DNA from: Bryoerythrophyllum caledonicum
Taxonomy: Eukaryota > Streptophyta > Bryopsida > Pottiales > Pottiaceae
DNA: 64,000 bases
Direction of reading: 5' to 3'
Assembly: GCA_963971425.1 (NCBI GenBank)
Contig: OZ020514.1
Coordinates: forward strand, 15,009,218 to 15,073,217
The notes beneath the pieces are model-generated. The model did not search any database. It worked only from the letters and a program-made list of their open reading frames with translations, and was not told the DNA's origin. Each line of letters starts with the position of its first letter. Position 1 is the first letter of the stretch. Position numbers and translations under genes: made by a program. Shown piece by piece: positions 1 to 64,000 of this stretch.

Positions 1-300
1 GTAATAGATTTAGACCTTGAGTAGTGCAAAAGTTTGACACCAAGTGAAGTCAAAGTCTCTTGATGCACTGAACGCAGGGAAGAAAATGAACCATTTGCTT
101 GACTCCAAACACTATAATCTTTCAATCCGTGCGGTCAAAGTTTATGAAATTTTGTGAGTGTTTTACTTTATAAGTCTTAATTGAGATCCTACAGTCAAAA
201 CTAGAAATAAAAGTTTTTGTTTCCTTCTTTGTTCATTGCAGTAGAATCCAACAAGTTTGGAGTGTTTTTGGTGCGAAATTGTTACGGTACCTTAGGGGTT
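1..300. repeat. Dispersed non-coding repeat, copy A
   Basis: The stretch starting GATTTAGACCTTG, followed by a conserved AAGTGAAGTCAAAGTC core, recurs in the DNA flanking the Tc1 element (about 10,790-10,810 joined to 13,591-13,870) and at about 16,125-16,410. Copies share order but differ by many substitutions and small gaps, so this is an old repeat family. No coding potential is seen. The left boundary lies outside the window. Confidence 0.6.
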
Positions 301-1130
301 AACCAAAGTGCTTACGGAAGCAAATAAATTGAAGTAAAAAAAGCGAAAGATTTTTTTTTCTTCATAAAGTATTAAGCCAACAAACGCACCATTTCCATGA
401 AATTTCCAAATCGAATATGATTTGTCAATCATCCTTTGCAACCGTTAGGCGACAGATCATATCCGTTGGGCGGTCAAGGAGAAACAAGGTAGTAACGCCG
501 ACCTAAAACCGCCGCCGCCATTTCACTTTCCTCCTTTTCGTTAGAGTAGTGAGTGTTTGTGTGTGCGGATGTATTTGTGTTAGTGTGTCTTTGTGTGTTA
601 GCGTGTATTGGAGTGTGTGTACGAGTGAGTGTTCTCTTGTGAGTGCTTGTGTGTGTGCGCGCCTGCAAAACCAACGTTGTCATCTGTGGTTGCGCTTGTT
701 TCCTGTGAGCAGGAGTTTTGAAAGGGTTTTGTGAGGTCTCATTACGGCCGTTATTGTGTGCGACAAGGTGATTAAGAAGTGCATGCTTAGGGTTTTTTTT
801 GTGTTTTTAGGGGATTTTTTTTGTGTTTTCAGGGTTTGTAGATAACGAGGAGTTTTATAAGGGTTTTCTGTGAGCTCTAACAAAATTAGGTTATTGTGCG
901 AGAGTTTTGCAAAGGTTTCACATACCTCAATTCTACGAGTGCTCATACAAATTCTAGGACTTTTTAGGATCATTGAGTGTCCTTTGAGTGAGAGTGTTTT
1001 CAGATCAGGATTCTTGTGAGAGCGATAGGGTTTGTAAGTCGGGTTTTATATGCTGCCACTGTACTTTCGAGGAGCTTGTCAACTGTTCTACTCTATATAC
1101 ATCTAGTAAGTTAAACCAATTTCCTTTTGA
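301..1130. other. Non-coding stretch with GT-rich low-complexity tract
   Basis: Between about 545 and 665 the plus strand is dominated by GTGTGT and GTGAGT runs. The rest is T-rich with repeated TTTTGTG and GGGTTT motifs. The short open frames here are by-products of the low-complexity sequence. No gene is supported. Confidence 0.45.
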
Positions 1131-1133
1131 ATT

Positions 1134-3230
1134 CTACTTTTGACATTCATTATTGAAAGTAAGTGTAAGTATGTCCAAGGTTGTTGCTTTGCGTGATGTC
1201 GCTCCCTCCACTGCATGTGCAGCCTTTAGCTTCCGTCCCACTTCTTCTTTGGCCTCTTTCAACTTCCTTCCGACTTCCTCCTCATTGGCTTTCCCTTCTT
1301 TGCTTCTTCCTCTTGTCTTCTTCATGAGGTCTGTGACAACCGCGACTACCTGTGTTCGTGCTATAGCAGGCTGAATAGAATTCTCCAATGGAATATCAAA
1401 TGAAGGAAGTCTATTCTTTGGACAATTCAACCAACAATGGATTGTTGAAGGTCTCGTTCAATTCGGCCAACCTTCTTCGAAGAAGATCGTTCGTTTAAAA
1501 AGAGATGTGAGATCACACATAGTGCATAGATTCAATACACATGAAAGAGTTTAATATGTGATAATAAGATAAGGTATCGAAATCAATACACCTACGCCCA
1601 CCAAATAGCTCGAGTTAGCCATATGGAGAAGCCATGGTTGTTAAATTTGGTCTCAAGAAATCTCACAGCTTTTTAAACAAAGGGCTTTATGTTCCACCGC
1701 TCAAGCCACTTAACCTTCATAGGTGCGGACATTGCCGATGTTGCCAAGTAGAACAACTTTTCTTGCAACATCTCCTAGTCATCTTCCCGCTTCTCGTAGT
1801 GGATTTTGACATGATTGAGAAATTCAGGCGTGTGCTTTGGAACTTTGGGTTAGCAGGAGGCAGCTGCTTCTTCACCTCAGTAATGTAGTCCTCCTTCACC
1901 TTCTTCACCTTTGCAATCACTTTGTCGTACAAATCAAACTTGTTTCATTCAATAGTCTTCTCTGAATACTTCTCTATGAACATTCTATTAGCATGAGCTG
2001 CCGCTTCACTGATCTCTACTTGAACATTTCCACAAAAGATGAAGCCTAAAGGAAGACAATTGTAAATGAGACAGAAGAAACATTAGAAGATCCTTTGAAA
2101 GAGACTAGAGAATTGCTAAAAGACCCTCCAAAAGGGGTACCACAATTGGCACCTTTCCTAAAGAGGGCTCCATGGAGGAATCCCTTGGTACTCTAGAAGT
2201 AGCGCCGCTAACGGCACCCCTTTTTTGGGTTGCCTCAGGGTACCTTACAGCCCCTCAAAAGGAGGTGTGCGATTCAAGGTCATGCAATCAGAGATTGTAA
2301 GTTAAATCATTGTGAAGGAAAATGAATAAATATTTTGATGGAATATTGTACTACATGAATGAAAGCAAATGGAAACGAGGTTCAAGAAGGAGAAATGGCT
2401 TGTTGCAATCACCTTCTAGAAGGTGTGCCGCTCGCGGCACTCCCTTTTCACGGTGCTCTAGGGTACATGATTGCCCCTCTAAAAAGTGGCGCCGCAAGCG
2501 GCTCTCTCATTGCAGGTGCCTCTAGCAAGCCTTTTGCACCCTCAAATAAAAGTGCCGCTAGCGGCACTCCCTCAAGAGAGGTAATCTAGGAAGCCATAAG
2601 CAGTGCCAAAAGGGATGCCGCTCGAGGCATTTTCTTCTGGAGGTGCAGATGGCATTCGTCAACCTCCACGAGGCCATTTCAAAAAGAATATTCTAACATT
2701 TGACTCATAAACAACTTCAGATAAATGAAATGTAGTCCTGAGAGGTGAATAGTACACGATATAGTACTCCAACGAGTTCTTTAACAATAAGTGTGTACCA
2801 TGTTGGAGTTCTTTTGCAATCGCATCAAGAATTTTAGCTTTTGACACGAGGTTCTTGAAATATGAGAGGGAGCCAAGTGCTACCTAATAATTTGTTCAAT
2901 TTTGTATAGCTTGTAGACTACATGCGGCACCTCCAGTTCCGCGTGCAAAAAGAGTAGGTTGGATTAAGGAACAAAGGAGATAAAATAGAAAACTTTAAAG
3001 ATCTCATATAACCAGAACTTTCTAATTGACTTGGTGGAGCACAGTCAGGAGCGGGACTGTCAAACCTGTTGGAAAATCCTAGATAATTGACTCCATTGCG
3101 TAATGCTACTCTTTGTTATCATTGTGGTCTTGGTTGATGATCTCCAACCAAGCTTTGAGACGATTATTCCCGTCCCAAACATGGAACATCTCACCCGAGT
3201 ACTTTTTACATTCACATCTTCATCATTCTC
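1134..3230 (-). pseudogene. Decayed gene with WDGNNR motif (unnamed plant family)
   Basis: I do not recognise a named family. Protein-like fragments lie in the same order on the minus strand. The best, at about 3,222-3,020, contains FHVWDGNNRLKAWLEIINQD followed by three in-frame TAG codons, at least one where tryptophan would fit. A GNxR core of this kind recalls the sulfiredoxin/ParB fold, but that is inference. Downstream come a fragment at 2,860-2,659 (KILDAIAKELQHGTHLL), a lysine-rich fragment at about 2,075-1,717 that changes frame, and a charged fragment at 1,430-1,134 with a short internal duplication (EVGRKLKEAKEEVGRKLK). The gaps probably include former introns, and one carries the GC-palindrome array. 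The locus recalls the decayed plus-strand gene at 18,980-22,980. True ends are unknown. Confidence 0.4.
2195..2635. repeat. Array of GC-rich palindromes (GTGCCGCTAGCGGCAC type)
   Basis: Short palindromes with core GCCGCTNGCGGC occur at about 2,201, 2,425, 2,487, 2,552 and 2,614, the last four spaced 62-65 bp apart. The copy at 2,552-2,567 is a perfect 16-bp palindrome. Further single copies lie at 3,547-3,562 (GTGCCGCTAGTGGCAC) and, degenerate, at about 62,132. The array lies in an apparent non-coding gap of the decayed minus-strand gene. Confidence 0.6.
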
Positions 3231-3794
3231 AATATCTTCGTCATCATTGACATGGACCCCTCCATTCAGAGACTAGTAAAACAAAAAGAAGAGAGTATTG
3301 AACCACAACCGACAATTCCGTTGCAATTGGTACCTAAATTATTGCGAACTAGCGATTTCTCTTTGCCGCCTCCGTCAACTTCCGTTCCAATCTGTGGAGC
3401 TCAATCTCTACAACAATGCATTCATGTTAGGTGTTTCCTATAATGACAAGAGTCAAGAAAAATTCTCATTCACGATATGTATTATATAGAGAATATACGT
3501 GCATGGATATTTGTTGCCTGAGGCTGGGAGGATTCATGTGAAGGGGGTGCCGCTAGTGGCACTCCATTACGGGGTTCTCCAAGCAACCACCTCTTCTCGG
3601 CTTAATCCAACACAATCAAAAGGCTCCATTGTTGACTACATTATTTTACATCTAGAGTGTTGGTTTTGAACATGATGAGGTTTAGATCTTGAAATGACCT
3701 CCACTCAAAAGATGGTAGTAGAAAACTCTGCAATCCAAACGTATGAGTCTTGCAAATCATTCAAACTTATTCCGGAACGAACATTGTAGATAAG

Positions 3795-3920
3795 TGCTTG
3801 TTATTTAAGAACCCGAGTTTGAGAGGACCCCATGAAGGAGGTGACGCCAGCAATACTTGGTTCACAGAGTCCTTGTGTTATTCACCTGCCCAGCCACCTC
3901 GTATCATTCACCATCAAACA
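3795..3920. repeat. Dispersed repeat related to 62,100-62,200
   Basis: Shares GGACCCC, TGAAGGAGGT, a GCC-N-AGC palindrome remnant, a TTCACAG..GTCCT block and CACCTGCCC, in the same order, with 62,100-62,200. Both flank degenerate members of the GC-palindrome family. Non-coding. The remaining DNA from about 3,560 to 4,440 shows no other feature I can support. Confidence 0.45.
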
Positions 3921-4439
3921 GTGGCCACAATATTCTATACGAATGAGGTTCACATTTTGATGATGATGAGGTCCAGATAATGATGAGTTTCAGATCTCGA
4001 AATGACCTCCTAATGAAAGATGTTTATTGAAGAATCCTCAATCAACTTTGACAACTTAAAACACCATATTTGTTATATTGGGAGATTAAGCGACTGCCAA
4101 ATTAACACATGTAGAACATAAGAGCTAAAAGGCACATCTAAACTCTACAATATGGAGGGATATGAGTTTCCATTAAAATGGGAGGTAATGTTCACTACAA
4201 AAATCCCTAGAAAAATAAGTAGTGCGGAAAACATTACAATACAAATCTAACTATAATATTGAACAGAAGAACACATTAGTCAACACTTCTTTAATACCAC
4301 ATGTGTTCATTAAATATGAATAGCTAAATATTCGCACTCGAAACTACTAACCCGGATTAACGCCATGCTCCAAGTTAGCTAAAAGTGAGCTAAATGACGG
4401 ACAAATAGCCACTTGTAAGAGAATTAGCTAAACATATTC

Positions 4440-4745
4440 TGATGAACCTTTTTTTGATTTAAAAGAATTTATGTTCACCTTGTGCAATACACATTGGCTA
4501 AAAAAATAAGTAACTAGTTTCAAATGATGGTGTAAGGAAGTGGAAAAAAAGTTGCACACACAATAGTTCTCTTGGAACTAAAGTGTCCCCATTATTTAGA
4601 GGTGCAATGAACTCAAAAAAGCAATTCCACACACTTTAGCTCCACTTAACCTAAAGTGCACACCATTACTAAGTGCAGTGAACTAAAAAGAAGATTTGCT
4701 CACACTTTAGCTACACTAGAGCTAAAGTGTGAACCAACATTTACT
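4440..4745. repeat. Palindrome-bearing repeat block, copy 1
   Basis: Contains CACTTTAGCTC..GAGCTAAAGTG-type palindromes at about 4,632 and 4,703, 71 bp apart, joined by a conserved spacer with the sense CACCATTACTAAGTGCAGTG-AACTAAAAAGAA. The preceding 190 bp (TTCACCTTGTG, then AAGTGGAAA) also matches 13,870-13,980. Related blocks are at 13,870-14,240 and 15,780-15,905. It lies just beyond the 3' end of the DUF7869 pseudogene and could be a subterminal region of a transposon, but no element ends were identified. Confidence 0.6.
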
Positions 4746-5039
4746 TTCTATCATTCACCATGAAGGCAATTACTGGTATTATTGGTTTCAAGATTAGAAG
4801 CAATTTACCACATTGTTACTTTAAAAAAGAAACAAAAACATACTGCAAATTATCATCGATACGCAAAAACAATGGAGAGAATATTTCATAGCAATCATTG
4901 GCATCAGATATAGTCATACAGAGTGTAATCGAATACAAATATCTATATTCCAGCACCAATGGATCTAACCATACTACATGAAGTATCACGCATTAGAATC
5001 CAAAATCTAGGAAAACGAAAGTCCATTTATCTAAGTCTA

Positions 5040-7704
5040 TTACGATTCGGACCTGGCAAGTGCTTCCAAGGAGGCCTTGATAATCGCTACTTGCTCCTTC
5101 GGAATTTTTGTAGTTGAATCTTACACATGACCTCCATCCCTCTTTAAAGACCTAGGTTTCCATGTTGTCAAGATTGAATTGGTACTCTCCCATGTTATGG
5201 CTACCCCCTTTTCAACTGCCCAGCAAAGGTTGCAATTAGTATCCCAATCTTTATAGAACTTTATAACATCCCGATAGCGCGATATAGGGCGGAAGAATTG
5301 GATACGAACGGTGTTTGGCATATCCGGGTTAGAGTTAGGATCTGAAATTGCTTGAGCAATCCAAAACGGGCGCTCGTCTCCATCACAAGGCCGCAATGCA
5401 ACAAAATAGCCAGCAAAAGATCACAAACAACTCTAAAAGAAGGAGGTGGACGATCGCATCTTTGGCCAACAAAATGCTCATCTTCACGGTACTCCTCGTG
5501 AACCTCACCCTCCACTGAGAACTCATCTTCAATGGCATGGGCAATTCGCGTTGTTGGCCAAAAGTCGTCTTCCAATGATATTGGCATATCCATTGGAAGA
5601 GTCAGAGCATCTCTAACGTCGCACCAATACTACGATAGCGGCTCAAAACGCGAGCTGTCTTCAAGAGACTCCCATGATAATTGCTCGCAGTGATCGATAA
5701 ATCCTGAAAGTCCCTTCACCACCTTATGGAGATGCCGCATCTTAGAAGGCTTCAATGCATCAGGTTCTCTGCAAGGCCATAAACTTCTCCCTTCAGAATC
5801 CTCCTTCCACAATTCTATGCCACTACCTTCTCCTCCCTTAGGAAGCCAATCCTCATCATGACAAAGGATTTTATACTTCATTACTGGACAACCACTTGAG
5901 TCCACATAAAACTTGAACTGATGAGCCTTTGTGTGACCCTGCAAAGCTCCATCACCGTCCGCAATCATATCCCCAATGAACTTCTTAAAGTCAGGAACCT
6001 CTTGGATGAGATGCGGGATTGTGGGAACACTCTCATTTTTCATGAACGACCTCATGAGCAAAGAAATGGTTGGAAAACTCTCCTTCCTTAGTGTCATACT
6101 CCAACGTCCAAATAATATTTCTATATCATCATGTATATGACCAAGAAGCATGAAATTAACATATACCTCTCGGAAGATGCGTTTTGCAAAATGAAGAGAC
6201 CAAAAATAGAAAATGAATCTATTTTTGTTATCACCAACAGCATTGACCAGTTGCACGTTCAATATTAGAGGCAAAAGCCTCCCTAGAACTGGGATATCTA
6301 GAATCTGCCCTAATGGATCCAAACACATCTCTGCACCCCGTAATACCGCCGCATACAATGGATGAGAACTAGATTCATGAAAGAGTTGCCAAGACGATGA
6401 TTTCGGAGGCGCCTCCAGGTCACGCAATAGTTTTGCGAATGACCCGACAGTGTAATTGGCATCATGGGAGTATAAATCAAGGCCGTAATGGGCGTAGCGC
6501 TGGTCCACATGACCATGGGCAAGCATACTAGTGACTGCAAGAGGCAACTTTAAAAGCCCATCTTCTTTTGCCATAGTAGTGATGCTTGTGTTCCAGGTTG
6601 AGTAAGCTTCTTTTGATCCTCGTATTTGTCACACGTACAACAACGAGCAAAGTTGTCTCGACCTTTCTTGGCATAATACTCAAGGAAGCTCACTGTCTGA
6701 ATCTTATTCAAGTCTGAGGTTGAGATTGGCAACAATCCACAGTCAGCCAGGGGATCATCAAGAAGAGGTATCTGATCCTTCTACTTAAAACTTGCAAGAA
6801 GGACCTTTGCCACAGCCTTCTCGCCAGATGGGAGAACACAAGACTTGTGAGGCATGTGGTTTGCATGTCTATCGAGGCTGTCTCCAAGAGCGGCAGTAGC
6901 TACAACCGTATGACCTCTAGGCTTACGCAAACTGGTATTCCTGTGGTGTTGAGCTGCATGACCAGCGGCAGCGCCCTTCGCATTCCGATAGAAAGTACTC
7001 AAACTTCCACCCATGATTTTCATCCAGGCATGGGCACAAACGTCCACACCCTCTAGGGTCACAACCTTCCTACCCGCAACGTTTCTATGAAACTATATGT
7101 GAACGATGAGTTTGATATGATTTCTAAACTGCACGATGGTCTCATTGTACAAGCGCGTTCGGAGGACTTTTATTTCATCTCTAGGGTAGTGAACACAGTT
7201 TTGAATGCAACAACTATTGCTCGCAACTGCATTAAAGGAATGAGGGGTCATAAAGAATTCAACATTCCTAGACATTGTTGAACGTGTATTTTTAGTGGAA
7301 TTGTCGAATGAACGGGTGCTCCCACCTAGAGGTCTATTATCCTCAACCAACCAGACATTGTAAATGTCCCTAAGGCAATGATGGAAGAGACTCACATCAT
7401 TTTAAAAGACTTGATGAATTGGCTAGGACTTAAACGAGTACCTCCATTCATCAGGAGCTTTCTCCTCAACGAAAGTACTCAACACCTGTACTACAACATT
7501 AGAATCCCCAAGAGGACCAGAAGAACCTAAAATTGCACTGGTCCGGACATTGCGAACCAACCCCTCTGCAATGCGAACACCCGAAACATAGTGAAGCGAA
7601 ATAGTCATCCTGACCGAGAGACGGTGAGGAATAACATCAAAGTCCAGAAGGTCTGGGTTCACGGGAGCGTCAACATGAACATCGTTGTTCTCCGAGGTGG
7701 ACAT
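5040..7704 (-). pseudogene. DUF7869-like transposon-associated gene, decayed
   Basis: Reading from ATG at 7,704 to TAA at 5,040-5,042 recovers the domain order I associate with the DUF7869 family in non-flowering plants; its biochemical role is unknown. Landmarks: an acidic N-terminus; a CC...C segment (NSCCIQNCVHYPRDE); KVVTLEGVDVCAHAW; a CCTCDKY cysteine cluster; HGHVDQRYAHYGLDLYSHDA; the core GHIHDDIEILFGRWSMTLRK; a C-terminal part with RPCDGDERPFWIAQA. Breaks: in-frame stops at 7,423, 7,402, 7,093, 6,781 (SFK*KDQ, where Trp is expected), 5,630 and 5,121; a frame change near 6,550-6,575 where about 50 expected residues are missing; and a frameshift near 5,400. No function is likely. Palindromic repeats flank both sides. 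Confidence 0.75.
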
Positions 7705-7799
7705 CCTGCATTCCAATAAGAAAAATATTAGATAATCTTTCCAATAAGTATAGGTGAATACCATAAAAGAATGGAAATCAATGCAGAAGCATATGAAGT

Positions 7800-8225
7800 G
7801 GGTAATTTAGCTCGAATTGAGGTAAGGTTTGGCGCTTGGAATAAGGACTTGCATTTAATTGAATTGACATTGTAGAATAGACAAAATTAGCTCGACTCAA
7901 GCTAAACTTAAATGTTATTAATGTAATTATATGAGAAGAATACAATTTCATGTCAACGCTTTTAATGCGATTCTGAAATAATCACCCCCTTGACAATGAC
8001 ATTTTAGCTCGACCCGAGCTAAAATGTTGAACATTAAATGGTATGACAATTTAGCTCGACTCGAGCTAAACTGTTGTTGGTAATAAGGTATGACAGTTTA
8101 GCTCGAGTTGAGCTAAACTGTCGTTAATAATATGGTATGACAGTTGAGCTCGAGGCGAGCTAAACTATTGTTGATGATAAGGTGTGGCACCTTAGCTCAA
8201 TTCGAGCTAAAATGTCCTTCCGTGA
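7800..8225. repeat. 47-bp tandem array centred on TTTAGCTC palindromes
   Basis: TTAGCTC cores begin at 8,004, 8,051, 8,098, 8,144 (variant) and 8,192, a regular spacing of about 47 bp, with spacers of TATGACA and TGTTGTTGGTAATAAGG type. Two looser copies precede at 7,807 and 7,887. Each core is a palindrome (TTTAGCTCGACTCGAGCTAAA type). The unit at 8,093-8,121 extends symmetrically to an ACAGTTTAG..CTAAACTGT form. It lies just upstream of the DUF7869 pseudogene start, so a promoter-side role in the former gene is possible but unproven. Confidence 0.75.
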
Positions 8226-10808
8226 TTATCGCCGTCATTTTCGGGCATAATATGAACAATCTCTTCAGCTTATGAATTTGCCTATCTATATACTGGAACC
8301 CAAATCTTTGAGTTAGTAATCGAGAAACTCACACTGACGCTTCAAAATCACACTAGCAACTGGAACTAGAGCAATAAGCATCAATGTCACATCCTAATTG
8401 CTAGAATACATGGAGAATGCAGTAATTATACTTCGTGTACTTTATGAAGTAGACAACTGGTGCGTTGTTGCATCGCGCAAGCGCCCTGCTCAAACGTGCG
8501 CAACCTATAAATGTTGCCCTCCTCAACCTTCCACAGTTGTACCACCTCCAAGCCTCCTATCCATTAGCCTTGCACAACAACCAAACTGAGTAGGAAAGGA
8601 AAGAAGAAACTGGGCGAGATTCGCCGAGGTCAGTCACGGACACACGACCGTTTCAATTGATTGTTACAATTTGAGAATCGGTGGGAGGAAACTTTTCCAC
8701 AGCCCCTAAAAAAGAGCAGATTTGAAATCTCGGCGGGAAACTGAATCAACTCTTTATCGGTCGACCAAATTAGGAACAGTACATACCTCGAATATACTCG
8801 CATATGCGACCAGTATACACGTAATTGTGGGATTGTGGATTACGGTAACACTCAGGGTTACAATTTAGGGTTTAGGATTTAGAGTTTAGGTTCAGGTTCT
8901 GGGCTCAGGGTTTAGGGCCCTTGGTTTAGGAATTATCCTTCTGATGATATTTCATTTCAATTTACTAATACTTTGAATATTCCGGATATTGAGAATTCAA
9001 CCAAGGTATAGGCAAAAGTAGAGAAGATATTGAGATGATTAGAATGAGTTTGTATTACAATCCAAATAGTACTTATCTATAAAGTTGAAAGCAAAGACCT
9101 TAACGAACGCGTAGCATTAAAAAAACAAAAAACAAATTATACGTGCACGTGTATTTTGAGCAAAAAAATATGAATTCAAACATGCTTTCGGACATCAATT
9201 CTTTGCGGTTTTTAAAAAGTGCATAATGTTATTATTTTGTAATCATTTCAGAATGTTCATTCTTTCGCAAGAATCTCAAGTGTCCCCATGGTCTGGATTT
9301 GGAATTGAAATTGGTTACTATCCACTAAGTGCTTAAAGACTGAAAATGTGCGGAAACTAATAGTAGGATTAAAATATCTTATATTTGAGTTCACATTGTA
9401 TTATCATGAGTTTAGGGTGTGACAATCTAAGCATGACATGAAAGACGGAGGAATTCTTGCCAATATAAAGTTTATTTTATGTTTTGACGTGAAATTAAAG
9501 ACTTTGTCATTTGTAAAACATAGAGAGGAACAATATTAAAAGATTTAAACAAGAAATGAAATGACCTCCTCATGACAAAAAAAGGATAATCAAAATATAA
9601 AATATAACTAATACAAAGAAGAAACATACACTTAGTGCATCAAGCATAATTTAATGTTCATAATGTAAGTAATTTTGGATTTACTTATACATGCAATAAA
9701 AGAATAATTAGTTTTTGAGCACGTTCCAATGGTCGCAAATTATATTTTAAACTCTCAAATTTTGTAGAAAGATGATAGAAGACATGAGGCATATTACTGA
9801 GTAATTATTTTCTCATTGAACTTCTTCAATACAAGTTATGCTAGCCAAAAGAGAAACTTCTCGATTGTCGGCACGTCGAGCAACTTAAAAACCTTTTGCT
9901 ATGACACACTATGGAATGTGATATTTTCAACACATAGAAGTAAAATTAGAACGTTTGATATTGTGGAAAAACATGTCATTTTTCTAGTGAAAACTAAGAT
10001 TATATCCTAGTTCATACATTTTCACACATTGTCACATATTTTTGGTTTAAGGTACCAAGAATCCTTAGACTTCATATCCACTGAAGACTAGGAGATCGTC
10101 ATATTTTTTTGCTTTTTAATATTATTATTGGAGATTTAGGTCTACATATTTTGAAAATCCTTTTAACCCCTAAACGACCAAACGTCCCCCCGGGGTCATT
10201 TTGGATTTTGGGCATGTACCTACAATTAAAAAAAAAACCCTTTTTAATTGAATTTTTTTTCAAGATAGGATCTAATAAGAGCTTCGTGGAGATATTTTTT
10301 TATTTTTTTTGGATTTGTGGTTTGATAGTTAGTACCACTTAAAGCCAAAAGTGGGACTTGGGGCACCTCCAAAATTTTTGACAAAAGTTTCTATTGACAT
10401 TGAGATTTTTCACACATATAAAGAATATTTCCTTATTTAGAAATTTTCCAAAAAAATTCTTGTCTTTAGTGTAAAAAGGCATTTTATTCCTAGTCAAACA
10501 TTTTCACACATTGTCGGGCAACGGGGGAAAAAAACTTCATCTTTTCTACATAAAACCTAGAGATCTTCATATTTTTCACTTTTTTTTTTTCAACAACAAT
10601 ACATGGTGAAAACCTTCTTATTGACCGTTTGGATTATCATTTGAATACATACGTAGTTCACAAAAAAATAAAACGTGAAATGGCAATTTTTGAACCTCCA
10701 CTCCTTGCACACTTGTTTTGAATATGCTACACCCCTTTTTACCTCTAAAAATTGGTGTGTTGGGAAATAACATCATGGTTAAGACAATGGTAAGAGATTT
10801 AGACCTTG
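8226..10808. other. Non-coding AT-rich stretch
   Basis: No supported gene. Contents noted: telomere-like repeats at 8,850-8,935, a poly-T and poly-A rich part at about 10,100-10,600, and the left piece of the dispersed repeat (GATTTAGACCTTG) just before the Tc1 insertion at 10,809. Short open frames here have no recognisable protein features. Confidence 0.4.
8850..8935 (+). repeat. Degenerate interstitial telomere-like repeats (TTTAGGG)
   Basis: Successive TTTAGGG, TTTAGGA, TTTAGAG, TTTAGGT, TTCAGGT and CTCAGGG units form a head-to-tail degenerate tract, TTTAGGG being the plant-type telomere motif. It is short and heavily diverged, so it is an interstitial remnant or simple repeat and not a chromosome end. 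Confidence 0.55.
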
Positions 10809-10810
10809 TA

Positions 10811-11385
10811 CAATAGGGTGACATTCAAATTGGCCGTTTAGTAGTTCCATGGATAGTGTCCTACACTGCTGCCAACTTTGACACCCTCCCCAAAGCTGAG
10901 AAATTGTTATTTTACCATGAACATTTATGGACAGCATCATCTTTATGTCGAAAACATGCATACCAAATTCCAAGTCCAGGAGACTTATACAAAAATACTT
11001 ATGCAAGATCTACCAACATGGGATAGCTGTGAGACAAGTGTCACAACTACCAACTATGACACCCTCCCAAGAATTGAGGAAATTTTTTTTGCCCATGAAA
11101 TTTTTGGAGCAAAAACATTTTTATGTTGTTTGCATGTGTGGAAAATTTCAAGTCCAAAAGACCCATCCAAAAAATAATATTCCAAATCTACCAACATGTG
11201 TAGTTTTGAGAAACAAAGGGGAAAACCATTTTACTACTTCCAACTTTGACGCCCTCCTTAGGATTGAGTTTTTGTTGATACATAATGAAATTTTTGGCAC
11301 AAGATCACGTCTACGCTGGTAACATGTGGGATAAATTTCAAAGCCAAAAGACATACATAAAAAAAGTTATTCCATATCTATCAAC
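10811..11385 (+). repeat. Left TIR of Tc1 element, with three subrepeats
   Basis: Pairs with 13,016-13,590 in inverted orientation at high identity. Internally it is built of three degenerate units starting at about 10,872, 11,050 and 11,240 (178 and 190 bp apart). Each begins CCAACT(T/A)TGACACCCTCC-like and later contains ATGAAATTTTTGG-like, TTTCAAGTCCAAAAGAC-like and CTACCAACATG-like blocks. Confidence 0.85.
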
Positions 11386-12013
11386 ATGTATAACTATGAT
11401 AAACAATTTGAAGGTCATATTGAAAATGTCAAAATATCTTTGACACCTCATGCTTTTTCATTGAACTCAATCATGTGAGTAAGCCACCAAACATAAATGC
11501 TTCTCAAAAAGATCAATAACATCTAAAAGAAGAAGTGAAGAGGTGTTCCATGCAGAAGAATCCATCTGGCCATAAAGTGTGCATTAGACACATGACAAAT
11601 TTTTTCTTCTAAATATCTATTGAACACTATGTAAAGGGAATGGTGTGTGTGATTTGTGATAGACTGAATGTTGAGACAATCCTCAAAACAGAGAGTACTG
11701 TATTGTGGGATGCATGAGTGTTGATTCACATTGGGCATACATGATGAGTGATTAAGAGCAAAACGATTTTTCATGTATGCCTATGGGCTTGTGTTTTGGC
11801 GACCCTTGTCTCTCCTCTCTGCTCCAGCGCCTTGGCTCCCTTCTCTCTCCCTTGCTCTGCTCCAGCCTTGTTCTCCTTCCTCTGCCAATTGTCACGTGTC
11901 AATCCTGTAACCTCCTTTGCTTTGCTCTAGCCCCTTGGCCCCCTTCTCTCGCCCTTGCTCCGCTCTAACCCCTATTCTACTGCTATAGCTAACATCACGC
12001 ACTCTATAAGTTT

Positions 12014-13024
12014 ATGATGGCAATTTCAGATGAAATTCGTGCTCGCATCATAGGTTTGAGTGAGGGAGGATTTACAGGAGTTCAAATTGCAACTACTATT
12101 GGAGTTCCTATTAGAACAGTTACAAGATTAGTAAAAACATTTAGAGAAGATGGAACCTACAAGCGCAAACCTTGCGGTGGAAGTCACGCTAAAAAGCTTA
12201 GTGATAGAGATGTTCGTAGTATTGTGCATTACTCAAAAATTCATCGTTGCTCTTCACTCTCAAAGATTACCAATGCATGTCCTACTCAAGTATGTAGACG
12301 TACTATTCAAAGGGTCTTACATAAAAATGGCATTTTTAGTCGAATTGCAGTCAAAAAACCTTTTTTGACACCTCGTCACATGTCTCAACTATTAGCTTTT
12401 GCTCAGAAGTACCGTGGATGGAGTGCAAAATAAAGGGAGCGTGTTGTTTGGACAGATGAATCTACTTTTGAAATTGGAAAAAATTCTCGGCAAATTCATG
12501 TTTGGAGAAGTGCATACGAGCGTTATTTATCAAGTTGTCTAGCTCCTACTTTTAAAAGTGGAAGGACTTCTTTAATGATTTGGGGCGCATTTGCCGGAGG
12601 ACAAAAGTCAGAACTTGTCTTTATGCCTAAAGGTCAACGTTCTGCTAAGGATTTTATAGAAGTGGTTTACGATGCCAAATTGGTTCATTTCATGGGTCAA
12701 ATTCCACAAGGAGTGCTTATGGAAGATGGGGCACCCGTCCATAGGAGCAAAATATGTGAAGAATGGAGACAAAGCCACCTTCTCGAAAAGCTCAACTGGC
12801 CTGCAAACTCTCCCGATCTCAATCCAATCGAGAACGTTTGGAGGATGTTAAAAGATGTTGTGCAATATGGCAGACAATGCCCTAGAAGCTTAGATGTGTT
12901 GAAGGTAGTTCTTGAAAGAGAGTGGAAGTTAGTCAATGGTACAAAGCTCCTTCAACTATGTCATTCTATGCCCTCTAGGTTACTAGCAGTGATTGACGCT
13001 AATGGAGGACATACACATTGGTAG
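12014..13024 (+). pseudogene. Tc1-family DD34E transposase with one in-frame stop
   Basis: A single frame of 336 codons runs from ATG at 12,014 to TAG at 13,022, interrupted only by TAA at 12,431-12,433 (codon 140). The N-terminal part is a helix-turn-helix DNA-binding region (residues about 5-60, IRARIIGLSEGGFTGVQIA). The catalytic domain follows: VVWTDES with Asp148, LMEDGAPVH with Asp238, and SPDLNPIENVW with Glu273. That gives 34 residues between the second Asp and the Glu, the DD34E spacing of Tc1 and unlike the DD39D of typical plant mariners. Transposition role is known for the family. The last codons lie at the inner edge of the right TIR. The stop falls just before the first catalytic Asp, so the gene is predicted inactive unless read through. 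Confidence 0.9.
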
Positions 13025-13590
13025 ATATGGAATAACTTTTTTGTGTACATCTTTTGGCTTTGAAATTTATCTCACATGTTACCAGCGTAGAGATGATCTT
13101 GTGCCAAAAATTTCACTATGTATCAACAAAAATTCAATCCTAAGGAGGGCATCAAAGTTGGAAGTAGTAAAATGGTTTTCCCCTTTGTTTCTCAAAACTA
13201 CACATGTTGGTAGATTTGGAATATTATTTTTTGGATGGGTCTTTTGGACTTGAAATTTTCCACACATGCAAACAACATAAAAATGTTTTTGCTCCAAAAA
13301 TTTCATGGGCAAAAAAAATTTCCTCAATTCTTGGGAGGGTGTCATAGTTGGCAGCTGTGACACTTGTCTCACAGTTATCCCATGTTGGTAGATCTTGCAT
13401 AAGTATTTTTGTATAAGTCTCCTGGACTTGGAATTTGGTATGCATGTTTTCGACATAAAGATGATGCTGTCCCCAAATTTTCATGGTAAAATAACAATTT
13501 CTCAGCTTTGGGGAGGGTGTCAAAGTTGGCAGCAGTGTAGGACACTATCCCTGGAACTACTAAACGGCCAATTTGAATGTCACCCTATTG
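13016..13590 (-). repeat. Right TIR of Tc1 element
   Basis: Inverted partner of 10,811-11,385, with the same three-unit internal structure. It begins within the last codons of the transposase gene, so coding sequence and TIR touch or overlap by a few bases. Confidence 0.85.
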
Positions 13591-13592
13591 TA

Positions 13593-13870
13593 CAATGCAA
13601 AAATTTGATACAAAGTGAAGTCAAAGTCAGCTGATCTACTCAACGCAGGGATGAAAATGAACAATTGTTTTCACTTCAAACACTAAAATCTATCAATTCG
13701 TGCGATGGATTGCAACCAAAATTTAATGGCATGTTTATATGGAAGTCTATTTTAAGATCTTACGGTTGAATATCCAAAGTTTACTTTAAAATGTGATTTT
13801 CATGTCTCTTTATGACAGTGGCAGTTTTGGACTGGTTTCAAAGCGAATAAGGTCGTGGTCCTTTAGGGGT
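13593..13870. repeat. Dispersed repeat copy B (right of Tc1 insertion)
   Basis: Continues the repeat cut by the Tc1 element: CAATGCAAAAATTTGATAC, then AAGTGAAGTCAAAGTCAGC and CAACGCAGGGATGAAAATGA, matching 1-300 and 16,125-16,410. Ends near CTTTAGGGGTTAA, also present in copy A. Confidence 0.6.
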
Positions 13871-14240
13871 TAAAATTCAAAAGATTTCTATTTCACCTTG
13901 TGAAATACATAACCACCTAGAGAAGTAGGGAGTTTAAAATGATTGTTTGAAGAAGTGGAAATACACATTGCACACATATTAGCTCGATTTTTGGTGTGCC
14001 CCATCGCTACGTGCAATGAACTAAAAGGAATGTGTGCACACACATTAGCTCCAATAGTGCTAAAGTGTGCCCCATCACTAGGTGCAGTGAACTGAACAGA
14101 AAATACGCAACAGTTTAGCTCCACTAGAGCTAAATTGTGCACCATCACTAAATAGAGTGGATTAGAAAGCAAAAGTGCACTCTTTAGCTCCACTACACAC
14201 AAGATGGCTTCTAGTGTAGTGGACACTAAATACGAACCCG
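13870..14240. repeat. Palindrome-bearing repeat block, copy 2
   Basis: Four successive units with TTAGCTC-type half palindromes at about 13,975, 14,041, 14,111 and 14,179 (66-70 bp apart), spaced by GTGCCCCATCACTAGGTGCA-like sequence. The 5' part matches 4,440-4,560. Same family as 4,440-4,745 and 15,780-15,905. Confidence 0.6.
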
Positions 14241-14689
14241 TACACTAATTGTAAAATTTACAATAAGTGTATTGAAAAAACTATATTACACTAAATGTCA
14301 ACTACTACACTAAATGTCAATCCTAGTAAATAGTGGAACATAAAGTTTTTTACTTGTGGACAATTAGTGTATGAAACGTTAAAAATAATACTATGTACAT
14401 CTTGAGCATCAAAGTACAGAAGGGTTGAGTGCATGTAGAAAAACAAGAATTTGCAAGAAAGAGCTTGGGAATAATAGGACGTAGGTATGGAGCAAAAGAA
14501 AAATCTCAAAAATTGGACAAAGTAGAATGTACATATGGAGGGAAAATAAAACTACAAGTAGAAGATTGGAAAAATAAGAACATTCTTTTGGGAACAAATG
14601 TGAGAAAAGAAAGGAATATTGGAAAAGGAAAAAAATTAAACATATAATAAATACAGAAATACAAATAAAATACTCATTAGATATCCATC

Positions 14690-15060
14690 ACATATGCATT
14701 CAATGTGCATTATATATTCAGTAAATATTCATCAAATACTCATTGAATAATCAAATACACATTGATTTTACATTAGAAATGTATTAACTATTCATTAACT
14801 ATTCATCAATAATATATTAAATACTCTATAAATAATCATTAAATATACAAATATTAATGAAACTGTCAAAAAATATACTTTTAAACCTCTAAAGATTCAT
14901 TAAATAACATTTCAATATTCTTTAATTGTTCATGAAAGTTACAGATATACAAATATACATTAAATATTCTATAAAAATTCATTACAAAGTCATTAGTTTT
15001 TTGCTAAAGTTATGATTACACATTAAATATTCATTAGATATTCCTAAATAATGTAAAAAA
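14690..15060. repeat. AT-rich degenerate tandem repeat (ATTCATTAAATATTCAT)
   Basis: About 370 bp of loosely repeated ATTCAT, CATTAAATATTC and AAATAC words without a fixed period. No coding potential. Confidence 0.5.
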
Positions 15061-15334
15061 AATGCAAGAGATGGGAATGATAATAGTTGAGAATTAGAGG
15101 ATAAGAATTTGAGGTTGAAGATGAGACAAGAAGAATAAATGCATGGCGACCGATAAGCAAAAGATTACAAGCTAACACTATTTATCAAGTAACAAATTTG
15201 TGTGCTAGGGTAGGGTTTTGATTGAGGGCTAATACAAAATGAACTGTAGTAGGTGAACCATTGAGGGATAATATTCATGACCATGGCGGCTAAAACTAAT
15301 TGCGAACTTGTTGACAAATAATGTACTAGAAAAG

Positions 15335-15720
15335 AGTATCTCCACCGGGGCAAAAGGTCCAGGAGAAATGCCGGAATACAGGAATAAACACGGTAAAGCC
15401 CACTCCGCGAGGCCTAGGCTGGTGTCTCGGTCCACCGGGGTGGCGGCGCCGGTTCTTCTCAACAGTATATTTACGAAAAGTACAGGGGACACCAAAATTC
15501 CCTGGGAGCATGTGTCCAATCATATAATGACAGGTGGGAATTAAAAAAACAATAAGAACCCAAAAAAAATTGGCGAACTACAACGTCAGTGTTGGGTGCT
15601 GGCGTTCCTCCAGAGTGGCGAATTCGGGGACGGGTGCAGGGGAGAAAGGGTAACCTACCTCCCGTCATCACATACTGGGGCGCTTCTCCCCTAGCGTGGA
15701 AAATTCCCCATCAGGGGTGG
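15335..15720. other. GC-rich island in AT-rich DNA
   Basis: Base composition changes sharply, with TCCACCGGGG occurring twice and GGCGGCGCCGG and TCCCCTAGCG present. The DNA on both sides is AT-rich. No convincing protein appears in any frame. It could be part of an unrecognised mobile element; I could not assign it. Confidence 0.3.
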
Positions 15721-15779
15721 AGATGTTGTAACTACATTATCTGTACCGTTACACTAAAAGCAAAATGAAATGAAATAAA

Positions 15780-15905
15780 AAGGAAAAAATTCACACTTTA
15801 GCTCTATTAGAGCTAAAGTGTGCACCATCACTAAATGTAGGGAACTAAAAAGAAAATATGCACACTTTAGCTCCAATGAAGCTAAAGTGTGCACCGACAT
15901 TGATT
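15780..15905. repeat. Palindrome-bearing repeat block, copy 3
   Basis: Two palindromes of CACTTTAGCTC..GAGCTAAAGTG type at about 15,793 and 15,863, 70 bp apart, with the spacer GTGCACCATCACTAAATG..GAACTAAAAAGAAAAT shared with the blocks at 4,440 and 13,870. Confidence 0.65.
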
Positions 15906-16124
15906 TTAAAACTATACTACAGCAAGATGTGGTCTTAACATACTTATTGTCTATTTGAATCTCATAGTAAAAAATATCAAACTCAGAAAAAAGAAAAACT
16001 TGAATTCAAAGTAATATAATTTTAAATTGTAGCTTGAAAACTATTTTAAATAGGCTTCATCCCTCTTCAACACCTAATAACTAGTGTAGGAGGAACTTAT
16101 ATATAATGATGGTAATGAATTTAC

Positions 16125-16410
16125 TCCTTGTGTAATGCAGAAATTGAAATCGAGTCAAGTCAAAGCCAGCTGATCCTCTCAAAGCATGAAAGAAAACCAA
16201 ACACTACAATCTATTTTTTAACAGTAAACACTATAATCATTTGCTTCCATACAATCAAAGTTTGTGTATTATTGAGAATATGTAAATTAATAAGTCTTAA
16301 TTAAGATCATACTGTTGAAATTGGAAATATTTTTTTTGCTTCCTGCTCATTGCATCGGAATAAACAATTTTATTGTGTTTTAGGCTCAGAGAAATTGTCT
16401 AGGAAACTTA
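16125..16410. repeat. Dispersed repeat copy C
   Basis: Matches copies A and B: CTTGTGTAATGCAGAAATTG, AGTCAAAGCCAGCTGAT, and later AATAAGTCTTAATTAAGATC. It is an uninterrupted version of the site into which the Tc1 element inserted in copy B. From about 16,410 to 17,700 I see only T- and G-rich sequence without a supported gene. Confidence 0.55.
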
Positions 16411-17699
16411 CGAGTAGAGAAATAGTAAATGCGTATAATATCTTCAACTTAACCTAGTGAGATTTGATTTTCTTCCTGAAATTCCGGATATCAATATTGA
16501 AGGTGAATGATGCGTGGTGCATCCACCAATCATACCCGTTGGTCTTATCCCAATACCTCAGGGTGTATCCCGAGGGTATTGAAGGATCACCTCACAGCTA
16601 CAAGATTTCGACCCTCCACGGCTTTAGGTGCCCAAGGGAGTCCCCCCTAAGTCGTGACGTGAGTCTCCTTTCCCTCATTGTTCTCTGCATGTAGCTTTGT
16701 TGTTGTCGTAGTTTGCATGAGAGTTGCCGCTTGTGTTCGTATTGTGAGTTGTTGTTTGCGTTAGAGTTGCCGCTTGTGTTTGTGTTGTTTTCTAAAGGAT
16801 TTGCTGAGTTTGTGTATGTTCTAGCGCTGAAGTTTAGGGCTTGTTTCGCAATTTTTCTACAGCGCTTTGCTCTCCTGCGGATAGGATTTGTAGGAAGTGA
16901 GGATTATTGTTGTTTAGGTTGTTAAACACGTAGAGTCAGAAACGGCTGTGCGCGGGGGACGGACGTGAACGAGGAGAGAGACGTGCAACAAAGGAGTCCA
17001 ATTTCTCACTCTTAAAAGTAAGTGCACACATTCATGTAGAAATGCATCGTCTTGAATTGCTCTTGATATATGTGTTGTTTGGTGGAATTTATTGTCGTAG
17101 TGTTTTCTGCAGTGGTATTTTTTGTGGCGGTATTTTTGGTGTGGTGGTGTTTTTTGTTTAGTGATATTTACTGTGGTGATTATTTTTTGTGTCTGCATTG
17201 CTTTTGATACATGTGTTATCTTGTGGAATTGGTGATATATTGTGTGGTAGTGTTGATGTTAGTTCTGTATTTTTTTCTGGTGAAAGAGGCAAAGTAGCCA
17301 CTAATTTGGTTTATGTTTGTATTAGAATACATTGAGTGTGTGTGTTCAAGTTTGGTGTTTTGGGATGGAGTTATTGATTGACTGATTGTGTGTATTTAGG
17401 TTCGGCTACTTGTGTTTGTATTGATGTTTTGTGTGGTTTTTTCTTCATCTAATATTGTTTGTCTTCATGATGGATTAGCTCACAGAGTTTGTGAGGAGGT
17501 TCTGCTTCTAATAGTTTGGAATGTTATTCCTTTTGCAGGACGTCTAATTCCAACAGAATATTATTGTGTTTAAAGTTCATAAGCAATGGCTGAAAGGTAA
17601 AATCTATACTCTTGCCTAGGAGCCCTAACCCCTTTGCCTTGAATATCAGATGACAAAAGACAAATCTGCACAAATTTTAATAAAATCAGCATTTCGGTC

Positions 17700-18030
17700 A
17701 ACACACTTTAGCTCGAGCGGAGCTAAAGTGTGGCCAATATCGCACAGTGTTGGCTCCACTTTAGCTCGAGTCGAGCTAAAGTGCGGCCAAAGATGCATTA
17801 GACCAGTACACTCTTGTTCAACTAGAGCGAAAATGCACAGGACCAATGCATCTTTGATCGCACTTTAGCTTGACTCGAGCTAAACTGTATAAACTCAGTG
17901 GCTCCTTGGTCGTGCTAAAGCTCGACTCGAGCTAAAGCGACCTTACTATCTACTCTCAAACCCAGTCTCTCGAAGAAAATACCTCAAAATTCATCTGAGA
18001 CAACGCACTTTACCTCGAATCGAGGTAAAG
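17700..18030. repeat. Cluster of TTTAGCTC palindromes
   Basis: Palindromes at 17,702 (CACTTTAGCTCGAGCGG..), 17,758, 17,861, 17,912 and 18,005. The last is a perfect palindrome with both arms changed (TTTACCTCGAATCGAGGTAAA type). Further single copies at 18,399 and 18,720. The cluster lies upstream of the decayed gene at 18,980. Confidence 0.7.
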
Positions 18031-18119
18031 TGTGAAACAAATCACCTAAACCACAAACCAAACACCACTACTCATGGAGCTATAAACATGGCAGAAGTCC
18101 AATTCATCAATGACACCGA

Positions 18120-18320
18120 TGAAACAAAGAATTCTGCTCGTTTCTACTTCTCGTGCAATTTTTTAATTAAGCATGAACTTGCTCACTGATCCAACTACTA
18201 GAGAACCATACTATTAAAGGTTTGTGAGAGCTTGCATCGGTGAATAAGTTTAGTTCGGCTTATAAGATTGCAAGGGAATAGGTTCAAGTAGAATCATTGT
18301 GTGTATCAATGCTCGTCTCG
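18120..18320. repeat. Imperfect fold-back (MITE-like) unit 1
   Basis: Left arm CATGAACTTGCTCACTGATC and right arm GAGAGCTTGCATCGGTGAAT are imperfect inverted copies around a short loop near 18,215. A second unit with related arms lies at 18,460-18,650. Confidence 0.45.
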
Positions 18321-18459
18321 GTCAGAGAGTCCATGTATGCTAATCGGATGATTGCATATCGTAGCAAAACTGTACAACCATACTAAGAACTGTAGTCACA
18401 CTTTAGCTCGAGTCGAGGTAAAGATGAAGCATTAGCTTGAATACAGACATGTTAATCGT

Positions 18460-18650
18460 CGTGTAATCGCAGAAAGGCATCTCAACTCATGTCTACTTCT
18501 CATGCAGCTTCTTGAATCGTGCATGAGCTTCACTCCCGCTCCAACCACTTGAGAACCTCGAAGCCTGAGGTTCGTGAGTGATTGGATCGGTTCGTAAGCT
18601 TTTCCACGGTTTTGGGAGTTGAACGAGAAGTAGGCATGAATTGAATAAAA
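18460..18650. repeat. Imperfect fold-back (MITE-like) unit 2
   Basis: Arms near 18,525-18,560 (GAGCTTCACTCCCGCTCCAA) and 18,568-18,605 (GTGATTGGATCGGTTCGTAA) are imperfect inverted copies. Outer parts (CTACTTCTCATGC and GAGAAGTAGGCATG) pair too. Related in sequence to unit 1. Confidence 0.45.
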
Positions 18651-18979
18651 GGGTCTAGAGAAGTTTTCCAAATGACAATATTTTGTTGCAGAGTATTACT
18701 AACATACTTTGTATTTGGTTACACTTTAGCTTGAGTTGAGCTAAAGAGTAACCTCTCCATCTTATTTGGATGATTGATTCAGCAATCTAATATTTGTGCT
18801 CGATTTTGTATGCGTGCAAAAATGAGAGGGACAAGATGGTGACTCAGCTGTAGCACTTCTTCTAGCAAAAGCCCGTCGACCTTGATGATGACGATGGAGA
18901 CGACAACAACCACTTGGATTGTTGGGAGCTCAAGGATCCAACAATGACATTGAAGTAGACATTTCTGTGGGCCCCCTAT

Positions 18980-21450
18980 ATGGATAATCTTGTGTTTGGT
19001 CAGACCTTTGCTGGTGATGTCGTTGATCCCCAGTACATCGACTATACAACTACAATTACTGATGTAGTCCACGAAGATAACGATCACGTTAAGTTGTCGT
19101 GTGTGACAACCACTAAGTCTGTAGAGCCTTGTATGTTTACTATTGTAGTGAACAATGTTGTATCTCCCTTCTCTATCGACGATTGTGTCGATTCACTTAG
19201 GGCGTCCAAATTTGATGAAGTAGTGGCTCAGGTCGACCACGAAATCTCACTAAGAGAATGAGAGACTTGTAGTGGTCAGCCGCTTAAAGCAAAGGCTGTA
19301 GCCAATAAACTCCCCGTCATTCTATCCAGAATGAATACCTTTGCCGCTTTAGAGAAGGCAAAGACAATCGCGGATAAGCGCTCGATATTGATTTCGATAG
19401 TTTTGGGGGGCAGGACCGGTAGCCAAGAGTTGAGTCAAGCGTCGTTATCGGTTAGAACACCAGACACAAGAACAAGTCGAAGCACCCTACGCAACACGCT
19501 GTTTGCTTCCCCCGTCAAGTAGCGCTCAACTGCCAAGAAGCCGGAGAGCTCTTCAAGGAAGAAGACGAAGCTTGTATCAGAGGAGGAGTTGGCCAATTCG
19601 ATGGCCTGTACACTTTTGGAGCTCCCTCATGCGCTCGGGTACGGAGAGACAGTCGACTACACCAACGTCCAAGAGATTTACCAGAAATTTTTGATGCAGT
19701 GTCAAGGCTGCTTCTTCCACGGAGACACAGAGAAGAAGATTGAGCTCGACGTGATGAGGCTGCATAATGCACCGCCCGGGGTGGACGATCCGTACATTTG
19801 AACCTAGGAGAATGGAGGAGTTGATGCATTAATACATCAAAATGGCCGACAAGACGCAGAAGCAGACTCTCTGCGTCATGTCCAAGCTTGATGTTATGCC
19901 AACAAAGGTTGAGGACATCAGCGAAAGCGACTTCTTTATCATCAACAGCCAGCATAGCGTTGCAGCATCTAAGGCGATGATAAACGGCAACGTCCCGGAG
20001 ATAATAACAAAACACTTCCAAACCTGGCAGTGTTTCATTGTCTGGACGGAGCATTCGGAGAAGCTGAGGAAGTTTTCCACGTATTATAATCGCTTGAATC
20101 ACTTGGTCCAATTCAAGTCGACGTGGACAACCAATATCCTCGGCTCTCGGGCATTGTGGATCCATGTTGGGAGACCAATATTGAAGCACTCGGCCGCGGG
20201 CATTTGCGGGTCTCACAGGTCAGGTCAGAGAACAGCTCTGGAGATTGCCAACAAGAAGAAGTTCAAGGTAATATTTTCAAACCAAGCTCAGACAAGTTAG
20301 CTCAAGTCGAGCTAACGTGCAAGTTTGCACCGTCTCTGTGTAGTGTTGTATATAGATTCAAATTGCTTATATTATATACTCTCAGGTTGCAAAGTTAGCT
20401 CGACTTGAGCCAACTTGCAATTTTTCGGACCCAGCTTGACTTGTTAATCTTCTACTCTAATGATAAACTGATTCGACCCCTTTTCTGTTGTGTGCAGCCA
20501 TTTCTTAATGCGATTCGCGAGCGCTTCGCAATGATCGACATTGCGAAGAGCTGAGAAAAGCTCAAGAAAGCCGAAAAGGCAAAGGGGCTCTCGATTACAA
20601 ACAAGGTGAAGATCATCACCGCGTCCGATGAGACCTTCAAGCTCTAGTCGGATGTCATCTCTTCGACGGCTCAGGGTGACCTTATCAACGTCAATTCGAC
20701 TTCGACACCATTGGCAAAGTTCAAGGCCGCCAAGTCTAGGGTCCTAGAGAAGGATGGGATGCTCTCGCGAGAGTTCTTCAAGTTTCTCTACAACATAACC
20801 GAAGGTAATCACGCGAAAATGTGTAAGCACATTCTCATTCGATCAGGGCCATCGCGGAAGCTGCCTTATCCTAAGGTGGTTGTGAAGCAACCAAATTCTG
20901 TGCTGGAGGATTGCTACACCGCCTGGGGCTGGGTCGATCGGAGGAAGAAGAAGGAGATCGCTCGAATGGAGCTACAAGCATCAAGCCGAAGCTAGGCCTC
21001 TTCAACAACGCTGGAGCGTACATTCGGGCCAACTGGCAAAAGTTCAAGAAAGACTACAACGTCAGCAAGGCTTCAAAGCGTGCCCTTTTGGACTGGGATC
21101 CACCAAATTTGTACTACACCAACACGAGGCAGACGCAGTTTTGAAACTGCAAATGTAAAGATCTCTCTCCGTATGCTAAGGAGTTCTTCAGAGTCTTCCA
21201 CAATGTGCGATCGTAGTACATTCCACCACAGGGGACCTTGCATTTTTGTTTGTACCAAGCGCTGACAAATTTGTTAGGGACGTGGCCCTCGGATTTGTAG
21301 CGCAACCAAGGTTGCAACGTGAAATTCGACATCATCGACTTCCGGAACATCCTTGGTTTCTCTAGGAAGGCAAAGTCGTCCTTGGAGAAGCCCTTCTTCG
21401 ACAAGTTTGTGAGCCAAATAAACCACCCCCTAACGGGTGGCTTATCTTGA
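18980..21450 (+). pseudogene. Decayed gene with QHSVAAS (DGQHR-like) motif, N-terminal half
   Basis: Function unknown; I recognise only a pattern. Reading begins near 18,980 (MDNLVFGQTF) and continues in one frame with stops at 19,259, 19,520 and 19,799. It then changes frame to a segment at 19,842-20,275 that contains DFFIINSQHSVAASKAM, followed by HFQTWQCFIVWTEHSEKLRK. The QHS(V)AAS core resembles the DGQHR/ParB-like fold (inference). A GT-AG intron lies at about 20,267-20,497 with two TTTAGCTC-type palindromes. The next exon (about 20,498-21,000) has TGA and TAG codons. It is continued out of frame to about 21,450 with further stops. Many stops fit lost Trp or Gln codons, so the gene is dead. 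Confidence 0.45.
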
Positions 21451-22229
21451 ACACAAGACCCTAAGTGTGGGATGCAGCCCCTTGTTCAAACATCCTTCAA
21501 CCATTCATACAAGCACGGTGACCCAAGGTGTGGTCACTTAAGAAGGTTCGTTAATGATTAGTGTTGTAATGGCTAGATTCAGTCTTAAATAAAACCCAAC
21601 TTTTAAACAAGCATAAGTTCCACCTCAAAGCTCCGTTTTCAACGTTTTAAAGCTTAGATAGGTTCAATTCCACCTTGTGAACTTGACTAGAGCCTCAACA
21701 ACCAATTCCAGACTTAAGTGCGACCCTGACAGCAATGGCCAGCAGACAGGCTTCTTCTTATTATACCCAAAGTTTAATTCTTCATTATCTTCGTGGTTAT
21801 GACTCCGTTTTCTATGTTTGTTTTTTGTAATCTTATTAGTTTTTCTTGCTGAACACGATGGCAGCCTTCAATTAACCGTTTGACTCAATCCTCGACTCAC
21901 AGCCAACGACCAGCAGTGCACACTTAACATATGCATTTATTCAAGATCATGCACCACACATTCACGTGTACACCACATACATCCACACAAGTAATCCTAT
22001 TCGAACCTTACACCATGCATGAGCCTCCAGCTACGTTCACTTACTAATGACGATTAAACCGATTGTTTGGTTGAATATATAGCAAACCCTAATCCTAGTA
22101 AAAAGTTGGCAGCGCTTCCGCGTGATTTTTGTATTTAGAAAATTAGGGTTCCTTTCATGCACAAGGAATTGATTACTAGTCCGAGGGAGAGGAGAGCCTC
22201 CCTGATTCAGTTTGGTTCACCCTCTGTCC

Positions 22230-22750
22230 TTGGTCGTCGTGCTTGTGCTCCAGCTCTTGATCTTTGTCTTCAGCTCTTGATCTTCGTGCTCTCTTGATCT
22301 TCGTGTTCTTGTGATCTTTGTGCTTGCTCTAGCTACCGCCCTTGTGCTCTAGCTCTTGATCTTCGTGTTCTTGTGATCTTTGTGCTTGCTCCAGCTACCG
22401 CCCTTGTGCTCTAGCTCTTGATCTTAGTGTTCTTGTGATCTTCGTGCTTGCTCCAGCTACCGCCCTTGTGCTCCAGCTCTTGATCTTCGTATTGTGGTGA
22501 TCTTCGTGCTTGCTCCAACTACCGCCCTTGTGTTCCAGCTCTTGATCTTCTTGTTCTTGTGATCTTTGTGCTTGCTCCAGCTACCGCCCTTGTGCTCCAG
22601 CTCTTGATCTTCGTGTTCTTGTGATCTTCGTGCTTGCTCCAGCTACCGTCGTTGTGCTCCAGCTCTTGATCTTCGTCTCCAACTCTTGATCCTCATGTTC
22701 TCGTGATCTTCGTGCTTGCTCCAGCTATCGCCCTTGTGCTCCAGCTCTTC
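22230..22750. repeat. 62-bp minisatellite
   Basis: AGCTACCGCC anchors occur at 22,331, 22,393, 22,455, 22,517, 22,579 and 22,641, exactly 62 bp apart, then at 22,723 after a unit with about 20 extra bases. The unit reads roughly GCTCTTGATCTTCGTGTTCT, then TGTGATCTTTGTGCTTGCTC. It lies between exons of the decayed plus-strand gene, probably in a former intron. Confidence 0.85.
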
Positions 22751-22975
22751 AAGAAAGAGCTCACGCAGATCTCGGCCGTGAGGAAGACCTACGCAGCTTC
22801 GGAGCATGTGTTGCACACAAAGTAAGTACAACAAGCTGGCGTTCTCAATGAACATGAACGAGCTCAGGATGGAGTTCTTTATCAAGGTCCTGGAACTGTT
22901 TCGCAAGAGGGGCGAGGCAGTAGTCCAGCTGTTTGGCGGGACGAAATTACTAACGGCGAGTGTGGTAAGTTTTCC
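22745..22975 (+). pseudogene. Decayed exon, continuation of 18,980 gene
   Basis: Protein-like segments in two frames: LFKKELTQISAVRKTYAASE, then NKLAFSMNMNELRMEFFIKV and VQLFGGTKLLTASV, ending at a GTAAGT donor near 22,963. A TAA separates the frames. Direction, spacing and the palindrome-containing intron that follows (22,981) suggest it belongs with the 18,980-21,450 segment. Family unknown. Confidence 0.35.
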
Positions 22976-23490
22976 TGCAGTCTAGCTCGAGTCGAGCTAA
23001 AGTGTAGATCCCTTTTTGACTTCTACATGGATTGTTTCAGAGAGGGCGTTCGTATGCTATTTGTAGAAACACCATATTCATTATATTGGAAGATTTCCAG
23101 GACTTTGAAAGGTATGAATGGTTTTCCCAACAGAAATTTTTTGTGCACATTCAGCTCGACTCAAGCTGAATAAGTACCCATATTGTACATATAAGACAAA
23201 TTTCATTGTTTAAATTCACTAAACATTTGCATGTTTAGGTCGACTTAAGCTTCATATAATATTTTGGGAGGCTCCCAATCTCCCAATAAAATGAATACGA
23301 TGTTTAGAGTAGCAGTTTAGCTCGAGTCCAGCTAAAGTGCCGGCTTAGACTTATATGCTTTTGTATAGGTGTTAACAACCGCGTCGTATCCTTTGAAGTT
23401 TAAATTGCTGACATTTAGTATCTTTATTTCTTTGCGTTCAATTTAGCTTGATTCGACCTAAAGTGTAACTTGTATAATCCAATCGTGTGT
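22976..23490. repeat. Intronic TTTAGCTC palindromes
   Basis: Palindromes at about 22,981, 23,153 (TTCAGCTCGACTCAAGCTGA, both arms changed from TTTAGC to TTCAGC), 23,236 (degenerate), 23,316 and 23,443 in the interval between two exon-like segments. Confidence 0.6.
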
Positions 23491-23492
23491 AG

Positions 23493-24350
23493 ATGTTGGA
23501 TTTGGAGGCATTTTGCAACTCCCACGACACCGATGAGTCAGACCTCGACGACGCCGTAGAGGTTGCGTTGACGTTGGATCGGGCCGATTTTGTCGTTGGT
23601 GCATATGACGTCAACAGGGAGATCTTCCCCAAGTTTGGCAAGGCCGTTGCCAAAGGGAAGGGAAAAGCAAGTGTTGACCTCGTCAATGAGGAGGAGGATG
23701 TAGACCCGACTCTCTTCAGTGTGTGCCCAAGCTCGAGTATGGCCACTCCGGATGATGATTCCCCTTGCGACTTCGATGACGCCACTCTGCTAGAGTTTCA
23801 GAGAGGCTCTCAATCAGAAGCAGGAGACACAATCGGTTCCTCGCGGCAGCGACTCAAGTTCCCGGAGTTGGATTTACTGGATATTTTGCTTAGGCCTCAT
23901 TCAGCTCCCACCTTAGGCGGGTCATCCGCTCGGCCCGCGGCCAAGAGGAGCAAGGTCGCCAGCGGGAGTGGCCGCTCTCCATTGGCTTCGGCAAGCAGCG
24001 CTTAAGACGACAGCAGGTTGATCACCCTCAAGAAGAAGCTCGAAGAGGAGGCCACCCAGCGGAGGTTGATGGGGTAGCGGCTGGCGGAGCGCGATGAGGA
24101 GCTCAAGAGCCTGCAGCTGAGGCGTGACGAAAAGATGAAGAGGGTCCAAGAGCAGAGGCATGCCAACATGATGCTCATGCTAGAGAGATTCATGACGGCT
24201 AAGTTGCCTGTTGTCGCCACCACACCACCCGCAATTAATGTTGCGATCTCCCAACCTCCCCTCTCAGCGGAAGAAGGGACTGGGAGCTTGTCCCGCGGTT
24301 CACTACTGCCGTCTCCGGCGGGTTCCTCTCCTGTCTCAATGGAGGCTTAA
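23493..24350 (+). pseudogene. Acidic and coiled-coil segment of decayed gene
   Basis: Starts after an AG acceptor (GTGTAG, 23,492). An acidic, serine-rich stretch (residues 1-170, e.g. DTDESDLDDAVEVAL) ends at TAA 24,003. In the same frame a charged helix likely to form a coiled coil follows (LITLKKKLEEEATQRRL, AERDEELKSLQLRRDEKMKR). It has one TAG at about 24,076, then a Pro/Ser-rich tail to 24,350. No catalytic motif seen. It may be the C-terminal part of the same locus as 18,980-22,975 or a separate gene. Confidence 0.35.
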
Positions 24351-24529
24351 TCTCTTCCTATTCCTCCATCCTCGTCAAACCGCCCCTCTTCCCCACCAAA
24401 GTCGCCCGCTCGGTCTTATCTGTCTCCAGCTCATTGTCAGGTTAGTGTAATGTAGTTGCAAGTGTATAGAGGCAGAACATTTTAAAAATGCCCAATTTTG
24501 TACTCCAATTCTTTTGTTAATATTACAGT

Positions 24530-24930
24530 GCTCAGCAAAAACTTCAGCTCAGCTCGAGCTAAACTTCTTGACATCTGATAACTCCACCTTGTATCACTGT
24601 CCGATGTGTGCATCAATTGATAGTTTGAAGTTGTTGAATTTTCCAAATCTAAGTTTCGATGATGACGTGATTGCTCACCCAGTCATAGAAGAGTTCGTCC
24701 AAACTGCAGACCCAGTCGAAGAAGAGGCCATCCAACCTTTGGTCGTGCTCGTAGGAGAGGTCAATCATGATTCAGCTGTCCCGGAGCCACCTCTTTTTGT
24801 CTCGGAACTGGGCCCCCAAATGGTTGGGAGGCATTCGGAACCCCTTGGTAGCATGCGGGGTTCTTTGGGATCGATGGGGGTCCTAGACAAATTCTTGCAA
24901 GAGGATGCAGTTCTTGAGGTATTCCTTTAA
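24530..24930 (+). pseudogene. Exon-like acidic segment
   Basis: Open frame with acidic character (EEFVQTADPVEEEAIQPLVV) that starts after a palindrome-like AGCTCAGCTCGAGCTAAA near 24,545. No recognised domain. It precedes the FCP1-like exons in the same direction and could be their N-terminal extension. Confidence 0.3.
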
Positions 24931-25138
24931 CACTTTCCACACTCCACTCTCCTCCGTGATGCCTCCCCCCCTTGTTTGCCTCTTTTGTTCCACGTTTTGT
25001 TGCCCTGTCGTTGATAATGAATCTGCAGTAACATTGTTCGTTCTCCTGGCATTTTTGAACTAGGTTTGTGAGGCATCAATAAGTGGTGCCAGTAATCTAG
25101 AAGAAATACCTAGAGTCCTATCAGATTTCTAGGGCAGG

Positions 25139-26430
25139 TGGTTGAATGTTGTGTTGGACCTCAATGGGATTCTATGCACATGTGAGCCTGCGTGGCAGGC
25201 TAGGGTGTTCAGGAAAACTGACTCGTCCATACACTCAGCTTCGCTGCCGACCAAAGTAGGCCCTAAACTAATCCGAGTGCGCCCAAGTTTTGCTGAATTC
25301 CTCACGAAGTTGTCAAAGTTTGCCATCATCTTGATCTGGAGTTCGATGATGACATCTACAACACCTTAGATATGTGAATATCTTTTTCAGCATTGTCCTT
25401 CGTATCCTCCCAGGATCTTTGGTCAGGAGAACTGCGATAGGATTTCGGAGCGTAGAGTCAGTAACAGAACAATCTACATGAAGGAATTTGGTTTTCAGAA
25501 AGACATCTTCTTGAAGACGTTATCGAACCATCTCTTCAATAGGTTATGCCGTGAGTATACTCCAGCAAATACGCTTGTTATTGACGATAGCCTGATTAAG
25601 CACATGCTCAATTTGCCAAAGTACGTCCTTCTACTTCCATCATGGTCGCACAATCATGATGGCGCGAGAGAGGATTCAGTACTGCTAAAGGAATTGCTGC
25701 CATATCTCTCTGACCTTCATCTCTTTCTGGGTGGTCTAGCACAATATAGGGCCGAACATCTCTCAGGTCGGGAGATGTTCTATAATGATAAAAAGACATG
25801 TGGTCAGTCTGTGAGTATCTGGAACCCAATCCAAGCGTCTCAAAATCTCCGCTCTCAATGTTGTTGGAAACGCTTAGATCTTAACTACACTTTAAGTCAG
25901 ATAGAGCTAAACTGTATCGATTGACTGCAACTCTATTTTGCAAAATTTGTTGGATCATTTTTTGCATCTACATATTTTTTGATAAGTGGAATCGATATGT
26001 TTCACCACTTTGTTTGTTGTGCGGATTGGATATCTACTCCTGATGGCATGTTGTCCTAATTTATATGATTGGAATTTTCATCTATTGTTCTAAGCTATGT
26101 GAGCGTCTCTTTGCTTGAAAATTCTACAGGACTGTGATTGTCAGGCGTCCGTGGATTCCTTGTTGGGCCTAGAGGAGTTTGCCGTTTCCCTTCGGAGTAA
26201 AGGGCTTTTGATGCACTCTGCTGCAACCGCGCAGTCAACCATGGATTATTCGACCATGGCAGTGGACGACAAAATTGTTGAAATCCCTATTGCGTGGGAG
26301 CCAATTCATGATAGGATCAACTCCTCTTCGCCACAATGGCCTCCTTCAGTTCCAGGGTCTCCGCATCTGAATCCGCATAACTTTACTCTTGCAAAGCGAA
26401 TTCTTTATGACGGTTTAAGGGGTGCTGCTT
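25139..26430 (+). pseudogene. FCP1-like phosphatase domain gene (HAD superfamily), multi-exon
   Basis: FCP1-homology domains remove phosphate from proteins such as the RNA polymerase II tail. Exon A (about 25,139-25,370) reads LNVVLDLNGILCTC, then VGPKLIRVRPSFAEFLTKLS and an IWSS motif. The catalytic DxDx motif appears as DLNG, with Asn for the second Asp, so activity is uncertain. Exon B starts after CAG near 25,415 (IFGQENCDRISERR) and contains LVIDDSLIKHMLNLPKYVLL, the late-domain DDS motif, ending at a GTGAGT donor near 25,811. Exon C (about 26,130-26,430, DCDCQASVDSLLG) has no known domain. The intron at 25,812-26,129 contains a degenerate palindrome near 25,885. Few stops are seen, so the gene may be less decayed than its neighbours. 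The start is unresolved. Confidence 0.55.
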
Positions 26431-27372
26431 ACGTACGCTCGCTCACGGTGCATGTTATGCTCACCATTAAGTTATTGCACTATTGAGTCGTTCTTGCTAG
26501 GCAATCTTGGTTTGTTGTTGAGCTATATTGCACTCATGTAGTTTTTGCTTCATTTGAGCTTATTTTTATTCGTTGGATGTTAAATGTGCTCTGCGAATTT
26601 ACCCTTTAGCATTTTAGCTCCATTCGACCTAAAGTGCACTTGGATGGATCTTAATGATACAGTTTTCATATGTGCCATATAGAAGTATTCGACTCTAAAG
26701 TGTATTTGTTTGGATTGTATGTGGCACCTATTGTACAAGAACCATCTGGAAAATGTCTCTTCGCCCCCGTATTCTCTCAGGAAATACTGCTAGAAACAAA
26801 TGCTCTTTTTCATCTCCCACCCGCCGACATTCACTGCCCAAATCAAACACTGACTAGGTGCGTAGACAGGGTTTGCACCGTCTTCTAGACAGCCCATTAA
26901 TGCAAGAGAATGGCGCAACATGGACTAGGCAACATAAGAGGGTTTTCTGAAGACGTGTATATTGGCTTATGGAGGAACTCCCTGAACCATTTAATTAGTG
27001 ATCAGACGATTGTGTTTTGCCTCAGGATAAATGAGTGTTATGTGTGACTTTTTTCATGAAGTTTTGAATAAAGCTTGGATTAATGGAATATGCTTCTTTT
27101 GCCGTTATCATTTTTTGGACATTCGAGAAATTTGGTCCATCCATGGAATGAAATATAGTAATCTTGGTACATTGTCTTTATACTTTGCACGTACAAATGT
27201 CTATATATATTGATACTTCAAAGTCATGGAAATCTCCCAAAATAACAAATAATATGGTGTTTCAAGGTTTTGAAATGACCTCATCATGATCTGAACTAAA
27301 ACTCAAGTTGGGCTCTTTTTGGTTTGTTTGCAATTACTACAAAAATCCTAGTTAGAACTTTGCTCAATGATA
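26431..27372. other. Non-coding stretch before chromovirus
   Basis: Contains one TTTAGCTCCATTCGACCTAA palindrome near 26,610 and otherwise no supported feature. Short open frames lack recognisable motifs. Confidence 0.4.
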
Positions 27373-28039
27373 TGTATAAAGTCCCTAAACTCCCCCTTGG
27401 TCTAGATCCTTTCTTTTACCTGCACCTAAACACACCCTTGTGTTAGGGGTACACTAATTTAACTACCCTTAGTGCCACAACCTCTAAGTCCCTCTAATGG
27501 CCCATGGCTCAAGGGTCCTAAATGTCCCCACTTGACACCCTGGAGCCATTTCTACTTTTTGGTAAGGAGGGACCTTCTCCCTTTTCTCCTTAACACCAGG
27601 GTCTCCCTCAAGCCCTTGCTTGAGGGCTGGAGTCTCTTAAGCACCACGTGCCACTGTGGTGCCCATGGTGCATTTGCACCACGACAAGGCCAAATGAGTC
27701 CTCATGGTGCCTTTGCACCACAAGGCCTCCCCATGGTACTCCTCTTGAGGAGCACCAACTTTACTTAGGCGTCACCACTCCAGGGTGACGCTCCTTCCAA
27801 GGCGCCCCCACTCCAGGGTGCCACCACTCCATGATGACACCACTCTAGGGTGCCACCTCTCTAAGGCACCAAGGCACCACCACTCCGGTGTGGTACCTCT
27901 CCTTGGTTGCACCACTCCAAGGCGCCACTACCTTAGGGCGCCACCACTCCAGGGTGGCACCACTGTAGAGTCCCACGGCGCTACACCTCCACCACAGAGG
28001 TGTAACATGACCCCCTTCCCAGCACTTAAAGAAGTGATA
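27373..28039 (-). repeat. Chromovirus 3' LTR (667 bp)
   Basis: Begins TGTATAAAGTCCCTAAACTC on the plus strand and ends GTGATA, aligning over its whole length with the other LTR. Its right half contains repeated CACCACTCCAGGGTG and GGCGCCACCAC units. The terminal CA has become TA. It differs from its partner at many positions, so the insertion is old. Confidence 0.85.
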
Positions 28040-28056
28040 TTCTCCTCCACTTTAAG
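28040..28056 (-). other. Polypurine tract of chromovirus
   Basis: On the minus strand AAAGTGGAGGAGAA lies immediately next to the LTR edge, the usual primer position for plus-strand DNA synthesis. Confidence 0.55.
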
Positions 28057-28675
28057 TATTAATGTCCTCATTAACATTTGTGTTCAGTGTTGTCCACTTC
28101 TTAGTGGCATCCTTCCCATTGGACCATCCTTTTTGTTTGATTTGGTGTAGTAGCCACTATGCACCAGTTGTTTAGCTTAGGAAAATTGCTTTCTGTCACT
28201 TTTCCTCTTCTTCTTTAGTATTCATAACTGTGTTTCTTTTCCAAAGCCCCTATTCAGTAGGGTGTCCAATGGATGATTGCTCACTGCTAGATTTGCACCA
28301 AGACTCGCCCTACCTTGGTCCCTGTGTTCCATTTGGACATGGAGAGAAACCCCTACACTCTGTTTTCATAGAAATACAAGTCAATTTTTACAAGGCCGGA
28401 AAGACAACCCCACTTCCGTCCCGAGTGGGCATCTTGGGTTATCCCAAGAGCTAGCTTAGCGGCACCCCTCCTTTTAGTAACTTCATTACTTCAACTCTTC
28501 CACTTGATCTCATTTCTAATTAGGATTTTGGTTTCACATTGTTAGTTTTTTTTTTTTTCTTGAACTTCGTTGCGTGCTCTCCCCCACTTTTAAAGGAACA
28601 ATGAACTCTTCGTTTTGAAGCTTTTCTCTTGATGCCCCTCTTTTCCTTTTCTATGTCACCCACTCTAGCTTCAAA
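28057..28675. other. Chromovirus 3' non-coding region
   Basis: Lies between the pol end and the 3' LTR. It has a T tract at about 28,543-28,558 and no supported gene. The plus-strand open frames at 28,230-28,459 show no known motif. Confidence 0.4.
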
Positions 28676-31600
28676 AGCATCAATGAGTGGTTTCACATGC
28701 CGTAGATAACTTGCAGAAAGCCATTGGTATTCGGTCACTAAAACCCTTCAAAGGTACATTGATACACTAACCCTTGGGTTAATCTTTTCTTCCCTACTAT
28801 TCCATTGACGTGTCCCAACTTCTTATCCCAAATGTCATATGAGACCTTGGGCCTCAATACTTGTTCGGGGTGGAAACCTTTGTCATCCGCTGTAAACTTC
28901 TTCAACACCGAAACATGAAATACAGGATGTAACCTTCCTTTCTATGGTATGTCAATGAGATACACATCATTGTGTATCTTTTTCAACACCTCATACGGTC
29001 CAACCCATCTTTGCACCCATTTGTGTGACAAAGAATTGGGAATGGACAAGTTGGTGGTATCTAACCATACTAATTCATCCACCTCATGCACGACTTTACG
29101 GCGATGCTTATCCGCCGCTTTCTTATACTTACTCTGGGCGCGTTCCAGCAAATGCCTTGCCATCTTCTAAACATGATCTCTTCTTGAGATCCATGTTGCT
29201 ACTTCCTCAGAGAAGAATGTGGATAGGGATTCCTCATTTTTCTTTGCTAACACTAGATCAATGGGTTTCAAGGCATCAAATCCATGAGCCACCTTGAATG
29301 GACTCATTCCAATACTTGTTGAAAAGGTGGTGTTGTAACAGAATTTTGTCTATGACAACACATCCACCCAATCACTGTGATCAGCTGCTATGTAATCCCT
29401 CAAGTACATATTGAGAATAGCCTTGATCCTTACGGTTTGACCATCACCTAGGGGATAAAATGTAGTAGTTAAGATGAGCTTGGTTCCTGACCTTCTCATC
29501 AAATGTTGCCAAAAGGCCGTTAGAAATTGCGCGTCCCTATCACTCACTATATTTTCTGGATAACCCATTTGGCAAATCCAATGATCATAGAAGAGTTTTG
29601 ATGTTCTCTCAGCACCATTACTCTTCTTAGTTAGAATGAACCTTGCTTGTTTGCTAAACCTATCCACCACCACATATATGGCATCATATCTTTGCACCAT
29701 TGACACCAAAATCATGAAGTCCATTGACAGACATCTATATGGTTGCTTTGCGATTGGCAAGGGGTTTAGCATTCCCGTGGTCTTTTGAGCGCTTGCTTTG
29801 ATCATTTAGCACCTGACACATGAAGAAGCATACTTCTCCAATCTCCCTTGAGATTTGGCCAATAGTACTTTTTGGACAACTCATTGATTATCACTAGCAC
29901 TCCACGGTGTCCTGCTCCCGGCGTGTCATGGGATTCACTCATCTTTTTCCTCAAATTTCCTTCAGGAAGGTAACGTCTACTTTGCTTATAGTAGATCAAC
30001 CACTTGACTCTTTTAACAATCTTAAGCCTTGGAAATTTGGAAGATAGGCCCTTCTTTGAGGCTGGCTTGTAATCAAACATCTTCTTCAACTCTATTGCCT
30101 CATCATCTTCCTTGTATCCCTCTTTGACTTCTAACTCCAATGGAATGTCGTCCTGACTTGGAGCCAAGGCCATCATTACCATGAGTTCTTCTTTTCTTCT
30201 TAGTGTATCTGAGACCAAGTTCTCACGTCCTAGCTTTTGTATAAGAACCACGTTTTCTAAGGCAATCACATCATACCACCTCAACTTTTTAGGTGTGTAG
30301 CTTGTGCCTTAGTCTCAAAATACTTCAATGAGATATTATGAGGGAAAACCTTAGTTTCTTAACCACCCAAGTAGTGTCTCCATACCTTGAGGCAATGGAC
30401 AATTGCAAAGAGTTCTTTCTCATGTGTGGGCCATCGCAATTGGCTCCCAGTGAGTTTTTTGCTTTCAAATGCAATGGGCCTTCCCTCTTGCATTAGCCCT
30501 TCTCTAATGGAAAATCCACTAGCGTCAGTGTGGACCTCAAACTCCATTCCAAAATTCGGATACTTAAATACTCTAGACCTTGTTAAGGCTAGTTTGAGTT
30601 CATCAAATGTTTCTTGGCACTTGATGCTCCATTGAAACTTTTTATTGTCTTTAGTCAACAAGTCAGAGAGGGGGCCAACAATTTTAGAGAAGCCCCTTAT
30701 GAACTTTCTTTAATAATTTGCTAACCCCAAAAATGCTCTCACTCCCGTTTGGATTAGAGGCACCTTACATTCCTTAATTGCCTTTAGTTTTCTAGGATCC
30801 CCTTGAATCCCTTTACTATTGCATATGTGACCAAGAAACTCAATTTCTTGAAGTGCAAACTCACATTTCTTTGCATTAGCATAAAACTTATTGTCTCTTA
30901 GCTTCTTTAACACTGCTTTCACAAGTTTGGCATGTTCTTCATTAGTCTTTGAGTATATCAAGACATCATCAATATAGATAATGACATACTCATCAGTTTC
31001 TTAGCTCCAACCAACCTATCCTTTTAGTCATTGACTTGATGGATAAGTGCTCCAAATGGTGACTTGTTTGGCCTAATATAGCCCCTTGCTAGCAACTTAG
31101 TAAACTGCCTTTTCAACTCTTCCAACTCCCATTGATTGACTCTGTAAGGGGCCTTGCTAGATAGGGCAGACCCTGGCACCAAGTCAATTTTGCGATCCAC
31201 CACCCTTCTTGGTGGCAGATCATTTGGTAACTCACTGGTCATTACATCCTTAAACTTTACCAAAACATTTAAAATGCTCTGGGGTAGACACTTAGTATTT
31301 TGTGTTAACTCAGCTTTGTTTATTGAAAACTCTTGAGCCAACTCACAATAAGTTTCACCACTTAGTTGTCCTTAACTTACTAAGTGGATGCCCAACCCAT
31401 CAAGGTTGGGCTCACATGTGTGGCTAAGGGCTTTTGGCTTTCCATCAGTCTCCACAATGACCACTTCTAACCTTGGCCTCCTCCTAATCTCAACTCCATA
31501 AAAGTCAAAAAAAGTGTTGCCGAATACAAAATCAACACCAGTGAGGTCACGCACTATGAAATCCTCTACTAATCTAGTCTTGTCTACTTCAAAACTTTTA

Positions 31601-31680
31601 GCCTGGCACTACTTGTATTGCTAGACTACTCTCTTGGGCAAATGCCACCTTGGCAGCTATTAAAGGGAGATTGACCTACA
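28676..31680 (-). pseudogene. Chromovirus pol: RT, RNase H, integrase, chromodomain (broken)
   Basis: Read from 31,680 downward. A pre-RT segment has VDFVFGNTFFDFYGVEIRRR. RT N-terminus at 31,341-31,024 ends ARGYIRPNKSPFGA. About 80 expected residues are missing before the catalytic YIDD box (VIIYIDDVLIYSKT, about 30,995-30,950). RT end and RNase H cover 30,900-30,359 (FEVHTDASGF, RWPTHEKELFAIVHCLKVW). The integrase zinc finger (HDTPGAGHRG) and core lie at 30,284-29,350 with Asp in MDF and SDRD. The third catalytic residue is lost: DGQTVR instead of DGQTER. The integrase C-terminus (29,163-28,942) has KWVQRWVGPYEVLKK. A chromodomain end is split by a frameshift near 28,740 (VYQCTFEGF, then TEYQWLSASYLRHVKPLIDA). 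Several stops; inactive. Confidence 0.88.
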
Positions 31681-32110
31681 AACTCACTTTCACATAAACC
31701 CTAGAAACCCTAATGAAACCCTGATTTGCTCAAAACTCCTTGTAAAACCTCAAATCACGTTGGATTTTATTGGCTAGTTTATAGTTTGTATATGGCAAAG
31801 TCTCTCCAACTCAATGTGATCTCAAAACCTCTACTAATACCTCGAATCCTAATTGTGTTTAAGCTCTAACTCTAAGTTGCATGTGAGAGAGAGAGAGAGA
31901 GAGAGCTCCAAGCTCCCCCTCCATGTGCACCAAACCCTAACTGAAATCATCCGGCGGATGAACACTGGGCTCGATGGAAGTCATCCAGCTGCCCAGGTTC
32001 ATCCAATTGGCGGATGAAACTAGTCAGGACAGAAATCATCCGCCTGGCCAGGTTCATCCACTGAAGAGCCCAAAAACTCAACCGGCTTAAAAAAAAAAAT
32101 ACTACCCGGG
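31681..32110. other. Interruption within chromovirus between protease and RT
   Basis: About 430 bp that do not read as pol. It contains a (GA)n microsatellite at about 31,888-31,906 and repeated CATCCGCC and GGTTCATCCA motifs near 31,950-32,070. It may be a small insertion; no clear duplication was found. Confidence 0.35.
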
Positions 32111-32571
32111 TCTGCTAATCCTGGTTCTCCGCTTAACATCAGCCTCCTTGGTTGGCTCCATCTTCAACTCCATCCTCTTGGCACAACTTGTGCTCACGAA
32201 CGAGTTTGTCGCTCATGGATCAAACAACAAAGAAACATTTGTCTCTTTCAACTTACCTTTCAAGTAGACTAAGCCTTTGTGATGATTGATAACATTCAAC
32301 TTGGCCTCAAAACCTCTTCCAAGCACCATGGCCCGAAGGTGAAGGCTCTTCATCACCTTAGCATTCTTCTTCAAGAGTGATTGCACTTCTAGCTCCTCAA
32401 TGTGAGCTTTTGGCAAAACACTCACACTAGGGTCGGAAGGCGTAAGACCTCATCCAAGTGTTCAGGGACTGTTTCCTTCTCAAAGTACTTCTGCCTTGTA
32501 GCCTCCTCTAGACCAGCATAGAAGCAAACTAACTTGAAATACTCATTCATTATCATACAAGACACCTGTAG
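32111..32571 (-). pseudogene. Chromovirus gag end and protease (broken)
   Basis: The minus frame gives a gag C-terminal segment at about 32,571-32,450 (MNEYFKLVCFYAGLEEATRQ) and a retropepsin region at 32,425-32,150 (VYLKGKLKETNVSLLFDP, stop, ATNSFVSTSCAKRMELK). The catalytic DSG triad reads D-P-stop, so the protease is dead. Joined to gag across the nested insertion at 32,577-34,553. Confidence 0.7.
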
Positions 32572-32576
32572 AGTGA

Positions 32577-34553
32577 TTTTTCACCACTCTAAGAAAACAC
32601 CCAAGTATACCCACCTCTCATAGGATTCGATACGGGGATGATCAACGCCTAGTTTTAAGTAATTAAAGCTTAATTGTGTAGTTTAAAGCTATCCTCTTGG
32701 TTAATTCTTAAGGTTATCTATCTATTTTAGGAAATTAGGGCTAATAGCATCACTCTTAAGGGATCCACAAACAAAGTCTAACCCCAAATGATCTCTCATG
32801 CCTTAAGTAGGAACATTAGTCCTTTAAAGATTGTGCTTATACCACTAATTCTTAAACACTTGCCACACTGGGCTAATGGAAGATTCCATTAAATCTCATT
32901 GCATTGGTTCCTTAATTACAGCCTTTAAGAATTCAAATTCTTACCTCCCGCAAAATTGCTCCACTTTTCACGTCCGTCCACTCGGTCCACGTGAGCACGT
33001 TCTTAAGACCATGGTTAGTCTCAAAAATCACATACACAAGTTAACTAAAGTCTTAAGGAGTTCAACTCTTAAGTCTCCACTTAAAATCACATATCCCCGC
33101 TTAATCCATAAAGATCACGGTGTTCTACACTTACTTGTACCACTTAGTCTTTAAGATCTCTGACTTTTTCTTAAGACTCTACTCGCGGTCGACTCTATGT
33201 TCTTAAGAACACAGTCTTTGGCTCTTAGTTCTTAAGCACTCACTTACTCTCTTAGGACTGATTTCTTAAGAACCTGCACTGTCTAGACTACTTCAGCCCT
33301 ACAGTGTTCTTAAGTTTCAGTCTTAAAACTTCCAAAACTAGGAGGCAGGAGTGCATCTCACTGAATGCAAATATTGTCTCATATTCTCACTCGTACGAAC
33401 CTTTAAGTCCAAGCCCTTAAACTTAAGGGTCTCTTGGTACTTAAGGTCTCAACCTTCATAAGCTTATATTATCCAAACTTGGACTTAAGATTCTTAAGTT
33501 TCTATATTTTCTTCTTAAGTCTTTGGGATTTGTTCCTTACTCTCTTATGATAGATTCTTAAATACTCACAACTTAGCCTACCTTAGAGAATCCCTTCTAT
33601 TAAGGTTAGACTTAATGCTAATTTTTTGTATACATAATATGACACTCTTGCCATGCATCAAGGTATGCCACTCTTGATGTTTATTGCATAAATTGCATTA
33701 ACATGAATAAGAACTCCACTTTTATTCTTATGATACTCAAGTTATGCTCACTCACACTTGAGATATTACTAAGGACTTATGCACCACACACCTCATGCAC
33801 TAAGTCACTTAATTTCACATTATCTTCATTAATCTTCACACTCATGATTAATGCTCCAACACACACAGAAGGTCACAAACACAACTTTAGTAATTAAGGT
33901 ATTTCCCTAACTTATTCTATGAAGAATAAATATACAATGCATTCATGCATAAGAATTTTATCCACAATTAATACCTAATGCATGCAATTGCATTTATACA
34001 ACACAATGTCAAATTTATTCAATGAAGTTCACATATTATTGCAATTATACATATGACTCAAGTCACACACAAGACTCTACATTTGTAAATTCAATAGTAA
34101 TTATATATTCATATATAAATTTAAATACTCTTACAACATTAAGAGTCATCAACTAGCTTTTTCACCTAAAGCTAGGGCTCACTCCAATCTTCCTCCAAGG
34201 AATTTCTATGGTAATGGCCAAGAATGCTAAAAATTCAAGCTAGTCATTCTACTCAACATCCAAGAGGTACACCTCTTGGCAAGAGATTTTCCCTAGTATT
34301 AACCATTAAGATTAATTCCACTAAATCTTCACATCTCTTCATATCTATTCATGAAAAGGAGCATCCATCCAAAGGGTGTGAGTTCAACCCTTTTCCCATT
34401 ATTTCCTTATTTTTGGATATGAATAGGTACTTTCCAATTAATTAACTACTTAGTGTGAAACTTAATCATTAATTATTTAATTCTTCATATATCTACAACC
34501 TTTTTTACAATTAATTTTCGGAAGAAATCTATTTTTGTCATTTTGGCTCTACA
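32577..34553. mobile_element. Nested LTR-like insertion (1,977 bp), CTTAAG-rich
   Basis: Ends are TGTAGAG and CTCTACA (7-bp inverted, TG..CA), flanked by the 5-bp duplication ACACC (32,572-32,576 and 34,554-34,558). Removing it restores a continuous gag reading (..REFPTKMV / SCMIMNEYF..). There is no internal gene, so it is probably a solo LTR or another non-autonomous element. CTTAAG occurs about 16 times between 32,706 and 33,520. Confidence 0.85.
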
Positions 34554-34558
34554 ACACC

Positions 34559-35469
34559 ATCTTGGTTGGAAATTCTCTGGCACAATTTTTAAGGGAACCC
34601 TTCCCACTGCCTTGTTTCAAGTGGACCATGGCTATGCCATCTAAGAAGTGTTGATGCTTTGGTACAAATCATGCCAAGAGCATTTCTTTCACTTCTTTCC
34701 ATGACCTTTCCATCCAATCCAATGTCTTGTTTTTCTCTACCAAATACCACTCTAGGGCAGTACTTTCAAGCAAAGTGGGCAGGGTTTTGACCCTTCTTGC
34801 CCTTTTGATGTTTGTGGCATCAAACCACACCTCCACCTTCTCAAAGAACTTTCTTATGGGCCTCTTCACTTCCACGTCGCTCCACTTCTTTGAAGCAGGC
34901 ACTTTTAGAAGTGTGCCTTTTTCCACCTCTTTCGCCCCACCCCAAGTTTCTCTTTCCTTTGCCACTTCCTCTCTCACCATCTTCGTGATGTCAGAAAGTG
35001 ACAAGGTCATTTGGATGTCTTCCACTGTCCTTGCAGTGGGAGCTACTTGAGTTGGCACCACCCTTAGTATGCTATCCCCTTCAGCTCCTTGTGAGGGAGT
35101 TAAATCCCCCCTTGGATTTCTTCTCTCACTCCCCTTTGTGTCCTCCGAGGTACTTGACTCACTTGGTGAGAAGGAGAAGCTTCCTTTGGATGGTTCTCCC
35201 TTGGAGAGTCCACCCTTAGCATTCCCACTTGGAGTGAGGATGGGAGTCTCCATGACTCCTTCCCCTTAGGCACCTCCTTCCACCACTTGATCATTGGCTC
35301 CCACAGTTCGAGAGCTAGTGGCTTTCTTGGAAAGGACCCTCTTTCTAGTGGGCTTTTTGGGCAAAAGGCCTTGGGTACTTCCAAAGTCCTCTTGCTTTAG
35401 GATTTCTTCAACATCCACGCCCTCTCTACTAGGTGGCGCCTCCACCACCGCATTCTTTCCCCTGGTCAT
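34559..35469 (-). pseudogene. Chromovirus gag, N-terminal part
   Basis: The frame from 35,469 enters the capsid region by way of a frame change near 35,260. The 35,253-34,669 part contains KFFEKVEVWFDATNIKRARR, LPTLLESTALEWYLVEKNKT and WMERSWKEVKEMLLA, the capsid pattern of Ty3-type gag. A stop at 34,669 is followed in frame by VHLKQGSGKGSLKN, reaching the nested insertion at 34,553. Gag forms the virus-like particle. Broken by stops and the insertion. Confidence 0.8.
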
Positions 35470-35536
35470 GGCTCAAGTCCTCATCTTGGCCCTCACCACC
35501 ACCACTAGGTCTTGGTCCAGCCACGCCTTGCTAACT

Positions 35537-35555
35537 GGTCCCGCTCTGATACTAA
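35537..35555 (-). other. Chromovirus primer-binding site
   Basis: The minus strand next to the LTR edge reads TTAGTATCAGAGC, one mismatch from TGGTATCAGAGC, the site complementary to the 3' end of initiator tRNA-Met used by many plant retroelements. Confidence 0.8.
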
Positions 35556-35923
35556 TGTGAAGTCCCTAAACTCCCCCTTAGTCTAGATCCTTTCTTTTAC
35601 CTGCACCCAAACACCCCTTTGTGATAGTGGTGAAGTTATTTAACTTCACTTAGTGCTCCAACCCCAAAGTCCCTCTAATGGCCTATGGCTCAAGGGTCCC
35701 AAATGTCCCCACTTGGCACCCCGGAGCCATTTCAACTTTTAGGTAAGGAGGGACCTTCTCCCTTTTTTTCCTTAACACCAAATCTCTCTCAAGCCCTTGT
35801 TTGAGGGTTGGGGTCCCTTAAGCACCACGTGCCACTATGGTGCCCATAGTGCATTTGCACCACAACAAGGCCAAGGGAGTTTTCATGGTGTCTTTGCACC
35901 ACAAGGCCTCTCCATGGTACTCC
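35556..35923 (-). repeat. Chromovirus 5' LTR, first part
   Basis: Aligns with 27,373-27,740. Interrupted after GGTACTCC by the nested element; the LTR resumes at 39,696. Confidence 0.9.
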
Positions 35924-36348
35924 TGTGGGAAGATGTTCCCACTCAATTTCGGACACTAGCACTAAATCCGGAAAGAAATGGAAGAAAATTAAAAAAATTA
36001 GGCCGTAAGCGTTAAAGAGGTCCTAGGTAGAAATAAGGTCTCACTGCAAAACCGGCATCCTTAAACATGACCGTTTCTGTACTTTTCCGGAAGTCCGGAA
36101 GCCAAAGTATAGTGGAGTCTGGAATCGGTCGTAAAGATCCGGACGATATCCAGATCCGGAACCGTCATCATGACCCCAACGGGCATCCGTACATCGTACA
36201 AGATATAATAAGCGTCTGCTTGAAGAGGGCGCCATCATTTCTCGTTTGTCGTTTCTATGCTCTCTGTTCTTTTGCTTCTCTCTGCCTTTCATCTTCTAGG
36301 TCTCTAGTGCTGAAGTAGTTTCTAGAAACGAAGGTCTTTGTCAGGTCA

Positions 36349-37990
36349 ATGCATGCAGGTGCTTCTGGAAAGATTGCAAGGCGCAAGCATACCGAGAGGC
36401 ACGGCTGGATGGCAGGGAAGAATGGCAAGACTCCAGCCGCCGGAATCCCACTGCTCCAAAAGGTGGCGCCGGAACTGCCAACTTTGAAGGAGGAGCTTAG
36501 GGTTTTGGAGAGTAAGTTGGAACTCATGGGCTGCAACGGCCTTCTGGGAGCACCATGGGCCTTCCAAAGTGAAGCGATGGTGACGGAGCTCGTGGAAAAG
36601 CCGCCGAACGAGTACGATGGACGCACCGGGCTCACCCGGAAGAGTGGACTGCCGCGATTTGGAGGGACACCATTGGCTTTTGGCAGGACGTAGTGAAGGT
36701 GGCGGAGCGCAACGACAACTTGCTCAAAGGAGAGTTCCTACAGAAAGCCAACCCAAAGGATGGATACGTCTTCGGCGATCTCAAGGATCCGGACGCTAGG
36801 TTAGTCATCGCTTTCCTAAACCCTATCTTCTATCCGGAAAAGCCGAAGAGGGTAGTGGCAAAGCTAGCTAGTCTACTCCTGAAGGCAATGAAAGGGAAGC
36901 ATACAATAGAGTAGGCGGCCTTAATGGGAGACCAGGTCGACCGGATGGTCTAGAACCGTTCAAAGGTGAGGAGGACATCAACGTCTCTTTCCACATACGT
37001 GGCGCATCTGTAAGTGAAGAAGAAGCTGTTGCGTCCGGAGGAACATGACGAGTTTGGCAAGCTTCTCAACATCCAATCTAACGGCAGATAGGAGACGGAG
37101 GAATAGAAGGAGGACTCGAAAGACACGGAGTCTCAAACATTGTCCCCGCTCATCACCAAGAGATCCCGGAAGCGGAGTAGGTCAATCCAGAAGACTCCGG
37201 AACTTGCAGTCCGAGCCAACCTCCATTGGAGAGGAAGACATAGACCCAGACCAAGTTACCACCCTCTTGAGCACCACCGGCTGAACCCTACAACATCGGA
37301 GTAGAGCCAGAACCGACTTTTTTCTCGGCCATGACCGGCCGCATCCCGGAGGACATTGCGGAACTCCGCCAGCATGTGGTCTGGCGGGCAAGGATCTTGG
37401 AAGGAGAGATCACAGAGCGAACGGTTGTGATAATGGCCATCTTGGAGGAGGTGGAGATGAACAACTCCGTGGATCTCCTCCCACGACTTAAAGAGCTCAT
37501 GACCGAAGAAGGCTTGCTCCGGCAGTAGGAGCAGTAACAAACCATCCTCACCTAGACCAATGTTCCACTTTCGAAGCAGGTGGAGCACGCGGAAGCAGCT
37601 TAGAAGGGGGCCCAGGAAGCGAGAGCCATGGTGGAAGCAAAGGTCAAGGCCTCCGCCCAGGCCTTGACAGAGGTTCGCGCCGCCCTTGACATTCAGGTGG
37701 ACATCGTCAACCGGGCTCTCCTCTACACTGAGAGTCCGGAGAAGGACGAAAAGCTCAACAAGGGGCAAATCATCCGGTTTCTCCTAGACCACGACCAAAA
37801 AATGGAGGAGACTTAGAGTAAGATGCAGGAGTTGGTGAACAAGTTGGCAAATCATCTGGTTTCTCCAAAGGCAGTTGAGACCGAAGTTCCAGAGGAAGAA
37901 CTTGCGACACACGCAACGGCCGAGCCATCCGAAACTCTACCCGGACCTACACCCGGAACCCCCTTAGATACCGGCCGGAGGGTTCAATGA
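36349..37990 (+). pseudogene. Gag-like open frame of nested element (broken)
   Basis: Starts near ATG 36,349. After a frame change near 36,690 it reads AERNDNLLKGEFLQKANPKD and LVIAFLNPIFYPEKPKRVVA, then stops where Trp fits (HTIE*AALMGDQ at about 36,912, DRMV*NRS at about 36,951). From 37,331 to 37,988 one frame with several stops gives a charged helical region (ELRQHVVWRARILEGEITER, then QALTEVRAALDIQVDIVNRA). No pol motif is present. Possibly a gag-type protein of a non-autonomous retroelement; family not recognised. Confidence 0.5.
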
Positions 37991-39695
37991 TCTCATTGGG
38001 ACTCCGGATTTAGCTTCTCCTATGAGCTGGAGCAAGGTGCCCTTTCCAAGCACAGAGACCCTCTAGAAGTGGCAGATAGCCGTGCCGGAAGGACTCTCGT
38101 AGGAACCCCCTCTTCCCTTCTGGATTCCGTCGGAGTCTCCCTCTCTAGTTCAACCGCGAGCGACTCCTCCACCTCGCAACAGAGCAATGACTGACATGGA
38201 TGTCAGTTGAAGTGGAAGATTCTGAGACCTTCCCGACCTTCTAGTCCGGTCACCCTCACCACAGACCGGCGTACCAATAGGGTGAGATCCGGAACCTCCT
38301 TCCGGTCGGAAGGACAAAGAGCCCGAGTCTACTCCGGAGCAGCCAAAGACTAGTACATCCGCAAAAGAAGTAATCCCTAAGCGTAGGAGTTTTAGGAAGA
38401 AAAACCAAATTACTCCCTAATTAGGATCTTTAGTCAGCTAGGTTAAGGAGCGGCTAACAATGGGGCTCAAGATTGCACCCGGCTACCAAACCCTAGGCTA
38501 CAAATACTCTAAACTGGTTTACTAGTTAGGAGCGGAAAACCGGATATCAGATTAATAAATTTCGGATCTGAGATTTGAAATCCGGATTTTCAGAGATAAG
38601 ATCTTTTTACTTTTAGAACAAGATTTCCCAGATTTTGAGCGGATAAGGTAGACTTTAGATTCAAGAGCTTAGTTAGTACTTAATAGATGAGTTTTAGTCA
38701 ACTCATCATCTTGTTCTTCTCTCATGAAGAGTATTTTCTATTTATCACGTTTTCTCTTTCTGAATTTGTGGTGATTAAGGTTTCTTTTCTGTGAGGAAGC
38801 AGATCCATTGTGGTTGGGATATCGTGATTTAAGTTCTTATGTATTGAGTGTTGCAAGGGTTGTACTTAGAAAGTTCAGTTGGGATTTGCATTGGGAGATC
38901 GCCCGGAAGAGCTGGAGGAGAGATTAAGTTGAGACCTGACATTCTGCAAGAACCGGAAGTAGTCAGGAGGGAGGAAGGGACGTACTGTAGGGGTAGGTCT
39001 GGTACTCCCTAGGGCACATAAAACCCATGTGAACCCGGACTTTGTTTGAGGCCGGAATTTCCCCTTTGGATAGGGAAAAAGCCTGATGTGTATGTCTAGA
39101 AGGTAGTTTATTTACCAACTGTAACACTCATTCAGTAGAACTAACTGGAATGTCGTTGTAGTCCGGATCGACCCTTGTATGACCGCATCCGGATGGCCAT
39201 CCGGATGATGTGAGAGTGTGGGTCAGACCGCAACAAGCGTCCACCGATTAGCGGAGTAGAAGAGAGTGGGTGTCGAGCCACTATAAGTTTCGGGGCAGTG
39301 GGTGTCTAGCCACTTAAAGTCACAAGACAATAGGAAATCCGGCCACAAGTTATACAAAAGAGGATCAGTGGCCTTCCGGTCGCTCGTTTAAACCATCCGG
39401 ACGACTCTCTGAGGAGGAACAGAGATAAATCAAACCATCTTCCGGCGGTCCAGAAATTAGTTCCGGAAGCTGTTTGTAACAACTCCGGAATCCAAAACAA
39501 TCCGGATAGTAGATCAAAGGGATGAATAGGAAAGCTAACCAATGGAGTAGTGTTCGGTAGTTAGTAAGTTTTTACCTAGCAACTAGGAAAGAAACAATAG
39601 GTCTCTGTGGGAACGAACTTAGAGCGGGTACTTGGAATACATTTGGCTACAACTAAGTGCTATCTTGAGGACTACTTACTCTACGACTTGCAACA
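37991..39695. other. 3' non-coding part of nested element
   Basis: No coding signal. Has many TCCGGA and ATCCGG words, and ends with a CTGTGGGAACGAAC..GGTACTTGG pattern of the kind often seen near LTR ends. Confidence 0.4.
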
Positions 39696-39987
39696 ACTCC
39701 TCTTGAGGAGCACCAACTTTACTTAGGCGTCACCACTCCAGGGTGCCGCTCCCTCCAAGGCCCCGCGACTCCAGGGTGCCACCACTCTAAGATGCCACCC
39801 TCCTAAGGCACCAAGGCAACAAAGCACCACCACTCGAGGGTGGTACCTCCCCTTGGTAGCACCACTCTAGGGCGCAACCACTCCAGGGTGACACCATTCC
39901 AGGGTCTCACAGCGCTACACCTCCACCACAAAGGTGGAGGCGTCCCCTTCCATGGTCACCCCTTTCCCAACACTGAGGGAGGTGACA
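39696..39987 (-). repeat. Chromovirus 5' LTR, second part
   Basis: Resumes with ACTCCTCTTGAGGAGCACC and ends GGTGACA, followed by GATA. Aligns with 27,738-28,039. Confidence 0.9.
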
Positions 39988-40556
39988 GATATGCTCAAAC
40001 TCTACGGGTAGTCTTCTTTGATCAGGTCTAATGCTTGACGTTTTCCTTCCTCCATCGCCCGGCTATATAGGCCAAGGTGTAGATGGAGACCAGCTTTGGA
40101 GTCCGACCAGCGAAGTTGTTTTGTGCGAATTTTTGTTTTTTTGCTATACGTACGATACCCTTGCAAATTGATACACAGGGATTGTAAAAAATCAAATATC
40201 AATATCGCCTCATACCCACAGGTACAGATAGGTCCTGAGCCTCAACCAACGCAAAAAGACCTGTGATGAGCCGAGGTGGGACCCGTGATGCGATTGAAGT
40301 GTACTGACTGTAGCTAGATCTGATTGAGAGGACTCTTGAGGGAGACAGAGTGGCGCGGAGTGGAGCACCTACGGTGCCACAACTTGTCCACTTCCAAATT
40401 GGAAAATTATAGGGTTGTCGCAGAAGTTGCCCCCCCAAATTCACTCTCGCAGCTGTTTTTGCGCCATGTTCCTTTTGTTCCTCGCTTTCCTTCGCAACTT
40501 CGCTGCTTCTAAGTGCTCGCGAGTCACACCAATGTGCTCCAGGGCCTAGCCGCTCA

Positions 40557-40576
40557 GGGTGAAAGCAAGCTACACC
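40557..40576 (+). repeat. Left TIR of giant transposon
   Basis: GGGTGAAAGCAAGCTACACC, identical in inverted orientation to 57,369-57,388. Preceded by CTCA. Confidence 0.85.
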
Positions 40577-42960
40577 GGTATAAAAAACATGTCACAAACT
40601 GATTTCGAAGGACTCACGAACATTCTTTGGTACACCAAGAGCAATGTACATTTCATTTCGGTTTTTTTTCTCGGAATGTTGATCCCTACTTGCTTTCTAT
40701 TACATGAATGCTAAAAACGTCCAAGGGTGCTAGATTGTTTTATCAATGGAGGTATATTTGTAGTCCGGTTTATACTTGTCAAAAACGGCGTTTTTTGTAC
40801 AAATATACCGCTTTGTAAATGAATATCGGCACATATGATCGTGAAACTTTTGGTGCACATTGAAAGGGTGCTGTGGATGGCCTATATCATAAAAAAATTC
40901 AAATCCGGTATTCCAACTCACTTCTAACGATTGAAAACAGACCGTCTTTATAGGTTTAGAAAACACCATGATTTTGGTCGTTTCTTCATTGGAGTTTTTG
41001 GAATACTTGTGTGCCATACAAAACTCTATGTAGGCTTATGGTCTTTTAAGCTAATCTAGAATTTTTATTGCAATGTCTTCAAAAATAAAGTTTTAGGAGC
41101 CCTGGCCGAATTATATACCTAATGGACGATCTAGTATGTTATGTGACCAGATGAGTATGTGAATATGGTTTCTGGTATATCCCTGTCAAGCCGCTAGAAC
41201 ACTCCACGTGTATGTGATTCGGCTCATAGAGATTCTGATAGTGCCAGTCACTAAATCAGCAGTTTGCCTACTAGTTTAACTAGCCGTAATCCTCTTAATT
41301 CTGCATGCCACAGGTTCAACGCTGCGACTGTGGGCAACCACAAAGTTGAGCCGCCAAAGCACCATCCAGATGAATGTTCCAAAATTCATGGAGAATTGAG
41401 GGTCATTGCGTCGCGATGCACATTTTGTAGTGCATTTTTTTTGTGCGAATGCTTCATGTGGGCTGAACACTGTGGGTTTTGAAGCCACGAATCTAGAGAA
41501 CAACGATGCCTCCAGGTGAGTAGGAACGCACATAGGGCGGAATATGAACCTAAGGCATACCTGAAATTGTACTACTCAAGAGCACAACAATCACTTTTTT
41601 CTTCATGACTGTTGTGGTTGTTGCGTTTTAGGCAAAATGAGTGTGGGAAGAATGTGCGCTAGAGGGACGGTTTGTAGGCAACGGCTGTTTGAAGAAATTG
41701 GCGTCCTGGCCCAGAACATGCTTCTGACCTGGGCTATCTCAGCCACTGACTTGTCCACGGCCACTACCACAACCTCCATTACCAGGTGCATATACTATGT
41801 GAAGTCACTCGGGTCCACTTAGGAAAACTGGACCTAACTTCAGCAAAGTGGTAACCAAGCACCATAATTACATTGTGACGTTGTTTTCAGTGCCAAGGTG
41901 CTTGGGAGGTAGCAGGAAAGAGGTGCGTGGGAGGTAGCGTACGCAGCGACAGAGATATTTTGACGCCGATAGGGATCAGAGTGGACAACGTGCATTACCT
42001 GAACAATGGACTCATGTGGAAGGTGCGTGCTTGGAACTTGATGGTGTTTGGTGCTTCGATTGCAGTTCATGACGTTTCCTGGGGGAATTTTCACAGTATG
42101 GCTTTCACTTGAGATGTGAATATCTGATATGATGTCTCGTGTGGACAGGCACGGCTTCTTGATTGAAGACCTGGTATAATTTGTTATAAGGCGGTTTTGC
42201 ACAGTCTTCCCACCTTATTTTCTGTGGCTGGAATTGAATTGACTGTGTATTTATTTCTAATGGTTGCTAATCTGAGGGTTGGCGTTTCACTTCAGGAGGT
42301 TATGAAGGTACCTTCATTATGATGTTCTACAGGTGAAAGCCTGAGTTGGAGCTTCAGTAGAGAATGCGACCTCCGAGGGTTAATGGATATAGATATGTTC
42401 AATTTACGTAGACTGTAATGAGAAGGCAAGTTTTGTATTGCGCTTTTATTACCATTTGTTACTCATTGAGGTAGGGCAGGATTTGTCAGGTTAAAGAAGT
42501 TTGTGAGTGTGTTTGGATCGCCTTGTATGGATAGAATTTAGATTTCTTTCGGTTTTGATAAAAAACCATCGTATACTCTAATATTTCCGAAACTCAATTT
42601 GAAACAGTACGAGAATTTTAACGGTCTAAAACACGGTTCTTACTACGATGTATTATATAAAATCACATTGTACCGTGTTTTCAAAATACACGATGTACGG
42701 TTTTTTTTACTTTGTATTTCGATAATCACGTGGTAGTAGATAAAATCAAAGTATATAATCATTAAAATCTGTCATCAATTGTCGTTGACAATGTATAAAT
42801 GTTCGTCTTGTGTTAATTTGGAATTGATCAATACCATCCTCTTTGATTCTCACATGACGAATAACCTTTTCTCAGAAGAATTGGAAATCTGCCAAGGACA
42901 CAATGGTCTCTGAACGATTCTCATAGCATTGGATTTATTAGTCTCAAAGGTTTTGTGGTC
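40577..42960. other. Left non-coding part of giant transposon
   Basis: No recognisable domain. Plus-strand open pieces at about 41,632-41,784 (bounded by TTTTAG and CAG-GTGCAT) and 41,927-42,112 could be leader exons of the transposase gene, but nothing decides this. Confidence 0.35.
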
Positions 42961-43010
42961 TCTATTTTTAACATGCAGCATTATTGTTATTCTACATTTA
43001 TATTATGTAG

Positions 43011-46000
43011 ACAATAGATGATTATGAACTAGCACTAGGAGAATCGTATTCTAACGAAGAGGACTTTGGGATTGACCTGAGACCTACTTCCATTGAACCT
43101 TGTCCATCTGCACCATTTCAAACAGCAGGTATCCATATTATGATGTAATTCTAGGCATCTCTTTTTCAAAAAATTGTTATGTATTCTCGAAGATGACATT
43201 AAACATACTGTGAGTTTTCAGAGAGTGAGTTTTTACTATCGCAATTCCATTCCAAGGATTCAGAGGGCACCTCGAATGCTAAGGGTACTTCTTTAGATCC
43301 GTGCGGAAGTACACCGTTATAGAGAACAGGTATTAAAATTCTCATGAAACTATTGTAAAGTAGTTGGAGAACCTTTGTGGAATTGAGACGTTATCAATAA
43401 ATTTGTCAACATTCTTTCAGTTCCAGAGGATCCATCGTCGACGTGGGAGGAGTCATCTTCGGATTTAGAGGGCATCTTCAAGGTTGAAGAGGATACGTTC
43501 GTGCCAAGTGTTGAGGTTAGTTCTGGTGAGGTCGTACTATACAACCATTTCGGGATTATTGAGCATGTTGTGATCAGACGTTGCTAAAATTCAATCGTTT
43601 TCCCACTTATGGTGTCCAGCAAAAATGTGCCATGTATGTCGTTCGTTACTCATTCCTGGGGGATTGTTGGTACGGTTTCTCAATTGTACGCCTATTTTGC
43701 TTGGCCTTGAAGAAAAGGCTACTTTGAAATTAAGTGAAATGGTTGGTCTTCTTCTAGAGGTTCCTAAGTGATGAGAAATGGTCTCTTACAGAGCTCGGAC
43801 TATATACTCAAGCAATTGTTTAGTACTCCGACTACTTCATTAAGATGTGGCATACCAGAAGAGACCGAGGGGCAAAAAATAGAGTGCTTCTCACACTACC
43901 AGAGTTTGTCGCTACGATAATCAATGCATTCAACTCGGATTCCAAACCCGGGGTTTAAGGTTTCAGGAGTGCGGCTGAGTTGGCTACGAGTTTAAAGAAA
44001 AGCACACGCACTGTAAGTTTCTTTTTGGAATTTTTTGGAGGTTCTTGCTAAAATAAATCAATTCATTTCTTGAGTATGGTGTGCTAAGGGTACTAGTAGT
44101 GAAGCCTCTAATTTTAGGACATGCTATACTTTATATTTCTGACTCTCATCAAAGTGTGGCAACATGGTTACCACTAGGGCCCGTGGGAGTAGGAGGGATG
44201 GGACAAGGCATGTTGCCGGAGAAAGGTCACCCATGACCACTAATGACATCACCCTTCGAAGGGAAAGGGCTGCAGTACGTCAAAGACTGCATCGGGCAAG
44301 AAAAAATATAGCTTAAGAGACGTCGCTGCAGCGTTTGTTGGCCACAGAGGATCCCAGTTTGGAACCAGTACGACGTAGGGACATCTTCAGAGTGTCTTTG
44401 AAAATTTCGGAACTCACTATAAGAGAGCTAGAGGCGGTTTGATGAAAGTGCATCCTTTCGGGAGGCCGTGTTAGAAAATGTTCTAACTGACAGGTTGATT
44501 GTTCCACATCTGCCGAAGCAATATCGGGACGTGAAAGCTAGCCATGCTTCTGTACAGTCTTACAAAAATGAATTACAGCTACTAAAACTTCCCCACTCAA
44601 AAGAAAAACTAGTGAGGAAGACCGCACTTTTGGAGGCAGCGGTCAATACTGAAGCGATAGGACTGCGAGCCTTATCGAGGGTTCTTGGCACTCATCCTAA
44701 GAACATTGCCGCAGCAAAACAACGACGTCTAAGCCTGGAATCTACTGGTTCCTCTATTTTCAGCTTGGCTGAGCGTAGAAAGAGGTTGGGCTTGCCCAAC
44801 AGTACAAGAGAGCTTGTCATTTTTTGGTGGTCTTCAAAGACGCGGGTGAGTCCAAACAAGAAGGATGTCCGAAGAAAGCGGTTGGGACCCAAGGTTTACG
44901 AAGAACATGCCACACACTTACTCCTTGAGAGTCAGGTAAACATTCGCATTACTCCATTGTGTTTCCATATGTTCTGAGAGGATCATGAGTACCGTGATTG
45001 TCATTATATACTCGTACTTAGTATGTTAATATGACATGGTAGTCCATGAGATGCTGATGCCTAATGTTTTATTAGCAAAGTTGTATGGTGCTAGCGTCCC
45101 CTGTGTAGTCTCCTAACATACGTATCAGGGTAATGTGTAGAAGACAAGTTTAGTGCATGTACCTTGTCATCCATGCACACCCAAATTTAACCAAAATGAA
45201 AGGCACTCTAGTGTATCAACGTACTTTGTTTAGCTCTTTGACATGCTTTTCAAGTCCTAGAATATACACCTGCACTGTGTTTTTTTTTGTCTCTAGTGTA
45301 TCATCATGTGGACAGTTTGTCGTTACCATTCAGATGTATCTGTATATACTTGGAGATGGCCTCGATATACTACTCAGGTTCAGTTAAAACCACTTCTATA
45401 GGATCTGACCGCATTGGAGACACTAAAAGGAATGTACGTTAGTGATCATGACATGTAGTGTGCTATATTGCTAAACAATGAAGGGTATTATATAGTTCTC
45501 ACATGCGTTCAAAAATACCTTGGTCTTGTCTATGGAGATATTGATATACCATTTTGGTATCTCTGGCAGGCGTCGTTGTATGAGCGATATACTCAAGCAC
45601 ATCGGGAGGCCTCTTTGAGTATGCGCGCATTTGAAACACTACGACCATATTTCGTAAAGAAATGTAAGGAGAGGAATGTTTGTTGTTGTAGGTACCATGT
45701 GGAACTTGATTTGTTGCGTCAAGGTCTACAGTTCCTTAGAGACACAACCAAAAATTTCCACACGAGTATTTCATGCCATTGTAGATGTGTTGTTTGTAGT
45801 CCAGAGCTTGATATCTCATGTGCAGCACATTTGACAAGCGTAGACGGAGTTACTAAGATGTGGGAGTCAGTTGTTTGTCCTAAGGAAGAGGAGGAGGAAT
45901 TCCACCGTCTGGAGTGTTTGATGGGTGATTGTCCAAGTTGTGGGGGTCATACCTTGCCCATTTGCCCCCTCGAGAATGCGAGATCAGGGATTCGATTCAA

Positions 46001-48143
46001 GTGGAGGCGTTTCGACATGCATGTCGTGGGCGTCGGTGATGATGGAAGGCCGAAGAAGCGTAAGGGGAAGTGTATATGGACACTTCTCCTATACAATTCT
46101 TTGAGTACTTGTTGCCTAAGCTCCACAGATTTATTACTCACAACTTCGTGGCGAGATGGCAGGATGTGTAGTGCTACAGAAGCATGGAGGAGCTTCCGAA
46201 GGACGTCATTCTTTCACACGTGGATTTTGCAGAGAACTACACTTTTGAGATTCAAAATGAAATACAAAGCATGCATTGGCACTCATCCCAGATCACCATA
46301 TTGGTGCACATTACGTACCGGTACGTGCGTGGCTCTGAGAGTGTTGTGAAGGAATCTCACTTCTACGTTTCTGATGATAGGACACACGACACTATATTTG
46401 TTCAACATTGCTTCCTGAAACATTGGGAGTGGCTACGCGAGCGTGGTGTCTTGATCAACAGGCACTGGGTGTGGAGTGACGGCTGCGTAGGTACTATACC
46501 TTACTGTTTACATTTATCGTACCACTTCTCTAGTTAATATACTCACCTTCATACTATCTATGCTTGTGAGGTCCTTTGCTAACCAACTGTTGTTCATACA
46601 TATCAAATTGGAAGCTATACATGTAGTATGTATAGGATGACACGTAGTGCTAAAGACGCAGATCATACTAAGCTGGTACCATTACAGTCTGTGCTTCGAT
46701 TTTAATAACACCTCCGAAGTGTTAAATTATACACATACTAAACCAAGTGTGTATATAGATAGAAAGTGAAGGTTTTGACATACAAAATTGGTATTGGTAT
46801 ATACTCATTAAAGAATATGACACAATCTTGTATATTCCTTTGCACGTATACAACAATATCAAAGTTATTTAAACACAACTCACACACTAGTAGATACTAT
46901 GTATAGGCTTTTACATAGTAGATGCACAGTTGTATATACTCTCTTAAGATTTGAGTATACTACTCTACTCCTTTCATACTCCCGTTCAATATATAAGTTT
47001 GTCCTAAACATGGCAGATGTATAATTAGATACTTCGATAAGGCTATTACATATTGCTATGCTTCTACAACAATACGTGTATGGTGTATTTACTCTTTCCA
47101 TGTGGAATGATGGTATGCAGGACAGTTCAAGGGGGCCCGCTCCATATATTTTGTCAGTAGATATCCAGGACTACCGGGCGGATGTGAAATGGAGTGGAGC
47201 TTCTTTGGACTGGGCCATGGAAAAGGAGAGTGGGATGGAGCGGGCGTTGTAGTGAAGTGAGCGTTGCAAACACAGCCCTTGGCGCAAGTTGTTGTGTTCG
47301 CAACGCCAAAGAACTCCACAACCTAAACTCCACAACCCTTGGCGCAAGCTTCACGATGCCAGGGATGCAGTGGACTTCCTTGATGAGAAGTTGGGTGGAT
47401 TGGTGGAGAGCTCAATTGTGGAAGGGAAAATTGTTTCACATCGGTTCTTTTATTACATTGTCGTATTAGCTGTGGATCGGCGACAGCCGCACCATTGTCA
47501 CACTATTTTGAGATCGAGGAAATTTCATTCCGTTCGAGCAGTGTCTGTGGCTGATCCTACATCACTGATGGTACGCGATTTGTCGTGTTACTGTTGCCAT
47601 TGCTTGGATGGCACATGTACGGCGTGCGAGAAGGTGGCACATGTGAAACCGTGGAGGGTAGTCAGGCTTTCGCCTGTGGACATGACCTTCGCGAGGGAAA
47701 TGGCGCAGCAGGGGCAACGGATTCAAGAAGAAGAAGACGCCTGGGACTACACCATAGACGAGAGTCTTGGGGACTTGGTGGATGTTGGTGACAATTTTGC
47801 CATTCATGCGGGCCAGGATAACCATGAAGGCGTGGAGTTCTACATACTACAATGCCAACGACAAAAACAGCTTGTCAGGGAGAAATTTCTGTGCATATGC
47901 GGAGGTGAGTTTGAAGTCGGTCAACACATCAGTGTAGGCACTTACTATCAAAAGTGGGGTAACAGTCCAAAGTCCTACGTATTTTTGAAAAATTCTAGAC
48001 CTGCGCATGTAGATGCAACTTTAGTTATTGCTTGTAAATTTCAAATGGTTCCGGCGTTACACAGGGTCAAAGGTGGTGACCCTGTGTACCAACTTCTTGA
48101 TGAGTCCATCAATGTTATTAGGACATCAATGGAGAGTTTGTAA
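43011..48143 (+). pseudogene. DDE-type transposase of giant transposon (Sola-like?), decayed
   Basis: Leader exons at about 43,015-43,770 are acidic and include MCHVCRSLL. The main reading starts at ATG 44,164. Intron 44,936-45,569 has GT-AG ends and kept phase (LESQ/ASLYERYT). Exon 45,570-46,490 contains a cysteine-rich middle (SCHCRCVVC, GDCPSCGGH) and the motif DFAENY with Asp at 46,222, ending SDGC with Asp at 46,478. Intron 46,491-47,120. The last exon has QFKGARS and GHGKGEWDGAG with Glu at 47,228, then LMVRDLSCYCCHCLDGTCTA, then a C-terminal BAH-like part (VGTYYQKWG). The acidic residues are candidate DDE catalytic residues. Breaks: TAA 44,314, frameshifts near 44,440, 46,070 and 47,300, TAG 46,169, TGA 47,258. 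Cut-and-paste activity is therefore lost. Confidence 0.72.
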
Positions 48144-48516
48144 GCTTTCAAAGGATTTGAGCACCTCATGGTATATAAACAAAAGGATTTATAATCTTAT
48201 GGTATATATGAAGAGGTGTGTTTTAGGAACGTCTGGTATACAGAATAAAATAATATAGAAGTTTCTCGGTCTATTGGACGGTATGTTCAAACATATTATG
48301 TTTTGGGTGTACCATCTTATGGTATGTGTTGGAGAAGTATAATGTGTATACTAATATGGTATGGATGGCAGGGTTAGTTGAATGCCCATAGTTGAACATG
48401 TGGAGGACACCTCAAATCGAATGTGTGTGATTGTGCGTTCGAATGCCACGTTTTCTGAAGTGAACATTTGTCCAATTTTACAATTGACATGAGTTCTAGT
48501 AAATATCGTAATTTCT
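48144..48516. other. Convergent intergenic region
   Basis: 373 bp between the stop codons of two convergent genes, rich in GGTATA and TATGG words. It probably holds both polyadenylation signals; no single site is clear. Confidence 0.4.
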
Positions 48517-51500
48517 CTAATGTTGACGACTCCTAGGATTACGGCATAGCCTGCTTCCACACTTGCACACAAAACTAGGAACTTGGTTTGTTGTCTCTTC
48601 AAAATCAATCCCATAGTCCCATGTGAGTTCTTCACCCGCCGCTATGTGCTGGTTAGTAAAGAATGCCACCTGCTTCGAAAGAACGATTGGATTAGTGGTT
48701 GTATTTAACTTCCATAACAAATTTTGTTGTTTTAAAAGGATAAACATCTCAATGAGTAAACATAGAGTAGTACGTGATAATAGCCCCTGAAATGCATTTC
48801 AATTATTACTGGAATCTGCAACAGGTTTACATCGTAACACCTGGGCACAAAAACAACCGAATGCAAATAAATGAAATTTACATTCGCTTGTATAGAAATA
48901 AACTTTGGACGAACATCATGCGCAATGTTAATTTCATGTTAGCCTAACCTGTGATTAAGAAACCTGGAGACATTTCCTTCATTAGTGGCATCAATTGATA
49001 GACACTCCTCATTGCGTAACCCATCCTCCAACTTCCAGTCTGCATCTAAGTTCAATTCATACTTGCCATCCGCGCCTCTACGGTTATCCAACTCGTGGCT
49101 AGATAACAACTCTTCCACAAATTCAAAGATAAAGGCACCTATCGGTAAATCTTCCAAGGTTCTAATGCCCCACTCTTTATTAGTGTCAGCCCAGAATACC
49201 TGCAACCAGATTGTCACGACATGCCCGACCTTGTATTTAGCCCTCCCTTAAATAGTATGAATATTGGGCAAAGAAGAGCAAAGGGGAGAAGAATGTCCAT
49301 AGATGAACCAAGTAACTTTTAACACACCTGGAGTTTCCTGGTGATTCCCTTTTGCACCACACGATTAGGACAATCGGAATTGCAATAACATGAAGGCCCA
49401 CATTCTTTTATGAAGGTTCACGATACGTGGCCAATACATCGGCCTCGCATACAATTAGAACAATTGTCACTATCACAGAATTCATACATATCCTCATTAA
49501 GTGGGAAAGTCTCCCTCAAGGCGTGCAAGAAATTATCACTGATTTATTAATCAAAATATAACATCGGGATGCATCATGAATAAGGAATCGATGGAAGGGG
49601 AGGCAAATATTAAATCCCTTTACCAGCTTACCATTTCAATGTAGTGCTCGTGAAGGAGGCCGTCCCTACCGTACAATGCACAGTCAGCAGCAAAATAAAC
49701 ACACTTGCATATATTGTGCCTCCCCACCCCGCATGCAGTACTGCAGTTCTTGCAACCATTCCATCGCGATGCAATCGCATCATGCTCTACACAAACAAGT
49801 CCATCAAGTGAGTTCTCTACAATGTACTGAAACTCATCCGGTCCCTGATATGGGTCTTCTTTGACAACCACGTCTATGGGGATCCGTTCAGCACCATTCG
49901 ATAAGTCGTAAGACTTTCGAAAGAGTTCAACGCCCTGCATGAGAAAGAAAATGTTGGTATTATACAACCACTCATATTTAATATCCCTTGTACTTGAAGT
50001 GTTGGTTATCAACAACAATGATACAAGACACATATGTAGGTTTTTAGGAAACAAGGTGAAAAATATACTCCTATGCCCCGTAGTACTCTAGACCAACATA
50101 TTATACGGCCATCCGATTCCCATGTCAGTTCTACAGTAACATCTTGTATAGGAAACACTCTACTAGTATAGCTCATAGTATACTATGGTATACGCATTAC
50201 GATACAATATAGTGTTGTATACTACAATTCACTATGCAGTATACTTTCCTATACTGAATATACTTCGGTCTACAAAATATACTTACAAAAACCAATGTGT
50301 ACTTCTCTATATTCCTGGAACAAAGATATGTACTGTAGAATATTGCATGTACCGCATTATACCCGAGGTCGCCGCGATATACTATTATTTGCATAACAAT
50401 AGTATGATGCACTAACCTCCAATATATTTTGACGGAGTAATGAAAATAAGGTAGTACAAATGAGTCTCGATTAATCTCAAAATGGTTGGCAGCAATATTC
50501 AGAAGGACTTGAAATGCGAGGAGAATAACAAGTCCAATATTAGCAATACCTGAGCAAAATATACAAACATCTTTTCCGGTGAATTGGTCTTCATAAGTTA
50601 TCTTTCCAGAACAGAAAATTGACACACACCCTTCTTTCCCTCATGTACATACACTAATATCACCAACGGTACAACCTCAACAAGCAAGCTACGCTAGGGA
50701 AAATGCGCACGATCTGTAGTAAGTACCAATCTCAGATTCAAAGCGTGAAGAATAAAGCTACTTTCTACAGGTTCTCTTTACCTTTGCAATCCTTGGCTCG
50801 CCACCTTCACAGGCTCCGGCATCCTCAGTATCTGGACGGTCGGCTTTCCTCCTCTTACCCGAGCTCTTTTTTACTGAACTAGCCAAAACGATGTCCTCGG
50901 TACCTCCATCATGACGAATCTTCAGCTTCTCCTTTCCTTTAGCCCTCGTCAGGGCTCTACAGTCTTTGTCAGCAACAATGTTTGCCTTCGCAACAACGCT
51001 AGCATCCGGTGCAATAATATTAGCCTCCGCCACATTGGAAGAGATCCCCTTGCCTCTGACGACCTTGTGAGCTTTTTTCGTCTTCAGCTCAGCGATCCTT
51101 TGATTACACTCCGCCCGTAATGCCGCATCTGTCATCGCAAAGTCCTCCCCATTTCGCTCATCGGATTCACCTTCACATTCATTAATCGCTGCAAGATAGG
51201 CAAATATTAAATATCGGCACCTCCGAATACCATGTACTTATGGAAAACCATAAGCATGACTCCTAACTTGTCACAAACAATAACACAGGGTAATATTCTT
51301 ATGTACATATGTAGATCCGAACTTTAGAGTGTTTAATTCTAATCATGGAAGACACCAACATTAAGTGCACTTGTCTAATCTGGCGATGTCTTATCAAGAG
51401 GCAATGACCCACGTTTACTGGAGTTTGGCACATGTCGCTCACCCTTGCTACACTTCTCTGAGGATTTGACGCCGGTGGTGGACTTTGGCGTAGGTCCCAG

Positions 51501-54500
51501 AGCCATGGTGGACTTTGGCGAAGAATCTTTGGCGTTGCTGAACTTCGGCAAAGAATCCACCGTGTTCTTTGACGGTGAAGCATGATCCACAAAGCTGGGA
51601 TTCAGATTCTCCAAAGATAGCTGCATCTTATCCAGCGCTGGTGAATCGGCTAAACGGGGCGCCTTATCCTTCCCTGCAAAGGGCTCATTCAGGCCTTGTA
51701 ATATGCTCACCTTCTTTGTGTTCTGAACTTGATCCTCCGGCGATAGTCTCTTTAGCACTTTCACTGACGCACTTGGTGATGTGGTTGCATGCAACGCTCT
51801 CCTTGGAGTTCCTGTACCATCCCCCTTTCTTGATCCAAGCACCGCTCGAGTAGGTGTGCTTAAAACAGCAGGAGTTGCCAAGTCTTCCGCATTTGGACCA
51901 TACGAAGTGACCATGCCTGCCTCTATGGACTGCTTTCGAGGACTTATGACTACACAGTCATTTTCACCCTTCCCCTTACACTGTTCAACGTACTTCCCCA
52001 ATTTATGGAAATTGTACGGCCCACCATCCATCCTACCTTTACCATGGAGGGAAGGCAACGAAACAATGGGGGCAGAAGAGACCTTTGCCGCGCTAGTCTG
52101 CCCCATGCTAGACATATCCGTAGTAGTAGACTTTGGGCTGAAGAATCTCTGCGAAGGACCTGCAAGATCAAAATCAACTAAGATTAATTGTGTTCATTCT
52201 ACTATTCTGCGCAGTGCTACATAGTATCATAATAAATGTCGTTTCCATATCAGATTGTGACACGTGAAGACGCAAAATAGTAGCCTATACAAGGTAAACC
52301 ACATAACATAGACAAACGTACTACAAAGTTGCATTTTATATAACACATCATACTAAAATCAAAGTCGGCTGTAAAGTACACATGAAAATGGCAGACATCT
52401 CAAACACTACGCACTACTACTGAGAGTCAGAGATACTATGCACATTTACATCTAAGACTCTGCAGTCCTACTCAAACACTAGAGTCACTACAAAGTATTA
52501 CAATGTACCATTAATGTAACACATCATACCACAGTACACATCGACTGTACACTGCACTTAAAAATCTCAGACATCTCAAGCACAAAGAACTACTATTGAG
52601 AGGCTATAATCAACTCATCCGAGACTCAGCAGATATACTCAAACAGTATATAAAACTATTGCTTGGACACTATGCACTACTACTCGGACATTGTGCACTA
52701 CTACTCAGACACTATGTACTACTACTCAGAAAGTATGCACTACTACTCAAACACTGTGCACAACATCTCAGAAGTATTTACTACTACTTACACATTAAAC
52801 ACAACAAGTCAGAGTATGTACAAGAACTACTACTGAGACGCGATGCACAACATCAGAGACTCTACAGTCATACTCAAATAATATATAGTTCTACTTAGAT
52901 ACCATGCACTACTACTCGGACACTATGCAGAACTACTAAGACAATGTGCACTACTACTCAGACATTGTGCACTACTACTCAGACATTGTGCACTACTACT
53001 TGGACACTATGCAGTACTACTAAGACAGTGTGCACTACTACTCAGACATTGTGCACTACTACTCAGACATTGTGCACTACTACTCAGACATTGTGCACTA
53101 CTACTCAGACATTGTGCACTACTACTCAGACATTGTGCACTACTACTCAGACATTGTGCACTACTACTCAGACATTGTGCAATACTACTCAGACACTATG
53201 TAGTACTACTCGGATAGTATGCACTGCAACTCAAACACAATGCACAACATCTTAGTAGTATTTACTACTGCTTACACATTAAGCCTCAACAACTCAGTTG
53301 TACCAAGACACTATGCACTATTACTTGGACACAATGCACAACATCTCAGACAGTAGGCACTATACTGTCACACAATATTCATTGTATTGTCACACAGCTC
53401 GCACTATATTGGTGCACATAGGTAGGACTCCTAGGGCATTTTCTCTAGTACTTAAGAGTATCCCTCAACCAAATATACGAGCACATATGACTCACACTAT
53501 GTTTTATGTACACCATAACATACTATAAATAATACATGTATCACTATCGAGAATTGTATACCTAAACACAATATTGTACTGGAACTCAGAGACACATATA
53601 CTACATAGCATGAACAACTAATTTACTCCCCACTGCACTACAAACGTGGTAAAACCACAAACTATCCTATCCATTTTGACATTTTGACAATGGCTAAAGT
53701 TTACAAATATAGACATTCTAGTATACCATAAACAATGAGGTGCACTATTAAATACAATTGTCCTAGTAGATCATAGAGAGCATAATTACGTGGAGTAGGC
53801 ACTAACCAATTTCAGGTTGTGTTGTCTTTGCGGCCATTGTCCTCGTGGATATTGCCAACGCTCTACTGGCATCAAGGTCTAGATAATGAGCCCGCTCTTG
53901 GAGCTCAACCGGCAGCTCCCCGAACCCGTGACTTGTATACCAAGAAGGATGGACCACTCCGCAGTCATTGGTAGTACACTTGAAATTATCCTTAAACCAC
54001 ATCCTCGCACACCACAGATGATACACGTGGTGGCAACTGTAGAGCAACACATCAGAATGCGAAAACGGGAGTTCACATACGGCACAAGTCTTGTACGAAA
54101 CCGTCCTATATCCATTTCCCTCAGTATCCTCTCCATACACCATGGGATGAGGAAACAGAGCAAAGCCAACCGATCCAGAATCCAGCATCTGAATTTGCAT
54201 GACAAGATTTGCTGCTTGTCTTTCTAAGATATTGCTCCTCCATACCAACCTCACAAGCAAGTCTCTCTTTATCTCGTAATCAACCTTCAGAGAACCATGC
54301 TTCGAAGATGCCTCCTTGAGCATATCACCGTAAAACACACTCTTCATACGTAGGTCCTGGACCTCAACTTCGTCCTTGCATACCTCGAGCCGCTTCTTCA
54401 AGTTGTCCCATGTGACCTCCATGGTGTCCACAAGTTGACCCTGGATAAACATGTATTGCATGCTGCCGGCCTGTTCCTCCTTGGCGCTTTCGAGCTCCCT

Positions 54501-55383
54501 CTTGGTGGCCTCGATCTCCACCGTTACTAGTTCGCTAACGTGTTGTACCTTGCACCTCTTCTGCGTTATCCAAGAAAAACTATGGGACGACTTCACATCA
54601 AAGATCGTGCGTGTGGACTCACCTTGCTCCAATTTGCCCGGAAATGGTCCTTCAAGATATCTCCCAATCTCCTCTTCGTGCACCACCTCAGCGAATGACT
54701 TGCTAGTAATGCGAGCCTGCCGGCAAGAACACACTGTTAATAACTCATGCTAAATGAACGTGAAGTACAACACTACAGCATGGCACAAAATTGGCACATT
54801 GTTTAGAAGCCCTTACCTTTGCATTTACCAACTTCACCATTTTCTTCCGCCAAGCACTGCGCTGGTTGTAGTTGGTGGTAGCACCAAACCCAGCCCAGTC
54901 AACTTGAACGCCTTTAACCACGTCCGCTACCACGGCGATAGCAAAATCCCTACCTATGAGTTTAATGGTTGGACTACATGGCTTCTGATAACACACACAG
55001 TAGTACTTCTCAATGGCCGCCCTAATCCTAGGGTCCTTTACATACTTGAAGGAATACCCGGACTTCCCTTGGCGCTTTTGACCAAACATCTCCACAAGGT
55101 CTGCCTCCGTAACGTCTTGCTTTTCTCCATGTCTATGAGGATTCAGGTCATTCGCGTTCAACCTGAATATGTCCCTGAACGCCTCGTATGTATAGGCATT
55201 GGGCGGCAGTCTTCTTAGCGCTACCCCCATCTTCAAATCTATGTCCTCCAGTGTAGCCTCCTTCTTTTCTGGTGCCTCCTCGTCGGTTTCGCTTTCTTCC
55301 CTTGCCGCGACCACTTCATATCTCCTTTGTGATACATCACTCTTGTTGGACCCCTTCAGGGCCTTCCTTTCTTGCTTCCCCAT
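48517..55383 (-). CDS. RING-like plus SUVR-type SET histone methyltransferase, nine exons
   Basis: Exons: 55,383-54,817, 54,716-53,807, 52,159-51,419, 51,188-50,782, 49,934-49,624, 49,538-49,328, 49,199-48,949, 48,840-48,774 and 48,669-48,517. All junctions are GT-AG and phases match, giving 1,206 codons. Residues 1-189 are unrecognised. A RING-like finger at 400-441 has C400, C403, C417, H419, H422, C425, C436, C441. A disordered Lys/Ser/Pro region follows. Pre-SET has cysteine groups (CKNCSTACG; CGPSCYCNSDC). SET (from 1050) has WGIRTLEDLP, NVSRFLNHRCYDVN and ELTWDYG, and post-SET is CKCGSRLC. All hallmark residues of H3K9 methyltransferases are present, so nuclear heterochromatin marking is the likely role (family knowledge). 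One in-frame TGA at 49,418-49,420 (exon 6, where Arg fits) would remove SET unless it is an error, read through or recently acquired. It lies within the giant transposon. Confidence 0.82.
52400..53450. repeat. 21-bp minisatellite in intron 2 of SET gene
   Basis: The unit CACTACTACTCAGACATTGTG (shown split as CACTACTACTCAGAC-ATTGTG) repeats almost perfectly from about 52,945 to 53,190, with degenerate copies on both sides. It creates a long plus-strand frame of TTTQTLC heptads that I regard as an artefact. It lies wholly inside the 1.65-kb intron 53,806-52,160. Confidence 0.85.
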
Positions 55384-55469
55384 AATTACTAGGGCTCTTG
55401 AACACACCTGCAAGCTTAGCTTAGAATGTGCAACATAGCAAATTCAAGAACAAATCGTGGATTGCAAAA

Positions 55470-56590
55470 TTGTAACAAATGCAAGACAAAATCATCAAAA
55501 AAAAAACAAGAAGGTGCTTTCAGGTTCTGTAATTACGAGTAGCAAACACCATGGCCCTCGGTTAACGAATACATGTGCATCCGATCCCCTATTTGTTCTA
55601 GAGTAGTGCCCGGTGTTCGTGAACACCATAGATGGTTTAAATTAGGCAATGTGACCGCGCTGTACCAGAGGTCCAGAACCACAGAGAACCTATACCTTTC
55701 AATCCTACATACATCATACGCGCATCACAACGAACGTGGAAGGTGGAGTTTGTACCCGAACTGGCTGCTGATCGTTTCCCTCTCTCCTCAATTTCTGTAG
55801 AACCTGACATGAAATAAGGAGTGCAGTAGTTAGTGAAGTCGCAAATGAATTCCACTAGTTTGTAACAAATGCACAACAAAATCATTTAAACCTAAACATT
55901 GTAGGTGTTTCTTTGATTCTGTAAATACGAGTAACAATAGCCATGGCCTTAGGTGTACAAATACATGTGCATTAAGTCCCTTATTTATTCTAGACTAGTC
56001 TATGGTGCTCATGAACTACATAGGTGGATTAAATTGGGCAGCGCTTCCGCCGTGTACCAGAACCACGCAGAATCTAAAGCTCTAAAGCCTACATCATACG
56101 CGCATGAAAACCAACTCAGAAGGTGGAATTTGTACCCGAACCAGCTACTTGATCGCATGGATGCTAACGCTGATCCTTTCCCTCTCTCCTCAGTTTGTGT
56201 AGAACTTGATATGAAACAAGCATCGCAGTAGGTAGTGAAGTAGTACAAGAACTCTACTAGTTTGTAACAAATGGGGAGAGAATCATCACAAAAAACCAAA
56301 ACAGTACGTGTTTCCACTAAGATAATCACGAGTAGCAATAGCCATGGCCCAAGGTTAAGGAATACATGTAAATGAAGTCCCTGATTTTTCCAATAGTAGT
56401 GCCCATTGTTCGTAAACACTAGAGCTGGGGCAAACTTGATAGCGCTTCCGCGTTGGAATAGAACCACGCAGAATCTAAACCTGGCAATTCTGTGACATAC
56501 GCGCATCATGATTCAATGCATACGGTGGAATCCTTACCCGAATTGAGTGCTTGATGGCAGTGTCTTCGGTAACGCTGAACGACCTCCAGG
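55470..56590 (-). promoter_or_regulatory. Three tandem ~395-bp repeats upstream of SET gene
   Basis: TGTAACAAATG anchors start at 55,471, 55,861 and 56,263 (390 and 402 bp apart). Each unit then has ATTACGAGTAGCAA-like, CCATGGCC, ATACATGTGCAT, CATACGCGCATCA and GTACCCGAAC blocks in the same order. The array begins about 90 bp upstream of the SET gene start codon, so it is likely the promoter or leader region, perhaps with repeated transcription starts (inference). Confidence 0.7.
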
Positions 56591-57368
56591 CCACCTCAGT
56601 TCACCTGCCCTGTCGCGCCTTCACAGCCACACATCAATTACGGTCAGCTGCAGCATCAGCTGACCACTAAACCGAACATGCAAGACCCTCAAGTTATCAA
56701 AAGTAGCAATGTGAGAAAACCCTAGACACCATCTACGTTGCGTACACGTAACCCCAAAAACACGACGACCAACTATGGACTTACTAGTCCATGCTTTTCC
56801 GCGCACTTGCCTCAGCGCGCTAGCTGAAATCTTCGTCGATAGTCCAATCGCAGCGTCTTCTCTGAATGACCTACGTTGCTCTTCATCGCGCTCTCTGAAA
56901 CAACATCACTATAAACGAAAGATTGCGCCTCTCAATTAGTAGGTGCCGACCGCGAGCTGCTGACCTCCGCGCTCTTCTTCGCACGGCGATGACAGCTTCA
57001 CGTTCACTAGGCGTAGTGTTTCCTTCTGGCGCACAATCCGAAGAACATGTCAACGATGCAACACATCGCCCCCAGTCCGCACGCAGCTCACACAGCGTGA
57101 ATGAGCCTTGATCGTTACTGACCCGGCGACCCCAGTTAAGCTTGAATGCAGCGCCGTCGTGGACATTAATGACCGTCCCCATGAATGCCAGCAAACAGTC
57201 CCATGAAATTAAGCTGTAGTCGTTTCCCCCTATTAACGTCCCTACAATTTCAACGGCCGAGATTAAGAGACACGTTTTAAATGAAGGGCTGAAATTCAAC
57301 GACGGTCCAACAAAGGCCCTTGTTGGAAATATACTAAACACACCATGGTCTTTGCCCAAAATGGGGTG

Positions 57369-57388
57369 GGTGTAGCTTGCTTTCACCC
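57369..57388 (-). repeat. Right TIR of giant transposon
   Basis: GGTGTAGCTTGCTTTCACCC, exact reverse complement of the left TIR. Followed by CTCA, whose CA is also the start of the hAT-like terminus CAGTGTTTTTTT. Confidence 0.85.
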
Positions 57389-57798
57389 CTCAGTGTTTTT
57401 TTAGTGATCGGCGTGTAGTGTTTCGTGTAGTGAATCAGGAGTCTGGACCTTCAACCTTGCTTGATTGGAGCGGCGGTTTAGCGAGCGTCTGCGACTCTGC
57501 AGACTGCGTGATGCACGGTGTGACAATGCAGCGGGCAACTTCGCTGGAGCCTGGCGGCATGGCAGAAATTGGACTTTGGATCTAAATGTTCGTTCAACGA
57601 GCCAACAATGAGGCGGCGCAGAGCATCAGTCTGCAAGAAATTCACAGAGGTACGTTCCCGCAGCTCGCCTTTAAATTCACAGCTGCCCTCTGTCTCTATG
57701 ATTCATTTATTTGCTTTGGGTTTAGGGTTTAGGCGTGAATTCTCAGTCCGGTGTCTAGGAGTAATTCGGTGTCTCCATTGCTTGCCGAGGTGAGAGCG

Positions 57799-60700
57799 AT
57801 GGCTTCTCAAGTCAGGTTTCGAGGGAAGAAAAATGTGCAGGGCACACTCCCCACGTCGTACCGTGCGAAGGTTTTTGAATCTGGGAGGAGGGTGCTTGCT
57901 TCATCGAAGCCGTGTCAATCTTTGCATGGTCTATCTCTTGAGTCTGATAGCCTAAACCTGATGCGTCTTGCTGAGATTGTCCAGTCTGAGGGTGTTTCGG
58001 GAGATTATAGACATGAAGGGAGTGACGGAAGCACTGCCTTCAAGCCTGAAAAGGTGGTCCACCTCTCAGACTCAGAGCCAATGCTGATGAGGTCCGAGGT
58101 TGGAAAGAAGGTAATTTTTCGTCCCATGTTTTCTGACTTGGTTTTGTTGTCCTCTGACTCGGAGGTTAAGGGTGAGAGCTCCTCCCAAGGGGGCTCCAGA
58201 GGCTATGTGCGAAAGTTCCAACCCTCTTGGGCAGCCTCCTTTCCTTCGGCCGAGCCTGTCTACGACGATGCCGGAGTTGCACACATGGTGAAGTGTACAA
58301 TCTGTACAAGGATTGAGAAGCACGTTACCACAATTTGCATGAAGAAGGACAATCTCAACAAACATGGTGGCTGGAGGTGTGCAACTCGAAGTATGCTGAA
58401 GGGGGGAGTCTTGAAAGGAGAATGGTACCGTGACCGCCAGAACAAACACTTCAAGAACGAGAGGTTGTTTGCGGCCTTGGGGCGTGATATTGTTCTGGAC
58501 ATCCTTCAGAAGGACAATCCAGCAGCTCGGCACAAGAAAATTGAGCAATTCTCGCTGATTTTTTGGCTCTGGAGTAATGGCCAACCGTTGAGGGACTACC
58601 CTCTTGCAGTGGAGCTCTTCAATTTCCTCAATGTTTCATGTCCCAAGAAACACTGGTGCTTGTCATCGGCGTGGGGCATGGCAGAGGCACTGCATCATGT
58701 CTTTCGCATGAATGTAAAGTCCCTCTTACTTTCTGCTCGTTTCATTGCAATGTCAGCCGATGAGGTTACTTCAATTGATAATGCTTCCTAGATCTCTATT
58801 CATGCGTTTGTAGTTGTGGACAATGTGAGAGTGCCCTTACAGTTGGCATTGGAGAGAGTTGTTGCCACTAGCAAGGCTCAAAGCGACCACATTACGAAGT
58901 TCGTCATGGCAACCCTTTTGGTGCCTGGTGGTCTTACGCACGAGCAAGTCATGGAGAGGCTGGTCTTATTCGGTGCTGACGGACACAGTGTGTTCCAAGG
59001 CTGTAGAAACGGCGTTACAGTTCAAATTAGAGACAAATATGCCCCGCACCTGATAGGTGTTCATTGCATAGCTCATCGGACAAGCTTGGCTGTCCAGGCC
59101 ATGTCGAGTACTTACCTTGTAGTCCGTACCGAAGTCCCCATACAAAAAGTCTATGAGTATTTCTCGAAGAGTTCTAAGAGGCATTTGAAGTTCACAAAAC
59201 TAGCTGACATTATGGAAACAAAGGGGAGGAAGATCTTGAAGCATGTCAAAACCCGCTGGTTGAGCTTGCTTCTATCCTCTCAGCGTGTACTTAGTGCATA
59301 CCGCACCCTGGTGATGAAGATGGAGTTAGATGATTCGAAGGATACTAACTCAAAGATTGTGTTGGCTTCTCTCATGGACATTGAGACCCTGCTCGGGCTT
59401 GCATGCCTGATTCCGCTCATGGAGGTCATTGACTACATGATGCAGTTCCTGCAAGCAAGGGTTGTGTATGAGTGTGATTTCGTAGCCGCCCTTAGGGAGT
59501 GCCAATTGCAAATTTGCACAATGTTCTTGGATCCTGAATTGGCCTTCAAGTCTGATAATTTTGACTTGTTGCATGGGCTGGAGGAGACATGCTCTCCAGC
59601 CATTCGTTTGAAGTGGGTCAGTGACCTCAACGAGAACGATGTAGAGCACCTTGCCTTCGCAAGCTCAGAGGTCTCAAACAACGTCTGGCTTTGTGAAACT
59701 AACTTTGTGACTCGTGCAAAAACAATGGTTACTTGACAGGTTCGGGCCGCTGCCATTGCGAGGACAAAGGACGCAGTCACAGGTAAGATCTCGCCCCTCT
59801 TACAAATTGCTATCCATGTGATTGAAGGTCGCTCAATCTACGTTGTTCTCTTTCGTTGTTGTCCCTCTTCCATATGTTGCACTGTTTGGGCCGAGTCAAG
59901 CCTTCTTCTCACTGCTTTCACTGCTTGTTTCATTGCGTTGTTCACGTTTCTAACTTCCTCTCTGCTTGTTGTGTTGTTCACGTTGTTTTCCTATTCACCA
60001 TGGTTTTGGGCTGTTGTTCATTTGTGTTGTTCAATACGTTCCTGTTCATCGCTGCCATTGTGATGCGTCTTTGTGTTGTTCAGGTCGTTCCTGTTCACCA
60101 TGGTCGTTGTGTAGTTCATTTGTGTTGTTCACGTCGTTCCTGTTCACGATGCAAATAGCGTTGTTCACGTCGTTTTCCTGTTCACCATGGTCGTTGTGTT
60201 GTTAATGTGTGTTCACTACATGCCGTCGTTCACGTCGTTGTCACAGCCTGGCGTTGTTGCGTTGCAATGAAGTATACTTTGTGTCGTTGGTTGCATTGTT
60301 CTTACTCCGCCTCACTTCAGTCGATGTGTTCATTGTACAGGGGCTGCCCGCTCCATTGCTGCGGAGCTGCATTTCCGATTCCTTTCGCAGCCGATCATGG
60401 ATGCCCTGGGAGTAGTGTTCCCGCAATTCTTGAGGGATGAGCATGCTGACGAGTCCTTTTTCAAGCACCTTGCGGTGCTGAAGCAGCATTTCTGCCAGGC
60501 GAAGAGCATTACAGGATGGCCTGACTGAAGTGATGTTAGTACCGCAAGGCTCCTATCTGCCCACGCCGTTGATGCTCAAAGCGCCATGTTTCGCTTGGCG
60601 ATGAAGGCAAATTGGTCCACTGCCATGGCTCGGCCCATCACCATCAATCCTTAGACGAGGGCATGGCACCAGCTTGGGGCAATTAGCATCTTGCTAGCAG

Positions 60701-60945
60701 GCTCTCCCGAGTACTTCAAACTTGCTGAGATTGCCACTGTGCTTGTTCTTGGCAGCGTGGAAGATGAGTAAACGTTTTCTACGTTTAGCTTTGTGAAAAG
60801 TAAAGTTCAAAATAAACTAACGGACCACATGGCTTTATGTGTATAAATTTACACGCAGAAGTTTAGGAGCTTGGAAAGTTTCCCCTGCAATGAGGCCATA
60901 GTTGAGTGGATGGCTATCAAGCCAAGATATGCTGTGGATGGGCAG
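57799..60945 (+). pseudogene. hAT transposase, broken
   Basis: From ATG 57,799 (MASQVRFRGKKNVQ) one frame reaches 59,736 with a single TAG at 58,789 (SIDNAS*ISIHAF, Trp expected). A BED/TTF-like zinc finger region lies around MVKCTICTRIEKHVTTICMK. The RNase H-like catalytic core has SADEVTSIDN, GADGHSVFQGC and GVHCIAHRTSLAVQ, followed by KTRWLSLL. After TGA 59,734 and an intron (about 59,782-60,340) the C-terminal dimerisation region follows at 60,341-60,945 (SVEDE*TFSTFSFVKSKVQN, VEWMAIKPRYAVDG) with further stops near 60,526, 60,652 and 60,768. hAT enzymes cut and paste DNA with dimer assembly through this C-terminal domain. Predicted inactive. Confidence 0.85.
59800..60335. repeat. Degenerate repeats in hAT intron (GTTGTTCACGTCGTTCCTGT)
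   Basis: Words TTGTTCACGTCGTT, CCTGTTCACCATGGTC and GTGTTGTTCA recur many times with variable spacing. They fill the intron between the hAT core and its C-terminal exon. No coding role. Confidence 0.6.
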
Positions 60946-62100
60946 TAAGTTTGAGCCTAGTTTCGACTCAGGCGAGGTGTTTTGGTGACATCAGTGAAGT
61001 TCACTGTGGCTGAATCTAAACTCGCCCTTGTTTCCATACTAGCAGTTAATTTCGTGTCTCTTGACATGGATAACAACCACTAGTATGTTATATTAATGTA
61101 CTTGAATCTAAATTGTTTGTTTTGTAGACTCTTGTTTATGTATGTTTTGATCACGTATTGACTAGGGCGTCGGAGTGTGTGTTTGTCGTGTGCAGGTTAT
61201 TGAGGTGTCTGGAGTGTGACCTGAAGAATAAGCAAAGTCTTCATTCGACAAGTAAAGTAGTTAGTAAAATTCAATACAATAATTAGTCGTTTGATAGCCT
61301 GATACAGTGGAAAAATTATGCAAAGTAGCGTGCTGTAGCTACCTTGAATCTCCCCATTGAGTAAATTTTTTTTAATACAAAACTATAGTTTTAGTTGCAA
61401 TTTCTGAGGCTACGAATGTTTGGAAAAAGTGGCCCAAATTTTTTTCGTCTGTGGCGCACCATTCGGCACAGCCTATTTGTTCAACTTGCACCTCTATGCG
61501 CACCGAAAAAAAACACTGAGTCCGACCATCTAGGCGCCACAATAAACAAGCAAGTTTCAGTTCTAGGTTTTTGAACACGTGGAGCACCTGATCTCTGACT
61601 ATGTCACCACGGCAGCCAAATTCCCCCAATTTCAACCAACCGAATCTGCCACCCATGGAAGAATCCAAAGGCGGCCCTATTTGGATGGCCACTTTCATTC
61701 AAATACACTTGCTTAATAGAAGTGGTTTGGAGGATGTCGCAGTGACGCTCTAAACGAGATGCCCTTGGATAAGCCTCGGGCAAAACTTGCATTTAAAGAC
61801 TATGATTCACAGAATTCTTCAATTCACACTACATATTGCATTTTGTTGTGTTCTTCATTGTTGCAATTAATGGTAATACAACAAGTTACTAGTTGAGTTA
61901 CTAGTTTAAGTTACTAGTTCACTTGCTAGTTCAGCCGAGGATTTCTCTGCAGCAAGATTGGTTTTTCCGGAACTAGGATGAGATCACATCTAAGCATGCA
62001 ACGGCAACTCTACACTAAGCATGTAAGTGCAACAAAAAATGTTATTGAAACTCTACATGTTTTGTGCACGACACAGTACAATACGTGCTCGCATTGAAGG
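60946..62100. other. Non-coding stretch with TTACTAGTT repeats
   Basis: Includes the 3' part of the hAT element to 61,518. At 61,880-61,930 TTACTAGTT recurs in short tandem. The minus-strand open frame at 61,698-61,372 has no recognised motif and I do not call it a gene. Confidence 0.4.
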
Positions 62101-62200
62101 TTTCCGATTTTTGAAGGACCCCCGTGAAGGAGGTACCGCCAGCGGCACTTGTTTCACAGGGGTCCTCGTGGCCTACACCTGCCCGGCCATCTCAACACAG
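62100..62200. repeat. Dispersed repeat with GC palindrome, related to 3,795-3,920
   Basis: Contains GAAGGACCCC, TGAAGGAGGTACCGCCAGCG, CACAGGGGTCCT and CACCTGCCC in the order seen at 3,811-3,895. The GCCGC palindrome core is degenerate. Confidence 0.45.
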
Positions 62201-62319
62201 CGTGCCTTGGATGGCATCACTCGTGGCCACATGATTCTACATGAATGGTGCCTTATTAATTCATGATAACCGATGATAACGCTACTAAGATAGAATAGTT
62301 TTGTTGAAGTTTAGCAAAG

Positions 62320-62475
62320 TTTGGTAAACGTTTAGCGGAGTATAATTGATGTTTAGCAAAATATTATTGACGTTTAGCGGAGTATAATTGACGTTTAGCG
62401 GAATATTATTGTTGTTTAGCAGGGATCTATTAATGTTTAGGAGACATCTGTTGACGTTTACAGAGGTTTTGTTGT
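62320..62475. repeat. 21-bp tandem repeat (ACGTTTAGCGGAGTATAATTG)
   Basis: About seven units, the first four at an exact 21-bp period, with core GTTTAGCGGAGTATAATTG. Later units degenerate. Non-coding; no link to the neighbouring elements was seen. Confidence 0.7.
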
Positions 62476-62854
62476 CGAAAAGAAAAGGAAGCTTACTACT
62501 ACCGGAATGCTATCAATCACCAGTAAACAAACAATTTCTACATCGACAGCTTAAGGTTCAAATATTGAAGTGACTTTGACATGAAAGATAATAGTTCCCT
62601 ACATGAATGGTGTTGTATTTCAACATCATGCGGTGCACTATCTAGATGAGACCTCCGCAAGAAAGATGTAAGTTGAACCCTCCTCAATGTAAATGTGTAA
62701 GTCTTGCTAAACCTTTAAAAGCAAACAATGTACACATCTGCCATGGACTCCCTCCCACGCGACAAGTTTTGCTTCCAACGAAGCTCCGTTTGAAACTCTT
62801 GCAACGACAACAAGAGTTTAGTTCCCTCCGTTAAATCTCCACACCTCTTGCTTG

Positions 62855-64000
62855 TAGATCAATATCAAGAAATTCCAAGTCATTGTCAACCGATTTGCCC
62901 GATGCTACATTGATGATGTTATCATTTATTGTAGCAACCCTTAAGTCTATGCGAGGCATCTTTAAGCAGTGTTTGAGAGGTTACGGCAGTGGAGATTGCA
63001 ATTGCACCATGACAAGTGCAAGTTCTTCCACGATCGGTTGCCATATTTGGCACATATGATTGTTCCAGGGGGTCTTGGCGTGCAATTGGCCAAGGTGGAT
63101 TCGTTGCAGAAGATTCCTGTCGCAACCAACGTGTCACGGCTTCAAGCTTTTTTTGGCTTGGTGAATTACTATCACCAGTTTGTCAAGAACTTTAGCTTGA
63201 TTCTTAAGCCATTGACTAATCTCATGGAAAAGGATCAACCATGGACTTGGGGACAAGAGCAACACCAGACATTTGTTCCTTTCAAGCTGAAGCTCAATTT
63301 AGTGCCCATGTTACGGCGTCCAGATGCTACACAACCCTTTGAGTTGCACACAAACTGGAGCGCTATGGGAATGGAGGTTGTGTTGGCTCTGAAGGATAAT
63401 AAGGGACGGGAGTACGTTGTGACTTTGCTTTCAAGAGCAATAACAATGCGGAGTATAACTATTCGTCCCATGAGAAGGGGGGCCTTGGCCGCGGTTTGGG
63501 CCATAGCTCATTTTAGGCCCTATTTGAATGGGCAACGTTTTACATTGGTGACCGACCATCAGCCTTTGAAGTGACTCATGGAGCCTGACAAGCTTAGTAA
63601 AAAGCTTGCCAGGTGAGTTTCGTTGCTTCAGGAGCATGACGTTAAGGTTGAACATCGGGTCAACATCACGAACTTGGATGCGGATGGTCTATCATGCGGA
63701 TGAGGATTTGGATAGGATCCAAGTTTTTAGCGATGTGTGGGAAGACAGTCCAATCTTGCACAAGCTACAACATGGAGCTCTTCTCCCAGCTCTTTCTGCT
63801 ATGGAGCGTAATAGAGTTGGGCACCGAATAGTGAGGTTTTGTTGGGAAAACAACCTTTTATTTTGGGTGTCGCCAGATGGGACTAGGCGCATAGTTCCAA
63901 GACTAGATCATAGGGCTTTTCTTGGTACGACAAGTACCCAAAGACCTAGGACATTTTGGTGTGCGACGGACTCATTCAATGTTGCGCAGCCGGTACTGGT
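62855..64000 (+). pseudogene. Second Ty3-type pol fragment, running off the window
   Basis: A short RT active-site segment (NRFARCYIDDVIIYCSNP, about 62,888-62,940, then TAA) leads into 62,969-63,574: ERLRQWRLQLHHDKCKFFHD, LQAFFGLVNYYHQFVKNFSL, then RNase H (QPFELHTNWSAMG, YGQRFTLVTDHQPLK-like, here YLNGQRFTLVTDHQPLK). Paired frameshifts near 63,430-63,475 scramble the NNNAEYNYSSHEK stretch. After TGA 63,572 it continues to a TNLDADGLS motif. At the right edge, in another frame, comes the integrase zinc finger (KDLGHFGVRRTHSMLRSRYW). RNase H Asp in HTDW appears as HTNW. Not closely similar to the 27-40 kb chromovirus. Broken; the rest lies outside the window. Confidence 0.82.

Follow-up and report, generated by a model that had tools for sequence, protein, structure and literature searches.

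A Sola-like DNA transposon family in a land plant carries a SUVR-type RING-SET gene

The 64,000-nucleotide stretch of Bryoerythrophyllum caledonicum DNA analysed here (the window) contains, with near certainty, a real DNA transposon with terminal inverted repeats (TIRs), one decayed copy of a large and recently active cut-and-paste family. The SET gene that it carries alongside its transposase is under purifying selection across several related transposon families. A first-pass annotation of the window had described a DNA transposon carrying a heterochromatin-type SET gene, and further copies with TIRs, target-site duplications and both genes bear this out. What is mostly known of transposons is that H3K9 methylation is directed at them, whereas the mobile lineage found here seems to possess an enzyme of the H3K9 type and to have maintained its function over a long period.

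Element ends, copies and transposase

The perfect 20-bp inverted repeat and flanking CTCA reported by the annotation were both recovered, so that the element with its duplications occupies positions 40553-57392:

40553..40556, left target-site duplication, CTCA
40557..40576, plus strand, left TIR, 20 bp, perfect inverted pair with the right TIR, recurring in the genome
57369..57388, minus strand, right TIR, 20 bp, perfect inverted pair with the left TIR, recurring in the genome
57389..57392, right target-site duplication, CTCA

Between 39.5 and 58.5 kb the TIRs form the sole inverted pair of at least 20 bp that we found (seed 14), and with up to three mismatches allowed the TIR 20-mer occurs at just these two sites window-wide, with 0.01 expected. 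Across the genome the exact 20-mer is found 22 times, including the window's two, against none for the reversed control; these figures together rule out a chance inverted repeat. A right-end variant differing by one base occurs 15 times (control 0), in each case 17.2-30.3 kb from an exact-TIR left end, and the 437 Mb genome of the window holds at least 17 two-ended copies. All 12 copies for which both flanks were read have their own 4-bp target-site duplication, and the 12 duplications share no evident common sequence (TTAA in one of them). Six copies are 99.1-99.6% identical to one another. A perfect right TIR is not usual: among eight aligned copies it has one mismatch in six and two in c7_27.29.

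The 20 other exact TIR matches were covered in two ways, 10 as 20-kb stretches and 10 through end and SET probes only. The 20-kb stretches comprise seven full-length copies, a right-end fragment (c1_12.57), a distant relative (c1_29.51) and c2_8.59, whose sequence breaks off after 5.2 kb within the part read and which may be an interrupted copy, since a SET exon match (86%) lies about 32 kb further in. The check proposed in the annotation thus succeeded: further copies have the two genes, lie in different flanking DNA and carry their own 4-bp duplications. With regard to a nested element whose own long TIRs might have brought in the SET gene, no further inverted pair of at least 20 bp was found inside (seed 14).

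The annotation's two convergent genes, a transposase and a RING-SET gene, were also present, with three and nine exons respectively. The transposase gene is predicted on the plus strand and encodes 887 aa:

44164..44935, plus strand, transposase exon 1; broken by TAA at 44314-44316 and a one-base frameshift near 44430
45570..46490, plus strand, transposase exon 2, with two of the three invariant Asp; broken by a one-base frameshift near 46065 and TAG at 46169-46171
47121..48143, plus strand, transposase exon 3, with the GHGKGxxDG motif; broken by TGA at 47258-47260 and a 49-bp insert near 47277

In total, three in-frame stops (TAA, TAG and TGA), a pair of one-base frameshifts and the 49-bp insert disrupt the window transposase. 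As a correction to the annotation, both genes of the window copy are broken; open versions of each are present in other copies.

The catalytic triad of the transposase is DDD, and the fold that holds it is RNase H-like. A Pfam search with the 887-aa protein gave no family whatever at E<=1 and Foldseek gave nothing at E<=0.001, while a second look with VIA-align revealed a clear integrase-like fold; the best named match is from Ceratodon purpureus, at 40%. The Sola superfamily is described as having a DDD transposase, 4-bp duplications, TIRs of 11-1124 bp and some members above 15 kb, and as occurring in a moss (PMC10741241). Our family shares the DDD transposase, the 4-bp duplications, the large size and the TIRs, and differs in carrying the RING-SET gene. 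With the DDD triad and integrase-like fold of the transposase, and with duplications of 4 bp, it fits the Sola type, a placement made by described features rather than by comparison with Repbase Sola transposases. Other superfamilies were considered and rejected. Ginger is described as having a transposase highly similar to Gypsy integrase, and was set aside because our transposase, despite its integrase-like fold, matches no Pfam family at E<=1; the same Pfam result disposes of a Harbinger or MULE transposase. Kolobok, described as having TTAA-specific duplications, is at odds with a single TTAA among the 12, and fungal IS3EU, described with 6-bp duplications and TIRs longer than 30 bp, with the 4-bp duplications and 20-bp TIR found here.

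The RING-SET gene and its SUVR relatives

The RING-SET gene is predicted on the minus strand, with nine exons in phase and 1191 codons. Its domains run RING, linker, pre-SET/SET/post-SET, the plant SUVR1/2/4 type without WIYLD:

48517..48669, minus strand, RING-SET exon 9, end of SET and post-SET CxCxxxxC
48774..48840, minus strand, RING-SET exon 8
48949..49199, minus strand, RING-SET exon 7, SET domain core
49328..49510, minus strand, RING-SET exon 6, second half of pre-SET
49418..49420, minus strand, in-frame TGA breaking the window SET gene, Arg in open copies
49632..49934, minus strand, RING-SET exon 5, first half of pre-SET
50782..51188, minus strand, RING-SET exon 4, linker
51443..52159, minus strand, RING-SET exon 3, linker
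52666..53245, 21-bp minisatellite within RING-SET intron 2
53807..54716, minus strand, RING-SET exon 2, RING finger
54817..55383, minus strand, RING-SET exon 1, N-terminal module related to P0001
55470..56542, tandem units at about 390-400 bp spacing, upstream of the RING-SET gene

Pfam recognises SET (1.1e-17) and Pre-SET (7.7e-9) in the 1191-aa protein, and the post-SET cysteines are present. Against a cut-off of 27.4 bits, RING_16 reaches 29.2 with exon 2 from the window and 22.3 with a young full protein; the predicted structure of the N-terminal module, with a pLDDT of 50, was set aside. The one in-frame TGA is what breaks the SET gene of the window. Across eight copies the RING-SET gene is open in five (broken in the window, c1_9.44 and c7_27.29), the 1191-codon frame is open in five of the six young copies read whole, and c2_34.52 has lost one RING-SET splice acceptor. 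Ten further copies were probed; the whole SET region is present in five, with the SET exons open in four of these and an acceptor lost in two of the four. In c4_17.56 the transposase and RING-SET genes are both open.

It is quite unlikely that RING and SET are two tandem genes rather than parts of one protein, an arrangement that would be compatible with any reading of function. In its favour are the stop that unspliced exon 2 meets just past its donor and the 1.6-kb length of intron 2. However, every junction is in phase, all eight copies retain both splice sites of intron 2, and at two diverged loci (L060 and L061) the frame continues beyond the exon 2 donor. These loci do not conserve the early stop, whereas the beginning of exon 3 can still be recognised in them.

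The SET protein is 40-49% identical to the listed plant SUVR1/2/4 matches, from a search in which proteins below about 655 aa were no candidates. With SUVR1, SUVR2 and SUVR4 it has pre-SET, SET and post-SET in common; unlike them it is a transposon protein without WIYLD, has an N-terminal module and a RING finger, and forms a long separate branch. WIYLD (PF10440) has no match in the 1191-aa protein, whereas Pfam gives it for all 120 matches listed of 195. In a tree with one transposon sequence among plant SUVRs, that sequence sits at the end of a branch of length 2.88 whose position is uncertain. When five transposon SETs are included, they separate at 95/90 from the 20 SUVRs; this tree is unrooted, holds no other SET families and has L059 as a long branch. 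The NHR motif occurs in all five transposon SETs (the residue after it was left unjudged in L060 and L062, where the alignment may overrun the exon end), and ELTWDYG and post-SET CxCxxxxC are kept in the four of five where they are readable. The position just before E[YF]xGE is F in all five and C in all 20 sampled SUVRs, and in L060 a K replaces the E of the E[YF]xGE motif.

Selection, decay and recurrence in diverged families

Four diverged SET loci (L059-L062) were read, hand-picked as one per similarity class rather than at random. In all four, transposase-homologous sequence adjoins the SET gene in convergent orientation, L062 having just an 80-residue C-terminal transposase piece in the stretch read. 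The RING module and linker lie upstream in both diverged loci checked, L060 and L061. SET matches in the genome number at least 269, with 150 of 487 candidates scored, and these are exon matches, not genes.

Within the family, SET dN/dS is 0.22-0.32 (Fisher p 8e-4 to 8e-7). Between families, the six unsaturated pairs of ten give 0.11-0.18 when the SET core is compared and 0.14-0.24 when pre-SET is included. Pairs with saturated dS do not enter these ranges; they number four in the SET core (each involving L059) and seven in the transposase, of ten pairs in either case, as well as two of three in the RING module. Two of the three usable transposase values span just 75-80 codons. For the linker (exons 3-4), comparison of the window copy with c2_10.68 gave a dN/dS of 0.78 (p 0.27), a constraint that is not significant.

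A one-off capture is ruled out by the gene pair and RING module in the diverged loci together with the between-family SET dN/dS. Since the pair recurs in diverged families, the combination of transposase and SET has, for the loci read, been inherited within a transposon lineage as part of its architecture; and given the pairing, the RING module and the low between-family dN/dS, we conclude that SET is the conserved second gene of that lineage. That a host SUVR gene was caught by chance and is carried without function is therefore highly improbable. Host-gene capture by plant transposons is described (PMC13317346) and the SET gene is broken in three of eight copies, but the constraint on the SET core between families contradicts a passive passenger, and the open frames of the young copies and the shared architecture of the diverged families also speak against it.

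Private C>T changes in the window copy stand at 0.070 in CG, 0.080 in CHG and 0.027 in CHH, against 0.0067 for T>C, and the young copies have private C>T in the same context order. This CG/CHG decay shows that the copies are methylated, a pattern that host enzymes alone would equally give.

Possible function and known systems

The annotation had suggested three possible roles for the chromatin modifier, namely control of the element's own silencing, masking of the element, or suppression of competitors. Our best explanation, which as to the direction of the effect we place a little short of an even chance, is that the RING-SET protein acts as a self-directed H3K9 silencer of its own element family. 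The protein would be enzymatically active and would place H3K9 methylation on the copies of the element itself, and either its N-terminal module or its RING portion would supply targeting or turnover. The marks would then feed the host H3K9me/CHG-methylation loop, and element expression would be damped as copies accumulate. Such a self-limiting repressor would cause little host damage, allowing the copies to persist. Of this chain, the sequences establish mobility, joint inheritance of the two genes, purifying selection, retained SET motifs and methylation-type decay at CG and CHG; enzymatic activity, H3K9 specificity, targeting to the element and the direction of the effect are its proposed steps. 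Counting against this, selection on the element explains an anti-silencing gene more easily. Also weighed against self-silencing were the F in place of C before E[YF]xGE, the K of L060, the linker without significant constraint, the broken copies, and Arabidopsis SUVR1 and SUVR2, for which in vitro activity is described as not seen.

The protein could conversely shield the element from host silencing, which we regard as somewhat unlikely, by competing with host SUVR/SUVH, by a changed mark (e.g. H3K9me3, which the CHG loop may not read) or by RING-driven degradation of a silencing factor. Anti-silencing would be directly favoured by selection on the element, and plant VANDAL transposons are described as encoding VANC anti-silencing proteins. 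The N-terminal RING-finger region of the cargo, its lack of the WIYLD of plant SUVR matches and the recent bursts (>99% identity) agree with shielding. However, the SET motifs are strongly constrained, as in a working enzyme and not a mere binding decoy, and copies, young ones included, still decay with the CG/CHG methylation signature.

A part in the transposition machinery, with the SET protein marking chromatin or modifying the transposase so that insertion or excision occurs in a given chromatin state, is improbable. The pairing with transposase sequence in all four diverged loci and the similar constraint on both genes would suit it; the 12 duplications without obvious common sequence count against it, although they say nothing on chromatin state.

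A bolder reading, which we offer tentatively and with some doubt, is that a giant Sola-type lineage in a land plant has a heterochromatin system encoded by the transposons themselves, based on a histone methyltransferase that is passed on alongside the transposase and has multiplied to many SET copies. If this is true, parasite-owned enzymes of this type might far outnumber those of the host itself. The long-standing question of whether transposons govern their own silencing, or that of rivals, becomes testable, and the protein is a possible natural module in which a transposon-specific part is linked to an H3K9-type SET domain.

The annotation's view that no plant DNA transposon with this cargo had been described holds in part: only the plant host and Sola-type setting look new, because oomycete DNA transposons carrying SET genes are already in print (PMC12730594). 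These are HarbingerS and MuDR families of Phytophthora, reported there, citing Kojima and Jurka 2014, to carry a SET histone methyltransferase gene; compared by description only, they have this gene in common with our family but belong to other superfamilies and an oomycete host. Sola1-1_Ec32 of Ectocarpus is described as a 21.5-kb giant Sola with a ParB-DNA methyltransferase gene opposite the transposase strand (PMC12477816). In common with our family it is a giant element of Sola type that has an epigenetic-enzyme gene coded opposite its transposase, but there the enzyme methylates DNA (N4mC or N6mA) rather than histones. Dinoflagellate and Klebsormidium retrotransposons are described as carrying DNMT genes, mostly under purifying selection (PMC5890265), likewise a host-type silencing enzyme in a transposon, but pairing a retrotransposon with DNA methylation rather than a DNA transposon with a histone-type enzyme. 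The VANDAL elements (MULE) are plant DNA transposons with an accessory gene acting on silencing; VANC, however, is an anti-silencing binding protein, and the available text of the source makes no mention of a SET domain. In SETMAR a SET domain is described as joined to a DNA transposon (PMC6326780), there as a single host fusion gene, in contrast to the mobile two-gene family of the window.

Termini and copies of the element

The following features are considered:
40557-57388: large, putatively Sola-type transposon with terminal inverted repeats (TIRs), carrying a transposase gene (+ strand) and a convergent RING-SET gene (- strand)
10806-11391 and 13011-13595: inverted pair
27738-28002 and 39696-39936: tandem-repeat arrays
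55470-56542: tandem units
57751-59736 and 62969-63998: long ORFs

We recovered both 20-bp TIRs and the CTCA duplications at exactly the positions given in the first-pass annotation, and inverted-pair and 20-mer searches found no similar TIR sequence elsewhere in the 64-kb window. Across the window's own genome assembly (437 Mb, 894 contigs), the exact TIR 20-mer occurs 22 times and a one-change variant of the right end 15 times, with no occurrences of the reversed control for the former or of the control for the latter. All 15 variant right ends sit 17.2-30.3 kb from a left end among the exact matches; these pairs, the window copy and c7_27.29, a copy whose right end was located by alignment, give 17 two-ended copies.

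We took 20-kb stretches at ten of the 20 other exact matches, and seven held a full-length copy of 16.66-17.31 kb. Of the remainder, c1_12.57 is a fragment of the right end, c2_8.59 matches the element over its first 5.2 kb only (within the stretch read), and c1_29.51 (L005, G000:C1:29511340 inward) shares the 20-bp TIR and resembles the element over only ~490 bp at 65%, with no transposase or RING-SET match within the 20 kb read; it may belong to a family that is related or non-autonomous. A SET exon pair (86-94%; G000:C2:8559858-8560558 and 8592258) lies some 32 kb from the left end c2_8.59 in the inward direction, on the strand expected of a single interrupted copy. Ten other copies were probed at their ends, the right end lying outside the probe in six.

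Four-base-pair duplications flanking the copies
Eight full copies, each perfect: CTCA (window), AACC, CACA, TGCT, CAAA, AGCT, TGCC, TTAA
Four further copies read at both ends: AGAA, TAGT, ACAA, TATA

The flanks of the eight fully read copies are mutually unrelated, the sole sharing being a short repeat between the two flanks of c4_17.56 itself. The first-pass annotation had proposed looking for further copies, and these indeed exist, in unrelated surroundings and with individual duplications. Six copies (the young copies) are 99.1-99.6% identical among themselves, which points to recent activity of the family; their identity is 94.4-94.5% with the window copy and 91.5-91.6% with c7_27.29.

Two copies of 30.2 kb (G000:C12:20618511-20648775 and G000:C853:23854-54056; L037, L038, L047, L048, L057, L058) contain the same extra insert, 99.9-100% identical over the pieces read and carrying what we take to be a CACTA-like transposase ORF. 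Their SET exon has two stops in each, and the 12 bp of left flank compared differ between them. They may represent a composite element transposed together with a nested transposon, or an assembly effect.

The RING-SET gene and selection on both genes

The RING-SET gene has nine exons, all joined in phase, and its 1191-codon frame is open in five of the six young copies, including c2_34.52, whose last acceptor is gone. In the window copy, a single TGA occupies the position of an Arg codon in the open copies. Among the ten further copies probed, the whole SET region was visible in five and the SET exons were open in four of these, two of the four having lost an acceptor. The predicted protein has pre-SET, SET, post-SET and weak RING domains; the matches listed in a protein search belong to the SUVR1/2/4 type of plants (40-49% identity) and have a WIYLD domain, which is absent from the cargo protein. 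The N-terminal module had one relative, the database protein P0001, among candidates of 0.55-1.75x query length, and P0001 is continuous across the exon 1/2 junction. The tandem units at 55470-56542 (spacing ~400 bp), which lie between the start of RING-SET and the right TIR, are a possible regulatory array.

Within-family dN/dS (window-c2_10.68; c7_27.29-c2_10.68; window-c7_27.29)
SET exons: 0.29 (p 8e-4); 0.32 (p 8e-4); 0.22 (p 8e-7)
RING module: 0.42; 0.22; 0.31
Transposase: 0.42; 0.24; 0.37
Linker: 0.78 (not significant, p 0.27; sole linker pair tested); 0.66; 0.55

These values understate constraint, because the window copy and c7_27.29 each carry defects that break both genes and the transposase of c2_10.68 contains one stop. 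Private differences of the six young copies gave dN/dS of ~0.48 for the SET gene and ~0.51 for the transposase. Between families, dN/dS was 0.11-0.18 for the SET core (dS 1.29-2.25) and 0.14-0.24 for pre-SET plus SET (the same six unsaturated pairs of ten), 0.06-0.13 for the transposase (three unsaturated pairs of ten, two resting on 75-80 codons) and 0.15 for the RING module (one pair of three), so that, for the pairs compared, constraint on the SET gene is about equal to that on the transposase. Sequence support for a functional cargo is unusually good.

A wider lineage of SET-carrying elements

The genome holds at least 269 exon-level SET matches (150 of 487 candidates scored), which seems very many SUVR-type exons for one plant genome; the element's own family matches at 84-97% and several further classes at 48-78%. 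At one locus sampled from each of four diverged classes, the SET gene has homologous transposase sequence as its tail-to-tail neighbour in every case, although at L062 only the last 80 transposase residues are present, and at L060 and L061 a RING module and linker lie upstream in the same order. In an unrooted tree, a branch with support 95/90 separates the five transposon SETs (this family and the four loci) from 20 SUVRs, and the residue before the E[YF]xGE motif is F in all five and C in all 20 SUVRs. Judged from these comparisons, the SET-carrying transposon is a lineage and not one element.

Oomycete HarbingerS and MuDR transposons are reported to carry SET genes (PMC12730594), in a giant Sola1 of Ectocarpus a gene for a DNA methyltransferase lies opposite the transposase (PMC12477816), and retrotransposons with DNMT genes exist (PMC5890265). 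Among the open PMC papers listed in our searches, none showed a SET gene in a plant DNA transposon, and a 2026 review on plant gene capture (PMC13317346) mentions no histone, SET domain or methyltransferase. We therefore regard the element as a variant on a known theme.

Chromatin of the copies and proposed role

Private C>T changes at CG, CHG and CHH sites reached 7.0, 8.0 and 2.7% in the window copy (T>C 0.67%), 6.2, 7.9 and 4.0% in c7_27.29 (T>C 1.8%), and 0.74, 0.74 and 0.24% in the six young copies (T>C 0.045%). In plants, CHG methylation is coupled to H3K9me2 through the CMT3 loop, and with this CG/CHG bias the copies seem to be located in H3K9me-type chromatin, the writer being either the element's own enzyme or the host's. 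The most likely role of RING-SET, which we put forward tentatively, is that of a self-limiting repressor, in which the predicted enzyme would reinforce H3K9 methylation on the element's own copies. Counter-defence by the RING-SET protein is a close rival, though somewhat less likely. In vitro, SUVR4 of Arabidopsis binds ubiquitin via its N-terminal WIYLD domain and raises H3K9me1 to higher states (PMC7218100). The cargo, in contrast, lacks WIYLD, but its N-terminal part has a RING-finger region, which suggests that ubiquitin may still be part of the mechanism.

The two long ORFs directly right of the element, at 57751-59736 (346 and 306 aa), resemble a hAT-type transposase. Those at 62969-63998 resemble a Gypsy-type reverse transcriptase region. 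The inverted pair (586 bp, 96.6% identity, ~1.6 kb apart) is probably another foldback or TIR element. The 16-bp tandem-repeat arrays are related (80% identical), and the one at 39696-39936 lies directly left of the element.
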